From a virus, in the IMG/VR virus record IMGVR_UViG_3300030106_005756, positions 1-50,819 of that record: a DNA stretch of 50,819 bases, one strand, 5' to 3'. The translations under genes were made by a program, and so were the position numbers. Below are positions 1-50,819 of the stretch, piece after piece. Each line of letters starts with the position of its first letter. Position 1 is the stretch's first letter. The notes below the pieces were generated by a model that saw only the letters and a list, made by a program, of their open reading frames with translations, did not search any database and was not told the origin of the DNA.

Positions 1-191
1 CCTTTTTTACCGGCTTTACCTTTGATTTTCTTTCCTTTTTTCTTTTTCTTCTTCTTTATCTCATCTGCGTATTCGTTAGAGGCCATATGTATATTCCACT
101 CGTTAATTGGTGGAACTGAACATAGTAAACATCTTGAATAGACTGATGATGAAAGAATTAAAAGAACAAGGATGTATTTAATCGATTTCAT
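1..191 (-). CDS. Secreted or lipid-anchored small basic protein, 3' end cut by window
   Basis: An ATG at 191 follows a good ribosome binding site (AAAGGAG, 6 nt upstream). The reading frame stays open to the window edge, giving at least 63 residues. The N-terminus is a signal-peptide-like segment (MKSIKYILVLLILSSSVYS) followed by a CLLC motif. After about 20 neutral residues there is a very lysine-rich tail (KKKKKKKGKK). The cysteine after SVYSR might be a lipidation site, but the lipobox is poor, so ordinary signal-peptidase cleavage is as likely. Function is unknown. It follows another exported small protein (235-501), so the two may both act at the host envelope. Confidence 0.65.
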   Translation of the reverse strand, partial: MKSIKYILVLLILSSSVYSRCLLCSVPPINEWNIHMASNEYADEIKKKKKKKGKKIKGKAGKK

Positions 192-234
192 TATCATCTC
201 CTTTATGTTATTGTTAACAATTATAAATATAAGG

Positions 235-501
235 TCACCCACTCTTTGGATGTCTTCTTACTATATACTCTTCACTACGTAACTTGGATAGTGTGGTCGG
301 TATATAACGAACCGAAATCGTCTCCCAATGATGATGTTCCATGCAGTATAGGGCATAATCATTTCCTAGCTCTAATGGATTACTACTCCTATATATATGT
401 ATCTCACCGCTCTTATCTATTATCGGGATGGTCTTTCGTTCCGTTTGTTTCGGACTATGGGTGCACGCTCCTAACATTAGTAAAATAAATAATAGTCTCA
501 T
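235..501 (-). CDS. Small lipoprotein, function unknown
   Basis: About 88 residues starting MRLLFILLMLGAC, a short hydrophobic signal ending in a lipobox (LGAC), so the mature protein would be a lipid-anchored domain of about 76 residues. I chose the start at 501 because the frame upstream encodes no sensible signal sequence and because this ATG overlaps the TGA of the small gene 498-635 (ATGA coupling). The mature part is hydrophilic with several His and Tyr residues (MEHHHW). No family is recognised. An Rz1-like spanin role is conceivable, but the protein is not proline-rich and no Rz partner is seen. Confidence 0.6.
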   Translation of the reverse strand: MRLLFILLMLGACTHSPKQTERKTIPIIDKSGEIHIYRSSNPLELGNDYALYCMEHHHWETISVRYIPTTLSKLRSEEYIVRRHPKSG

Positions 502-635
502 CTTATTTCTCGGTTGATGAACCATTCGTGCTCTATGTGGTCTAATTCTATTTCCAATACCAAGTGTGACCGAAACAACGCTTCCTCGATTTCGCTCCAT
601 TTCGGTAATCTCTCTATGTATGTGGTTAACGACAT
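498..635 (-). CDS. Small acidic protein (45 aa), hypothetical
   Basis: The ORF runs from ATG at 635 to TGA at 498, beginning MSLTTYIERLPKWSEIEEAL and ending FINREIR. A GGAG ribosome binding site lies about 6 nt upstream of the ATG. The TGA overlaps the start codon of the lipoprotein gene (ATGA), the same coupling seen across the window, which is the main argument that it is real. The protein is predicted helical and acidic, with no Cys or membrane segment. Function unknown. Confidence 0.55.
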   Translation of the reverse strand: MSLTTYIERLPKWSEIEEALFRSHLVLEIELDHIEHEWFINREIR

Positions 636-808
636 TATGTTCTCCGTTGCGGGTAGTCGTCGTATCGTGGGAATCGATTGGGAGTTTCGGGCTTCAAACC
701 TTCGGAATCCGTAGGATTTCGGAGGGTTCCAATATATCTAACTAACGAAGAGACGAGTACCTCTTGTTAAAAAAATTTTCTCAAACCCTCTGTATTGCGT
801 TTTTTTTC
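636..808. other. Intergenic gap with a strong inverted repeat
   Basis: This stretch holds no convincing ORF. It contains an imperfect 12-bp inverted repeat with a 3-base loop at 699-725, and near 749-768 a shorter AAGAG/CTCTT inverted repeat beside a run of A/T. No run of T follows the larger hairpin on either strand, so it is not a textbook terminator. Confidence 0.5.
699..725. repeat. Inverted repeat / stem-loop
   Basis: Arms at 699-710 (CCTTCGGAATCC) and 714-725 (GGATTTCGGAGG) can pair over 12 positions, ten Watson-Crick and two G-T/T-G, around the loop GTA. It lies in the 5' leader of the coupled genes 498-635 and 235-501. Possible roles are RNA processing or stability, or weak termination after the gene at 809-1093. 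Nothing selects between them. Confidence 0.5.
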
Positions 809-1093
809 CTATGTGGTGATTGAGTCCCAAATATTTTTCAAGACCAATGATATAAAACCTACCCCAATCGGTAGTCTCCATTTTTTACTATCTTCACGGA
901 ACTGTGAGTTCTGTTTTGTTTCTGCCCACAATCCCTCATGAGGGTTAAATAAGTTTTCCTTTATAAAGCTCAACGACTCATCCGTCTGTCGGTGAGCGGC
1001 GTCTATCTCTCTTCTGAGTTCCGCCAAATCTTCTTTCATTCCGTCCATCTTAAGGTGGACTATTTCGAATTCTTTTCTATCTTGACTGTTCAT
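809..1093 (-). CDS. Small coiled-coil protein with C-terminal membrane segment
   Basis: 94 residues. The first half is charged and helical (roughly residues 3-45, EIVHLKMDGMKEDLAELRREID), suggesting a coiled coil. The C-terminus (about residues 73-92, LPIGVGFISLVLKNIWDSITT) is a single hydrophobic segment. This resembles the small coiled-coil plus TM proteins phages use at the membrane (XhlA-like or holin accessory), but I see no diagnostic motif. It sits just after the Cys-rich peptide gene. Confidence 0.55.
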   Translation of the reverse strand: MNSQDRKEFEIVHLKMDGMKEDLAELRREIDAAHRQTDESLSFIKENLFNPHEGLWAETKQNSQFREDSKKWRLPIGVGFISLVLKNIWDSITT

Positions 1094-1099
1094 TACACA

Positions 1100-1162
1100 C
1101 TATCCGCAGCAACAACCACAGTCCCTACATTCATTACAAATACATTTTTCACATCCACACAT
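1100..1162 (-). CDS. Cysteine-rich 20-residue microprotein
   Basis: ATG at 1162 is preceded by AGGGGA with about 6 nt spacing, and TAG is at 1100. The product is MCGCEKCICNECRDCGCCCG: nine cysteines in 20 residues, arranged CxC, CxC, C, CxCCC. Such density is typical of metal-thiolate (metallothionein-like) or zinc-binding peptides. It lies between the HNH-like gene (stop at 1196) and the coiled-coil gene (start at 1093) in the same orientation, so it fits the operon. No homologous family can be named from memory; a metal-binding role is inferred from composition only. Confidence 0.6.
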   Translation of the reverse strand: MCGCEKCICNECRDCGCCCG

Positions 1163-1195
1163 TGTGTTTCCCCTAGTACGTTTAGATATAAATAG

Positions 1196-1774
1196 TTACT
1201 CATCGTCGTTTTCTTCCCACACTTCTTGTAATTTCTTACGAATTTGATTGGTATTCTTTGGTGTGTTTAACATCCTACCTGTTGGCTTCATTATAAAGAA
1301 ACAATTGTAGCACAACAGCTGAAGATTATCCAAACTATGATTAGTGCCATCACCATCTAGAAAATTAATTATGTAGGGCCCTCTCATATCTGTCTCTCTA
1401 TAATCATCATAACCACAGTTACCACACTCTTGAGCCATAAATCCGTCACGCACTAATCTTTCTTGTAGTTTCCAATGCGGGTAGTTAGGATGTTTGCCCT
1501 CGAATAAATCCTGTATCTTTACTCCCCAACCTGTATTACCTTTAGTGGTAACACCAACACCGGCCTGATTCTTATTCTGTTCGAATAAATCATACATCTT
1601 AGCGTATTTCTTGAACGTATTATAAGCCACACCCAAATGTTTTGCAGCAGCTCTGATGGATAGTGTGGACTCTATCGCCCATTTGATTCTACTCTTTGGA
1701 ATCGGTTTAGACCGAAAGGGATTCTTTTTCTTTGGTCGGTTCTCGTGGTTATGTAAATCGGTTAAATCAGACAT
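1196..1774 (-). CDS. HNH-like zinc protein with N-terminal helix-turn-helix
   Basis: 192 residues. An N-terminal basic segment (about 17-30) is followed by a helix-turn-helix-like stretch (about 33-60, TLSIRAAAKHLGVAYNTFKKYAK). The C-terminal half carries two zinc-knuckle pairs, CGNC (about 117-120) and CYNC (about 155-158), flanking INFLDGDGTNHSLDNLQLLC. This closely follows the HNH pattern HHxDGDxxNNxxxNLxxLCxxCH. The first His pair is replaced by Asn-Phe and the last His is missing (FF), so nuclease activity is doubtful and a DNA-binding or regulatory role is possible. Its start overlaps the end of 1767-1970. Confidence 0.7.
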   Translation of the reverse strand: MSDLTDLHNHENRPKKKNPFRSKPIPKSRIKWAIESTLSIRAAAKHLGVAYNTFKKYAKMYDLFEQNKNQAGVGVTTKGNTGWGVKIQDLFEGKHPNYPHWKLQERLVRDGFMAQECGNCGYDDYRETDMRGPYIINFLDGDGTNHSLDNLQLLCYNCFFIMKPTGRMLNTPKNTNQIRKKLQEVWEENDDE

Positions 1775-1970
1775 CGGTTTTCTTCTCTATGTTGAACGCT
1801 ATATCACCGAGTTTTTCCTTCTCATTGATTAGTAACGGACTATCTTGATGTATTTCAATGACACTACCACTATCAAGGTTACTGCCGGTGGTCTCATAGT
1901 CTAACTTGACACTAATAGCTTCCTCGGTTATCTCGGCCATTAAATCCTCTAACTCACTAATTCTTTCCAT
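1767..1970 (-). CDS. Small acidic hypothetical protein (67 aa)
   Basis: 67 residues, acidic, with an N-terminal helical part (MERISELEDLMAEITEEAIS) and no Cys or membrane segment. Its ATG shares a base with the TAA of the upstream small basic gene (TAATG at 1968-1972), and its end overlaps the start of the HNH-like gene by 8 nt. The tight coupling supports translation. Function not recognised. Confidence 0.55.
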   Translation of the reverse strand: MERISELEDLMAEITEEAISVKLDYETTGSNLDSGSVIEIHQDSPLLINEKEKLGDIAFNIEKKTDV

Positions 1971-2134
1971 TAAAAATACCTCATATATTTTTTTCTTGAC
2001 TGAAACTTTTTAACCATCTTCTTATATTCTAGATGCTCTTTTCTGTTATACTCCTTGATACGAGTTCTGATAGGTGTGTATGTAACTTTCTTTTTCTTTT
2101 TAAATAACCCTTTTACCCAAGATAAAAGGCTCAT
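1970..2134 (-). CDS. Small basic protein (54 aa)
   Basis: ATG at 2134 follows CTAGGAG (about 8 nt spacing), with TAA at 1970. The product starts MSLLSWVKGLFKKKKKVTYT and stays strongly basic to its end (KKFQSRKKYMRYF). It has a short amphipathic N-terminus then Lys/Arg-rich helices, suggesting nucleic-acid or membrane binding. It is coupled to 1767-1970 by a TAATG junction. No family recognised. Confidence 0.55.
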   Translation of the reverse strand: MSLLSWVKGLFKKKKKVTYTPIRTRIKEYNRKEHLEYKKMVKKFQSRKKYMRYF

Positions 2135-2145
2135 CGTAGTTACTC

Positions 2146-2388
2146 CTAGGGTTTATCTAAATCTAGATATGTTTCTTCCTCTTTCCACCACTCACTAGAC
2201 GGTTTTCTAAGAGCAGCTTCCTTTCTCAAATCATATTCCTTTTTAGTTTCTATTTTCCAAACTTGATAAAATTTATCTTTATCCTCAAAAACTTTTCTCT
2301 TCATAAAATAATGCTCAGCACCGCCTGGTGTGACTGAGTCTATTTTATCCACTATGTTATCATAATTATCAACCAAATAATATTTCAT
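2146..2388 (-). CDS. Hypothetical protein (80 aa)
   Basis: 80 residues beginning MKYYLVDNYDNIVDKID, preceded by a clear TAGGAG site. Mixed charge, rich in Tyr, Trp, Lys and Glu, with no Cys and no hydrophobic segment. It is a standalone cytosolic small protein of unknown role, lying between the lipoprotein gene (stop at 2406) and the basic small gene. Confidence 0.55.
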   Translation of the reverse strand: MKYYLVDNYDNIVDKIDSVTPGGAEHYFMKRKVFEDKDKFYQVWKIETKKEYDLRKEAALRKPSSEWWKEEETYLDLDKP

Positions 2389-2405
2389 CTGAATCTCCTA
2401 TATAT

Positions 2406-2942
2406 TTAATCCAATACTATACCAAACGAGTCCGAACCTCCGAACCAATAAGCCGTTAGAGTAAGTGTATCACCCACCATATTTCTCGTAGGTGCTAACA
2501 TATTATTAATCTGACCGTATGAGTTACTGTAACTAATCCTATTTGAGGTGGGAACTTCTAAACCGGTAAAACCTATGACATAAGTCGTATCATAGGATAC
2601 TTTGACCCATTCATCCGTGAAACCAAAGTGAACAACATAACTGCTATTGTCACCAAGATACCAATATAGGTCTGAGTCCCATTCGACCCAAAACCCCTCA
2701 ACCATATTATTCATGCCATCTTTAACAACACCCGATACCCTATGTAGGGTTTGCCACTCAGTTCTATCTATGGTAAGATGATAATAGCCATTGTAATCCA
2801 ATGGTAGATTCATTTGAAAATCAATCGTATAGGTTTCAGACAAATCTGGTACTAATTTGACACAACCTATGAATAGATTAAATCCTAGTAGGCTTATTAC
2901 TCCAAAGTTTACCAGTTTTCTTATTACGTTTATTGTTATCAT
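2406..2942 (-). CDS. Lipoprotein, beta-rich, function unknown
   Basis: 178 residues. The N-terminus is basic then hydrophobic (about residues 9-26) and ends in a lipobox (LFIGC, Cys27), so the product should be lipid-anchored in a Gram-negative type envelope. The mature part is rich in Tyr, Trp, Ser, Thr and Gly with alternating hydrophobicity, suggesting a beta-sandwich. This fits a phage-encoded envelope protein such as a superinfection-exclusion lipoprotein, but no family motif is seen. The start lies inside the end of 2878-3045 in another frame; the local ribosome binding site is weak, so coupling is likely. Confidence 0.65.
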   Translation of the reverse strand: MITINVIRKLVNFGVISLLGFNLFIGCVKLVPDLSETYTIDFQMNLPLDYNGYYHLTIDRTEWQTLHRVSGVVKDGMNNMVEGFWVEWDSDLYWYLGDNSSYVVHFGFTDEWVKVSYDTTYVIGFTGLEVPTSNRISYSNSYGQINNMLAPTRNMVGDTLTLTAYWFGGSDSFGIVLD

Positions 2943-3045
2943 TCTTTTCTTTTACTTTCTTTTTTTTCTTAGTTTTACTACGTGACCTCTCCAACGCCGT
3001 TATTTCTTCGAGTTCATCATAATCTTCCCAATCTCTAATCTTCAT
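2878..3045 (-). CDS. Small highly charged protein (55 aa) overlapping the lipoprotein start
   Basis: ATG at 3045 follows TTGGGG; TAA is at 2878. The product begins MKIRDWEDYDELEEITALER and continues with a long Lys-rich stretch, so it has an acidic N-terminus and basic C-terminus. It overlaps the first 65 nt of 2406-2942 in a different frame. It is the first gene after a TTGACT promoter-like element. The start signal supports it; function unknown. Confidence 0.5.
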   Translation of the reverse strand: MKIRDWEDYDELEEITALERSRSKTKKKKKVKEKNDNNKRNKKTGKLWSNKPTRI

Positions 3046-3068
3046 AAACTACCCCAATATCACATTAA

Positions 3069-3097
3069 AAGTTACAATTAAAAATTATAAAAGTCAA
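3069..3097 (-). promoter_or_regulatory. Candidate promoter (TTGACT box), weaker -10
   Basis: TTGACT at 3097-3092, in an AAAAAAGCTTGACT context, is followed by a spacer with TATAA in the same place as the TATAG of the gp43 and Nmad1 promoters. The -10 region (AACTTT or TAACTT) is poor. The TGA stop of the upstream gene (3094) lies inside the -35 box. Confidence 0.35.
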
Positions 3098-3336
3098 GCT
3101 TTTTTTATTCTTAATTTTTCCAAGTTATCTAAAAATTCTGTAATGGTATGTGGTTTTTTGTAATCATCTATGATACGGATTTCTTCCAATAACTCTGGCT
3201 TTTCGTTTATTATCTTATGTAATAAATTAAATCCTTGTGATGGGTAAAATACTCCGAAACTCTCTTCTCCCAAAACATTTGTATCGAAAATTACATCCTT
3301 TTCAGTATCACCTTTTAATAATAAATAGTAGGTCAT
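3094..3336 (-). CDS. Conserved-looking phage hypothetical protein (80 aa)
   Basis: 80 residues beginning MTYYLLLKGDTEKDVIFDTN, containing GEESFGVFYPSQGFNLLHKII and an acidic/basic C-terminal helix. Globular, without Cys or membrane segments. From memory, similar short proteins occur in T4-like phages of aquatic bacteria, without a known function. The start overlaps the stop of the nucleosidase gene (ATGA), so the two are translationally coupled. Confidence 0.6.
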   Translation of the reverse strand: MTYYLLLKGDTEKDVIFDTNVLGEESFGVFYPSQGFNLLHKIINEKPELLEEIRIIDDYKKPHTITEFLDNLEKLRIKKA

Positions 3337-3935
3337 TTTAGTAAACTCAGTATTTTTTCTTTGAAAATAGTCACACCATTACCAACATTCTCTTGCCAGT
3401 CATCTGGTGCTTCATCATCGGCTCCATCCGTGATGTACTTAAACGATATAAATGGAACATCGTAGTGATAACAAACTTTGGATAAAGCATAAGCCTCCAT
3501 GTCCAAAACGTCCCCAATCGTGCCCTCTGTTACAAAAGAATCACCACTACCACATAATGCGTTATTTTGAATTGGATTGAAGTCACTTTTGGATTCAATT
3601 ATAATTGGAACTTCCTCATCGAATGGGGTCTGTCCCATTTTAAACCCAAGACTACCGATATTCATATCACGTTGAATGAATTTGGTGCAATCAACTAAAT
3701 CACCTTTTTGATATAAATCTGATTGGGAGCCAGCCGTACCATAATTTATAACTAAACTATAGGGGACGAAGCTACCATATTTACCAAATTTTTGAGTCAA
3801 TTTAAGTGTTGCGTTTACCTTACCGACGCCGGTATATAGCACATCATAATTATCCAACTCTCCTTGTGTTTCCATCTCTAGAGCACATACGATTAAAATA
3901 GGTTTGTTTCTTAACGGTTCACCGTAACTACTCAT
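3333..3935 (-). CDS. Probable MTA/SAH nucleosidase (PNP_UDP_1 family)
   Basis: 200 residues, slightly shorter than bacterial Pfs/MtnN (about 230). Family landmarks in order: the ALEMET segment (18-23), TGVGKVNAT (35-43), the GTAGS phosphate/ribose-region loop (66-70), DMEAYA (145-150), whose Met-Glu contacts ribose in this family, and TDGADDEA (169-176), holding the catalytic Asp equivalent. The expected reaction releases adenine from S-adenosylhomocysteine or 5'-methylthioadenosine. The gene directly follows apt with an 8-nt overlap, forming an adenine-salvage pair. Other nucleoside substrates (AMP, inosine) cannot be excluded by sequence. Confidence 0.8.
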   Translation of the reverse strand: MSSYGEPLRNKPILIVCALEMETQGELDNYDVLYTGVGKVNATLKLTQKFGKYGSFVPYSLVINYGTAGSQSDLYQKGDLVDCTKFIQRDMNIGSLGFKMGQTPFDEEVPIIIESKSDFNPIQNNALCGSGDSFVTEGTIGDVLDMEAYALSKVCYHYDVPFISFKYITDGADDEAPDDWQENVGNGVTIFKEKILSLLK

Positions 3936-4422
3936 ATTCGACCACGCTTCTAACCGTTAAATCAAAATTATCAATCCTAGGTACGTATCTCAAGTTAATC
4001 AAAACAATATTACCAACCACATTATAACCGGCCTTTTCAACCAATTTGTTAACAGTTTGTATTGTCCCACCCGTGGCTAAAACATCGTCAACAATTACAA
4101 CTTCACCACTACCCTCTTTTAACTCTAGGACATCTTTACTATATTCTGTATCATATCCAAGAGTTCTTGTAGGTGGTGGTAATTTACCCTCTTTCCTACA
4201 CATTACAACTCCACCACCATAATATATGGATAATGCGGATGCAAATATAAATCCACGAGCATCTATACCAACCCAATAATCTGGTATTCTAACCCTACTT
4301 CCCATATCTCTTATCGTGCTTTTGAACACTTCTTCGTTTGCTAACAGCGGTGATATATCTTTGAAACTAACACCATCTATTGGGAAATTATTAACCTCTG
4401 TTATGTAATCTTTATACGACAT
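3928..4422 (-). CDS. apt: Adenine phosphoribosyltransferase
   Basis: 164 residues, close to the usual 170-180. The N-terminus FPIDGVSFKDISPLL (13-27) is the APRT signature corresponding to FPxxGIxFxDIxPLL. GIDARGFIF (52-60), RKEGKLP (76-82), YDTEYS (90-95) and the PRPP-binding motif VVIVDDVLATGGT (108-120) all follow in order. It converts adenine plus PRPP to AMP. It overlaps the nucleosidase gene downstream and the glycosyltransferase upstream, so it is last in the island's transcript and first of the salvage pair. Confidence 0.92.
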   Translation of the reverse strand: MSYKDYITEVNNFPIDGVSFKDISPLLANEEVFKSTIRDMGSRVRIPDYWVGIDARGFIFASALSIYYGGGVVMCRKEGKLPPPTRTLGYDTEYSKDVLELKEGSGEVVIVDDVLATGGTIQTVNKLVEKAGYNVVGNIVLINLRYVPRIDNFDLTVRSVVEYE

Positions 4423-5629
4423 TTATCAACTCCTTCTCATATGTTTCTAGTGAGTTTATATGAAACTTAAATATCTCTAACTCCATAACACCAAGTTCAC
4501 CGCTTTCTTGAAGTATCTCTGATAAGTTTACTAATATTTGAAAGTTATCCGCGTTAAGTTTATTACAATCAAACTCTACAACCACCGCGTCTTTGTCTGT
4601 AATTTTACTATTACCATACATCCATGTTCTTTCATCCAAATCGAATTGTGTGTTTGACTGTTCTTCTAATTTATATTGATGAACATATTTTCCTATCGCA
4701 CCAGAATCTAAAAATATCTTATCACACCAAGGTTCTAACTCTCTTAGTAGATTTAAATTACAATTGTAGGCCTTAAAATACACTCTATATTTGGGTGGAA
4801 TTATTGGTTTCAGATACTCGTCATGTTTTACCATGTGTCCCCACTTACGAATAAAGTTACGAGTTGACCTAAGATTCTGAGCCAACCACTCCGATGATTC
4901 TCTTCCCTTCATAAAGACTTGACCTGCTGGATTTCTCATAGCACCATCCTTAAATCTACTACCACGACAAGTCATATGATAAACGAATCCCTTCCATGTT
5001 TGAATAAACTCATAACCAGCTAGTTGGAACCTATTGAAGATATCAGAATCTTCTTTGGATTGTGGAGCGTATAAAGGGTCATGTCCACCAATAGCTTGAA
5101 AATCTTTTTTATATATAGCCCAAGGTGCGAATACACCATTAGTTGTTTTATCGTCCTTTTTTCTAATCTCGTTCAGAAAAGCCATTAGTCCTAGTTCATC
5201 AAACTCCTCTGGTTCTATACCAAAGTCTTTCAATATCTTTTCTGGCCCATCAGGATGTAGTGGTGGTTCTATTCTAGTAGCCGATACAACCTTACCAGGT
5301 TCCAAATGTTTCAGAACTTCTTCGTCCATATTAGGACAGGCATACATATCAGCATGATATATCATAACAATATCATTTGTGGCCATCTCGACGAGCTTAT
5401 CATACAGTATGGTGTGACCCAACCTATCAGGTCCATCGTTTCTCATTATCTGAACGTTCTTATCCTTTTTCATTATCTTATTCATCCAATCCCAAGTTCC
5501 ATCATCAGAGAAATCATCAGCCCAACATATTTCATGTCTATACCCTAAGTTTTTTCTGATGCTATTGTATGACCACTTAAGGTACTTTAGGTTGTTTCTA
5601 CTTGGTTGTATAAAACTAATTGTCTTCAA
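4412..5629 (-). CDS. Family 2 glycosyltransferase with an extra C-terminal domain
   Basis: 405 residues. The GT-A domain occupies about 1-245: the strand ISFIQPSRNN, the DDFSDDGT nucleotide-binding segment (38-45) and HADMY (92-96) as the metal-binding DxD equivalent, then a GGHDP acceptor-side motif. The last 130 residues look like a separate globular domain of unknown type. Translation probably starts with TTG at 5629 after GAGG; the frame overlaps the formyltransferase stop. Donor and acceptor sugars cannot be predicted. Confidence 0.8.
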   Translation of the reverse strand: MKTISFIQPSRNNLKYLKWSYNSIRKNLGYRHEICWADDFSDDGTWDWMNKIMKKDKNVQIMRNDGPDRLGHTILYDKLVEMATNDIVMIYHADMYACPNMDEEVLKHLEPGKVVSATRIEPPLHPDGPEKILKDFGIEPEEFDELGLMAFLNEIRKKDDKTTNGVFAPWAIYKKDFQAIGGHDPLYAPQSKEDSDIFNRFQLAGYEFIQTWKGFVYHMTCRGSRFKDGAMRNPAGQVFMKGRESSEWLAQNLRSTRNFIRKWGHMVKHDEYLKPIIPPKYRVYFKAYNCNLNLLRELEPWCDKIFLDSGAIGKYVHQYKLEEQSNTQFDLDERTWMYGNSKITDKDAVVVEFDCNKLNADNFQILVNLSEILQESGELGVMELEIFKFHINSLETYEKELINVV

Positions 5630-6284
5630 TTCTATCCTCTAATCTTGATTCTGTTAAAAATAACTTCCTGCCATCTTTACATCTAATATAGGCGTTTGGA
5701 TAAGGGTCTTGTAAGGCTCTGATTTTATCATATAACTGTTTGGATGTACAATTCTTGAAATCATCCAAACGAATTTCACTCATACTTGGTTTTCTTCTTT
5801 TATAATACGTGGCCTCGTTTTCATCTTGTTTCACTTGTTTGAAACCCTCATCCATAATTTTAATCACACCGTCACCACCAATATCGATTATTCTATTGTA
5901 AATATCATTCAAATTTCCCTTAAGTGAAAATTTTTTCTGATATAAAATGTCACCCGTATCTAAACCATCATCCATTAAAAATAGAGTAACCGCACTATCT
6001 CTTTCTCCATTTATTATTTGATGTTGTATTGGAGAACCACCTCTATACTTCGGTAAAGCGGACGGATGAAGACAGATACATTTATAATCATTAACTATAC
6101 TTTTATCAACAATCCAGCTCCAACCTATGAAAAAAATAAATTTTGGTTCATACTCTTCAATCATCTTATTCAATAATTCTTTATCGTCCACATAAACACA
6201 GAAGTAATCTATAATGGTGTTTTCAACCTCAAGAAATAATTTATAAGACCAATCCCTATATCCACAGAATAAAATATTATCCAT
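5616..6284 (-). CDS. Sugar N-formyltransferase-like (Formyl_trans_N)
   Basis: 222 residues: a Rossmann-like formyltransferase core without the C-terminal OB domain of methionyl-tRNA formyltransferase. CLHPSALPKYRGG (71-83) matches the NxHxSLLPxxRG motif and DDGLDTGD (105-112) carries the catalytic Asp (109). His73 is kept, but the usual catalytic Asn is Cys71. Some sugar formyltransferase-like families carry a similar change. It overlaps the deacetylase gene just upstream, so together they could convert an N-acetyl sugar to an N-formyl sugar. Fmt proper is less likely because of size and context. Confidence 0.75.
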   Translation of the reverse strand: MDNILFCGYRDWSYKLFLEVENTIIDYFCVYVDDKELLNKMIEEYEPKFIFFIGWSWIVDKSIVNDYKCICLHPSALPKYRGGSPIQHQIINGERDSAVTLFLMDDGLDTGDILYQKKFSLKGNLNDIYNRIIDIGGDGVIKIMDEGFKQVKQDENEATYYKRRKPSMSEIRLDDFKNCTSKQLYDKIRALQDPYPNAYIRCKDGRKLFLTESRLEDRIEDN

Positions 6285-6891
6285 CGACCCACCTTAATAT
6301 TTCAAAAGCCTCGGCATACTCATGGTTACTTTGCCCACCCCTTATTTTTGAATTAGCTCGTATATGTTCTGAACTTCTAAAACTTCTAACCTGAGACTTC
6401 ATTGTCTCGTAAACTTTAATTTTTTTATCAATATCGATTCCAACGAAATAATTAGCCTGAAAGTCCCTATCCGTAGTATTCCAAAAATAAACTTGTGGTT
6501 GTTCGTATAAAAAAACTTTAGGTACAAAATAATTCGTATCATGTGGTCTAAGAGCAATCATTGAGGCATTATAAACTGATTTGTGGTCTTGATTATAGGA
6601 CGGATGACAAACATAGACTTCTTTTGGTTTGATAGTGTTTATGGCATTTTCAAGTTGACCTATGAGTTTAAATTCATCATATCTGTTAACTAAATTATTA
6701 AGAACATCAAACGAGTGACCGGTGATGCTCTGTACATCATTAATCTCTTTTAATCTGTCCCCCATCGTAGGTCGGTCTTCCAAACCTGTCTCATCTAAAC
6801 CACAGTATACGACATGGCAAGATTTGTCTAAAATTCCACCACAACCTAAAACATCGTCGTCAACATGAGGAGCTATTATCAAACGTTTCAA
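6277..6891 (-). CDS. PIG-L/LmbE-family N-acetylglucosamine deacetylase
   Basis: 204 residues with the family's zinc site: APHVDDDVLGCGG (7-19) corresponds to AHPDDExLGxGG, and HPSYNQDHKSV (96-106) gives the DH pair. The reaction is removal of an acetyl group from a GlcNAc-type sugar or conjugate. The start is TTG at 6891, giving a TTGA overlap with the previous gene's TGA and a GGAAG site. Immediate coupling to the formyltransferase suggests acyl exchange on an amino sugar. Confidence 0.85.
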   Translation of the reverse strand: MKRLIIAPHVDDDVLGCGGILDKSCHVVYCGLDETGLEDRPTMGDRLKEINDVQSITGHSFDVLNNLVNRYDEFKLIGQLENAINTIKPKEVYVCHPSYNQDHKSVYNASMIALRPHDTNYFVPKVFLYEQPQVYFWNTTDRDFQANYFVGIDIDKKIKVYETMKSQVRSFRSSEHIRANSKIRGGQSNHEYAEAFEILRWVDG

Positions 6892-7838
6892 AATACTTCC
6901 TTTATTTTATTCATAAGAGATTTATAATCATTATATCCCCTCTCCTTAATGACGGTTTCAGGATCGATAACAGGATATATTTCTGCACCACCTAATCGTT
7001 TTGTATAACTGTCACCATCAAAATAACCTGGTCTGAGTTCGTTACTTGTCGTGACATAGGTAACTTGTTTTCCACCAAATAAACTACAAAAAATACTATT
7101 ACCACCAGCTATGGAAATGAAATTATCAACGTTGGAAAACACTCTAAGTTGTACCTCATTGTAAGTGTATTGATTATTTTTTTTTACGATATCGTCCAAT
7201 AATAAAACGTTATCATAATATTCAGTCAATTGAAAGTCATTAATCAAACCTTGACCGTCGACTTCGGATGTTATTGTGTAGTTGTTTAATAAAGCTTTAT
7301 ATTCGTTCTCGTCAATTACAAACTCATCCATCTGTGGTCTTTTGTATATAATGGTATATCCCTTTTCTGATAGATAATTAAACATATCGTATAAAGTTTT
7401 TACATCAAAAAAAGCCAAAGGTGGTTGACCATGATCCATCGATATTTTATTCGATATTATTATTGTTTTATCACCAAAATTAAAATCCTTATCTCGATAT
7501 TTTTCTTTTATTGGTGGTGATATCCATTTCGAATAATCTAACACTCCGTTTACTTTTTCTTTTTCTTTATCCGTTAGTTCACCATAAGTTTTACCTTCAA
7601 AAAAGACATGCGTATTATGATGTATCCAACAGTTGGGAAGATTCTGCACACCGTTGGTTGAATTGTTTACTAATCTAACATCGTATCGTTCCTCAACGTC
7701 CTCACAGAAGTAATAAAAAGGTTTCATTCCTTTACATGTTATTACCTTTTCTAACTCACCTTGTTTATGTAACCAATAGGCGTAAGGGATTGAACAGGCT
7801 ATTTCATAACCGAATTCTGGTTTAACATCAATTATCAT
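6888..7838 (-). CDS. Putative glycosyltransferase (GT-B type, family uncertain)
   Basis: 316 residues. Visible features are an N-terminal GYEIACSIPYAYWL segment and, near the C-terminus, a SIAGGNSIFCSLFGGK loop like the donor-binding GG(N)S region of GT-B enzymes that scan for host-glycan donors. Alternating strands and helices fit two Rossmann domains. No family motif is decisive. It is placed here because its neighbours on both sides are sugar enzymes with overlapping reading frames. Confidence 0.5.
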   Translation of the reverse strand: MIIDVKPEFGYEIACSIPYAYWLHKQGELEKVITCKGMKPFYYFCEDVEERYDVRLVNNSTNGVQNLPNCWIHHNTHVFFEGKTYGELTDKEKEKVNGVLDYSKWISPPIKEKYRDKDFNFGDKTIIISNKISMDHGQPPLAFFDVKTLYDMFNYLSEKGYTIIYKRPQMDEFVIDENEYKALLNNYTITSEVDGQGLINDFQLTEYYDNVLLLDDIVKKNNQYTYNEVQLRVFSNVDNFISIAGGNSIFCSLFGGKQVTYVTTSNELRPGYFDGDSYTKRLGGAEIYPVIDPETVIKERGYNDYKSLMNKIKEVF

Positions 7839-8547
7839 AAAAAACCTTCAATTCTTTTAGTTGCTGTCTTATAGGTTTAGTTTTTATTTGACCGTTAAGA
7901 CATTTATTAGCTTGAACCTCATCACTTTTATTTATGATGATATCTTTTTCATAAACTTCTTTGATTATATTTAACAGTTCGTATTTTGAAATACAGTCCG
8001 TTGAGATAACCGTACGTTTTGCATATTTGTCCCAATCCACCATTAGGGAACAGGCTTGTTTAATCCACTCCAACGTGGTATTACCGTTCCAATAATGTTC
8101 AGACCATCCAAATACCTCACCCTCACTACTTAAAAACCAATCCAATAAACTGAAATTAGTTTCGAGTTCGTGTCCTATGATAGATGTTACTATTTGTTTT
8201 GTATTCCTACCATGTAGAGATAAGTGTCTTCCGGCTTTGAATTTTGACTTTCCATAGTCATCACTATCCATTTCACAATCTGTTGCAGGATGTATTATCC
8301 TACAATCAACGTTTTCATCCAACCAAATCGGTAGTTCATAGTTAATCTCAAATTTATCAGTCCTTTGAGGTATTGCCCCTATACAATTGATGATAAAATC
8401 ACCATCGAAGTTTTTAACAGAAGTTTTAAAGGTATCGGTTGGCCATCTATATTTTGTGGTCACAAAAGATATATCTTCGGATTGCCGTAAATAATTACAA
8501 ACAACATTACCTAACATTCCTGTATGACCTAAAACTAAGACTTTCAT
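7828..8547 (-). CDS. RmlD-like nucleotide-sugar reductase (SDR)
   Basis: 239 residues, shorter than RmlD (about 290). GHTGMLG (8-14) is the NAD(P)-binding loop. INCIGAIPQ sits where RmlD has its cofactor-contact NxAAYT strand, and DYGKSK supplies the YxxxK catalytic pair. A reduction of a 4-keto sugar nucleotide is expected. It follows a 4,6-dehydratase-like gene, so dehydratase plus reductase could make a 6-deoxy(amino)hexose, as in CapE/CapF or FnlA/FnlB pairs. Substrate identity is inference. Confidence 0.7.
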   Translation of the reverse strand: MKVLVLGHTGMLGNVVCNYLRQSEDISFVTTKYRWPTDTFKTSVKNFDGDFIINCIGAIPQRTDKFEINYELPIWLDENVDCRIIHPATDCEMDSDDYGKSKFKAGRHLSLHGRNTKQIVTSIIGHELETNFSLLDWFLSSEGEVFGWSEHYWNGNTTLEWIKQACSLMVDWDKYAKRTVISTDCISKYELLNIIKEVYEKDIIINKSDEVQANKCLNGQIKTKPIRQQLKELKVFYDN

Positions 8548-9497
8548 TTGATTACTCCCTTTTCAATCAAAAAGTTTTTCAGTTCTTGAACGTCATCAAT
8601 CACGGTAGAATCGGATGCAAAAGACCAAGCGTTATTATTAATAATGTCATCAGTAATCATATAGTATTTATCGAACTCAACAGACCTCATTGACTCTTCA
8701 AGACTAACCATTTCTTCATGTAATTTTTCGCCAGGTCTTATACCAACAAAATCAAATTTAACATCTTCGTGACCGTAATCTTTAGCGAGAACTTTTGCCA
8801 AATCCGTTATGTACATCGATTTTAGTTTTGGTACGACTATACATCCGTGAGATTTTTGATTATTATATGCCCAATCTATTAACTCCACAGATTCTTTCAA
8901 AGTTATGGTGAATCTAGTCATCCGCTCATCTGTGATTGGTAGAGAATCAACACCTTTTTCTAATAACTTCTTGAAATATGGTATAACGGAGCCAGTAGAT
9001 TCTAAAACATTACCATATCTACACAACACAACTTTTACATCTGTTTGTTTATTGGCGTAATCTATGTAGAGTCTCTCTGAAATAGCTTTACACATACCGT
9101 AAACATTAATTGGTTTACAGGCTTTATCGGTTGAGATAAAAATTAACGTCTCTACTTTATGATTACTTAATTGTATACAATTGATTAAGTTTTTATGACC
9201 GATAATATTCGTTTTTACACTCTCGTATGGATTTTCCTCACATATGGGAACATGTTTTAATGCCGCTGTGTTTATCACTACATCAGGCTTATATTCATTT
9301 ATGGCTTGTAATAAACTATCTTTATCCTTAACATCACCGATTTGATAGGATAACTCTGTAAATGTATTTTTCAATTTGACTTGTTTATGTTCATCTCTTG
9401 AAAAAACAATTATTTCGTTGTTTTTGTAATAACGTTTTATTAGAGTCTTACCTAAAGCACCAGTTCCACCAAGTATTAATATTTTTTTATTTTTCAT
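8544..9497 (-). CDS. UDP-GlcNAc 4,6-dehydratase-like SDR (CapD/PseB/FlaA1 family), copy 1
   Basis: 317 residues. GGTGALGKT (10-18) binds NAD(P). GDVKDKDSL, AALKHVPICEENP and NVIGHKNL-type segments, STDKA and YGMCK (YxxxK) follow in the order seen in CapD/PseB proteins. MTRFTITLKESVELI and GIRPGEKLHEEM are strong family signatures. The expected product is a UDP-4-keto-6-deoxy-HexNAc. It is short, the soluble form without the membrane domains of large CapD/PglF. The RmlD-like reductase comes next in the operon. A second copy lies at 10506-11408. Confidence 0.85.
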   Translation of the reverse strand: MKNKKILILGGTGALGKTLIKRYYKNNEIIVFSRDEHKQVKLKNTFTELSYQIGDVKDKDSLLQAINEYKPDVVINTAALKHVPICEENPYESVKTNIIGHKNLINCIQLSNHKVETLIFISTDKACKPINVYGMCKAISERLYIDYANKQTDVKVVLCRYGNVLESTGSVIPYFKKLLEKGVDSLPITDERMTRFTITLKESVELIDWAYNNQKSHGCIVVPKLKSMYITDLAKVLAKDYGHEDVKFDFVGIRPGEKLHEEMVSLEESMRSVEFDKYYMITDDIINNNAWSFASDSTVIDDVQELKNFLIEKGVIK

Positions 9498-10515
9498 TTA
9501 AACTCTCAAATATTTTTGTGATATAGGGTACAAAGTTTTTCTCATTATACAACGACCTCTCATAACACTCTCTTGATGTCTTACTACACATGGAATAAAA
9601 TTCTTCATCATCTCTTAACTCTCTGGCATATTCTTTAGCTTGTTCCATATCACCATCAGCTACAGTTAGATATGGATGTAGCTCTTCTTGTGTGTCCAAA
9701 CCTACATAACCAATACAAGGTATACCATGAAATGCACAATTCAAAGTAAACGTACCAGCGGCGTGTGTGGGCATTAGATGCACACCATACTTAAACTGAC
9801 TCAGGTTATTTATCCATTCTACCCAAGTCATGTATGGAAAATGATTTATGTCTAGCTCATCCTCTCTATCAATCTTTCTACCCATCGATGGTGCTGATAT
9901 TGGAACTTCAAACTCTTGTGCAACCATGTAAGAATCAAACCCACCATACCATCTAACCATATTACCACCTATAATAGTTTTCTCTTCTTTGTATGCATTT
10001 GGACTTGGTAAATCACCATAATTATCCATTAGTATTTCTGACCTTGATGTGATACCTAATCTCTCAGTTAACATCAATGTCGGCATTTTATGTACAGGTT
10101 TATTTACTAATCCTTTATAATAGCTAACATCTTTCAGATTATGGGCAAATAACATATCAAACTCCGTAAGAGAGTTAAACCACCAAATCTGTTGTTCCAT
10201 GGTGTAATCTTGAAACAACCAATGTGGGCCCTCTTGCATTGAAATAGTTTTCTTACATAACTTCTTTAAATCTCCAACTAAATCAAACTTTAGTAAATGT
10301 TCTGTATTAGTTTTTGGTAATGTAATTATACCAAAGTCAAAATAACCTTCACCAAAATGTTGTAGAACTTGTGGTATGTTAAAGATTGGATAATGTTCAG
10401 CACCCAAAATATACATCGTTGAAACATCATTTCTCATGTTGGGATTATCTAATCCGACTTTACCTTGCCATCCACCCTCGGTAAACCAAGCTATCTTATA
10501 ATCTCTCAACCCCAA
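9487..10515 (-). CDS. Putative GT-B glycosyltransferase
   Basis: 342 residues with KIAWFTEGGWQGK at the N-terminus and, in the second half, GVHLMPTHAAGTFTLNCAFHGIPCIGY, which matches the glycosyltransferase pattern where donor-site residues precede an E/N-xxxxGxPxI loop. The start is TTG at 10515 with AAGGA 6 nt upstream, inside the upstream gene's end. It sits between the two 4,6-dehydratase-like genes. The sugar transferred is unknown. Confidence 0.6.
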   Translation of the reverse strand: MGLRDYKIAWFTEGGWQGKVGLDNPNMRNDVSTMYILGAEHYPIFNIPQVLQHFGEGYFDFGIITLPKTNTEHLLKFDLVGDLKKLCKKTISMQEGPHWLFQDYTMEQQIWWFNSLTEFDMLFAHNLKDVSYYKGLVNKPVHKMPTLMLTERLGITSRSEILMDNYGDLPSPNAYKEEKTIIGGNMVRWYGGFDSYMVAQEFEVPISAPSMGRKIDREDELDINHFPYMTWVEWINNLSQFKYGVHLMPTHAAGTFTLNCAFHGIPCIGYVGLDTQEELHPYLTVADGDMEQAKEYARELRDDEEFYSMCSKTSRECYERSLYNEKNFVPYITKIFESLNEK

Positions 10516-11408
10516 ACTAAATCCTTCATTTCTTGCTGTGTCATTTTTTTAGCACTGGCCGAATTATAAGGTCGGTCTAATTTATTGTCTTTATGGTTTT
10601 TATCTGTACGGATATGAATATCGTCACCATAAATAAAGGTATGAGCTATTTCTCTCTCGGAAATTAAATCTTCATCTGTTTTCTCACCTGGTCTTTTACC
10701 AACTATTTCTATATCATCAGAAATAACTTTAGCTAAATCAAACATATTCACACATTTCATCTTATAGGACTTTATAAAACCACCACCATTTTCTCTGGTA
10801 AAATCAATAGTTCTGTTAATTAGATTAGCGGCTTCGTCTTGTGTGAAAATTAATCTGTTCATATTTGGGTCTGTAAGTTTAAGTGATTTACCATCTTTTT
10901 TTAATTTTAACCAAAAAGGTAATACCGAACCCGCACTATGAGCCACATTTGCGAATCTAGTTAAAGCAAATCTATTTCCATCCGTGTTCGTATTCAAGAA
11001 CACTCTCTCCATAAGATACTTTGATGCTCCATAGACACTCTCAGCCATACAAGCTTTATCGGTACTAACACCAATGGTGATAGGGACATCATTTATAATA
11101 CTAGCCTCAGCGACATTCAAACTACCAATAACATTTACATTACAACCAGCTATAGGGTTGGTCTCCATTAAATCAATATGTTTCATTGCGGCTGCATGAA
11201 TCACGACATCTGGTTTAACCTCTTTGAAAACTCTGAGTAATAAACCATTATCCTCAATGTTACCGACATAACATTTTACATGTGGATATAGTCGTTGGAG
11301 ATTGGTGATGTTCTCTTCGTTTCTACTAATACTAATATATTCGTTATCATTTTGTTTGATGATGGCCTGACCTACTGTGCCTGTTCCACCCGTGATTAGA
11401 ACTTTCAT
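10506..11408 (-). CDS. 4,6-dehydratase-like SDR (CapD/PseB family), copy 2
   Basis: 300 residues with GGTGTVGQ (7-14), AAAMKHIDLMETNP, STDKACMAESVYGASK (catalytic YxxxK), NVAHSAGSVLPFW, the M-RLIFT segment and GKRPGEKTDEDL. It is clearly paralogous to the protein at 8544-9497 but diverged, so the two may act on different intermediates or perform dehydration and epimerisation separately. It overlaps the NodB-like gene upstream by one base. Confidence 0.8.
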   Translation of the reverse strand: MKVLITGGTGTVGQAIIKQNDNEYISISRNEENITNLQRLYPHVKCYVGNIEDNGLLLRVFKEVKPDVVIHAAAMKHIDLMETNPIAGCNVNVIGSLNVAEASIINDVPITIGVSTDKACMAESVYGASKYLMERVFLNTNTDGNRFALTRFANVAHSAGSVLPFWLKLKKDGKSLKLTDPNMNRLIFTQDEAANLINRTIDFTRENGGGFIKSYKMKCVNMFDLAKVISDDIEIVGKRPGEKTDEDLISEREIAHTFIYGDDIHIRTDKNHKDNKLDRPYNSASAKKMTQQEMKDLVWG

Positions 11409-12079
11409 TATAACTCTTTTAGTGTTTTAAAACTAATATCATATTCTGATAATAAATATTCAATTACATTTCTAAAATTCAAATAATTTTCCTTAGTCCA
11501 ACAGTTATCATTCCAATCACCGGCGATGTGAGATTGAAACATAAAAGTGTTATCATTCCATATGTTGATGGAATCGGTTTCATTGATACCGTCATGACCA
11601 AATAACATTTTACTAGTCCAATTCAATCCTCTATTGTGTTCTGTGTGAAGAGCGACATAATCAAATTTATCGTCAACTGAATCTTTGATGAGTGGATTGA
11701 TTAACCAACCAGGATTTCTCCAACCGACTGGTTTATGGCCAACCTTATCCCACTCCTCAAGACATAGTTCGATGGTTTTTTCAGCTTTATCAACTGAATT
11801 AATTTCAAAAAACTCACACTCCCCAAATCTATCACTATCATCACACATATGATAATAACCATGAGAAGCCAATTCAACCCAATCCTTATCCAACCAAAAA
11901 TCAACCCATTCTTTATGCTCAGACAAAGGATATTTTTTATGATAGAAAGATGGTATGAATAAGGTGAACTTACAACCAAACTCATCATTAAGTTTCTGTA
12001 AATATTCTACAGACTCATCACCCTCACACCCCCATCCTTTTTCAGGATGTAAATCGTCTATTGATATTGTTACTTCCAC
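11408..12079 (-). CDS. NodB-type polysaccharide/sugar deacetylase
   Basis: 223 residues. The motif order fits carbohydrate esterase 4: DD near the N-terminus (Asp8-Asp9, catalytic base and metal ligand), SHGYYH (His73 and His77, HxxxH), then WRNPGW corresponding to RxPxG/W motif 3, and a later QSHIAGDW carrying the last histidine. It removes N- or O-acetyl groups from glycans. Translation likely begins with GTG at 12079, overlapping the upstream stop. Two deacetylase families (this and PIG-L) occur within 6 kb. Confidence 0.8.
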   Translation of the reverse strand: MEVTISIDDLHPEKGWGCEGDESVEYLQKLNDEFGCKFTLFIPSFYHKKYPLSEHKEWVDFWLDKDWVELASHGYYHMCDDSDRFGECEFFEINSVDKAEKTIELCLEEWDKVGHKPVGWRNPGWLINPLIKDSVDDKFDYVALHTEHNRGLNWTSKMLFGHDGINETDSINIWNDNTFMFQSHIAGDWNDNCWTKENYLNFRNVIEYLLSEYDISFKTLKEL

Positions 12080-13095
12080 ACGTCATCCCATGTAAAGGCT
12101 TTATAATTAGGATTAAGCGAATTGTAACAATTTTTCTCACTCATTTCATTCGCTCTAACATACCAATCATTACTTCTACGTTTCTCATTCATTGTACCAT
12201 CAAGTCTTTCATCCTTTACATACATACGTTTTTTTGGGTGATTTCTGTTATGAACTAATAAAATATTTTTAATTATATACTGAGGAATTAGACCCAATAG
12301 TTTTTGTAACACAATCATGAACGATGTATCCTCATGAACGAAAAAAACAGAACGAGGGATATTAACACCTGCCTTGATAACCTCTGATGATATTACTAAC
12401 CCACAACCATTGAATTTATGTTGGTTCAAAACTCGGATATCTAAGTCTTCAACCTTATCGTTAAAAGAGTTCATCTCATCAATATTCATTGAGTAACGTA
12501 AGCTCCACCAATGTTCATCTGGTTTAAAATCATCAGGTGAATCATAAAATGGTTTATCTGTAAACTCAGGATGTTCTAAAACCTTCCAACTATCATCCCA
12601 CATTTTACAGGTTGAAAAAAAACTGACATATTTCGGAGTTTGACGTTTGACCTGACTATGTAGGTTATCAAGTATCTGAAATGTTTGTCTTGGTATTAAT
12701 GAATCACTCTCACCCCACATCAGAACATCAACTAAATCACAATATTTATTATTAAAATCTCTACGATAGTCAGCGATTGTATATAAATCATAATCATTTA
12801 TAAATGAAAATATATTATATTCACATCCAACCAAACTATTAATTTCCTCATCATAACCAAAAATATCTTTTAATAACTTATTATACTTATACTTCACATC
12901 ACTAATTGTAATCTGATTTTCATCAATTTTTTCTAATACTTGACTACAATTAAAATACAAATCAACCACAATGTTTTTCTTATTATCTATTGCATCTAGA
13001 GCGTTTTTTACACTCTGTAAATATTCCTCCACCATCTCTATCTCATACCATTGAACTATACAACCGATTGCGAACTTATTTTTCAACTTGACCAT
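12070..13095 (-). CDS. Putative glycosyltransferase (GT-A-like), function unresolved
   Basis: 341 residues. The N-terminal strand (FAIGCIVQWYEI) and MWGESDSLIP (an acidic ESD in place of DxD) suggest a GT-A nucleotide-sugar fold. Near the C-terminus, GCGLVISSEVI and FFVHEDTSFM look like the acceptor/catalytic region of family 2 enzymes. No clean family signature is visible. It ends in an overlap with the NodB-like gene and starts right after the fusion oxidoreductase gene. Confidence 0.5.
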   Translation of the reverse strand: MVKLKNKFAIGCIVQWYEIEMVEEYLQSVKNALDAIDNKKNIVVDLYFNCSQVLEKIDENQITISDVKYKYNKLLKDIFGYDEEINSLVGCEYNIFSFINDYDLYTIADYRRDFNNKYCDLVDVLMWGESDSLIPRQTFQILDNLHSQVKRQTPKYVSFFSTCKMWDDSWKVLEHPEFTDKPFYDSPDDFKPDEHWWSLRYSMNIDEMNSFNDKVEDLDIRVLNQHKFNGCGLVISSEVIKAGVNIPRSVFFVHEDTSFMIVLQKLLGLIPQYIIKNILLVHNRNHPKKRMYVKDERLDGTMNEKRRSNDWYVRANEMSEKNCYNSLNPNYKAFTWDDVWK

Positions 13096-14778
13096 TTAAT
13101 CTCCAATCATTTTGATTAATTCATTAGAAGCATCGACACAGGTATCTATCTTACCTGAAAATAATGTAAATATATTATCTCCATGTTTTTCAACCAAAGT
13201 AGGTCTGGCGTCATCGTGCTCCCTATCTTTTAAAACTGCTCTAATTGTAAACATAGAACCTATGTGTTCTAAATTAGAAAAATCCTCAAAAAATCTTTCA
13301 CCAGTCTCAATAAATTTATCGATATTAGTTAAATCGGGTTGATAAATTATACCTTTGTTAATGTAATCCGATAACTTGTTATTCTTAATTATTGGTGCTG
13401 TTCCTATATTTGTTTCATGTATGGCGTGAACCACATTACCTAGAACGTGATAATCAGTAGTCCCATAGGGGTCGAGACACATGAAAGGGCCATCCATTAC
13501 AACGATGCTTTTATTTTTATATCTATCTGATAATTTTACGACAGGTTTTTCACAGACCTCAAATTGATAATTTATTTTTTTGTTTAAATACTGATTTATA
13601 TTAGAATAAGTTGCAAAAACAATTACATCGTATGAGTTGAAATTCTTTTTATCTGACTCATGATTTATTTTTATGTTTACATTATTTGCAAATAGTTTTT
13701 TCTTCACAGAATGTCGTAATACTCGGGAATCGAATAACTCCTCTTCAACTTTGACAGTCAAATCAGTATTCTTAAGTGAATCGACAATTTTATAATTTAG
13801 TCTATGTTCATCTAAAAACTCTAAATATTCGTCTGAGCTAATCAAGGAGCCCTCAGATGCAATACAATAATAATGTTCAATACCACCATTCAGAACAGAC
13901 TGTTCATATTTACGTTTAAATGTTTTTAATCCCTTATTACACTCAAGTGCTGTATCAGAACTTCTTGGATAATGATAACCCTTATGTAATCTGTATTGAT
14001 TTATATTTGAGGCACACATCATAATGTCACTCTGTTTTTCGTGAATCTCCACATCATATCCGTTATTCGCCAAAGATACTGCGGCAGTGCTACCAAAAAT
14101 ACCCCCACCAACGACCAGAGCTTTTGGATACATAACTTTCCTAACCTCTTCTGATAAATAAGTTGCGTTCATGGTAACATCTTTATTGAAACTTTTAGTG
14201 GTATAATCTTCAAAAACAGATATCAACATTTTTTTCAATGGATTATCGTTTATATTGGATACCTCAACATCATCAATGCTATGAAAAGTCTTTTCACTTG
14301 GTGTATAATCGAAATTTCCAATCTCCCCACCGTTTAGTTTTATAGTAAAAGAGTAATCATTAGTTTTAATTATTTCATCGACTAATATTTTTTTGTTTCT
14401 AACCCATAGATAAAAATGATGATAGGCTAGTCTGTCTATATAGTTGGTAGTATCTGTTTTACCCCATCTAAAATTAGAAACGTTATAAAATTCATTTCTC
14501 CAAATAAAAACATCGTCGACGTAAAGCTTAACATCATTATCAAATGCGGTATTATATAAATACTCAGCTGATTTGTAATTCAAACTAAGTGGTTTTTCAC
14601 AAAAGACATTCTTTTTTTGTTCTAACCAATACTCGACTTGTTCAAAATGTAAATCATTGGGTGTGGATATTACTATCCAATCAGAATTTTCAGGTTTTAC
14701 GATATCGACATCATTTTTTATGGAGTCGAATATTTTAGTCCCCCATTTTCCTTTTCCGATTATCGATACTTTAGCCAT
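13096..14778 (-). CDS. Fusion: Gfo/Idh/MocA-like NAD domain plus FAD-dependent oxidoreductase (DAO-type)
   Basis: 560 residues from ATG at 14778, which overlaps the upstream stop; longer versions of the frame encode no conserved sequence. The N-terminal part (about 1-215) has VSIIGKGKWGTKI (Rossmann), WIVISTPNDLHFEQV and FCEKPLSL, the EKP signature of Gfo/Idh/MocA sugar oxidoreductases. From about 218, ALVVGGGIFGSTAAVSLANNG is a textbook GxGxxG FAD-binding motif, and the rest follows the DAO/amine-oxidase layout. Both cofactor sites look intact, so the protein may oxidise a sugar at two positions or channel an intermediate. I know of no standard enzyme with this order. Confidence 0.8.
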   Translation of the reverse strand: MAKVSIIGKGKWGTKIFDSIKNDVDIVKPENSDWIVISTPNDLHFEQVEYWLEQKKNVFCEKPLSLNYKSAEYLYNTAFDNDVKLYVDDVFIWRNEFYNVSNFRWGKTDTTNYIDRLAYHHFYLWVRNKKILVDEIIKTNDYSFTIKLNGGEIGNFDYTPSEKTFHSIDDVEVSNINDNPLKKMLISVFEDYTTKSFNKDVTMNATYLSEEVRKVMYPKALVVGGGIFGSTAAVSLANNGYDVEIHEKQSDIMMCASNINQYRLHKGYHYPRSSDTALECNKGLKTFKRKYEQSVLNGGIEHYYCIASEGSLISSDEYLEFLDEHRLNYKIVDSLKNTDLTVKVEEELFDSRVLRHSVKKKLFANNVNIKINHESDKKNFNSYDVIVFATYSNINQYLNKKINYQFEVCEKPVVKLSDRYKNKSIVVMDGPFMCLDPYGTTDYHVLGNVVHAIHETNIGTAPIIKNNKLSDYINKGIIYQPDLTNIDKFIETGERFFEDFSNLEHIGSMFTIRAVLKDREHDDARPTLVEKHGDNIFTLFSGKIDTCVDASNELIKMIGD

Positions 14779-15508
14779 AAAGATATTTATATGTCTTTTC
14801 CATCCAATAAGGAACCGACTTTTGCTTTTCAGGTAGACCATTATAATGAGATACATATCCTAATTTTGTATGTAACATATCATCACCCAAAATTTCTTTT
14901 TTCAACATACAACTCATATTAAATTCATAGGGTAAAAGCTTTTTATCAACACCGTGTTTTTTCAACATGTAGTTCAATGGTGTTTGGTCTGTTCCAACTC
15001 CGTAGGTTTTCTGAATATATTGTAAGGTATCTTTATGTTCAAAATAAAACTTCCTCATTTTATCAAAGAATGGTCTGTGTGTCTTATTAACGATTTGGAA
15101 TCCACTATTACCATACTCCCAAAAATTAAACTTATCCTCGGTAAAGATGGCGTTATGATAATGTTCTATACTTCTGATAATCCAATCATAACTGGCATCA
15201 TCATGAACTAAACAATATTTATTGTCCGTATAATCAAATATATTTGGACAAGTTGGATGAACTATTGTGTCGGCATCGACTAATAAAATCTGACCGTAAT
15301 CTATCTTATTTGAATCCAACATATCGAATAAATAATACCTCTGCCAGATTATATGCATATCTTCAACAGGTAACACAGGTTCTTCCATTACAATTAAATC
15401 ACACTCATGTCTATCACAAAATCTTTTCCAAGAATCTATCGAATATTGATACTCTTTTTTAATATCACCGTCTTTTTTATAATCTATCATAAAAACTATA
15501 TTACGCAT
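14771..15508 (-). CDS. Glycosyltransferase, GT-A with DAD motif, paralogue of next gene's N-terminus
   Basis: 245 residues from ATG at 15508, which overlaps the upstream TAA. LLVDADTIVH supplies a DxD metal-binding motif; GNSGFQIVNK, GTDQTPLNYML and a C-terminal SHYNGLPE follow. The same series (LVDSSF, NSGFIVFN, GTEQTPMNYWL, CFNGLPKDQ) occurs in residues 1-250 of the gene upstream, so the two are tandem duplicates. Similar to GT8-type or glycogenin-like transferases. Sugar specificity unknown. Confidence 0.75.
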   Translation of the reverse strand: MRNIVFMIDYKKDGDIKKEYQYSIDSWKRFCDRHECDLIVMEEPVLPVEDMHIIWQRYYLFDMLDSNKIDYGQILLVDADTIVHPTCPNIFDYTDNKYCLVHDDASYDWIIRSIEHYHNAIFTEDKFNFWEYGNSGFQIVNKTHRPFFDKMRKFYFEHKDTLQYIQKTYGVGTDQTPLNYMLKKHGVDKKLLPYEFNMSCMLKKEILGDDMLHTKLGYVSHYNGLPEKQKSVPYWMEKTYKYLYG

Positions 15509-16868
15509 TACAAATACATCCTTCCATGTCAAAAAACTTAGTACCAGATGCTGATATTAGGTCATTTGGTTTCTCCCCTATAAATTTAATATCCCTCAAC
15601 TCTCCACTAAGTAATTTATCATCAATAGCCTTTTTTACTTCACCAGGTGGTAAACCATAGTCATCAAATATGAATGTAACATCTTCCCATAATTTTAACG
15701 AGTTTTCTATATCACTCATGACCTGATGGTATTCATGACCGGCGTCGATAAAAACCACATCAACATCTTTGGGTAAAAAATCTTTCCAATCACTATGGTA
15801 TAAATCCATTTTGACCAACTCAACGTTATCCCTATCTTTATTATTATTTCTAGCTTGTTCTAAGTTCCAATCATCTATCTCAACGGCGTAGACTTTTTTA
15901 AAAATATGACTTAATAATCTAGTAGATTGTCCTTGAGATGCACCTATCTCAACCACAGTCTTATCTTTGAATTTATCCCCAAATAATTCTAAAACATCTT
16001 TTTTAAACTTTCTAGAGGTCGTATATTTAGCAGTGTCTTTATGTAACATCTCATTCAATATTTTATCGTGTGGATTTATGACATAATTATCCTTAACAAG
16101 TTCCCAAGTCTGTCCCATCAGTTGTGGTCTTTGGTCTTTGGGTAAGCCGTTGAAACACCAGTTATATCCATATTTTATAAAAAATGGTGTGGTATCTCCC
16201 TCTATCTGCCAGTTATGTCCGAGTAAGTCCCTTCTATGCATATGGGTTAATTTATAGGCAAGTGGTAATTCTAAATTTACATCTATTTTGTTAATCTGTA
16301 ACCAATAATTCATTGGTGTCTGTTCGGTTCCTTTATTAACAATTTTATCTTGTAACTCCACAAACGTATCCACGTTATCGTAATATAATTCTTTGAATGA
16401 TTTGAAAAACTCTTTATGTTTTTGATTAAATACAATAAAACCTGAATTAACATACTTGGATTGGTCTAATTCAAAATTATTGAAAAAAGGTTTGTATCCT
16501 TGAATGCTTTCATGAATCCATCTCATGTTATCCTTATCGTGCCAAGCTGTAAATCTATGGTCTGTTAAATCAAAGAAGTTTGGAGCATCCCATTTATACA
16601 TAAAACTACTATCGACAAGAGCTATTTGGTCATACTCGATACCTCTTCGTTCTAACTCTTCGAAAACGAATATTGCCTTCTGCCAATTAATTCTAAATTT
16701 AAACAAATCATCCTCAATTGGTTCTGAAAACTCAACAAATTCACAATCATATCTTTCACAAAAATGTTTCCAAGTATTTTTAGAATAATCAAAGTATTCA
16801 TAATTACCGTATTTTTCAGTTAACTGTGGATTTTTTACACCAACCCACCATATTACATTTTTTTTCAT
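15501..16868 (-). CDS. Glycosyltransferase fused to an S-adenosylmethionine methyltransferase
   Basis: 455 residues. Residues about 1-280 match the DAD-type glycosyltransferase next door, but the metal motif reads VDSS instead of VDAD, so this copy may have altered metal use or be non-catalytic. Residues about 295-455 form a class I methyltransferase: VVEIGASQGQSTRLL (SAM loop), YAVEIDDWN (acidic ribose contact), KMDLYH and VVFIDAGHEYHQV, as in Methyltransf_24 proteins that methylate sugars or small metabolites. The fusion suggests transfer plus O-methylation of the same glycan. It overlaps the PfkB gene upstream by 4 bp. Confidence 0.75.
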   Translation of the reverse strand: MKKNVIWWVGVKNPQLTEKYGNYEYFDYSKNTWKHFCERYDCEFVEFSEPIEDDLFKFRINWQKAIFVFEELERRGIEYDQIALVDSSFMYKWDAPNFFDLTDHRFTAWHDKDNMRWIHESIQGYKPFFNNFELDQSKYVNSGFIVFNQKHKEFFKSFKELYYDNVDTFVELQDKIVNKGTEQTPMNYWLQINKIDVNLELPLAYKLTHMHRRDLLGHNWQIEGDTTPFFIKYGYNWCFNGLPKDQRPQLMGQTWELVKDNYVINPHDKILNEMLHKDTAKYTTSRKFKKDVLELFGDKFKDKTVVEIGASQGQSTRLLSHIFKKVYAVEIDDWNLEQARNNNKDRDNVELVKMDLYHSDWKDFLPKDVDVVFIDAGHEYHQVMSDIENSLKLWEDVTFIFDDYGLPPGEVKKAIDDKLLSGELRDIKFIGEKPNDLISASGTKFFDMEGCICNA

Positions 16869-17629
16869 ACGGTGGAAACCCCATGTTTTTGTACGACTAT
16901 TTTAGTACAGTCTTGTGCGAATTTTATAGCCTTGATAATATCTCTACTTCTAATATATTCCGTGGTTAATCCTGCTAAAAAAGTATCTCCGGCACCTGAT
17001 ATATCTTTCACTGGTACATCATCGGTGGGGTATCTGTCACCTTTGAATAAACACCCCTCTCTACCTCTCGTAATAATTGTTTTATCGATGATAGGATTAT
17101 TTTCGAAAAAATGTTTATTGTTCTCATACTCTAAGTCGTTTATTTTTAAAAAATCAACGTCTTTAATCCAATCGCCTAATTTTTTCTTCGTGTCTACAAA
17201 AACATTGTTGTTATTTTCACATATCCATTGTATATCATCCTCGTGTAAAAAACCTTTGTCATAATCAGATATAATCACAGCATCGAAATCTCTTTTACCG
17301 TTCCAAGGTATGTGGCATTCATTGTTTTGTATCGTCGATAATAAAATATTTTCAATCCTATCACAATAATCATGTTCATCAACTCTCAGTACAAGTTGAT
17401 TGGATTTATCATCAACATATCTAACTTTTCTAATACTATTTGGATTCGTTATTGTCGAAATATTCACCCCTAAAGCCTCAACATTATTAGAAACATTTCT
17501 AGCCATACCGTCGTTTGTTTTTGTGACAGTAGGATTGAATACTGGCACAGGTGCCTCTGGTGTTAATCTATTGACTTTACCGTAGACAAAAACATCCTTA
17601 CAACTATCACCGACCACTAATATTCTCAC
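16865..17629 (-). CDS. PfkB-family sugar kinase, HldE/RfaE-like
   Basis: 254 residues, shorter than the 310-residue HldE kinase domain. LVVGDSCKDVFVYGKVNRLTPEAPVPVF matches the RfaE N-terminus (GDxxxDxYxxGxxxRxSPEAPVPV). VIISDYDKGFL, FVDTKK and ISGAGDTFLAGL (PfkB signature 2 with the catalytic Asp) follow. It phosphorylates a sugar phosphate, most likely a heptose-7-phosphate at C1 by similarity. The start is GTG at 17629 after GGAG, overlapping the cupin stop (GTGA). No ADP-transferase domain is fused. Confidence 0.8.
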   Translation of the reverse strand: MRILVVGDSCKDVFVYGKVNRLTPEAPVPVFNPTVTKTNDGMARNVSNNVEALGVNISTITNPNSIRKVRYVDDKSNQLVLRVDEHDYCDRIENILLSTIQNNECHIPWNGKRDFDAVIISDYDKGFLHEDDIQWICENNNNVFVDTKKKLGDWIKDVDFLKINDLEYENNKHFFENNPIIDKTIITRGREGCLFKGDRYPTDDVPVKDISGAGDTFLAGLTTEYIRSRDIIKAIKFAQDCTKIVVQKHGVSTV

Positions 17630-18075
17630 TTTTTATCTCCTAATCCGTTTTCTCTTTCAAATTTTTCAATGCTATCCCAAACCTCTACCTGACTATCACC
17701 TGGTAGTACTCTGTAGGAATCTGAGTCCTCATGGTGTGTTGAAACTTCAAATATTCTACCATCAGTTATAGCTTCTAACTGATGAGGTTGACCAGGATAT
17801 TGTCTAACGACCCAACCAGGTTTTAACTTTATCGTTGTTGGATAGGCGTTCTCGGTATCTATAAACGTATAATTAAACTCTCCTTCTTCCACCCACCAAG
17901 TTTCATCTTTGTTCATGTGATAATGCATTGAGAACTTACATCCGGCATTGAATACGAGTATTTTGCCACAATAGAGTTCGTTATTCTCAATGATTATTTC
18001 TTTACCCCAACCTTTGGGGATGTGACATGCCTCTTCCATGTAGACATCTGTTTTTATCTCACCGTGTTGTAACAT
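17626..18075 (-). CDS. Cupin-domain protein, possible sugar isomerase or epimerase
   Basis: 149 residues. A single cupin: GWGKEIIIENN, then KFSMHYHMNKDETWWVEEGEF (cupin motif 1 with HxH and Glu) and PGQPHQLEAI (motif 2 His). This resembles the C-terminal domain of type II mannose-6-phosphate isomerase and small cupins next to heptose or LPS genes. The AAGGAG ribosome binding site is good. The gene is coupled to the HldE-like kinase, which suggests both act on the same phosphorylated sugar. Confidence 0.7.
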   Translation of the reverse strand: MLQHGEIKTDVYMEEACHIPKGWGKEIIIENNELYCGKILVFNAGCKFSMHYHMNKDETWWVEEGEFNYTFIDTENAYPTTIKLKPGWVVRQYPGQPHQLEAITDGRIFEVSTHHEDSDSYRVLPGDSQVEVWDSIEKFERENGLGDKK

Positions 18076-18971
18076 TATTTTGTCTCCTTAAATCCAAAAG
18101 GACCTGATTTACTAAATATATTGTTTGATAGTCTATTTTCACTATCGATAAAACCTTTGGTTCGAAGTTCATCCACCAATGGTTGGTCACAGCTAAGATT
18201 CGATGGAGAGTTCGCAGGAAAGTCTTTTGGTCGTTCGTTGATAGGAATCAAATGAAGACGTTGATTGATTTGTTCACCACGAGAGGTTCTGATACCACAG
18301 CATGTTCTTAAGGCATATTTACCTTTGGTGGCGATAATGTCCCAATCAGGTATATCGTAATGTTTTGTTATATTGTGTGGTTCATCTTCCTTACCAGTTT
18401 CTCCCTCGAACTCCCAAGGACTGATGTTAGGCCTCATCAATTCAAAAAATAATGAGCGTGAAAATATCGACCAAGTACCTGAAGACCTAAAACTCCCCTC
18501 TTTCTTAAGTTTAATAAGTTCCCAATCATTCATACCCATGACTGTGGTAAAACCATATTCTACCTTTTTAGGTGGGTTGACAACACGACTAGAGTGCTCA
18601 GGATCGTTGGTCAAAGCAGCTCTACCAATTTTTGGGTCATTCTTTATCTTATTGGTCAAATAATAATAAATCTCTTCATTGAATCCAAACAAAAAAGAGT
18701 CCTCGGTACACCATTGAATGTGGTCAAACTCGACGTTCATCAGATAATCCCTAATCGGTGTTGACCAATTCTTCGGGCCTCCCACCTGTTTACCCAATGA
18801 GACATACTCAATGTTAGTGGGAAAATCGTAATTAGGTATGTCGTAACCTAATATTGTTACCTTTTTGTCAGGTCGAAACTTATTAAAACAATGCACCCAT
18901 ATCGGTAAACACCTCATGTAATCATTCGATGTAAAAACGTACAATGGTGGGTCATATTTTTTAATTACCAA
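18075..18971 (-). CDS. Putative glycosyltransferase-like protein; TTG start
   Basis: About 298 residues. The start I prefer is TTG at 18971, because GGGAG lies exactly 5 nt upstream and the frame then begins VIKKYDPPLYVFTSNDY. Features: a Rossmann-like N-terminal half, FDHIQWCTEDSFLFG (acidic metal-binding-like segment), SSGTWSIFSRSLF and a C-terminal NRLSN-type tail. Not assigned to a known family; a glycosyltransferase role comes from context and the GT-A-like layout. Confidence 0.5.
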   Translation of the reverse strand: MVIKKYDPPLYVFTSNDYMRCLPIWVHCFNKFRPDKKVTILGYDIPNYDFPTNIEYVSLGKQVGGPKNWSTPIRDYLMNVEFDHIQWCTEDSFLFGFNEEIYYYLTNKIKNDPKIGRAALTNDPEHSSRVVNPPKKVEYGFTTVMGMNDWELIKLKKEGSFRSSGTWSIFSRSLFFELMRPNISPWEFEGETGKEDEPHNITKHYDIPDWDIIATKGKYALRTCCGIRTSRGEQINQRLHLIPINERPKDFPANSPSNLSCDQPLVDELRTKGFIDSENRLSNNIFSKSGPFGFKETK

Positions 18972-19345
18972 GATATCTCCCAATCTTTGAATTCAGCGGC
19001 TAAACAATCCGTTTTATAATCTTTTCTACCGCCGAATCTTTCTTGTATTTTGTTTTTCGCCGTATTTCTGATACCATTCAATCCATGGGTAAGTTGTAAG
19101 TTCTCACCAGCATTGATACCTTTACGGGCTTCGGATTCATTATGCCAAATGTGTAGATTCATCTGTGAGGTAACGATTACAGCCCTAATTAATTCACCGT
19201 CCAACCCCTCTAACTCCAAATCATGTATAATGTCTTTTATCTCTTGAGCATATTCTTCCTTATGTTCAGGTATGAAAACTTCTTTCAACTGAACGATGGA
19301 TAATCTATCTATCAGTTCACTTACTGTTGGTAAATACTTTCTCAT
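18965..19345 (-). CDS. Small conserved-looking protein of glycan cluster (126 aa)
   Basis: The start at 19345 is set by GGAGAGAGG upstream and by the ATGA overlap with the Gmd-like stop. It begins MRKYLPTVSELIDRLSIVQ and is almost entirely helical and charged, with SQMNLHIWHNESEARK in the middle. No cofactor motif. Proteins with this N-terminal pattern occur beside sugar-nucleotide genes in other phages and bacteria, as far as I recall, without a known activity. Confidence 0.6.
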   Translation of the reverse strand: MRKYLPTVSELIDRLSIVQLKEVFIPEHKEEYAQEIKDIIHDLELEGLDGELIRAVIVTSQMNLHIWHNESEARKGINAGENLQLTHGLNGIRNTAKNKIQERFGGRKDYKTDCLAAEFKDWEISW

Positions 19346-20310
19346 AAAACCTCTCTCCAATAATCTAATAAATCATCACAAATATGGGTCAAATCCTTTT
19401 CTGGTTTCCAACCAAAATGTTCTCTAAACTTATCACTACTAGGAATTTGTAAAGTTATATCCGTTGGTCTGACCCTTTTTTTATCTAACAATTTGGTTAA
19501 CGCATCTGATATCTTGGATTTGGATATCAACATATCGAGGGCTTCCCCAACCGTACAGGTGTAATCACCACCTATGTTGTAAACCTCACCATACCTATTA
19601 CTTTCGGAACATAACCAATAAGCTTTTATGGCATCCTCTATATGATTATAAGTCCTAACAGAATCTAAATTACCATGTCTAATCTGACAATCGTTTTTTA
19701 TCAACTTTTCATTTTGAACAATCTGATATGCGAATGATGAAAGGGCAAATTGTTTACCTCTTCTGGCACCCTCATGACTAAACATACGAGTCGTAATTAT
19801 CTTCATACCATATGCTTTATAATAGTATTGTGACATCAAATCATGACCTACCTTTGATATTGAATATGGATTAGCAGGTCTGATGGGATTGTCCTCGGTG
19901 ATGGGAATCTCATCTTCGTTTGGATTACCATAAACCTCGGATGAAGATATACTCACTATTGTTGGATTGTATCTAGAATCCTTTATTGATTCGAATAAAT
20001 GGGTGGTGCCTATTACATTCGTTTGTAAGGTGATGACCGGTATTTTAAAACTAACCTCAGGAAAACTCTGAGCGGCAAAATGAAATACTTTGTTTGGTTT
20101 AGATATCTCAATGGCTCTTTGTACCGACATACCATCTATCAAATCACAGTCGATAAACTGAAACCTTTTATCATCAATATGGTCTAAGTTTTTTGTATCT
20201 TCCATCCATCGTTTGGTAGCGTATATTCTAACATCTATTTCGTTATCCAAAATATAGTCAATCATGTGACTACCAACAAAACCTGTACCACCAGTTATCA
20301 ATATGTTCAT
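19342..20310 (-). CDS. GDP-mannose 4,6-dehydratase-like SDR
   Basis: 322 residues (Gmd is usually 345-375). GGTGFVGSHM (7-16) binds NADP. FHFAAQSFPEVSF, VSISSSEVYGN, PANPYSISK (catalytic YxxxK) and RMFSHEGARRGKQF, corresponding to the Gmd NHESPRRG segment, follow in order. The reaction is GDP-mannose to GDP-4-keto-6-deoxymannose, and the same family also acts on GDP-heptose. It belongs to the operon containing the ColD-like enzyme, whose natural substrate is this product. Confidence 0.8.
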   Translation of the reverse strand: MNILITGGTGFVGSHMIDYILDNEIDVRIYATKRWMEDTKNLDHIDDKRFQFIDCDLIDGMSVQRAIEISKPNKVFHFAAQSFPEVSFKIPVITLQTNVIGTTHLFESIKDSRYNPTIVSISSSEVYGNPNEDEIPITEDNPIRPANPYSISKVGHDLMSQYYYKAYGMKIITTRMFSHEGARRGKQFALSSFAYQIVQNEKLIKNDCQIRHGNLDSVRTYNHIEDAIKAYWLCSESNRYGEVYNIGGDYTCTVGEALDMLISKSKISDALTKLLDKKRVRPTDITLQIPSSDKFREHFGWKPEKDLTHICDDLLDYWREVL

Positions 20311-20321
20311 TTATAATCCTT

Positions 20322-22004
20322 TTAAATTAAAACTTTATTTATTATATCTTTTTTATCAACCATCCAGCTACGGGTTTTTAAATTATCAACCGTGTCAACC
20401 ATCGAACCTAACTCAATACTATGAACTTGTTTATCAAGTTTCCATAATCTTTTTTGAATTACCCTACCAGCCATTCCAACAGCTGGTAACACTAGGTCAA
20501 CTTCTTCAACATAATCCAAAACTTTTGGCCACCATTCATCTATATGATAATAAGCGTCTTTTGATGGTGTCGCGACATGATAATCTACTTTACCAACAAG
20601 TCTTTCAATCGATGATTTTTTAATCGAACCGATAAAAAGTTTTTTCTTCGGTCTGATAAAATTATCCATAAAATCTTTAAAAATTTGTTGTTCGTGTACA
20701 ATTATATAAGTTAACATCACATGTGAATAAAATGTAAATTCTTCATGTCTATCGAAATTTTTTTGTATAAAACCAGCTAATTCATTATATATTTGTGGTG
20801 GATGATGAACTAGTTCCCTTCCATTATATGTTGGTTCGTTGAACATCACTCCACGAATATAATTATCATCTAAAATCTCAAAAGAGTCTTTTAATTCCTG
20901 TTGTAATTCGGGTGAGTATTTATGTAGAAGTTCCCTTTTACCTTTCATAATTTCAAAATCACCATCTCCGAAACGGCTGTAAAATACCTTTTTATCGTTT
21001 GTAAGTTTATTGTACAAATGATTCAAAGTTTCTTGAATATTTTTTGTTTCCATTTTAAATTCCTCTTCAATTTCGTATCCAGCGTTTTCACACCTTCTAC
21101 ATATTATATCACCTTCAATCGTATCATCTGTCATACGGTCTGTGATATATTTCATGGCACTACCATTATGTAAACTATCATAGTCATCCTCTAAAAGATT
21201 TCCTAACTTAGATTCCAAACCATAGTCCATACAACACAATTGTATATCACCATTAGGTATGACAACATTACTGGTCAAACTGTTACTTTTACAAATTATC
21301 TTACCGGCTTTATAACCAACCCCACCCTCATAATTCGTCATAGACGGTGCCCTTTTTCTGACCTCTTTATCATTCAGATTTGATGCTCTTGATATTGCTT
21401 TGAATTCAAATGGTATTTTATCTAATGGGAATACATCAAGTATCTCCTTACTCAGAAAACCATTTTTATCCATAGTCATAAACCGAATGTGGGTTCCTAA
21501 TACTAGATTATTTTTTTGAGCCTGAACAATTAAATACTTAAGAATTTTCTTATACTTAGTTGTTATTTTAACTGGCATGACACCACCCTCATCGGGTAGA
21601 TGTATCGCTAAAGGGTTCTCTTGGTCGTAAGGTGAGAAAGGTCTAGTGGGATGTTTACAGATATCAATTAATAAATCAACATCAGATACATTTGCACCAA
21701 CCAAAGTAGTATACACAGATACCGTGTGTCCTTTATCATGTGCATATTTTATCATCCTACCACAATCTTTATTCAAAAAAGGTTCGGTATAACCAGAGAA
21801 ATCTATCCTTGTTGTCAAAGGAACTTTATCGATTATTTTTTTAAAATTATTAAAAGATAAATTTCTTATGAGTTCATCCTTGGGATATAGATTGTAAGTC
21901 TTTGATAGTTTATCCTGTGGACAAACAATACAGGCGACCGCACATCCCTTATAAGCTATATTTACCGTAACCTCAAGTTGTGTTTGATGACGAGGTGGCC
22001 ACAT
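20322..22004 (-). CDS. Radical SAM/SPASM-like enzyme fused to a GT-D glycosyltransferase domain
   Basis: 560 residues. N-terminal part (about 1-320): CAVACIVC (Cys21, 25, 28) is the canonical CX3CX2C radical-SAM cluster motif, followed by TRIDFSGYTEPFLN, the GGE-like SAM region. Near 240-320 are more cysteines (a QLCCMDYG and ICRRC set), typical of a SPASM-type auxiliary cluster. C-terminal part (about 335-560): YSRFGDGDFEIMKG, corresponding to the R-FGDGE motif of the GT-D fold, and LVLPAVGMAGRVIQKRLW. A membrane segment is absent. The two halves are in one frame with no stop, so radical modification and sugar transfer may be coupled. Confidence 0.75.
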   Translation of the reverse strand: MWPPRHQTQLEVTVNIAYKGCAVACIVCPQDKLSKTYNLYPKDELIRNLSFNNFKKIIDKVPLTTRIDFSGYTEPFLNKDCGRMIKYAHDKGHTVSVYTTLVGANVSDVDLLIDICKHPTRPFSPYDQENPLAIHLPDEGGVMPVKITTKYKKILKYLIVQAQKNNLVLGTHIRFMTMDKNGFLSKEILDVFPLDKIPFEFKAISRASNLNDKEVRKRAPSMTNYEGGVGYKAGKIICKSNSLTSNVVIPNGDIQLCCMDYGLESKLGNLLEDDYDSLHNGSAMKYITDRMTDDTIEGDIICRRCENAGYEIEEEFKMETKNIQETLNHLYNKLTNDKKVFYSRFGDGDFEIMKGKRELLHKYSPELQQELKDSFEILDDNYIRGVMFNEPTYNGRELVHHPPQIYNELAGFIQKNFDRHEEFTFYSHVMLTYIIVHEQQIFKDFMDNFIRPKKKLFIGSIKKSSIERLVGKVDYHVATPSKDAYYHIDEWWPKVLDYVEEVDLVLPAVGMAGRVIQKRLWKLDKQVHSIELGSMVDTVDNLKTRSWMVDKKDIINKVLI

Positions 22005-22951
22005 TACATATTCTCTTTAATCCACTCAACAGTCTCTTTGATACCATCCTCGAACGATATTGTTGGTTCATATCCAATAACCTCTTTTGCTTTTGATGTG
22101 TCCAACGCTCTATATTGTATCGTAACGGGTTTGGTTTCATCATACTCTGGTTTAATATTATGGTCAGCATGTTTTAAAATTAGGTCTACACTTTCACCAA
22201 TCGTGACCAAATTACCTGACGCAATATTGATTGGGTCACATACCGCATGTTTTTCTACCACGTCTAAACAAGCTCTTGCCATATCAACAGAGTGAGTGAA
22301 GTCCCTAACAACATCAGGATTACCCCAAACCACATAAGGTGTTTGTTTTTCAAGAGCTCTACGGATGAGTGCTGGTAAAACATGACCAGTCTCATCTGTG
22401 AAGTCACCTTGTATTCCGTATATATTAGCAGGTCTAACGATAGCTATTTTCATCATTTCGTTTCTTTGATAGAATTGAGCTAATATTTCCGTATATCGTT
22501 TCATCCAGCCAACACCAAAGTAAGTCGTATAAGGATCACCCGACATCATCTCATCTTCCTTAATAGGGTAATCAGCTGGTGGGTAAGTTGTAGCACTACT
22601 AACAAAAAAGAATCTTTCCACTCCAGCTCTATAAGACTGTTCCATCAAAGTAGAATTCATAATTAAATTTGGTGTCACGTGCTGTAAAGGATCATGTGCC
22701 ATGACTCCAGCACCAGATGTATTCGCAGAACATACAAATACTATGTCCATACCATCGACACATTTTTTAACGTCATCAATATTCATAAAGTCTGCTTTAA
22801 CTTTTTCAACATCACCTACCCAACTCGGAACCTCTCTACCTCGATAACTAGCCCTAACTATTGCACCTTGTTCATGTAACATCTTTGCGACCTGTGAACC
22901 AACTAATCCACCGGCACCTGTTACTAATACCTTTTTATTTTTATAAAACAC
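22004..22951 (-). CDS. NAD-dependent epimerase/dehydratase (WcaG-like), no canonical YxxxK
   Basis: 315 residues. VTGAGGLVGSQV (10-21) is the NAD loop; VSSATTYPPADYP and VRPANIYGIQG are standard extended-SDR features. The expected catalytic tyrosine position (four residues before the Lys of GWMKRYTE) is not Tyr. A GTG start at 22951 follows AAGGAGTACAATA. It lies between the second epimerase and the radical-SAM fusion in the dideoxysugar-like operon; reduction or epimerisation of the 4-keto intermediate is the natural guess. Confidence 0.75.
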   Translation of the reverse strand: MFYKNKKVLVTGAGGLVGSQVAKMLHEQGAIVRASYRGREVPSWVGDVEKVKADFMNIDDVKKCVDGMDIVFVCSANTSGAGVMAHDPLQHVTPNLIMNSTLMEQSYRAGVERFFFVSSATTYPPADYPIKEDEMMSGDPYTTYFGVGWMKRYTEILAQFYQRNEMMKIAIVRPANIYGIQGDFTDETGHVLPALIRRALEKQTPYVVWGNPDVVRDFTHSVDMARACLDVVEKHAVCDPINIASGNLVTIGESVDLILKHADHNIKPEYDETKPVTIQYRALDTSKAKEVIGYEPTISFEDGIKETVEWIKENM

Positions 22952-23846
22952 TATTGTACTCCTTATACCATTGTATTGTTTTTACTATACCATTTTCTAA
23001 ACTCGTCTGTGGAGTGAAACCAAAACTCTCAGCTCTTTCGGTGCTCATTAGTCTTTTGGAATCACCCATAGGTTTTGTTTCATCCCACTCAATATCTAAT
23101 TGAAAATATGAAGCGATGATATCAGCCACCTCTTTGATTGTAACACCATCACCACTACCTAAGTTGACTGGTTCTGTTACTTGATTTTCAACCATGTGAA
23201 TCATACCCCTTGCGACATCATCGGTGTAAATCAAATCTCTGATTGGTGAACCATCACCCCAAACTTCTAAAACATCATTCTCCATTGCTTTTTTAATCAA
23301 AGATGGAACAACCATAGACCATTTACCAAAGTTGTCATTAGGCCCATAGACATTGGCGGGTCGGACTATCGAACACTTATTCCAATTATTTTGTTTGACA
23401 TAAGCCTCAACATTCATCTCACCTATTCTCTTCGCCCATCCAGCGAACCAATCGTTTTCAGATGGAAATGTTTTCCATACATCATCCTCTTCGAAAACCT
23501 CTGCTGGATGATAAACCCCAACCGAACTCGTATAAAGAAACCAATCAACATCAGCATTGAAAGCAGCTTCAACCATGTTGGCATTGAACTGAATCATAGG
23601 TACACTAAATGATGCAGGTGATTCCATACATCTCTGTGGAGAACCTTTGATACCAGCCAGATGAAATATAATATCTTGACCATCACATATTTCTTTACAA
23701 ACATTTCTATCTCTGAGGTCATAGTTTGGTAAATCTGCAACCAAAATATTATTTGGTGATTTGGTCTGAAGAATATCAACAAGACTTCTACCAATCATTC
23801 CTTTACCACCTGTTACTAATATATTTTTATTCTTGAAATCAATCAT
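22941..23846 (-). CDS. NAD-dependent epimerase/dehydratase (WcaG-like), second copy
   Basis: 301 residues. VTGGKGMIGRSL (11-22), FHLAGIKGSP, YTSSVGVYHPAE, NDWFAGWAKRIGEM and SIVRPANVYGPND follow the extended-SDR pattern, with RDLIYTDDVARGM near the end. Like its neighbour it has Phe-Ala where YxxxK predicts Tyr, a feature I recall from a subgroup of GDP-fucose-synthase-like proteins. It overlaps the ColD-like gene by a few bases. Confidence 0.75.
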   Translation of the reverse strand: MIDFKNKNILVTGGKGMIGRSLVDILQTKSPNNILVADLPNYDLRDRNVCKEICDGQDIIFHLAGIKGSPQRCMESPASFSVPMIQFNANMVEAAFNADVDWFLYTSSVGVYHPAEVFEEDDVWKTFPSENDWFAGWAKRIGEMNVEAYVKQNNWNKCSIVRPANVYGPNDNFGKWSMVVPSLIKKAMENDVLEVWGDGSPIRDLIYTDDVARGMIHMVENQVTEPVNLGSGDGVTIKEVADIIASYFQLDIEWDETKPMGDSKRLMSTERAESFGFTPQTSLENGIVKTIQWYKEYNSVL

Positions 23847-25015
23847 AAGTCATTTAACCCTTCACATAAATCGATTATATCTTCAACTTTTAACTCAGGA
23901 TGATTACCGATATATAAACCGAAATCATGTATGTAATCAACATTTAATAAATCGTGTTTCACAACATCATAACCTTCTAAGTACGGTTGTCTAGCTTGAT
24001 TTCCGCCACCAGCGGTTCCAACCCTAAATTCAACATCATTTAATTGTAGAAAATCACAAACATCATCGAATTTTTGTTTATCAGGTTTGCTTAATATTAA
24101 AGGTAATGAAAAATTACTATTACCGTTTCTATCAAAGTCCACATAATATTTATCACTATCTAAATTATCCACCCATGTGTTGAAATTTATACTACGTCTT
24201 TCTTTATTATAATCTAACCTTTTCAATTGTGATAGACCAAGTATGGCATTCATCTCTTGATTTCTCATATTATAACCAGGCACGGCAAATGTGAACAGAG
24301 GATTCAAATCAGGATATTTAATTCTATACTCTTCTTTTAACTCATGAGACGCTTCTCTAGTCATACCATGAGACCTGAAAAGTCTAGCTAAATCATATAT
24401 TTTTGTATCATTAGTACAAATCATACCACCTTCTATTGTCGTTATGTGATGACCAAAATAAAAAGAAAAATTGGACACATCTCCGAAAGTGCCAACCTTC
24501 TTACCTTTATGAGTAGCACCATGTGATTCACAACAATCTTCCATCAAAAACAAATCGTTTTCTTTGCAGAAATCAACCAACTCATCAGTTATCGCGTTAA
24601 AACCTAGGACATGAACCAGACAGACACCGACAGTCCTATCCGTAACCGCCTTCTTGATATTTTCTAGTGTGATTGACATATTCTTTTTATCTATATCAAC
24701 AAACACAGGTGTAAATCCTAAGTTGACTAGAGGTGAAACATCCGAAACCCAACCCAACGGTGACACTATAACTTCACCTAGACCATGTGTTTCTTTCATT
24801 ATAGATGTCATGATGTAATTTGCTGAAGCACCTGAGTTAACAAATACAGAATAATTAACACCTAACCATTCAGACCAAGCATTTTCAAATTCCTTAACCT
24901 TTACACCTTGTGTAAACCTTTGATTAGGTGTATTGATAAAATCAGTCCAAACCTTTTTATCATCATCGGTTATACTATCGTTGATTAGTTGCCATTTAAA
25001 TTTATTTTTCTGCAT
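23843..25015 (-). CDS. ColD-like DegT-family enzyme with His replacing the PLP lysine
   Basis: 390 residues from ATG at 25015, chosen because GGGGAG lies 7 nt upstream; ColD is 388 residues. DegT/DnrJ/EryC1 features: NSGASANYIM (cofactor-phosphate region), EDCCESHGA (Asp that pairs with the pyridine N) and SFYFGHHITTIEGGM, where aminotransferases have Lys but this protein has His (about residue 189). ColD (GDP-4-keto-6-deoxymannose 3-dehydratase) and the E1 enzyme of ascarylose synthesis share this Lys-to-His change, so a 3-dehydratase removing the C3 hydroxyl is favoured over an aminotransferase. Confidence 0.85.
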   Translation of the reverse strand: MQKNKFKWQLINDSITDDDKKVWTDFINTPNQRFTQGVKVKEFENAWSEWLGVNYSVFVNSGASANYIMTSIMKETHGLGEVIVSPLGWVSDVSPLVNLGFTPVFVDIDKKNMSITLENIKKAVTDRTVGVCLVHVLGFNAITDELVDFCKENDLFLMEDCCESHGATHKGKKVGTFGDVSNFSFYFGHHITTIEGGMICTNDTKIYDLARLFRSHGMTREASHELKEEYRIKYPDLNPLFTFAVPGYNMRNQEMNAILGLSQLKRLDYNKERRSINFNTWVDNLDSDKYYVDFDRNGNSNFSLPLILSKPDKQKFDDVCDFLQLNDVEFRVGTAGGGNQARQPYLEGYDVVKHDLLNVDYIHDFGLYIGNHPELKVEDIIDLCEGLNDL

Positions 25016-25532
25016 AATAATCTCCCCATTCAATCAAAACAGTTGACCCATTATGATAATAAGCATCTTGAAATGCAGAAAATATTTGTTCAGGTTCTTT
25101 CAACTCAACCACAACGGTATCAGTCAACATGTTTTTTATTGACTCGGTAAAATCTTGTGTGTGTTGAGAACCACCATCAAGTGGTTTTTTTGCACCGACC
25201 GCGACCCTAGTGATAACTCTTGGTACTAACTGACTCTTCGTCATTTCTCTCATGGTGTCTATGTGATTAACCAATTGATTTATTGATAACATCATGAAGT
25301 TAAACCTAGGATAAATTGAGATTGGAATAAAACCCTCTAAAGATAAACCAGCACTCATACCCATCTGTAGTTCTTCCATCACAGGTAACTCTATAAGTTT
25401 ATCTTTTGGTACATCGGATAAAGTGCCAGATATTGCGTGACCACTAAAGGCGGTTGCTTGACCTAAAAATATTGTATTATCTTTCTCACCAAGCCATTTC
25501 ATTGACTTGATTAACTCTTCTTTATATTTCAT
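25002..25532 (-). CDS. ThDP-enzyme E1-beta-like subunit (pyrimidine-binding domain only)
   Basis: 176 residues from ATG at 25532 (GAGG upstream). It holds a Pyr domain: LPVMEELQMGMSAGLSLEGFIP carries the catalytic Glu that activates ThDP, then SIYPRFNFMMLSINQLVNHID. It is about half the length of a PDH E1-beta (about 325) because the C-terminal transketolase domain is absent. It directly follows the E1-alpha-like gene, forming the two halves of a heteromeric ThDP enzyme. Confidence 0.8.
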   Translation of the reverse strand: MKYKEELIKSMKWLGEKDNTIFLGQATAFSGHAISGTLSDVPKDKLIELPVMEELQMGMSAGLSLEGFIPISIYPRFNFMMLSINQLVNHIDTMREMTKSQLVPRVITRVAVGAKKPLDGGSQHTQDFTESIKNMLTDTVVVELKEPEQIFSAFQDAYYHNGSTVLIEWGDYYAEK

Positions 25533-25540
25533 TACGACCT

Positions 25541-26173
25541 CTAAAAGTTGACCCAAGCACCAGTTCCATGGTGTGGGTATCCGTTTTCATATTTGTAATA
25601 AATGATATCCTCGGGTATATCTTGTTTAACACCCCAAGCGGCATCCGTGGGTGTATGAACACTAAGGTTATTATCCTCAACTATAAACTCTAACGGTAAA
25701 TTAAAGTTTCTAGAGTATTTATAGGCCTCATGAAATACACCTGTTTCAAAAGTCATGTCCCCTATGAAACACCAAACTTTTTCATCTGATTTTTTTCTTT
25801 TCAATCCCATGGCTACACCCAAAGCAATAGGTATAATACCACCAACAATCGCTGACGTGTATATTTTAGTTTTATTACTACTTGTTGCCATACTTCTACC
25901 CTCAACGATACTTTGTTCTAACTCATCTTTATCAAAACCATGTAATAGAGCGTGGTAATGATTTCTCCAAGCTGAAAATACCCAATCATTAGGATTGACA
26001 TATTGGAATATTTCAATGAGTTGGTCTTCATTATCTTTCGATAAATGTATTGGTGCTGGTATCTCACCGTCTTCATACTTTTGTTTTATGTTGGTTTCAA
26101 AAGATATAAGTTCTTCTTTTGTTATCTTGACTTCTTTTTGTTTTTTTAATCTAGTTGGAATTTGTAACATCAT
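25541..26173 (-). CDS. ThDP-enzyme E1-alpha-like subunit
   Basis: About 211 residues from ATG-ATG at 26173, just after AAGGG; the TGA of the RmlC-like gene overlaps it. Longer starts would run deep into that gene. SAWRNHYHALLHG, IVGGIIPIALGVAMGLKRK, CFIGDMTFETGVFHEAYKYSRNFNLPLEFIVEDNNLSVHTPT reproduce the E1-alpha ThDP-binding fold (GDG...NN metal motif, here GDM...NN). It is shorter than PDH E1-alpha (320-360). Expected chemistry is transfer of an active aldehyde from a 2-oxoacid. Confidence 0.8.
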   Translation of the reverse strand: MMLQIPTRLKKQKEVKITKEELISFETNIKQKYEDGEIPAPIHLSKDNEDQLIEIFQYVNPNDWVFSAWRNHYHALLHGFDKDELEQSIVEGRSMATSSNKTKIYTSAIVGGIIPIALGVAMGLKRKKSDEKVWCFIGDMTFETGVFHEAYKYSRNFNLPLEFIVEDNNLSVHTPTDAAWGVKQDIPEDIIYYKYENGYPHHGTGAWVNF

Positions 26174-26661
26174 TTGTCCCTTTCTGATAGTATAGGGTTT
26201 TTTATTGGCCAATTTATATTCAATCTTGGGTCGTCCCATTTCAATGAAAATTGTTCGTCGACATCAGCATATTCACCATCATATGACCACTTATACATAA
26301 ATATAGAGTAATTACTCAAAACACAAAAAGAATTTCCAAAGCCAGGTGGTAACAAAACCATCTTTTTGTTTTTATCATTTAGTATAATCCAATCCCATTG
26401 TAAGTAAGTTTTTGAGTTTTTTCTATTATCGACAACTACAAAATATAGGTCACCATACAAACACGTAACTAACTTCCAAGATTTATCATCACCATGTATA
26501 CCTCGGATAACATTCTTTCTAGATGTAGAAATCTTATCATGATTGAAATCTATTTTTATAGGGTATTCATCTTTCTTATAAATCGTCCAAAGTTCACCTC
26601 TGTAATCTTCATAAGCTTCTGGTTGGAAAACTCTTATCTCATCAAATATTTTTTTATTCAT
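26170..26661 (-). CDS. dTDP-4-dehydrorhamnose 3,5-epimerase-like (RmlC cupin)
   Basis: About 164 residues; the ATG at 26661 is preferred to the in-frame TTG two codons earlier. YRGELWTIY, NVIRGIHGDD (His matching RmlC His62) and LVTCLYGDLYFVVVD are RmlC-like, as are LLPPGFGNSFCVLS and a C-terminal WPIKNPILSERDK. The second catalytic His (AHGF in RmlC) reads GNSF, as in an RmlC-related subgroup, so activity may differ. It leads the ThDP/ColD operon and may epimerise the keto-sugar. Confidence 0.8.
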   Translation of the reverse strand: MNKKIFDEIRVFQPEAYEDYRGELWTIYKKDEYPIKIDFNHDKISTSRKNVIRGIHGDDKSWKLVTCLYGDLYFVVVDNRKNSKTYLQWDWIILNDKNKKMVLLPPGFGNSFCVLSNYSIFMYKWSYDGEYADVDEQFSLKWDDPRLNINWPIKNPILSERDK

Positions 26662-27436
26662 TATCAAACCATTGTTTTAAATTGTTAAAGTCTTCATCAA
26701 ATCTTCTTTTACCCTCTACGAAATCTGTATTGGGATTTTCAAACTCATTGGGGTTGTGATAATATTTAGGTGGTATTGGTGACGCAGTCGGATAACCACC
26801 AGCACCATCATCTGGCAAACCATGTAACTTATATTTTCTATCTTTATACTGATACTCGATTATTCCTTTACCTCTCTGTAAATGAATCATATCAAGTTTA
26901 GGTTTCAAAGGTTCTAAATTCAAAGCCTTACCTAAGTCCGATATATAACCATCCGTCCCTCGATTACCTGACACCCTACCGGTTACATCATGCCATTTAC
27001 GATTAATACCAACAAATGTTGTCGACCCTTTCCAACTTTCATTTATACCCGATAGTCCTATCCAACAAGGTTTTTCTTTAGTTGGTTCAACAACCTTTAT
27101 TACTTCATCATCCCAACCCTTGGTCAAACAAATAATATCATCATTCATGATTAACAAACAATCACCGGTAAAAAGATTTCCAACCATGTTTTGATATTGT
27201 TCTAACTCCTCATATCCATATCTTTTTTCGGAAACACAGTATGATATATTGGCGTCATCCACTTGACTCATTAGATATATTTTTTCTAATCCGTTTAAAG
27301 TTTCATCATCATCAGAATCTAATGCGATTATATATTCAACATTTTTATTATCATTTGCTTTATGAATGAATGATGATAACGAGTAAATCAATTCATGAGA
27401 CCTTTTTCTAGTCATCCACATTACGGTTATTTTCAT
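26654..27436 (-). CDS. Family 2-like glycosyltransferase
   Basis: 260 residues. VMWMTRKRSHELIYSL opens a GT-A domain; ALDSDDDETL holds the acidic nucleotide site and LLIMNDDIICLTKGWDD the DxD-type metal site. GGYPTASPIPPKYY near the end is unusual. It is joined to its upstream neighbour by an ATGA overlap. Sugar unknown. Confidence 0.75.
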   Translation of the reverse strand: MKITVMWMTRKRSHELIYSLSSFIHKANDNKNVEYIIALDSDDDETLNGLEKIYLMSQVDDANISYCVSEKRYGYEELEQYQNMVGNLFTGDCLLIMNDDIICLTKGWDDEVIKVVEPTKEKPCWIGLSGINESWKGSTTFVGINRKWHDVTGRVSGNRGTDGYISDLGKALNLEPLKPKLDMIHLQRGKGIIEYQYKDRKYKLHGLPDDGAGGYPTASPIPPKYYHNPNEFENPNTDFVEGKRRFDEDFNNLKQWFDNE

Positions 27437-28440
27437 TTCAATTCCTCACAGATTTCATTAACTTGTTTTCTAACAGAATTAAAACTATATATCTCATTCA
27501 ATTTAGTCCATGCAAAAGATATGGCGTCAAATCTTTTTTGTTCATCATTTAGATATTCGACGAAGACTTCCTCAAGAATTTTTTCATCACAAGTAGCCGA
27601 ATCAGGATACATAATTTGATGTGCCTCGTTCAGACCACCGATATTGATACAACCAACAGCCGCGGTCTGCATGATTTGATTACCAGGATGAATATCGGAC
27701 GGGTCAAGGTTAAAATGAAATGCTGATGTTGACCATAACTCTATGAATTCCCTTTGACCTAAATGGTCAAATCTTTGATTCCCACCAAATGGTTTTTTTC
27801 TAACTTTGATATCATATTTTTGTCCGATATAATCTGCGAACTCATAAGTCCTTCCACGACGATATAACGGATTAGGTAGATAAGCCCAAATAGACATCTC
27901 TTTTTCTTCATTATAAAAATTATCGAATAGATAGTCGATGTTCACTGGTTGAGATATGAAATAAAAATTCTTATTTACTTGAGAACGTAGGTAATTGAAC
28001 ATATCTAGGTTCTTGAACTGTTCGGAAATACCTGATGTTATTACCGCGTCACATTCGTTCAAAAACCGTACTCTATTTCTCAATCTCATTTCACTTGATA
28101 CATTAACTTCTTTAACCCAACCGAAAACTTTAGCGTTTGGATATTTTTTTCTTAGGATATCAGTATGATATCTATCATAATTTTCATCGTCTAAACCGAT
28201 TTTACCTTTGTCATAAAATATAACATCAATGTCCAAGTTTGGTAGCTCATCGTAATCAATCCAATTTATGTGGGCACCAAAATCAAATATGAATGGTAGG
28301 TTGTGCATTGCGAGATAACACTCTGGTGAAAATGAATGATGATAGGTATAAGGTTTATCATCATGATAACCATAAGCAGTCCCATCTTTAATATAATAAG
28401 ATTTTATTGCTACTGAGTCTTCGATTAATAAAAATCTCAT
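27433..28440 (-). CDS. GT-B glycosyltransferase-like protein
   Basis: 335 residues. The second half has YLPNPLYRRGRTYEFAD and an FHFNLDPSDIHPGNQIMQTAAVGCINIGGL stretch, the usual donor-binding region of a GT-B enzyme (cf. E-x7-E region). The N-terminal half is variable. ATGA coupling at both ends. Assignment to a specific family is not possible here. Confidence 0.55.
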   Translation of the reverse strand: MRFLLIEDSVAIKSYYIKDGTAYGYHDDKPYTYHHSFSPECYLAMHNLPFIFDFGAHINWIDYDELPNLDIDVIFYDKGKIGLDDENYDRYHTDILRKKYPNAKVFGWVKEVNVSSEMRLRNRVRFLNECDAVITSGISEQFKNLDMFNYLRSQVNKNFYFISQPVNIDYLFDNFYNEEKEMSIWAYLPNPLYRRGRTYEFADYIGQKYDIKVRKKPFGGNQRFDHLGQREFIELWSTSAFHFNLDPSDIHPGNQIMQTAAVGCINIGGLNEAHQIMYPDSATCDEKILEEVFVEYLNDEQKRFDAISFAWTKLNEIYSFNSVRKQVNEICEELK

Positions 28441-29474
28441 TCCGATTCTATCCCTCGTAAATTTTGTAAAAGTAATTCGTAAGTATGTTTAACTAAATGT
28501 ATTGGATTGTAAATATCAATTAATCTTTTTCTAAAGTTCTCTGTCAAATAAGTTTGTAACTCATCAAAATTACTCAATACATATTCTGTTTTTTCCTCAA
28601 GGTCGGAAAAATCTTGTTCACATGCGATGTAAGTTTCATTTTCAACGTACATGTTTGGTTTTGTATCTATCCAATCAATACGAGGTTTGATTAATACGGA
28701 ACCAAACTGAGCACATTGTACATCCCTAGGAGCTCCATAAGCACCAAAACCATATGGTGAAAAAACTATCTTAGAATCATACATGTTTTGGACGTATTCC
28801 TCATAAGGTAACCTCTGACCATCAACTAACTTACAAACTTTATGATGTGTTGTATTGATTAAATCGTATACTGGTTTCCGGCATTTATTATAATGTGGGG
28901 TCTGAACGACATCATGTTCATACACGGTCTCTTTCAAAGGGTATTGAAACATGCCACATAGATCATATTTTTTATTTTTATCGTATCCAAAGAATTGAAA
29001 GTTACCTTTTGGGAATAAGGTGTTACCCCAATTCGTACCTGATAATTTCATCTTAGGTTTTAAGTCATCTATATCTCTAACCGAATAATCACCCTCACCC
29101 CAATAGATTCTACCGTTTACCCAACCTTTTTTATACAGGCTAAAATCATTCAGATATACTGTTTTAAGAAAAAGTTTAGCTGATGATTCTCTAAATACAT
29201 CTATTGTACCCATCAATGTTGTTGAGTCCTGTCCATCAACAATTATATAATCACCTTTAATCTTTGAGACAAAATCCAAGCCCTTATCAATCGACTCATC
29301 GATGGATAATTTTTTATCAATAATACTGGCCTGTCCCACAAAGGCGATATCATAATCATCCGATGTCGTAAAATCTATACCAACTTCTCGAAATAAATCT
29401 TGATTTTCTAAATAATATCTGAATGTAGTTTCGTTACGATGTAGATTATATTCAAGTAGTTTGATTTTAATCAC
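28437..29474 (-). CDS. Putative glycosyltransferase; GTG start
   Basis: About 345 residues. I prefer the GTG at 29474: GGGGA stands 8 nt upstream and its GTGA overlaps the methyltransferase stop. The C-terminal half carries KIVFSPYGFGAYGAPRDVQCAQFGSVLIKP, very like the GxG/A-x-R-xxE-xxxxG region of GT-B and exostosin-type transferases. Nothing distinguishes the sugar donor. Confidence 0.6.
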   Translation of the reverse strand: MIKIKLLEYNLHRNETTFRYYLENQDLFREVGIDFTTSDDYDIAFVGQASIIDKKLSIDESIDKGLDFVSKIKGDYIIVDGQDSTTLMGTIDVFRESSAKLFLKTVYLNDFSLYKKGWVNGRIYWGEGDYSVRDIDDLKPKMKLSGTNWGNTLFPKGNFQFFGYDKNKKYDLCGMFQYPLKETVYEHDVVQTPHYNKCRKPVYDLINTTHHKVCKLVDGQRLPYEEYVQNMYDSKIVFSPYGFGAYGAPRDVQCAQFGSVLIKPRIDWIDTKPNMYVENETYIACEQDFSDLEEKTEYVLSNFDELQTYLTENFRKRLIDIYNPIHLVKHTYELLLQNLRGIESE

Positions 29475-30040
29475 TTTTTGATTCCCCAAAAATACAAATC
29501 ACAATGATTTTCCTCGACTTCAAACTCATAGGAACTGAATATATCATCAACATGAATTACCGCTCTGATATCTTCTTCGGTAATATTTTTATAGTAATCG
29601 TTATCCCAATCATCTCTTTCAACATTAGGTAAAGTTTTCCAATTATCATATTCCTTTGAACATTGTTCTTCTAAATAAGATACACCATGAACAGGTCTAC
29701 CAGTTGTAGCACAAGTGAAGAAAAATAAACCACCACTTTTCAACATTCGAATTGCATTTAAAATACTATCGGCGTAAAAAGGATTATGTTCCCAACACTC
29801 ACACGATATTATCGTATCGAATGTTTCATCTGGTTCGTCATAATCTTGTGCTGGACATACAACATCGACCCCATCACCCTCACCGATATCCAAACCAGTA
29901 AAGTCACAATTCTTAAATAAAAATTCTTCATTACCGTTCACATCAAATGAACCTATATCTAATACCTTTTTGTTTTCAAAGTATTTAGGATGTAAACCCT
30001 TTACTTTACCACAAAAAACCCATTGTTCCTTATGTGCCAT
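29471..30040 (-). CDS. SAM-dependent methyltransferase (class I)
   Basis: 189 residues. VLDIGSFDVNGNEEFLF is motif I, FTGLDIGEGDGVDVV motif II region, ETFDTIISCECWEHNP motif IV and MLKSGGLFFFTCAT motif VI, all in the order of small-molecule methyltransferases (Methyltransf_11). Position within the glycan operon suggests sugar O- or C-methylation. Confidence 0.8.
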   Translation of the reverse strand: MAHKEQWVFCGKVKGLHPKYFENKKVLDIGSFDVNGNEEFLFKNCDFTGLDIGEGDGVDVVCPAQDYDEPDETFDTIISCECWEHNPFYADSILNAIRMLKSGGLFFFTCATTGRPVHGVSYLEEQCSKEYDNWKTLPNVERDDWDNDYYKNITEEDIRAVIHVDDIFSSYEFEVEENHCDLYFWGIKK

Positions 30041-30683
30041 TGGTTCTCCTTACTAATAAATCCCTATGAAAGTTATCCATGTAGAATTGATTTTGTTGTT
30101 CTTGTTTTTGTTTTGTCTTGGGATGATATAAACTAAGCTCTTCATGTGGTGGTAAATGAGCGTAAGTCTTACAACCTTTGATGTATTCATGTAATGGTCT
30201 TGTCCATCGAATATCTTCGCTATTTCTGAATACCCTAGCTTGATAATCAGGATAATTGACCCAACCTTTTGTGTTCACACGCCAGTTCCATTTTCTCACA
30301 TCATCCTCGGTGAATCCGTCTATCGTGTTGACTCTAGGAATCCAAATCAAATCCACGTCGTTAATTTCTAATATTTGTTTTAATTGTCGTATTAGTATTT
30401 CATTAGGATATTCATCAGCGTCAATATGAAATATATAATCACCATTACTCTTTTCTATAACCGAGTTTTTTTGAGCGGCAAAATCTTTTTCGAGTTTTCT
30501 ATTATAATGTGTAACTCTACTGTCTAATGAATATAACTCGACCGTATCCTTAACTCCCATATCATCACCATCGATACAAATTATAACTTCATCTTCTGAA
30601 TCAATAGTTATTAAAAGTTTACTCAATAACTTTTCGAGTTCATTTTTTTCATTATGGACAGTAATACCGTAACTAACCTTCAA
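30030..30683 (-). CDS. Family 2 glycosyltransferase (WcaA/KdtX-like), TTG start
   Basis: 217 residues. VSYGITVHNEKNELEKLL is the GT2 N-terminal strand-helix; IICIDGDD the donor-base site; GDYIFHIDADEYPN the DxD metal motif; and RPLHEYIKG resembles the C-terminal acceptor-side HE motif of LPS-core GT2 enzymes. Translation starts with TTG at 30683, inside the end of the preceding gene (GAGAGG upstream). Confidence 0.82.
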   Translation of the reverse strand: MKVSYGITVHNEKNELEKLLSKLLITIDSEDEVIICIDGDDMGVKDTVELYSLDSRVTHYNRKLEKDFAAQKNSVIEKSNGDYIFHIDADEYPNEILIRQLKQILEINDVDLIWIPRVNTIDGFTEDDVRKWNWRVNTKGWVNYPDYQARVFRNSEDIRWTRPLHEYIKGCKTYAHLPPHEELSLYHPKTKQKQEQQNQFYMDNFHRDLLVRRTNGT

Positions 30684-31137
30684 TAAGTGCCTCTCTGAAA
30701 TCCTTTGGTAGAACTATTGGTTCAAGAAAAACTTGTGACCTTTTAGCCTCCATGTAATCATAGGTACGATAAACACTATATCGTTCTATGGATTGTTTAA
30801 GTTTTTTGTACGTGGCTTGTCTTACACCTCTATTACCTAAATTTTCTATTACTATCCTATATATTTGGTCATCTCCACTAACGACCTGTATGTCTCCGAC
30901 TCTCTCCAATAATTGAACAAGAAAAGGTTTGTTCCTTATGACGGGTATTGTTCCTCTTTCTTCAAGTTTCAGACCAACCAAATGAAAAGTTTTAGAACCG
31001 TCTTTTCTCGTAAATGGTAACTTAGGATTAAATACTAACAAAGTTGTTAAAGTACCGGTTGGTTTATTGCCCTTGTATCTAAATGATATGATGTCACCAG
31101 CGGATACTTTGCTCCAATTATATATTTGTTTAGGCAT
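30673..31137 (-). CDS. Hypothetical protein (154 aa), beta-rich
   Basis: 154 residues. The N-terminal ~90 residues alternate hydrophobic and polar residues (SAGDIISFRYKGNK, FHLVGLKLEERG), suggesting a small beta barrel; the C-terminus is helical and basic. No cofactor motif is visible. It lies between a Zn-ribbon protein and the family 2 glycosyltransferase with overlaps at both ends. Function unknown. Confidence 0.6.
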   Translation of the reverse strand: MPKQIYNWSKVSAGDIISFRYKGNKPTGTLTTLLVFNPKLPFTRKDGSKTFHLVGLKLEERGTIPVIRNKPFLVQLLERVGDIQVVSGDDQIYRIVIENLGNRGVRQATYKKLKQSIERYSVYRTYDYMEAKRSQVFLEPIVLPKDFREALIEG

Positions 31138-31576
31138 TGTCTAATCTCTCTGTTATACCCATTGCTTTACAAGCCCCCATGAAATCATTTTTTTCAAAGG
31201 TCTGTGCATTTTCAACATCAAGTCTTTGATTATGGTTATCATATTTATGTCTATCTGATTCAGGTATGGATACAACTTTAGCGTATCTCCAAACATAATC
31301 ATTGACCTCACCCTCAGGAAAAATAATACCCAAAGCACCCATGTTAATTACCGATGGGAACCATATTATATTACGTTCTTTATCTTCAAACTGTGATTCT
31401 CTAACCAACTGTGGTGATTTTTTCATATTTTCAATTAGCTGTAAGTTACCAATTTCGTACCTCGAATCACTCATGTAACCACAATTGAAACAAAGATAGG
31501 AGCTGAAAGTTGGTTGTACATCTTCGAAACAATTGTTTGTATCTAAACAATGTGGACACGTTATCACTCTTTCCAT
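31130..31576 (-). CDS. Zinc-ribbon phage protein (148 aa)
   Basis: 148 residues. CPHC (about 8-11) and CFNCG (about 29-33) form a zinc ribbon at the N-terminus; the rest, including WFPSVINMGALGIIFPEG, is a compact alpha/beta domain. From memory, proteins of this pattern recur in T4-like phages of marine bacteria as conserved hypotheticals. The ATG follows the GT4 gene's stop directly. Confidence 0.65.
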   Translation of the reverse strand: MERVITCPHCLDTNNCFEDVQPTFSSYLCFNCGYMSDSRYEIGNLQLIENMKKSPQLVRESQFEDKERNIIWFPSVINMGALGIIFPEGEVNDYVWRYAKVVSIPESDRHKYDNHNQRLDVENAQTFEKNDFMGACKAMGITERLDNA

Positions 31577-32908
31577 TTAATTCACCTTTTTTAGTTTTGG
31601 TAATTTCAGTTTCTTAGGTTCCTCAGAACTTACTTTCTTTAGTTTCGGTAACTTTAACTCCACTTGTTTTGGAAACTCTGGTACATGTCTATCTAAAATT
31701 TTTCCAAACTCTTCTGTCATTCTATCCAACGAAAAATTCTTACTATTATTCAACGATAATCTTTTTGCGTTAGCCGTGTATTTTTTATAACTACGATATA
31801 TTTTTCTAAGTGTTTGTGATGCTTTTTGATAATTTACAGTAAACCATTCTGAACCTTCAACAAAAAATTGGTCTGGAAAAGAACCTTTCTGAACTTTTTC
31901 AAATGCTCCATCCAGTAATACCGAATATTTCGAGTCGAGAAAATCCAAGTGACCACTCCAATTAGAAGCGATTACTGGTTTTTCTGATAGACTAGCCTCT
32001 AATAGTGGTCTACCAAAACCCTCACCATGTGTGAAAGAGATATGTGCTTTTACTTTTGGATGATTATACAATCCATTCATTTCATCATCCGTGAAATCAC
32101 CATGCACCAAATAAATATTTGGACACGTACCTTTAATCTCTGATTTTATCTCGTTAATTTTATTCAACATATTTTCTCTGTCCATGATAGAAAAACCAGC
32201 TGAACTAGTTTTCATTATTAACGCTGGTTGTTTTTTCATATTTTTAAAAGTTTCACAAAATACTTTTATCAACATACCTGTATCTTTTCTATCTTTACCA
32301 AGCCCACCTTGTAGCCAATGACCAACATAAAGAAAACAAAATTCCTCGTCAATCTTACCCATCTCATCAATAAAATCTTTTGTAAACTCATTTGTTTTTT
32401 TGAATATATTAGTGTCGGCCCCCTCAAATAAAACCTCAATCGGTTTTTCATTTTTGAGAACACCTTGTTTTTCACCTGTTTGGTCATTTTGAATGTCAAA
32501 CTGAACCTTACCTAAAACATCTTTGACAAAATTAGATGGTACAATGTTTAGATTCATTCTATTCATACCTTGTATCCACTCTGGCGGACAGGCAGTGGTT
32601 TCCAATCCAGCTGTAATACCTATGTTGTATTTTGCTATTGGTTGAAACTCGTTAGGTATAACAACATGAATATGAAGTTCAGGTTGTGATGACAAATTAG
32701 GTTCAGATAGTAATCTTTCAATGATTGGGATATCATTTGGGTCATTTTTATCTAAAGCGTTCATTGGTGTGTTACCCCAACGTACAGACCAAATTTTCAC
32801 ATCGTATCTATCTAAAGCGATTAACGAACGCACTATATCTCTACTATGTGCTCCATATCCACTTCTCGTAGCAACTGGTGCCGTAACTAAACATAATGGT
32901 TTACTCAT
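31577..32908 (-). CDS. Group 1 (GT4-like) glycosyltransferase with Lys-rich repeat tail
   Basis: 443 residues. The N-terminal Rossmann half includes VTAPVATRSGYGAHSRDIV; the C-terminal half has LYVGHWLQGGLGKDRKD, HISFTHGEGFGRPLLEASLSEKPVIASNWSGHLDFL (family GxxxExxxxGxPV loop). The last 30 residues contain an imperfect duplication of LKLPKLKKV, giving a basic tail that may bind DNA or membrane. DNA glucosylation by phage GT4 enzymes is known, so DNA is a possible acceptor, but unproven. Confidence 0.8.
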   Translation of the reverse strand: MSKPLCLVTAPVATRSGYGAHSRDIVRSLIALDRYDVKIWSVRWGNTPMNALDKNDPNDIPIIERLLSEPNLSSQPELHIHVVIPNEFQPIAKYNIGITAGLETTACPPEWIQGMNRMNLNIVPSNFVKDVLGKVQFDIQNDQTGEKQGVLKNEKPIEVLFEGADTNIFKKTNEFTKDFIDEMGKIDEEFCFLYVGHWLQGGLGKDRKDTGMLIKVFCETFKNMKKQPALIMKTSSAGFSIMDRENMLNKINEIKSEIKGTCPNIYLVHGDFTDDEMNGLYNHPKVKAHISFTHGEGFGRPLLEASLSEKPVIASNWSGHLDFLDSKYSVLLDGAFEKVQKGSFPDQFFVEGSEWFTVNYQKASQTLRKIYRSYKKYTANAKRLSLNNSKNFSLDRMTEEFGKILDRHVPEFPKQVELKLPKLKKVSSEEPKKLKLPKLKKVN

Positions 32909-32916
32909 ATATACCT

Positions 32917-33051
32917 CTACTTAAATGGACTCTTTAAAAATTCTATAAATCCATCACGGACTTTTCTAAAAAAAATATCCTCTGAACCACGAAAGTTTCC
33001 AACAATATTTTTTTTACGATATCTTCTTTTTGTTTTATTTCTTGTAGGCAT
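32917..33051 (-). CDS. Small basic protein (44 aa)
   Basis: ATG at 33051 follows AAGGAG (5 nt spacing); stop TAG at 32917. The product starts MPTRNKTKRRYRKKN and ends FIEFLKSPFK: a very basic N-terminus and an amphipathic C-terminus. It fills the only gap between two glycosyltransferase genes in the same orientation. Function unknown. Confidence 0.6.
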   Translation of the reverse strand: MPTRNKTKRRYRKKNIVGNFRGSEDIFFRKVRDGFIEFLKSPFK

Positions 33052-33061
33052 CTTTTTCTCC

Positions 33062-34450
33062 TTATGCTTTAAAAATACTATAACGTTTTCTTGGTGTCCA
33101 CTTTTCGAAAGCCGTATCCATTTGGTCGATAAAGTTTTTACTCATCCATCTTACACTTTGCATTGACTCATCGCCATTAACAAACTCGTGTCCTTTTAAT
33201 CCATACTCTTCTCTTTTATCTTGACCTTCATCATACCATTCTTTGATGGCATTACCAGCATCATCCCATCTACATCTGTCGTCGAAAATGTAGGGTGTGG
33301 GTATTGAGCCTTGAAGTGAACGGTTAGATGGCCAAATTGGTTTAACCCAATCTCCCCAAGTCAAATCAGAATTTTTCTTCCATTTCGTATCATCATGAAA
33401 TGATTTAATTTCTTCATAATCTTTATATGTCACAAATTTACCGTTTAGTTTGAATCCACATTGGTCTTGTAATCCACCTGTAACATTTACAATTATCGGT
33501 GTGCCTGTCATCAAAGATTCACAAGTTCCCAATCCAAAACCCTCATTTGAAGCCATGTTAATAGTTAGGTCTGACATATTATATAAATAATTCAGTTGTT
33601 GTGTTGATAGTCGTTGGTCACTAAAGTACACTTTATAATCTGGTGCCAACGTCTTAGCAACAACCGGTAAATCTGTACCATTCTCATCACGAGGTTGGGT
33701 ATGCATCAATAGGCAACATTTATCTGCTTCTTCTTTAGACAATTGGTCGCAGAAATATTTGAACGCCATTATAACATCACCTGGTAACTTACGTCTAATA
33801 TTTCTATTATTATAAAATACGATAAACTCTATATTATCATCCGTCAGTTGTTTTCTCATCGATTCCACTTGTTTGAATTCATCAGAAAATTTATCCACAG
33901 GATAGAATTGTTTCTCATTCACACCATGAGGTAAATAAGTACAATCCCAATCTGTTCTTGGTTTTCTTTTTGCTACCTCTTTAACTATTGAAACGGTCTG
34001 TTTCGATATATTCATAATAAGGTCACAAGATTCGTAAAAGTTTTCGTTGTAATGTGGGGCTGGCCAATCGTCCCAAATGTTGTAATAAAATATTGGAATA
34101 TTCTGTCTAATCTCATGTTCCATCTCATATAACCATCCCCAAAATCTTGGGTCTGTATAATGAAGTATTCCATCTATCTGATGTTTATCAATTATGGTAC
34201 GAATTAAATCAGGATTACCATAACCACTAACCGGATAGATTGTTAATTTTGCGTCTTGAACACCTGATTCTTTCGCCACAGATTCGTCCATATTGATAAT
34301 TTTACCCTCGTCTGGATGTTTAATCGCACCACCGACTTGTATCCAATCATAGTGGTTTAAAGTTCCAATGACAAATTCTCTTGACATTGTACCCACACCT
34401 GAATTCATTCTCAAATCATCGGATAACAAAAGTATCTTTCTTTTAGCCAT
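33062..34450 (-). CDS. GT-B (group 1-like) glycosyltransferase
   Basis: 462 residues. ILLLSDDLRMNSGVGTMSREF at the N-terminus has the GVG donor-acceptor loop. IVFYNNRNIRRKLPGDVIMAF opens the second Rossmann domain, and SDLTINMASNEGFGLGTCESLMTGTPIIVNVTGG is the hallmark ExFGxxxxExxxxGxP loop of GT4 enzymes. It marks the upstream edge of the glycan island; upstream genes are DNA-metabolism or small phage proteins. Confidence 0.82.
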   Translation of the reverse strand: MAKRKILLLSDDLRMNSGVGTMSREFVIGTLNHYDWIQVGGAIKHPDEGKIINMDESVAKESGVQDAKLTIYPVSGYGNPDLIRTIIDKHQIDGILHYTDPRFWGWLYEMEHEIRQNIPIFYYNIWDDWPAPHYNENFYESCDLIMNISKQTVSIVKEVAKRKPRTDWDCTYLPHGVNEKQFYPVDKFSDEFKQVESMRKQLTDDNIEFIVFYNNRNIRRKLPGDVIMAFKYFCDQLSKEEADKCCLLMHTQPRDENGTDLPVVAKTLAPDYKVYFSDQRLSTQQLNYLYNMSDLTINMASNEGFGLGTCESLMTGTPIIVNVTGGLQDQCGFKLNGKFVTYKDYEEIKSFHDDTKWKKNSDLTWGDWVKPIWPSNRSLQGSIPTPYIFDDRCRWDDAGNAIKEWYDEGQDKREEYGLKGHEFVNGDESMQSVRWMSKNFIDQMDTAFEKWTPRKRYSIFKA

Positions 34451-34670
34451 TCAAAACTCCCTTTGGATTATCATCAAAATATTTTATCAACACACTCAAC
34501 TTATCATCATATTCAGCGATGATTTCTAATTCTTTTTCTATCGTATCCATTATGTCAGGATGTTCAGCAACACCTCTTGGATTTTCAAGAAGATTTTCAA
34601 TATTCACTCTATGTTTCTCTATGTGTGCTTTGAAGTGTAACTTACTAGCATTTATTATATCAGTCCTCAT
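34443..34670 (-). CDS. Small helical protein (75 aa)
   Basis: 75 residues, almost all predicted helix with charged residues (MRTDIINASKLHFKAHIEKH), no Cys. From memory, similar helical proteins accompany T4-like structural or head-vertex genes as hypotheticals, but I cannot name a function. It overlaps the glycosyltransferase start and follows 34667-34858 with a four-base overlap. Confidence 0.55.
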   Translation of the reverse strand: MRTDIINASKLHFKAHIEKHRVNIENLLENPRGVAEHPDIMDTIEKELEIIAEYDDKLSVLIKYFDDNPKGVLNG

Positions 34671-34858
34671 AATCTACTCCCACTAGGTTTAAGGTTTTTC
34701 CAATCATGTATTTGTTGTTTGAATTCGTCGTCAATCAAATATAAGTCCATTGACCTATTAACGAGCTTTTGTAATGTAAATTCATTTGATAACGATTTAT
34801 ATTTAAATTTCTTATATAAATCTTCTAATAATTTTACGGATGTTAATTTGTATTTCAT
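34667..34858 (-). CDS. Small protein, possible ribbon-helix-helix DNA binder (63 aa)
   Basis: 63 residues beginning MKYKLTSVKLLEDLYKKFKY. The short N-terminal strand followed by two helices (LLEDLYKKFKYKSL, LQKLVNRSMDLYL) fits an Arc/MetJ-like ribbon-helix-helix. A promoter-like element sits just upstream (34887-34915), so it begins its own transcript; autoregulation would be plausible. Confidence in the fold is low. Confidence 0.5.
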   Translation of the reverse strand: MKYKLTSVKLLEDLYKKFKYKSLSNEFTLQKLVNRSMDLYLIDDEFKQQIHDWKNLKPSGSRL

Positions 34859-34886
34859 AATAGAACCTCTTGTATATACATATATA

Positions 34887-34915
34887 AGTATATACTAATT
34901 AATTATTTTAATCAA
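34887..34915 (-). promoter_or_regulatory. Candidate sigma-70-type promoter
   Basis: TTGATT (34915-34910), 17-bp AT-rich spacer, TATACT (34892-34887). Both boxes are close to the bacterial consensus; the gene at 34667-34858 follows after about 30 nt. The surrounding AT richness raises the chance of a false match. Confidence 0.45.
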
Positions 34916-35308
34916 TTTTTTTAACCTCTCGGCATGTTTGATGGTGTCCATCGTTCCTCTAGACTCTACACCCTCTGGTATAAAAGCCACAATAATATTT
35001 GAATATTCAGCTATCTGTTTATTTCGTTTGAAATAATTCGAAATATAATATGGTTTATTGTATTCCCCCCTAGGTCTAATACAATGCATGTTATGATTGT
35101 AATGTGCTGGTGGAAACTCTGTGTATTTCAAATCAAATTCTAACGCGTATTTTTTAGCCAAACCATCAGCCCCATCTTTTTGTCCACCACTAACAACCTC
35201 AACCTCATCACCATACTTGTTTTTGATTTCGAATATTAAATCTTTAATTTTTCTTTTATCGGTATATTTACGACTACCGACAATACCAACTTTAATCCTC
35301 GTAGTCAT
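34895..35308 (-). CDS. SLOG/DUF2493-like nucleotide-binding protein
   Basis: 137 residues. VGIVGSRKYTD (8-18) and VVSGGQKDGADGLAKKYA (38-55) reproduce the GSR...SGGxxGxD pattern of YspA/DprA-related SLOG domains, followed by the EFPPAHY strand and NSIIVAFIPEGVESRGTMDTIKHA at the end. SLOG proteins bind nucleotides or ADP-ribose-type ligands, but no reaction is established for phage copies. Confidence 0.75.
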   Translation of the reverse strand: MTTRIKVGIVGSRKYTDKRKIKDLIFEIKNKYGDEVEVVSGGQKDGADGLAKKYALEFDLKYTEFPPAHYNHNMHCIRPRGEYNKPYYISNYFKRNKQIAEYSNIIVAFIPEGVESRGTMDTIKHAERLKKLIKIIN

Positions 35309-35708
35309 TTCTTTTTTGTTTCTTGGATGGTTTATCGGATAAACAAAATTTAGCGGTTGAATGAAAATTATTCAAAGCCTCAAGTAGTTGTTTCTTATTA
35401 TTGAATAGGTGTTGAAATCTAATTTGTTGTTTATGATTGACATCATCTCTTTTGGTTATATCATACCAAATAAAATCATTGGGTTTTAATTTATTATCAA
35501 CTACAATTTTTGTTTTCAGATGTAATTTGTTTTCATATTTTAATAAAAACTTATTAATATCCTCTGAAGTAAGGCTACCCTCACGATACCATAGAGTCAA
35601 ATAATATTTTATGTCATCTTTATGTATTGATTCTAATTTATTTAAAACTTTTTCTTCTATATCGGTATTAATAAAACTACTCAAATCAACTCTTAAACTT
35701 AATTTCAT
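35292..35708 (-). CDS. Hypothetical protein (138 aa)
   Basis: 138 residues with a Lys-rich C-terminus (KPSKKQKRNDYED) and no Cys or membrane segment; a helical N-terminal half (NTDIEEKVLNKLESI). It begins at the stop of the PD-(D/E)XK nuclease gene (ATGA overlap) and overlaps the SLOG gene. Possibly an accessory of the nuclease; not recognised. Confidence 0.55.
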   Translation of the reverse strand: MKLSLRVDLSSFINTDIEEKVLNKLESIHKDDIKYYLTLWYREGSLTSEDINKFLLKYENKLHLKTKIVVDNKLKPNDFIWYDITKRDDVNHKQQIRFQHLFNNKKQLLEALNNFHSTAKFCLSDKPSKKQKRNDYED

Positions 35709-36571
35709 TATTTTACTCCTTCGTCACAATGTTCTGTTTGATTAAATTCACAAAATCTACAATTCTTTTTTGATGGTCTTTTGATAAAATCATGATTCAG
35801 ATTATAATCACCATCTTTAAACGATTCCTTGATAAAAGTATCTAGGTTGTTGTTGACTTTATTTATACTTGGTTTACCGTTAGCTGGGCTAAATGTCTGA
35901 ATTCTTCTCTGTGGGAAATCAACTTTGTCATATAGTTTTCTCTTAACTATGAAGTATTCAACATCAATTTTATCCAAAGGTATATCGTGTTGTGCTCCAT
36001 AAAATTGTTTGTATAACAACAGCTGGTCTGTCTTATTCTTATCGGCTTTCATATATTTGTTCCAGCCCATGGTTGATGTTTTGATATCTATTATCTTATA
36101 TCTATCTCTCAACTTATCGTAAAGTAATACATCGATGTAACCGATAAATTTAATATCATTCGGTAAGTCATAGTTAATCGGAACCTCAATACCAACTAAT
36201 TCATAACCTTTCTTACTAAAATAGTTTTGTCTTTTTTTCTTAAACCAATCTAATATTAACAAACCATGTTGATAAAACTCTTCCATATCGGTTTGTTCAC
36301 AGAAAACTTCACCACCGTTGCGTTCCATAATCTGTTTATAGTTACGTTTCATCCTTGTTAATAACATATCCCTCAACGGAAGAGCGTCAGCCATCTTTAT
36401 GGTGTCATTATACATTACAGTAAGATATGTTTGAAGAACCTCATGCATAGAAGTACCAAACATGGTATGAATACTATCTGTATAAACCCCTAACTTATCA
36501 ACATAATTAAGTTTCCATTTGAACGGACATATGTCCCATTGACTGTATTGGCTATAACTTATTCGCTTCAC
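35708..36571 (-). CDS. PD-(D/E)XK nuclease of RecB/Cas4 type with an Fe-S-like cysteine set
   Basis: 287 residues. ISYSQYSQWDICPFKWKLNY has the QxxxWxxCPxK pattern of PDDEXK_1 nucleases; GTSMHEVLQ supplies a conserved His; FIGYIDVLLYD then YKIIDIKTST give D...DxK of the active site. CRFCEFNQTEHC near the end, with Cys14 at the start, forms the four cysteines that bind a 4Fe-4S cluster in Cas4/AddB. No CRISPR genes are nearby, so a DNA-processing role in phage replication or recombination is likely. GTG start at 36571. Confidence 0.82.
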   Translation of the reverse strand: MKRISYSQYSQWDICPFKWKLNYVDKLGVYTDSIHTMFGTSMHEVLQTYLTVMYNDTIKMADALPLRDMLLTRMKRNYKQIMERNGGEVFCEQTDMEEFYQHGLLILDWFKKKRQNYFSKKGYELVGIEVPINYDLPNDIKFIGYIDVLLYDKLRDRYKIIDIKTSTMGWNKYMKADKNKTDQLLLYKQFYGAQHDIPLDKIDVEYFIVKRKLYDKVDFPQRRIQTFSPANGKPSINKVNNNLDTFIKESFKDGDYNLNHDFIKRPSKKNCRFCEFNQTEHCDEGVK

Positions 36572-36951
36572 TTAGCCCACTTTCCTCTTGCAACGACTTG
36601 AGCCATAACCCCATAGTTAGATATATCTGAATAACTATCTACTAAACCTTCACCCTTAAGTGAACCATTGTCACCTCTCATAAGTATGGTTTTTATTCTC
36701 TCGACTTTATCGTTAATCCTAAACCAAACACCCATAAGAGATAGTCTCTTTTCTTCTTCATTTACTAATGCCTGACCAACAGCTATATTCTGTGGGCCGT
36801 AATCATGTTGTTTATGAAGAAACAATTCATATTGTTCTCTTTGTATTTTTTTAAACTCTGATGTCATCTCAGGATACTTATCTTCCATGTGTTTTACAAC
36901 ATTAACACTATGTCTAGAAGTACCCTTTGAGTTGTCACTTATAACTTTCAT
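36568..36951 (-). CDS. Nmad1 (DUF1599) nucleotide-modification-associated protein
   Basis: 127 residues. FLHKQHDYGPQNI, SLMGVWFRINDKVERIKTILMRGDN and EGLVDSYSDISNYGVMAQVVARGKW match the DUF1599/Nmad1 consensus strongly. Genes of this family are found beside phage and bacterial base-modification enzymes, and the reaction is unknown. RBS GGAGTG. A TTGACT/TATATT promoter lies just upstream (36974-37003), so it starts a transcription unit. Confidence 0.85.
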   Translation of the reverse strand: MKVISDNSKGTSRHSVNVVKHMEDKYPEMTSEFKKIQREQYELFLHKQHDYGPQNIAVGQALVNEEEKRLSLMGVWFRINDKVERIKTILMRGDNGSLKGEGLVDSYSDISNYGVMAQVVARGKWAK

Positions 36952-36973
36952 ATATCACTCCAATTTACATCTA

Positions 36974-37003
36974 AATATACACAAAAAATCCTATACAAGT
37001 CAA
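36974..37003 (-). promoter_or_regulatory. Promoter of Nmad1 unit, TTGACT-N18-TATATT
   Basis: -35 TTGACT at 37003-36998, spacer of 18 bp containing TATAG and a T-run, -10 TATATT at 36979-36974, then TAGAT. The whole element matches the one before gp43 almost base for base in the boxes and the following TATATTTA(C/G)AT. Confidence 0.6.
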
Positions 37004-37011
37004 GTGTTTTT

Positions 37012-37518
37012 TTATAAATTTCCATCGTTTATACTACCAACAACGTTGAGTCCAGCATCTTTTATCTTTTTTTCTTCGATACCCCATTTTCTACCTAGTT
37101 CACCGAGTTCCATCATACCACCCTCTGTGAGCATCAACATGTCCACGGCCTCTATGGCTTCTTTTCTACTACAATTATCGTTATTTCTGACAACATTAAT
37201 TAACCATTCTGGATAATCCATATCATTTCTCCCTTTTACGTATTTCAACCAACGCTTACCTTTCGGTAATATGTTGGTGTAAAGTTTATATAACTCTTTT
37301 GGTTGTAAGTTATATTTTTGTAATTCATTTACTAATTCCATCCAATCAGAGTTCATGGATAGGAATCGGTTGACCATATAATTTGACCAAGACTTTTTGT
37401 CCTCATCAGATATCTCATCCCAATAGTTAGGATTCTGAACGGATGTTATCTGATTTATGTGGTCGAACAGACTTTTTCTTTTTACCAAAGATTTTTTCCC
37501 ACTTCTCTTCCCACTCAT
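37012..37518 (-). CDS. 62: Sliding-clamp loader small subunit (gp62-like)
   Basis: 168 residues. SLFDHINQITSVQNPNYWDEISDEDKKSWSNYMVNRFLSM (about 16-55) matches the T4 gp62 N-terminal signature (SLFDxIxxIT...MINRFLSM). It assembles with gp44 to load the gp45 clamp onto DNA. The start at 37518 lies within the small nested gene 37427-37576 in another frame. Position three genes after gp44 agrees with the T4 arrangement gp45-gp44-gp62. Confidence 0.85.
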   Translation of the reverse strand: MSGKRSGKKSLVKRKSLFDHINQITSVQNPNYWDEISDEDKKSWSNYMVNRFLSMNSDWMELVNELQKYNLQPKELYKLYTNILPKGKRWLKYVKGRNDMDYPEWLINVVRNNDNCSRKEAIEAVDMLMLTEGGMMELGELGRKWGIEEKKIKDAGLNVVGSINDGNL

Positions 37519-37576
37519 CTTGAGTTATACCTCTCCGTAATTTATCACCTTTACCAGCACCTGTATCTTTACTCAT
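37427..37576 (-). CDS. Small basic protein (49 aa) overlapping gp62 out of frame
   Basis: ATG at 37576 with AGG close upstream, TAA at 37427. Starts MSKDTGAGKGDKLRRGITQD and continues EWEEKWEKIFGKKKKS. It shares about 92 nt with gp62 in a different frame. From memory, small T4-like phage proteins with an ITQEEWxxKW-like segment exist, which raises confidence, but the RBS spacing is poor and gp62 needs the same DNA. Confidence 0.45.
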   Translation of the reverse strand: MSKDTGAGKGDKLRRGITQDEWEEKWEKIFGKKKKSVRPHKSDNIRSES

Positions 37577-37808
37577 CACCTTTTGGTATCATCTTATCTG
37601 GTACTTTACCACAGTTACCACAAGCAAATACCTCGATTGGTATCATAGCTTCTTGACCTGTTGGTGACATCAATGGTGAGACTCTTCTTATAAAATAAGA
37701 TTTTATAAAGGTATAGTTACCACATGCATCACACTTTAAAGATTCGGTATCTTTGATATTTAATTTTTTAGGTGGTGTCTTTATTGGTTTCATTGGTTTT
37801 GTACTCAT
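37569..37808 (-). CDS. Zinc-ribbon protein (79 aa)
   Basis: 79 residues. CDAC (26-29) and CGNC (63-66) are separated by a strand-rich segment (TFIKSYFIRRVSPLM), forming a zinc ribbon. It is coupled to gp44 (ATGA) and to the nested small gene. Similar proteins appear as conserved hypotheticals next to clamp-loader genes of T4-like phages; possible replication accessory, not proven. Confidence 0.7.
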   Translation of the reverse strand: MSTKPMKPIKTPPKKLNIKDTESLKCDACGNYTFIKSYFIRRVSPLMSPTGQEAMIPIEVFACGNCGKVPDKMIPKGDE

Positions 37809-38731
37809 TTTATCACTCCTAATAATTCTATTAACATTGCCATAGCGTTTATCTCCTTGTCGACTACCTGAGTATCGGATAGTTCATATCGAGCTATAAC
37901 CAGAATACATTCCGCGACATGTCCCTTACCCCAATCATCTACCTCATCATATAACAATCTGAATAAATCAGCAAAGTCTGTTATTTTATTGTCCAACAAA
38001 AGTTGTCTAATATCTTTGAACGCTGTTTTCTTATCTTGTGTCTTTAGTATCTTCAACAACTTTAACTTGTAGTCATTCTGTATGATACTCGTCGTATCTA
38101 ATTTCAATTTACCCTTCACAACATTTCTTTGTGCCGCGTTTATCACTCTACGAATATCAGGATAACCACTATCAATTAGCACTTTTAAATCTTTCATATC
38201 TGACATCACGTTTTCTTGTAACAATATATTGTGTATGTGTTTAGCAACTTCCTTCTTCGATGGTGGTATGATTTGAAATGATTGACAACGAGATTGTATG
38301 GGGTCAATTATTCTCTCTACGAAATTACAAGTAAGGATAAACCTACAATGTTTAGAGAAAGTCTCCATGAGATTACGAAGAGCGGCCTGAGCATTCGGTG
38401 TTATGTAATCACACTCATCCAATATTATTATCTTGTAATCTTTGAAACCCATCGTAGATGCAAAGTTCTTTACCTTATTCCTAACCGTATCCACATTGTT
38501 CTCATCAGATGCGTTGATGTAAAGATAATCACACTCTATGTTGTTGACTAGTATTTTAGCGAGAGTGGTCTTACCCGTACCAGCCTTACCGTATAATAAA
38601 AGGTGTGGTAAGTCTCCACTCTCAAGGTAAACAGATACCTTATCCTTGAGATGTTCGTTCCCAATGTAAGTATCTAGATTATTAGGCCGATACTTCTCTA
38701 CCCATAATGTATGACTCAAATTTTTCTCCAT
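37805..38731 (-). CDS. 44: Sliding-clamp loader large subunit (gp44-like AAA+ ATPase)
   Basis: 308 residues with start at 38731. WVEKYRP (10-16) is the RFC-family signature; LLLYGKAGTGKTTLAK is Walker A; IIILDECDYITPNAQAALRNLME is Walker B and the following helix; TCN is sensor 1; DPIQSRCQSF contains the arginine finger SRC. It loads gp45 with gp62. The start overlaps the methyltransferase end. Confidence 0.93.
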   Translation of the reverse strand: MEKNLSHTLWVEKYRPNNLDTYIGNEHLKDKVSVYLESGDLPHLLLYGKAGTGKTTLAKILVNNIECDYLYINASDENNVDTVRNKVKNFASTMGFKDYKIIILDECDYITPNAQAALRNLMETFSKHCRFILTCNFVERIIDPIQSRCQSFQIIPPSKKEVAKHIHNILLQENVMSDMKDLKVLIDSGYPDIRRVINAAQRNVVKGKLKLDTTSIIQNDYKLKLLKILKTQDKKTAFKDIRQLLLDNKITDFADLFRLLYDEVDDWGKGHVAECILVIARYELSDTQVVDKEINAMAMLIELLGVIK

Positions 38732-39936
38732 ATCCAAATTGGTTCACAAAATGTTTTGTCTTTAGTTTCTTCTGCCTTATTTAAGGCCTCTTCCGTATAA
38801 TCTTCTGATTTGGCTGTGCCAGCTCCACCACTATTTGGTCGTTTCGCTAGTTCCATCCCAATACAACCTTGATATTCTGAATCAGTAAATGTTGATAGAA
38901 AATCGTTCATAGGGTTACATATTTCCAACCAACTCTTAGATGATTTAGAACTAGAATAAACATCTGATATGTTTACTAATAAATATCCACCACTTTTTAC
39001 AGAACACCATAAATTTTTCAAAGTCTGTTGTAGAAAGTTTTCATTCCATTCATTAATCTCTTTATACTTTACCCAACTCTGTGTATCATCATAACTATAT
39101 CTTTCAACATTAAAGTAAGGTGGTGATGTAAATACTGTATCGAATGTATCTTCATACTTTGTAAAGTCTACATCCTCGGCAGGCTTACATATAAATTCAC
39201 AAGTTTTGTCAGGTTCAAATATTGATTTATGTTTATCATAGAACTTTGACTGTTGATGATATATTGGATGATTCTCTTTACGAGGGTCAACACCAACATA
39301 ATATTCAGCAGTTTCACTTGCATAAAAACCAGCTAATCTATCCCCCCAACCAGCACTAAAGTCAAGTATATTTTTACTATTCAACTTATCGTATAAAACT
39401 TTAGAAACATTTGGTTTGAACTGAGCACATATGTACTTTCTCAAACCAATCATTGTCCTAAGCACGTTACGATTTATCCTCGGTAACTTCAACGAATAAG
39501 CAGAACCCATGAGGCTTGTCATAAACTTTTCATTACCCCAAGTTCTCTGTGGACCTGGTGAAACCGAACCATCTACTGACCATCTATTAGCCTGTTGAAA
39601 GTAATTACTTGATTGATTACCAGTATTAATCCTACGAAAGTATTGTTGTTTACCTTGGAATGATAACCCATATCTATACTCCGTACCCTCACGGGCAAAC
39701 CACTCACCGTTGACTAAAATATCAGTATGCTTCATACCTTTTAATTTTAGATAATCACGATGTGCATCTTTCTTAGATATTTCGGCATAAGGGATTTCAT
39801 AAGTCATAGCTACTTTAGCTAAACTTTCCTTTACATCTTCCTTATCAAATGTATTCTTTATATGTTCCCATTCTTTCTCATCAATAGAAAGATATGGTTT
39901 CATGTTTAAGAATTTATCGAAATATTCTAAGTACAT
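38716..39936 (-). CDS. SPPY-type DNA amino-methyltransferase B
   Basis: 406 residues. NILDFSAGWGDRLAGFYA is motif I (SAM); AEYYVGVDPRKE the ribose contact; and TVFTSPPYFNVERY motif IV (TSPPY, the N4-cytosine/N6-adenine catalytic loop). LLVNISDVYSSS follows. Motif order I then IV is clear. The protein is a paralogue of the one at 46826-47899: both have SxGWG(D/G)R and an identical TSPPYF(N/D). It lies between gp45 and gp44 genes. Target base and specificity cannot be predicted. Confidence 0.85.
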   Translation of the reverse strand: MYLEYFDKFLNMKPYLSIDEKEWEHIKNTFDKEDVKESLAKVAMTYEIPYAEISKKDAHRDYLKLKGMKHTDILVNGEWFAREGTEYRYGLSFQGKQQYFRRINTGNQSSNYFQQANRWSVDGSVSPGPQRTWGNEKFMTSLMGSAYSLKLPRINRNVLRTMIGLRKYICAQFKPNVSKVLYDKLNSKNILDFSAGWGDRLAGFYASETAEYYVGVDPRKENHPIYHQQSKFYDKHKSIFEPDKTCEFICKPAEDVDFTKYEDTFDTVFTSPPYFNVERYSYDDTQSWVKYKEINEWNENFLQQTLKNLWCSVKSGGYLLVNISDVYSSSKSSKSWLEICNPMNDFLSTFTDSEYQGCIGMELAKRPNSGGAGTAKSEDYTEEALNKAEETKDKTFCEPIWIWRKI

Positions 39937-40655
39937 TAGTCTACATCTTGAACTGAAACTAAATAATAAGTTGATACATAATCATCAATCTTGAACGTTA
40001 TACGAGATAAACCATCCCCACTAACTTCTAACTTAGCACTTTCACACTCTTTATTAGCAGATAACACTTCTTTGAAGACATTAGCGTTGAAAGATACATT
40101 ATCGATATCTTTACATTTTGATGTTGTCACAGGTATTGTAACTCTATTGGTGTTGACCGATGAGTGACCGATTACAAGTTTAGTATCAGTCCCATCTGTG
40201 ATTACCGTAAAGTTATCTGTATCAGACAACGCACCCTTACCGGCAATAAATTTATTTATAAACTGTGGTGTGACATCTATATCGACATGAAAATCTGGTA
40301 TTTGTTTTAGTTGTGGTGGTTTGTTAATTACAGATACATCACTCAACATATAATTGACAGAGGAGTGAGCATCCGATACTTTTAACGATATCGCTTTTTC
40401 ACCAGCTTTATTTATTGAAACATTAATATCATCATCCAATACTGACAAAAGTTTTGATAATTGTTCAGTATTGTATACACCTATTTCACAATCCTCTATC
40501 TGTGATTTATCCAAACTGAGTTCACCCAATAAAGTTTTATCACCAGATATAAATCTAGCGGATAGATTATCGGAACTACTTCTCAACACGATTGAATTTA
40601 CCGTGCCGTTCAAATAGTATTTTTGAATGAATCTAGTTAGTCTTTGTTTATTCAT
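39936..40655 (-). CDS. 45: DNA polymerase sliding clamp (gp45-like)
   Basis: 239 residues, the right size for T4 gp45 (228). Internally it shows the two-domain clamp pattern with repeated strand-rich units (VNSIVLRSSSDNLSARFISGD..., DVTPQFINKFIAGKGALSD...). A C-terminal TFKIDDYVSTYYLVSVQ strand is typical. Sequence similarity to gp45 is modest, but its place after gp43 and before gp44 fits. A promoter-like element sits upstream. Confidence 0.85.
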   Translation of the reverse strand: MNKQRLTRFIQKYYLNGTVNSIVLRSSSDNLSARFISGDKTLLGELSLDKSQIEDCEIGVYNTEQLSKLLSVLDDDINVSINKAGEKAISLKVSDAHSSVNYMLSDVSVINKPPQLKQIPDFHVDIDVTPQFINKFIAGKGALSDTDNFTVITDGTDTKLVIGHSSVNTNRVTIPVTTSKCKDIDNVSFNANVFKEVLSANKECESAKLEVSGDGLSRITFKIDDYVSTYYLVSVQDVD

Positions 40656-40687
40656 TATAACTCCTTAATTTAATAACCATATATACA

Positions 40688-40716
40688 TATATATTAGTTT
40701 GTTTGTTGAAAATCAA
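40688..40716 (-). promoter_or_regulatory. Candidate promoter before gp45
   Basis: TTGATT (40716-40711) with a 17-bp spacer and TATATA (40693-40688), followed within 40 nt by the gp45 start. Its -35 box lies within the last codons of gp43. Medium-quality match in AT-rich DNA. Confidence 0.4.
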
Positions 40717-43226
40717 AAAAATCTTTCTATAGTTTTTGTTGCATCGGTTGGTTCATCCCATCTCATCGCTTGATACAACATCATAATTTTTTTATGTAAA
40801 GCCTGATTGTATAGTTTTTTATGATTTATAAATTGTTTTATAAAACTCATTATCTCTGGTGGGTCTTCATACCCCTTATACGCTATCGCGTCTAAACCAA
40901 ATTGATTGTTTTTAAGATACAACCATTTAACTTTACTACCATTCGTGATACCCTCATACCGATTATGTTGATTGAAATGTTTCAATAAACCATTGTAAGC
41001 TATTGAGGCTTTTACATGAACTGGTGTTCCTTTTCTATAATTCAAAAACTTACCCTCTGAATCTTCAAGGAACTTTGTCAAGTCTTTAACACCAGTCGGA
41101 ATAGATACCTTATCGACATCCATAAGCTTCATACTATTTTTAAAGTTTATAATAAATTTATCTAATTTATCCTTTGGTACATCCATCAGAATGTCCTCTA
41201 ATAATTTACTCAACATATCTCTCATTGCGGATGGGAAGCTAGACCTCACAGTATCCAACCCTTTAACCATCATCTTATTGACCTTTTTACCATTATCGTT
41301 GATGATTTTTAGTCCATATCTTTTCTTCGTCACAAACAATCCACTCTTAGCGATGACCTCTTGTTTGATATCAAATCTATGTTTATCTATATTACAGAAC
41401 TTCTTAGCAAAGTAATTGTAACCATTATTCAAATAATCTTGTACCTCACTAGCTATGTTTAGGATTTCTTTGGACATCTTATCTTCATCTCTGATATCAA
41501 AGTTAGGATGTCTTTTCTGTACTATCGGTGTAGCAGAATAGAATACTGAGTCGGTATCGATGTAGATACAATAATCTTTTTGGTCACCAAGTTCTTTATT
41601 GTAAAAGTTATTAGCAATCTTCTTGGTAAACTTAATCAAAGCCTGACCTGTATATGTCACCGCTTCTGCATTGTCTAAGTCATAAAATCTAAATACAGGT
41701 AACCCCAACACACCATAGAGAGAGTTCAACAGAATTTTCTGTAGATATTGTCTTCTATCAAAATATTCTGACTTCTCTTTGTCTCCTTGTTCATGAAATT
41801 TCTTTGATAACTTTCTATACTCAACTCTTTCATCAAACCATTTTCTAAGTAGAGCTGGTAACAATCCATCTTTATCGGTTCGATACATCACACCATTTGA
41901 AGCTACACCAACATTACGGCCTTTGAGAAAATTACCCAACTCGGTCTCGGTAAACTTACCCATCTCTTTTTTATTCTGTTCAATCGTATATGTCTTCTTA
42001 TTATCTTTACTGAGATACTCCTCAGGCTCCCATCCTATAATCTTACCAATTTTTGTCTCTGGTGATATATTCAACGACATGATACAAGACGGATACATTG
42101 ATGTTATGTCCAAATCATAAACCCAATCATGTTTACCCTTCTGTGGGTCTTGGACAAAGGCACCAACAAACTTATCATTAGTGAACACCTTTGGTCGTTT
42201 AGGTTTGTTTGGAGCGATGATACCTTGTTTTTTCAAATAAACTAAAATAGCACCTTCTAAATATCTCGAACTCATGAACACATCTTCATAAGGACAATGA
42301 CCAAGGTGTGCTATACCACGAGCAATCTCTATAAAATCTAACTTATCGTTTAATTTCTTCACTAATCTAACGTCTTGGATATTATATCTTACAAATTTAT
42401 CCAAATCGTTTTCATATAAATCATTGAGTGTCCCTTCATATTCAACCTTTTTTTCTCCTACCTCTAGTTCACCTATGGCATCTAATCTGTATGAAACCCT
42501 TTGTGAAAATGTGAATAGTTTGTACAACGGTAGATAATCTAATATACTGACACCAGCTATCTTATATCTTTTTTTAAAATCAGACCATTGAACATTTCTG
42601 ATTGGTGACAATAGGTCTGCTATGTTACCACCTAAAACATTAGATACTCTGTTGTATAGATACGGAATATCAAAAAATTCTACATTCCAACCTGTCAATA
42701 TCGTTGGTTTTATTTCCATGTATTTCATAAAAAAAGCATTTAACAAATCGTATTCATCTTTATAGGAAATCGTCGTATCCGTGTTTGTAACTTTTGTCCT
42801 TGTTTCACCTAAACCTAATTTATCAGTTGGGTCTAAAACGTAACAAAAATAATCATCGGTTCTTGGGTCATTGAACGCTATCGATGTTACGGTGTTTTCT
42901 GCTTTCATTACATCTGGAAAACCATCGGTCACCTCAACCTCGATATCAAATATCATTACACGATGACCTTGAGACACCTCATCAGAATTTGTGTAGTTAT
43001 CAACCAACACCCTAATCTCAGGATTCACATCTGATTCGAATAAATCGGATTGTTCTTTCTCCCATTGAGTAATTCGTTTCAATCTATCTCCATAGAGTGA
43101 TATATAAGTCCCAGCTTTACTTTTGGTATAAGCGTACTTTTTGTATCTGAATGTTTGATGACCAAACTTGTCATCCCAAATATGCATTGTATTTAATCTT
43201 CTATCGTAGAATATATTTTGATACAT
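40713..43226 (-). CDS. 43: DNA polymerase family B (gp43-like)
   Basis: 837 residues (T4 gp43 is 898). Exo I MIFDIEVE (Asp94, Glu96), Exo II NVEFFDIPYLYNR, Exo III YNIQDVRLV, polymerase motif A DLDITSMYPSCIM, motif B KILLNSLYGVLG and motif C YIDTDSVFY all present, so both proofreading and synthesis should work. It replicates the phage genome with gp45. The transcription start is likely the TTGACA promoter 30-60 nt upstream, with the tRNA-Ala gene just before it. Confidence 0.97.
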   Translation of the reverse strand: MYQNIFYDRRLNTMHIWDDKFGHQTFRYKKYAYTKSKAGTYISLYGDRLKRITQWEKEQSDLFESDVNPEIRVLVDNYTNSDEVSQGHRVMIFDIEVEVTDGFPDVMKAENTVTSIAFNDPRTDDYFCYVLDPTDKLGLGETRTKVTNTDTTISYKDEYDLLNAFFMKYMEIKPTILTGWNVEFFDIPYLYNRVSNVLGGNIADLLSPIRNVQWSDFKKRYKIAGVSILDYLPLYKLFTFSQRVSYRLDAIGELEVGEKKVEYEGTLNDLYENDLDKFVRYNIQDVRLVKKLNDKLDFIEIARGIAHLGHCPYEDVFMSSRYLEGAILVYLKKQGIIAPNKPKRPKVFTNDKFVGAFVQDPQKGKHDWVYDLDITSMYPSCIMSLNISPETKIGKIIGWEPEEYLSKDNKKTYTIEQNKKEMGKFTETELGNFLKGRNVGVASNGVMYRTDKDGLLPALLRKWFDERVEYRKLSKKFHEQGDKEKSEYFDRRQYLQKILLNSLYGVLGLPVFRFYDLDNAEAVTYTGQALIKFTKKIANNFYNKELGDQKDYCIYIDTDSVFYSATPIVQKRHPNFDIRDEDKMSKEILNIASEVQDYLNNGYNYFAKKFCNIDKHRFDIKQEVIAKSGLFVTKKRYGLKIINDNGKKVNKMMVKGLDTVRSSFPSAMRDMLSKLLEDILMDVPKDKLDKFIINFKNSMKLMDVDKVSIPTGVKDLTKFLEDSEGKFLNYRKGTPVHVKASIAYNGLLKHFNQHNRYEGITNGSKVKWLYLKNNQFGLDAIAYKGYEDPPEIMSFIKQFINHKKLYNQALHKKIMMLYQAMRWDEPTDATKTIERFF

Positions 43227-43258
43227 CTAGATTGTAAAATCCCCATTTTCGATATGTA

Positions 43259-43288
43259 AATATAACAACAAAACACTATATGTGTCAA
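43259..43288 (-). promoter_or_regulatory. Promoter of gp43, TTGACA-N18-TATATT
   Basis: -35 TTGACA at 43288-43283, -10 TATATT at 43264-43259, spacer 18 bp with TATAG and TTTT, then TATATTTACAT. It matches the element at 36974-37003 at nearly every defined position. It lies directly between the tRNA-Ala 3' end and gp43. Confidence 0.65.
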
Positions 43289-43298
43289 GCTTTTTTTG

Positions 43299-43371
43299 TG
43301 GAGCTGACTGGATTCGAACCAGCGACCTCTTCCGTGCAAGGGAAGCGTTCTCCCAACTGAACTACAGCCCC
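43299..43371 (-). tRNA. tRNA-Ala (anticodon UGC)
   Basis: 73 nt, cloverleaf. Acceptor GGGGCTG pairs with CAGCTCC with the G3-U70 wobble pair that AlaRS recognises; discriminator base A73. The anticodon loop is CTTGCAC (UGC), and the T arm has GGTTCGAATCC. The CCA is not encoded (sequence after A73 is CAA). It sits in 6 bp after the RNR stop and in front of the gp43 promoter. Confidence 0.93.
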
Positions 43372-43377
43372 AATAAC

Positions 43378-45393
43378 CTAATTTGCGTATTCTTGGTCGT
43401 CATTATCACCTGTTGTTGAAACTACCTCGGTGTCACAAAAATCACCATCACAGAATTTTTCTATATTGGCTTCTTCTTTATGTATAACACCAAATGATAA
43501 CTTACCGATTTTCTTTACCTGTTTATTGTATTCCTTTTCGTCAATCGCTTCATATGGCATCTGTGGATAGGCACCGTAATCATGTCTCGGTAGTAGACTG
43601 ATACCTTTCAAATGATATTGATAGTAATTCAATACGTTAGGAATTTGGTCACCCTCTTTTTCAGGATCGAACGTAACGGTACAACTAACTTGATTGTCCG
43701 CCCAATGTCTTTGTAAGAAAGCGGCTAAACTGAATTGTTCCCAAATCGAAAGTTCAGCCGCAGTTCTTATTCCCTCTCCTACATCTACGGGCACCTCTAC
43801 CACCATTGTGGTATCCTCTGAACCAAAAGCAGGTTCTATTTTATATCCTGCCTTTTTCATCGGTTCTAATAATTCTGAGTGTTTTGAAACTCTAATTCTT
43901 CTGATATAAAATCTTGATTCAGGATAATGTAAACCTGGTGTTGCACCAGCCAATAAAGATACCGTACCACTTGGTTTGACGGATGTTGTTTTAATTGAAT
44001 TAGGGACAGCAAACCAATCCGAGTATTGGGTGTCCCATTCTTGTATAGTGTCATATCCTTTTTCCAACCAATTTCTAAATTCATCAAGTCCTCGGTTGGT
44101 AATAAACTGAGCGACTCCACTCACACTACATCCTATCCTACGGTTTCTCAACATAACCCTATTGGTTTCAGCCCAATGGGTTCTACCAAGAGTCACAGTC
44201 TTGGCATACAGATAAGCATACTTTAATGTCCTTTGATAATCCTCAATCGAATCATGGTTGTTTGGAAATGTCTCTACCAAACAACATAGCTCATAACTTT
44301 CCAACGATTGTTCCAAACAAGGATTACCACCAGCCACTCTATGGTCTTTCCAATCACCACCATTTTTCATCCTTGAATACTTTTGCATATTATGTAACCA
44401 AGCGAAACCAGGTTCACCGTTATCGACTATTCTTTTAGCGGCCTCTGTATAATCCATACCAAGTTCAGCGAATATACTATTATTACTTGTCCATCCATAC
44501 TGGTCTCTATGTGGATTTACTTCATAGTTTTTTAAATCTAGATACTCCTCATCATATGGGTCACCAAAAACAATCTCGGCAGTTCGACGTACATTACCAG
44601 CGACAACACATTTTCCTATAAGGTTCATAATATCAACAATTGTGGTTACTGAAATAGGTTCGTTACTATTGAGGTCTAATACCTTTCGTATACTTTGGTG
44701 CACCTCTTTTAAAGGTTCAGGACCAGAGCTAACACCACCAAACCCTTTGATTGGTATTCCTGCTTCTCTGATTTTTGAGTAATCAAATTCAATCGGTGCC
44801 TGTCCATGAAAATAACTTTCAAGTAATAATTTTAGTGACTCAACCCATCCCTCACGAGTATCGGGTATTTCGAATATCTGTTTATCTCTTTTATTATCGA
44901 CACCCTTGACTACTATTTCACCAGCTCCTTTTGTATCAAATCCTACACCAACACCTAACATTGATGCATCCATTAAGAAACAAAATGGTTTCGAGTAATC
45001 TTCTTTAATCGTGCCTGTGGATACAAATGCGCAATTGTTTAGGGCGGCATACAATCCCTTCTCTTCTGTGACCGCTGTGCCCATAGCCCACAAACCACGA
45101 CCTGGTGGTAGAAACTTCATAGTGAAGATTCTTTCATACATATCTTGAGCTGACCTTTGTGCTTGCCATGGATTCCAACCTAATTCATGAGAGTCAATCC
45201 AATTCTTTTGCATTGTATAGGTTCCCTCTACAACCCTACGAACCGTCTCCCACCATCTTTCGTTTTTCCCATCTTCCTTGATACGAGAATAGGTTCTCAT
45301 ATAAACCAACTCTCCCAAACCATTAAAACCAAATGGGGGCTTTTTTCTTTTAAACTTATTTATAAACTTTTCGGATAACGTAAATTTTTCCAT
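43378..45393 (-). CDS. Class II (adenosylcobalamin-dependent) ribonucleoside-triphosphate reductase
   Basis: 671 residues, near the monomeric Lactobacillus leichmannii RTPR (739). Catalytic residues in order: LNNCAFVS (Cys121, redox), GGNPCLEQS (Asn357, Cys359 radical thiyl, Glu361), Cys370 as the second redox partner, and a C-terminal CxxxxC (Cys648, Cys653) for re-reduction. It uses B12, not oxygen or a NrdB subunit; no nrdB-like gene is seen here. Makes dNTPs for the replication genes around it. A weak AT-rich promoter-like region lies upstream (45420-45460). Confidence 0.93.
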   Translation of the reverse strand: MEKFTLSEKFINKFKRKKPPFGFNGLGELVYMRTYSRIKEDGKNERWWETVRRVVEGTYTMQKNWIDSHELGWNPWQAQRSAQDMYERIFTMKFLPPGRGLWAMGTAVTEEKGLYAALNNCAFVSTGTIKEDYSKPFCFLMDASMLGVGVGFDTKGAGEIVVKGVDNKRDKQIFEIPDTREGWVESLKLLLESYFHGQAPIEFDYSKIREAGIPIKGFGGVSSGPEPLKEVHQSIRKVLDLNSNEPISVTTIVDIMNLIGKCVVAGNVRRTAEIVFGDPYDEEYLDLKNYEVNPHRDQYGWTSNNSIFAELGMDYTEAAKRIVDNGEPGFAWLHNMQKYSRMKNGGDWKDHRVAGGNPCLEQSLESYELCCLVETFPNNHDSIEDYQRTLKYAYLYAKTVTLGRTHWAETNRVMLRNRRIGCSVSGVAQFITNRGLDEFRNWLEKGYDTIQEWDTQYSDWFAVPNSIKTTSVKPSGTVSLLAGATPGLHYPESRFYIRRIRVSKHSELLEPMKKAGYKIEPAFGSEDTTMVVEVPVDVGEGIRTAAELSIWEQFSLAAFLQRHWADNQVSCTVTFDPEKEGDQIPNVLNYYQYHLKGISLLPRHDYGAYPQMPYEAIDEKEYNKQVKKIGKLSFGVIHKEEANIEKFCDGDFCDTEVVSTTGDNDDQEYAN

Positions 45394-45461
45394 TCTGTAC
45401 CTTTATAATCTTTCTTAGTAACATACATAAATATAATATATATCAAATCATATTTATCATT

Positions 45462-46829
45462 TTATTCAAATCCATCAATTTTTTTTCCCATATCTTTATA
45501 CTTGTTAGCTAGCTCCTTTCTTAAAAACTCTTCACTATTATTCATCTTGTCTTGTGTCTCCTTACCAAACTGACTACTACCTTCGTGTATCTTTACGACA
45601 CCAATATTTGTATTAATCGTAGATGGATAAGTCACACCATCTATACCGAATCTATTTTTAATCACATGAAACCTACCTGTGTTCGCAATCTTATCCTCAA
45701 CCTTACGACTCATACTCATTACGAAATCAGCGGTCATCACTTTGGAATAATCCTCAGCTACTTTATCCGCACCAATAACATCTTCCTCTAAAGCTGAACG
45801 GTTAGCCTGTGATGCAGTCCATATCGGTATCTCCAACTCACCGGCTAGTCCACGTAAATCCTCATAGATATTACCTATGGCGTGTCGTTTTTCTTTGAAG
45901 AAACCTGTTGGCATCAATATATCAGCATAATCAACGATTACCATATCTACTTTGATACCACTAATCTCTATTTGTTTCAGATGTGAACCAAGTGTTTGTA
46001 CGGATGCCGCTTTGGTTGGAAAATATTTAATTAATAGTTTACCAGGTAGCTTCGATATTGTTTTCTCAACCTCTTCCTTATGATACTTTATATTAGATGT
46101 GGTCACACCGCTAAAAATAGAATCATATCTTAAACCCACATAGTTCTCATTTAACTCTAAAGAGTAATGTACAACCGTCTTACCTTTTTTGATGACCTCT
46201 GAACCGAGAGCCTGTAGAGTCCAAGACTTACCGATACCTGCCGGTGCAACAACGACACCTAATTCACCAGGTCCCAAACCACCATCGGTTATGTCGTTTA
46301 TTACATCCCATGGTGTTGGTACGGTTATCCTAGATGATTCTTCCAATCTTGTATCTAGTGATGGGACGTAATCATGACCTAAGTCTCGTGTCGTTCCGGC
46401 CTTCATGGCTTCATCGATTATTGATTTTATACCGTCATAGTTTTTATTTTCCAACAAATCGACTGATTCAAGTATTGCATTTTTCAAAGCTTGATTCTTA
46501 CAAAAATCCAAAGTTTCTTTTTCAACAAACTCCAAATCAGTTGATTCGATATTTTTCCAAACATCTCTGAGTTTTTCAATGACACCACTTTTCAACACAT
46601 CGTTTTCTATCTCATCTATTTTATATTTGATTACCTCTAATGTTGGTTGTTTTTTGTACTCGAAATAATATTCTCTGATTGCTTTGACCAACCATTTGTT
46701 GGAGTCAGAATCAAACATTTTAGGCTCTAGGATGTCGGTGATTGTTTGTGTGAATTTAATATTACTGATTAATGATGCTATAATCTTGGATTGAAAAGAC
46801 GTACCGAATTGTGTTAATGTTTCACTCAT
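45462..46829 (-). CDS. 41: Replicative DNA helicase (gp41-like, DnaB family)
   Basis: 455 residues. APAGIGKS (about 195-202) is Walker A, VDMVIVDYADILMP Walker B, and WTASQANRSALEEDV the DnaB-type sensor with the conserved Gln. An N-terminal domain of 170 residues precedes them. It unwinds DNA ahead of gp43 and recruits primase. RBS AAAGGAAAG. The small nested spacing with the methyltransferase gene is an ATGA overlap. Confidence 0.9.
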   Translation of the reverse strand: MSETLTQFGTSFQSKIIASLISNIKFTQTITDILEPKMFDSDSNKWLVKAIREYYFEYKKQPTLEVIKYKIDEIENDVLKSGVIEKLRDVWKNIESTDLEFVEKETLDFCKNQALKNAILESVDLLENKNYDGIKSIIDEAMKAGTTRDLGHDYVPSLDTRLEESSRITVPTPWDVINDITDGGLGPGELGVVVAPAGIGKSWTLQALGSEVIKKGKTVVHYSLELNENYVGLRYDSIFSGVTTSNIKYHKEEVEKTISKLPGKLLIKYFPTKAASVQTLGSHLKQIEISGIKVDMVIVDYADILMPTGFFKEKRHAIGNIYEDLRGLAGELEIPIWTASQANRSALEEDVIGADKVAEDYSKVMTADFVMSMSRKVEDKIANTGRFHVIKNRFGIDGVTYPSTINTNIGVVKIHEGSSQFGKETQDKMNNSEEFLRKELANKYKDMGKKIDGFE

Positions 46830-47899
46830 TTACTTTCCTTTCTGAAAACAAAAATAGGTTCGTATTTGTAACCTGCTCCATTGACACTAGATAAAGTTAG
46901 TTGTAATGTATCCTCTTGAACAAAACCTAATTGTTTTGAAATACGTATCGTTTCGTCCTCAATGAATCTATGTTTAGGTGTGTTAGCGATATTAATCAGC
47001 ATGTATTTATTTTCTTTAAGACCATCATAACAATTCTGTAAAGTTTGTTTCAAGAAACCATTCGTCCAACTATCTTGTGTTGGAAACTTCTTATAACTCT
47101 GTGTGTTTTCTTCTGAGTATTTCTCAGTATCGAAATATGGCGGTGAGGTAAAACATAAGTCGAGTGACCCTTTGAGAGGTTTATAATCCTCACTTCCGAG
47201 TTTATAAATATTAACTTGTTTTCCTAAATACGAAAAATCTTTTTTCATTTTTAGTAAACCATCATATGTTTTACTAGATGGCTCTGTACCTATGTATTGT
47301 TTGGTATTATTGGCTGTCAAAAAACCTAATAATCTACCACCCCAACCACAACTCATATCCCAAACGATATCACCACCAAATTTTTCATAGATTAATTTAG
47401 CTGCAGTTGGTCTGAAGTTACTGACGGATTGTGTCCCACTATATATTTTCAACGATTGTCTTAATCTATTCTCATGTAATTTCATTACATCACCCTTGGA
47501 ATGTTTCAAACACCATTTCCAACATTTGTTTATCGTTAGTTTGAATTTCTCATCGTCTTGATAGATTTCCATCGGTGACAGCTTAGCGTTTCCACATCTG
47601 ACTTCCCAAAAATGTGGAAAGTAAGTCCAACATAATCGTAATCCATGCATTGTTTGTATGACTTGATTACCTTGTAGGATAGAATTCACATCAAATTTTT
47701 TGATTTGTTCAAGTTGTTTATGTTTTTCTTCCTCACGTATTTTGTAATGAAAAAAACCAAACTTTCTATAATAATTAAAAATAACATCAACACCGTAATC
47801 GATATCGATATTCGTGATATCGTCTGTGACTCTTTGAAACTCCAATTCGAGTGAATCTAAATCGGTAAATTTTTCTAGAACATCGTAATCTACACTCAT
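46826..47899 (-). CDS. SPPY-type DNA amino-methyltransferase A
   Basis: 357 residues. DIVWDMSCGWGGRLLGFL (motif I), QYIGTEPSSKTY, and DLCFTSPPYFDTEKY (motif IV, TSPPYF) are as in the paralogue at 38716-39936. A unique C-terminal segment ends ...GYKYEPIFVFRKE. Lies between the RNase H and helicase genes, in the replication operon. Two paralogous methyltransferases suggest different target sites or division of roles; no restriction enzyme is visible next to either. Confidence 0.85.
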   Translation of the reverse strand: MSVDYDVLEKFTDLDSLELEFQRVTDDITNIDIDYGVDVIFNYYRKFGFFHYKIREEEKHKQLEQIKKFDVNSILQGNQVIQTMHGLRLCWTYFPHFWEVRCGNAKLSPMEIYQDDEKFKLTINKCWKWCLKHSKGDVMKLHENRLRQSLKIYSGTQSVSNFRPTAAKLIYEKFGGDIVWDMSCGWGGRLLGFLTANNTKQYIGTEPSSKTYDGLLKMKKDFSYLGKQVNIYKLGSEDYKPLKGSLDLCFTSPPYFDTEKYSEENTQSYKKFPTQDSWTNGFLKQTLQNCYDGLKENKYMLINIANTPKHRFIEDETIRISKQLGFVQEDTLQLTLSSVNGAGYKYEPIFVFRKESK

Positions 47900-48912
47900 T
47901 TATGAGTCTTCTCTGCGTATGAATTGAGTTGATTGAAATTAGTCATCAACCAACTTGTTACATTAGGTAGGGCTGTAAACAACTTATCTTCTAGAAACAT
48001 TTTTTCGAATTTATATTTTACTAAACGATTAATCGGTGAATTGACATTATCTATTATTTTTGTTTTCGTTGTGCCTGATATATCGACATCCGATAGTTGC
48101 ATCAATCTATAATTCATCTCAATTGTTTCTTTATGTTCTGGTAATTCTTCTACAACCTCGTTCATACCAACTATACGATTTTCACTTAGAAAAGGTAATT
48201 TTTTACGGATAGTTTTCAACCCTAATCCTCTGACACCACTTATGTTATCTGATTTATCACCATCTAAAACTCTGTACCAAATATAATTATGAGATGATAT
48301 ACCAAACTCATCCATAACCTTTTCTTCGTCATACATTTTCTTTTTAGTTGGACTCCAAATTTTAATTCTACCGTTAGCCAACTGTAAGAAATCCTTATCG
48401 GTTGACATGATTGTAATTTTAGAATCAGTTAGAACCTGTCTACAGATATATCCAATGGTATCATCGGCTTCAATGTTATCGTAGGATAACACCGTGACCG
48501 GTAAGGTATCGAGATACTCCACAACACGTTGTATTTGCATAATCATGTTATGTTTTTCATCCTCTTGTGTGGCAAAACTATTGGAACGATTTACTCGATA
48601 CTTCGTCCTTCTGTTCTGTTTATACTCAGGATATATCTTGCGACGGCGATTAGAACCACCCTTGCCATCGAATACAATAATGACACGAGTGGGTCTAATC
48701 ATGTTTATGGTGTAACCAATACTTCTCAAGAAACCAACTATTCCACCAATATGAATACCATCATCATTGGTAGTCGGTATAACGCTGAACACTCGGATAA
48801 ATGTATTCAGGCCATCTATGATTAGTACTTTATCGTTGGGGTCACCACCGTCAAGTGAACCACCTTTTTTCTTTATCTCATCGAGTATAGATAGATAACG
48901 TCCGTTACTCAC
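47896..48912 (-). CDS. rnh: RNase H / 5'-3' flap exonuclease (T4 rnh-like)
   Basis: 338 residues (T4 RNase H is 305). LIIDGLNTF (30-38) carries the first Asp; VIIVFDGKGGSNRRRKIYPEYKQNR the second; NIEADDTIGYI (Glu-Ala-Asp-Asp) and IMSTDKDFLQL the metal-binding acids; and VLDGDKSDNISGVRGLGLKTI the helix-hairpin-helix DNA-binding region. Removes RNA primers and flaps of lagging-strand fragments. GTG start at 48912 within the UvsX end. Confidence 0.9.
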   Translation of the reverse strand: MSNGRYLSILDEIKKKGGSLDGGDPNDKVLIIDGLNTFIRVFSVIPTTNDDGIHIGGIVGFLRSIGYTINMIRPTRVIIVFDGKGGSNRRRKIYPEYKQNRRTKYRVNRSNSFATQEDEKHNMIMQIQRVVEYLDTLPVTVLSYDNIEADDTIGYICRQVLTDSKITIMSTDKDFLQLANGRIKIWSPTKKKMYDEEKVMDEFGISSHNYIWYRVLDGDKSDNISGVRGLGLKTIRKKLPFLSENRIVGMNEVVEELPEHKETIEMNYRLMQLSDVDISGTTKTKIIDNVNSPINRLVKYKFEKMFLEDKLFTALPNVTSWLMTNFNQLNSYAEKTHK

Positions 48913-49996
48913 TTACTTCCTCTTCAATTATCACGTCATCGATACCGAAGTTCTTTTCATACTTTAGAACCACTTTGTCGCAAATCATCTGATAGCAATG
49001 AGACTTAAAGTCTTCATCCTTAAGATATTCTGGCCAGTCTTTTGACTGAAACTTAATCTCGTTACCGTTGTGGTCATCCATGGTATACCATGCTCCACCT
49101 TGTTTAACGAGTCTATGTTCCTTCATGACCTTCAACCAACTACCTTCGTTATCAATACCACTCTCGAAATAAAGTTCAAAGTCGGCATGTCTCATGGGTG
49201 GGCCAAGTCTGTTCTTGATGACTTGGGCTCTCATCTTCATACCGATGGTATTGTTTTTCTTATCTTTGATTTGACCAACGTTCTTTAGTCTGATACGAGT
49301 TGATGCGTGAAACGGTAATGCTTTTCCACCACTTGTAGTCCAAGGGTCACCGAACATTACACCAAGTTTCTGTCTGAGTTGATTTGTAAACACTAAACCT
49401 ATCCTCTGTCTTCCAATCATCTGAGTAATCTTTCTCATCGCTTTTGAAAGGATAATAGCTTTGGAAGTAGCCCAACCATCCTTATCGAACTCTGCTTCTA
49501 ATTCTACTTTCGTTGTAGCAGCGGCTAATGAATCAACCAAGATAGTAACTAATCTTTCTTTATCTGACTCACGAACTTTAGCGACAATCTCTTCGATTGC
49601 AGAGAAGATATCCTCAACGGTTTCTAGATGTAGGTATAGCATCTGATTGATATCAACACCAATGGCTTCGAGGAACTCTGTGCTGACAGCTGTCTCTGTA
49701 TCTATATAGACAGCGACACCACCTTTTTTCTGTGTCTCCGCCAGTATGTGTGCTCCTATCAATGATTTGCCACTTGATTCAAGTCCATTTAATTCTGTGA
49801 TTCTACCAACCGCGATACCACCATCTGGTCGATTCGATATCGCTAAATCTAACATTGTAGAACCTGTTGAAATAAAGTCCTTTACATCTGTGGGTGTTGT
49901 ATCGGAACCATCCAAGAAATATGCAACTTTCATATCCTTGAACTGTTTATTAATGGTGTCGGCTAAAACACCAGCCAATTCGTCTCTTGTAGACAT
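48905..49996 (-). CDS. uvsX: RecA-like recombinase UvsX
   Basis: 363 residues. TGSTMLDLAISNRPDGGIAVGRITELNGLESSGKSLI with Walker A GLESSGKS (71-78) and LVTILVDSLAAATTK as Walker B; VFTNQLRQKLGVMFG has the ATPase-linked Asn-Gln. It drives strand exchange and recombination-dependent replication on gp32-coated DNA. The upstream leader has an inverted repeat described separately; RBS AGGAG. Confidence 0.93.
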   Translation of the reverse strand: MSTRDELAGVLADTINKQFKDMKVAYFLDGSDTTPTDVKDFISTGSTMLDLAISNRPDGGIAVGRITELNGLESSGKSLIGAHILAETQKKGGVAVYIDTETAVSTEFLEAIGVDINQMLYLHLETVEDIFSAIEEIVAKVRESDKERLVTILVDSLAAATTKVELEAEFDKDGWATSKAIILSKAMRKITQMIGRQRIGLVFTNQLRQKLGVMFGDPWTTSGGKALPFHASTRIRLKNVGQIKDKKNNTIGMKMRAQVIKNRLGPPMRHADFELYFESGIDNEGSWLKVMKEHRLVKQGGAWYTMDDHNGNEIKFQSKDWPEYLKDEDFKSHCYQMICDKVVLKYEKNFGIDDVIIEEEVSE

Positions 49997-50005
49997 ACGT
50001 TTCTC

Positions 50006-50071
50006 CTATATAAAAGTGGGCGTATCCGGTGGCTTAAATTGAGCGGTTTTATCCCAATCTTCAACACCCAC
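50006..50071 (-). other. Possible 21-codon leader peptide overlapping the UvsX ribosome binding site
   Basis: From GTG at 50071 the frame reads VGVEDWDKTAQFKPPDTPTF and stops at a TAG that overlaps the AGGAG of uvsX. No ribosome binding site is evident before the GTG, so this may be chance, but the translation has balanced composition and the stop/SD junction would allow coupling. Confidence 0.25.
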
Positions 50072-50072
50072 T
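50012..50072 (-). promoter_or_regulatory. Stem-loop in uvsX leader
   Basis: AGTGGGTGT (50072-50064) and ACGCCCACT (50023-50015) pair over 9 bases with one T-G wobble; the 3' arm is followed by TTTT and then the UvsX ribosome binding site a few bases on. This could be an attenuator or a binding site regulating UvsX synthesis after gp32. Confidence 0.45.
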
Positions 50073-50084
50073 ATTATGGTTTAT

Positions 50085-50819
50085 TTAGTTATTGAATAAG
50101 TCGTCGAATGCGTCTGAAGTTTCTTTGGAATTATAAGAAGCGGTATCAACTACCTTTTCTTTTTCTTCTTCCTTTTCCTCTTCAGTTGAACCACCATTAA
50201 GATACTCATTCAAAGCGGTTGTTAACTCTTCATAGGAAAGTTCCTGATATATCTCAGTAATATTCTTCTGATTCTCAGTTAACGTTTCGAGTAATGATGC
50301 GTCTTCCGTGATTGGAGTCTGATTTGGCTTAACTCTGATTGAAGTCGAAGGAAAACTGGCACCAGTTTCTTCGGCTGTTTTGAACTCTACAGCAACGTCA
50401 CGACCACTAACTTGGTCTGTGATATCACCGTAATCTGGATCTGCGATTATGGAAAGAAGTTCTTGATAAACAGTCTTTCCAAATCCCCAAAACTTAACAC
50501 CTTGTGACTCCTCACCACGAACAACAACAGGAGCGTATGTTCTCATCTTAGCTTCAACTTTCTTACCTAAACGGTAATCATCCTTTGAACCAGTTCCTTT
50601 GAGTTTCTGAGCGAACTCTTCGATTGGGTCTGGTCTACCAAAAGAGATTGGTGATAGGTAATTCTTTCCACCTAAGTCATAGTGAAAGTATAACTCGATG
50701 AAAGGATTATCTTTGTTGAACTTGTAAGGCACAATACGAACGATTTGGTTACCAGGTGATGGTTTCCAAAGATTTGATGTTCTGTTATTTGTGGTTTGAA
50801 GTTGATTAAGGCGATTTTT
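50085..50819 (-). CDS. 32: Single-stranded DNA-binding protein (gp32-like), 5' end outside window
   Basis: The frame is open to the window edge (245 residues seen); the visible N-terminal part includes SNLWKPSPGNQIVRIVPYKF, a pattern shared with gp32 cores of phages in this group. FNKDNPFIELYFHYDLGGKNYLSPISFG and KFWGFGKTVYQELLSI follow, and the tail is very acidic (EEEKEEEKEK...), as gp32 tails are, for contacts with replication partners. No Zn-binding Cys set is visible in the portion seen. It coats ssDNA for UvsX and gp43. Confidence 0.88.
   Translation of the reverse strand, partial: KNRLNQLQTTNNRTSNLWKPSPGNQIVRIVPYKFNKDNPFIELYFHYDLGGKNYLSPISFGRPDPIEEFAQKLKGTGSKDDYRLGKKVEAKMRTYAPVVVRGEESQGVKFWGFGKTVYQELLSIIADPDYGDITDQVSGRDVAVEFKTAEETGASFPSTSIRVKPNQTPITEDASLLETLTENQKNITEIYQELSYEELTTALNEYLNGGSTEEEKEEEKEKVVDTASYNSKETSDAFDDLFNN

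Follow-up and report, generated by a model that had tools for sequence, protein, structure and literature searches.

Described relatives and layout of the phage locus

In the synthesis of yersiniose A, CDP-4-keto-3,6-dideoxyglucose is acted on by YerE and then undergoes ketoreduction. This route has 4,6-dehydration, 3-deoxygenation and the ThDP-dependent addition of two carbons at C4 in common with the pathway proposed here for a phage gene cassette, but it uses a CDP-hexose, an RfbH-type dehydratase and single-chain YerE, whereas the cassette encodes GDP-type enzymes and a two-chain E1. The alphaKADH2 enzymes (AviB1/AviB2, Pau11/Pau12 and KbDH-alpha/beta) resemble the phage proteins in being E1 pairs with a ThDP motif and deoxysugar-gene neighbours, and both the E1-alpha ThDP motif and the E1-beta catalytic Glu and His are present in the phage pair. 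The known members serve Streptomyces-type antibiotics, however, and the phage pair is far shorter and has no E1-beta C-terminal domain; the likeness is judged here by features.

The GDP-heptose 4,6-dehydratase, the PLP-dependent C3-dehydratase and the RmlC-like epimerase of the Campylobacter jejuni HS:5/HS:11 GDP-3,6-dideoxyheptose pathway (PMC10440746, PMC10680097) all have homologues in the phage locus, the likeness being judged by closest homologue. A C4-reductase carries out the last step of that pathway, which lacks a ThDP enzyme, whereas the phage-borne cassette contains a ThDP pair and no canonical reductase. What the large 'LPS' clusters of marine T4-like phages do has been a question from 2010 or earlier, a time at which filler DNA was one of the possibilities entertained (PMC3037559). 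Those of cyanophages S-SM2 and P-TIM68 (PMC3037559) include a fused E1-alpha/beta ('transketolase central region', phrog_34187), a PfkB kinase and a cupin, all with counterparts in the present locus, but lack a ColD near E1. In cyanophages S-CAM7 and ACG-2014f the ColD loci likewise have Gmd, an SDR and a ColD with the active-site His; they belong to a different ColD clade, in which the C4-reductase motif is intact and a ThDP enzyme is very seldom present.

The window, that is, the whole stretch of DNA analysed, is IMG/VR virus record IMGVR_UViG_3300030106_005756 (50,819 nt), a fragment whose host group is aquatic bacteria. T4-like replication genes are found in it and, together with the virus record itself, bear out the label of phage given in an earlier sequence-only reading. 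All seven genes named in that reading lie in one minus-strand run (19342-26667), along which gene ends overlap or abut. The genes of the run, with one interposed gene and a neighbouring kinase, are as follows.

26170..26667, minus strand: RmlC-like cupin epimerase (PF00908, E 2.6e-40)
25541..26239, minus strand: short E1-alpha, PP domain of a ThDP enzyme (PF00676, E 2.5e-14)
25002..25556, minus strand: short E1-beta, Pyr domain (PF02779, E 2.4e-6)
23843..25033, minus strand: ColD-like PLP-dependent C3-dehydratase (PF01041, E 7e-70)
22941..23846, minus strand: extended SDR 2, sdr2 (PF01370)
22004..22951, minus strand: extended SDR 1, sdr1 (PF01370)
20322..22004, minus strand: radical-SAM/SPASM-like and GT-D fusion, 560 aa (PF13186 and PF08759)
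19342..20310, minus strand: Gmd-family 4,6-dehydratase (PF16363, E 3.5e-70)
16865..17629, minus strand: PfkB-family kinase, HldE domain-I-like, heptose-7-phosphate kinase-like (TIGR02198, E 5.9e-36, below cut-off)

Internal true starts are likely for E1-alpha (~26173), E1-beta (~25532) and ColD (~25015), as judged from relatives and the window sequence. The radical-SAM/GT-D fusion gene, missed by the sequence-only reading, lies inside the chain between sdr1 and gmd yet is not conserved with the cassette; it has the same position in one other viral locus (L007) and is otherwise mostly absent. The PfkB kinase often neighbours gmd in relatives and is found in 48 of 80 viral ColD loci. Since the order rmlC-E1a-E1b-ColD-sdr2-...-gmd repeats in dozens of viral contigs, it is far beyond chance. 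The earlier statement that no phage had been described with this set holds among the 50,697 phage records searched, although the set is common in uncultivated viral contigs.

The C3-dehydratase, the ThDP enzymes and the SDRs

The best PDB match of the ColD-like protein is ColD/WbdK (2gms, 180 bits). The histidine previously noted at the position of the PLP lysine does align with ColD His188, and every full-length phage relative examined has it too; FSFYFGHHITTIEGG is also kept in relatives. The protein is of the DegT fold, with His where a Lys would bind PLP, and is predicted to remove the C3-hydroxyl from a GDP-4-keto-6-deoxy sugar.

The E1-alpha protein contains the ThDP/Mg motif GDM...EDNN, with Asp161 and Asn190 invariant among relatives, as is His94, while Glu61 and His132 are invariant among relatives of E1-beta. 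The best Foldseek matches of the AlphaFold models of the single subunits are human PDH E1-alpha (model pLDDT 86.7) and PDH E1-beta (pLDDT 91.7), and the proposed ThDP-dependent E1-like pair is thereby upheld in both its residues and its folds. The window E1-beta has 184 residues, compared with ~325 at full length, and consists of the Pyr domain alone without the C-terminal transketolase/E2-binding domain; E1-alpha is without its C-terminal third. The pair is of E1 type and does not have the single-chain TPP_enzyme_N, M and C architecture of YerE-like decarboxylases. No E2 or E3 gene was found among the Pfam-annotated cluster genes near it. The known enzymes that branch sugar ketones are of the E1 and YerE types (PMC12247030), and by analogy the window pair is predicted to be a pyruvate-dependent keto-sugar carboligase. 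The long two-subunit enzymes possess the C-terminal domain that is missing from the window E1-beta, which counts against a branched heptose.

For the viral scan, a ColD alignment was used in place of the window ColD as a single protein, which had yielded three loci; a Lys-type DegT, tried as a negative control, yielded a single locus and was set aside, and the ColD clade of S-CAM7/ACG-2014f was chosen as the comparison group. A ThDP carboligase lies within 8 kb of ColD in 74 of 80 viral loci of the window's ColD clade and in 6 of 80 of the comparison clade. With only loci longer than 15 kb considered, the linkage is 54/54 versus 2/39 (Fisher p 6e-24, the loci not being independent), and the ThDP gene usually adjoins ColD directly.

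Four ThDP families are found in this one gene neighbourhood (a short E1 pair, a long E1 pair, a YerE-like protein beside PanB and a split transketolase), and in the ColD tree the family has switched repeatedly. Full or partial YerE-like matches with a directly adjoining PanB-like gene occur in five viral loci of the ColD clade (L126, L133, L134, L196 and L197); in L126 the TPP_enzyme_N, M and C domains lie in one chain adjoining ColD, so that a YerE-like protein fills the place matching that of YerE in yersiniose synthesis. The PanB family makes hydroxymethyl 2-keto acids. Because the cassette is kept while the branch-adding enzyme is swapped for unrelated ones, the branch appears to matter to the viruses; repeated exchange at a fixed step is evidence of selection on the branching chemistry, perhaps on the identity of the branch. 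Comparative support for two-carbon branching is thus strong. Split transketolases could serve sedoheptulose supply instead, a point against a branched heptose. ColD is lacking in a second group of phages that do carry E1 and RmlC; C3 deoxygenation is therefore not obligatory for E1, and this group too speaks against a branched heptose.

The two WcaG-like SDRs of the sequence-only reading are present as genes, but the catalytic Tyr of the YxxxK motif is missing in both, with Val at this position in sdr1 and Ala in sdr2. Among sdr2 homologues the site reads Ala/Pro-x-Trp-x-Lys-Arg and the Tyr is absent from all 86 aligned sequences; in sdr1 homologues (n = 82) YxxxK is disrupted in nearly all, the clearest exceptions being distant members. 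The Fcl-like C4-reductases of the other ColD clade keep this Tyr, whereas the cassette has retained no Tyr-bearing SDR that could serve as C4-reductase. Loss of the Tyr in both SDRs would be expected if C4 were consumed by branching.

Hexose or heptose substrate

Sequence comparison places the Gmd-like protein closest to GDP-D-glycero-D-manno-heptose 4,6-dehydratase, with a best PDB match to 7us5 of 207 bits versus 104 for the GDP-mannose 4,6-dehydratase 1rpn; its SSE...YxxxK signature is intact. The RmlC-like protein likewise appears closest to Campylobacter GDP-4-keto-heptose 3,5-epimerases of the MlghB/DdahB type, its best PDB matches being GDP-heptose 3,5-epimerases (~169 bits versus 92 for dTDP RmlC). 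Its active site, in MlghB numbering, comprises S56, H67, K74, N121, F123, F132, Y134 and D173. In MlghB, His123 is a heptose marker with a proposed contact to heptose O7 (PMC7949155). The window protein has Phe here, as in hexose RmlC, a replacement that counts against a branched heptose. The marker is ambiguous, however, because the SAR116 RmlC-like protein adjoining HddA also has Phe123, and Phe123 was rejected as proof of a hexose substrate given the same Phe in a cassette beside HddA/HddC. Ser56 is common to nearly all RmlC-like relatives, including those adjoining HddA/HddC.

A bacterial neighbour search, as suggested with the sequence-only reading, found the cassette order in a SAR116 contig, where the same genes are followed by HddC and HddA, so that GDP-heptose supply genes lie alongside. 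Other bacterial contigs contain GmhA, GmhB and a protein whose nearest match is 6vo6, and HddA-like kinases are present in 18/18 bacterial genomes with an E1 gene tested, mostly on the E1 contig, and in some viral relatives. No HddA, HddC, GmhA or GmhB homologue was found in the 50.8-kb window, and this absence of heptose-supply genes weighs against a branched heptose as far as a fragment can show, as does the resemblance of the neighbouring PfkB kinase to ADP-heptose, not GDP-heptose, metabolism. Given the nearest solved relatives of Gmd and RmlC and the bacterial HddA, HddC and GmhA neighbours, a GDP-heptose frame is probable rather than one derived from GDP-mannose; a branched 3,6-dideoxyheptose thus seems more likely than a GDP-mannose-derived sugar, and the GDP-4-keto-3,6-dideoxymannose proposed earlier is probably wrong.

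Proposed pathway and alternatives

The gene content, residues, folds, linkage, swaps and closest homologues described above make it reasonably probable that the cassette produces a GDP-activated, C4-branched 3-deoxy sugar, most likely heptose-based, for a surface or virion glycan. The Gmd-like enzyme would convert GDP-D-glycero-D-manno-heptose to GDP-6-deoxy-4-keto-heptose, the ColD-like PLP enzyme would then strip the 3-hydroxyl and the RmlC-like epimerase may adjust C5, or C3 should it precede ColD; the stereochemistry, the order of steps and any roles of the SDRs are conjectural in this scheme. These first three steps have been demonstrated for the GDP-3,6-dideoxyheptoses of C. jejuni HS:5 (PMC10440746). 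The E1-alpha/beta pair would decarboxylate a 2-keto acid, probably pyruvate, and attach its two-carbon acyl group at the C4 ketone; the product would be a 4-C-acetyl-3,6-dideoxyheptose of nine carbons. The route would parallel yersiniose synthesis on a heptose, with acyl addition in place of the final C4 reduction, and substituting another ThDP enzyme, as related phages do, would vary the branch. The core of the earlier proposal, C3 deoxygenation of a 4-keto sugar and then ThDP branching, encoded by a phage, remains the best supported and gains much strength from the linkage to ThDP genes, from the repeated swaps of the enzyme and from the fact that a canonical C4-reductase has been lost. Its alternative of a 6-deoxyheptose with the ThDP pair acting elsewhere was half right.

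The hexose version of the sequence-only reading, from GDP-mannose through GDP-4-keto-3,6-dideoxymannose to C4 branching and a GDP form of yersiniose, is unlikely. GDP-mannose is widely available in bacteria, the window epimerase has a hexose-like Ser56/Phe123 pair and heptose-supply genes are absent from the window. ColD itself uses GDP-4-keto-6-deoxymannose (PMC10440746), but Gmd and RmlC score about twice the bits against heptose enzymes relative to hexose ones, Ser56 extends to relatives beside HddA/HddC and genes of GDP-heptose metabolism accompany the bacterial clusters. Less likely still is a plain 3,6-dideoxyheptose, with the ThDP enzymes engaged separately in sedoheptulose supply or 2-keto acid processing. 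C. jejuni is known to have such a plain pathway, and some loci, bacterial as well as viral, contain split transketolases. Neither E1 nor YerE-like enzymes are transketolases, however, several bacterial loci combine a TK pair with an E1 pair, and both the ThDP gene directly adjoining ColD and the want of a C4-reductase with an intact Tyr run counter to it.

Membership of the E1 pair in a pyruvate or acetoin dehydrogenase, as a gene of energy or carbon metabolism, would fit the best folds, which are those of PDH E1-alpha and E1-beta, but was rejected on the missing E1-beta C-terminal domain and E1-alpha C-terminal third; with no E2/E3 gene seen nearby and surroundings made up entirely of nucleotide-sugar genes, it is very improbable. 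Equally improbable is that the cassette is non-functional filler, an idea raised in the past for the LPS clusters of cyanophages. 'Stuffer DNA' was left open by Sullivan et al. (PMC3037559), but the reading frames are open, catalytic residues are invariant at 35-90% identity, gene order is conserved and replacement has repeatedly been by functional analogues.

Under the preferred reading of a branched heptose, phages of aquatic bacteria could, more tentatively, carry a modular C4-branched 3,6-dideoxyheptose system in which the ThDP carboligase is swapped and the 4-keto-3-deoxy core kept, so that what varies in the surface or virion glycan made by the phage is the side branch. To our knowledge, C4-branched 3,6-dideoxyheptoses are a sugar class without earlier description, and a search of the open-licence literature found no relevant paper linking phages to branched sugars together with either heptose or thiamine. 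For the 'LPS' clusters of marine T4-like phages, the cassette supplies one specific pathway that can be assayed and predicts a new class of sugar. Tertiary alcohols on sugars are formed by few known natural enzymes (PMC12247030), and the swappable ThDP enzymes are candidate biocatalysts for this purpose. Parts of the cassette occur in SAR11-labelled genomes and the same cassette in SAR116, occurrences that tie it to the surface glycans of abundant ocean bacteria.

Enzymes and surroundings of the cassette

All of the genes named in the sequence-only reading were found on the minus strand, with ends that abut or overlap, but that reading had overlooked one further gene inside the chain:

20322-22004, minus strand: SPASM/radical-SAM-like part fused to a GT-D-fold glycosyltransferase part, from Pfam domain matches; within the cassette

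This fusion has no match in PHROG, and homologues occur in just two of the 80 E1 loci described below (L007 and L030).

The ColD-like protein gives its top alignment with ColD (2gms, 180 bits), and a histidine at the position of ColD His188 is present and is kept by all full-length relatives examined. In the two-part enzyme, E1-alpha retains the ThDP/Mg motif (Asp161 and Asn190) and an active-site histidine, E1-beta retains the catalytic glutamate and histidine, the residue roles being taken from PDH E1, and AlphaFold models of the two proteins (pLDDT 86.7 and 91.7) match PDH E1-alpha and PDH E1-beta, respectively. Since E1-beta lacks the C-terminal domain and E1-alpha the C-terminal third, this minimal pair is unlikely to work within a dehydrogenase complex. 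For the Gmd-like protein, the nearest match is GDP-d-glycero-d-manno-heptose 4,6-dehydratase (7us5, 207 bits; GDP-mannose 4,6-dehydratase 1rpn, 104 bits); for the RmlC-like protein, it is the Campylobacter GDP-4-keto-heptose epimerases (∼169 bits; dTDP RmlC, 92). The catalytic tyrosine is lost in 86/86 homologues of the extended SDR sdr2 (22941-23846) and, for sdr1 (22004-22951), in the window protein and almost all of 82 homologues.

The window is a virus record of 50,819 bases. T4-like replication genes (PolB, clamp loader, sliding clamp, DnaB-like helicase and ribonucleotide reductase) lie at ∼35.7-46.8 kb; among isolated phages, PolB is most similar to that of Microcystis phage Mel-JY01 (45.6% identity). 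Nucleotide-sugar, glycosyltransferase and methyltransferase genes take up much of 4.4-34.5 kb. The same stretch has a 586-residue protein (13096-14856) with an unusual fusion of a GFO_IDH_MocA match and a following FAD/NAD-binding (DAO-like) part, and a PfkB kinase (HldE domain-I-like; phrog_8133, listed by PHROG as of unknown function) and a cupin (16865-18075) with matching counterparts in the seven-gene LPS set common to P-SSM2, S-SM2 and S-SSM7. A 131-residue protein (18965-19360) with no match in Pfam or PHROG shows ∼70% identity between phage sugar clusters of very different make-up and occurs in 59/80 ColD loci, strongly conserved for a protein with no assigned function.

Linkage of the ColD clade to ThDP enzymes

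A viral scan with E1-alpha yielded 165 related stretches, 80 of which were kept; genes were called with a simple ORF reader and neighbours named by BLAST. The order rmlC, E1-alpha, E1-beta, ColD, sdr2, (small SDR), sdr1, gmd, pfkB recurs in 20-odd loci. A second group (L040-L086) has rmlC, E1-alpha, sdr2, another SDR and E1-beta, mostly without ColD. It also has a protein, cluster c6, with about 50% identity to the bacterial-contig relative of 6vo6; we take 6vo6 itself as Cj1427, the GDP-heptose C4-dehydrogenase of C. jejuni. The sugar made by this second group is possibly a branched heptose that keeps the 3-hydroxyl. Among annotated phages, a fused E1 occurs only in S-SM2 and P-TIM68, and an uncultured 735-kb phage has a separate pair; ColD is not a recorded neighbour of E1 in any of these three, the 735-kb record being unannotated.

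In the reverse test, the best 80 viral loci for this ColD clade were read independently of E1 and compared with 80 loci of the ColD clade of cyanophages S-CAM7/ACG-2014f. In 74/80 and 6/80 loci, respectively, ColD has a ThDP carboligase gene no more than 8 kb away (Fisher p = 2e-30); among loci of at least 15 kb, the counts are 54/54 and 2/39 (p = 6e-24). These p-values overstate the linkage because the loci are related by descent. After reduction of ColD at 80% identity, 30 of the 35 representatives have a ThDP gene. Of the four ThDP types that occupy the slot, two are E1 pairs, one short and one longer; the others are a split transketolase and a three-domain YerE/acetolactate-synthase-like protein. 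On the ColD tree, a quick tree with some long branches, the type switches many times. For the long E1 pair, the starred branches require eight changes or more, and ColDs that are almost identical can differ in the type they carry.

Heptose or hexose as the sugar frame

The sequence-only reading had derived the sugar from GDP-mannose and had proposed a search for the same genes in bacteria. In bacterial contigs, the E1 pair is accompanied by genes for GDP-heptose: one SAR116-labelled contig shows the same gene order as the phage, with HddC and HddA coming next, and other contigs carrying the E1 pair have GmhA, GmhB, HddA or HddC, or else a protein whose nearest match is 6vo6 (333 bits), although these bacteria-labelled contigs are often single-cell or metagenome assemblies whose labels may be wrong. 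HddA-like kinases, with matches under the family cut-off, occur in 18/18 bacterial genomes tested, mostly on the same contig as E1, the loci having been selected partly for showing heptose genes; control genomes gave weaker GHMP-kinase matches in 11/14. A few viral relatives also have HddA-like genes.

A hexose frame would fit the finding of no HddA, HddC, GmhA or GmhB homologue within the 50.8-kb window. It would also suit the window epimerase, which has Ser56 and Phe123 where MlghB has the Ile and His proposed to recognize heptose (PMC7949155). These residues weigh less against heptose because Ser56 is nearly universal in the family and Phe123 is also present in the SAR116 protein adjoining HddA. 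On balance, a hexose appears rather unlikely and the frame is probably a heptose.

Relation to known pathways and branching chemistry

The GDP-3,6-dideoxyheptoses of C. jejuni HS:5 are made by a 4,6-dehydratase, a PLP C3-dehydratase, a C5-epimerase and a C4-reductase (PMC10440746, PMC10680097). The phage cassette resembles this route up to the final step, and looks like an HS:5-type pathway in which the C4-reductase is replaced by a predicted ThDP carboligase; we therefore judge its chemistry to be a variation on a known pathway and not a new kind. The sugar may serve to alter host LPS against superinfection, to glycosylate virions or for some other purpose.

YerE-like and E1-type (alphaKADH2) ThDP families are known to branch keto sugars, and split transketolases have been proposed to do so (PMC12247030, PMC4753412, PMC10338323). 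In vitro experiments have demonstrated branching by YerE and KbDH, and for aldgamycin the demonstration came from knock-out and feeding (reviewed in PMC12247030). The slot beside ColD is filled by these same three families. The YxxxK motif of Fcl-like SDRs is needed for C4 reduction. It is kept in the Fcl-like SDR of the S-CAM7/ACG-2014f clade (76 aligned sequences) and not in the SDRs of the ThDP-linked clade, a contrast that fits a pathway in which C4 would be consumed by branching.

YerE-like matches occur in five loci of the ColD clade (L126, L196 and L197, and L133 and L134 with partial matches), and in every one a PanB-like ketopantoate hydroxymethyltransferase gene directly adjoins the YerE-like gene, as in viral contig L126:

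L126, 5216-7998: PanB-like gene directly upstream of the YerE-like decarboxylase and ColD

PanB products are hydroxymethylated 2-keto acids. ErwE, a relative of YerE, has 4-hydroxy-2-oxo acids as its preferred donors (PMC12247030). The pairing suggests that these phages make unusual 2-keto acid donors.

A B12-binding radical-SAM protein (∼510 residues at 5365-6900 of locus L187; also in L111, L114, L117, L176, L189 and L190) is repeatedly found next to genes for E1, ColD or transketolase, both in phages and in bacterial contigs, a number of which are SAR11-labelled, and possibly C-methylates the sugar.
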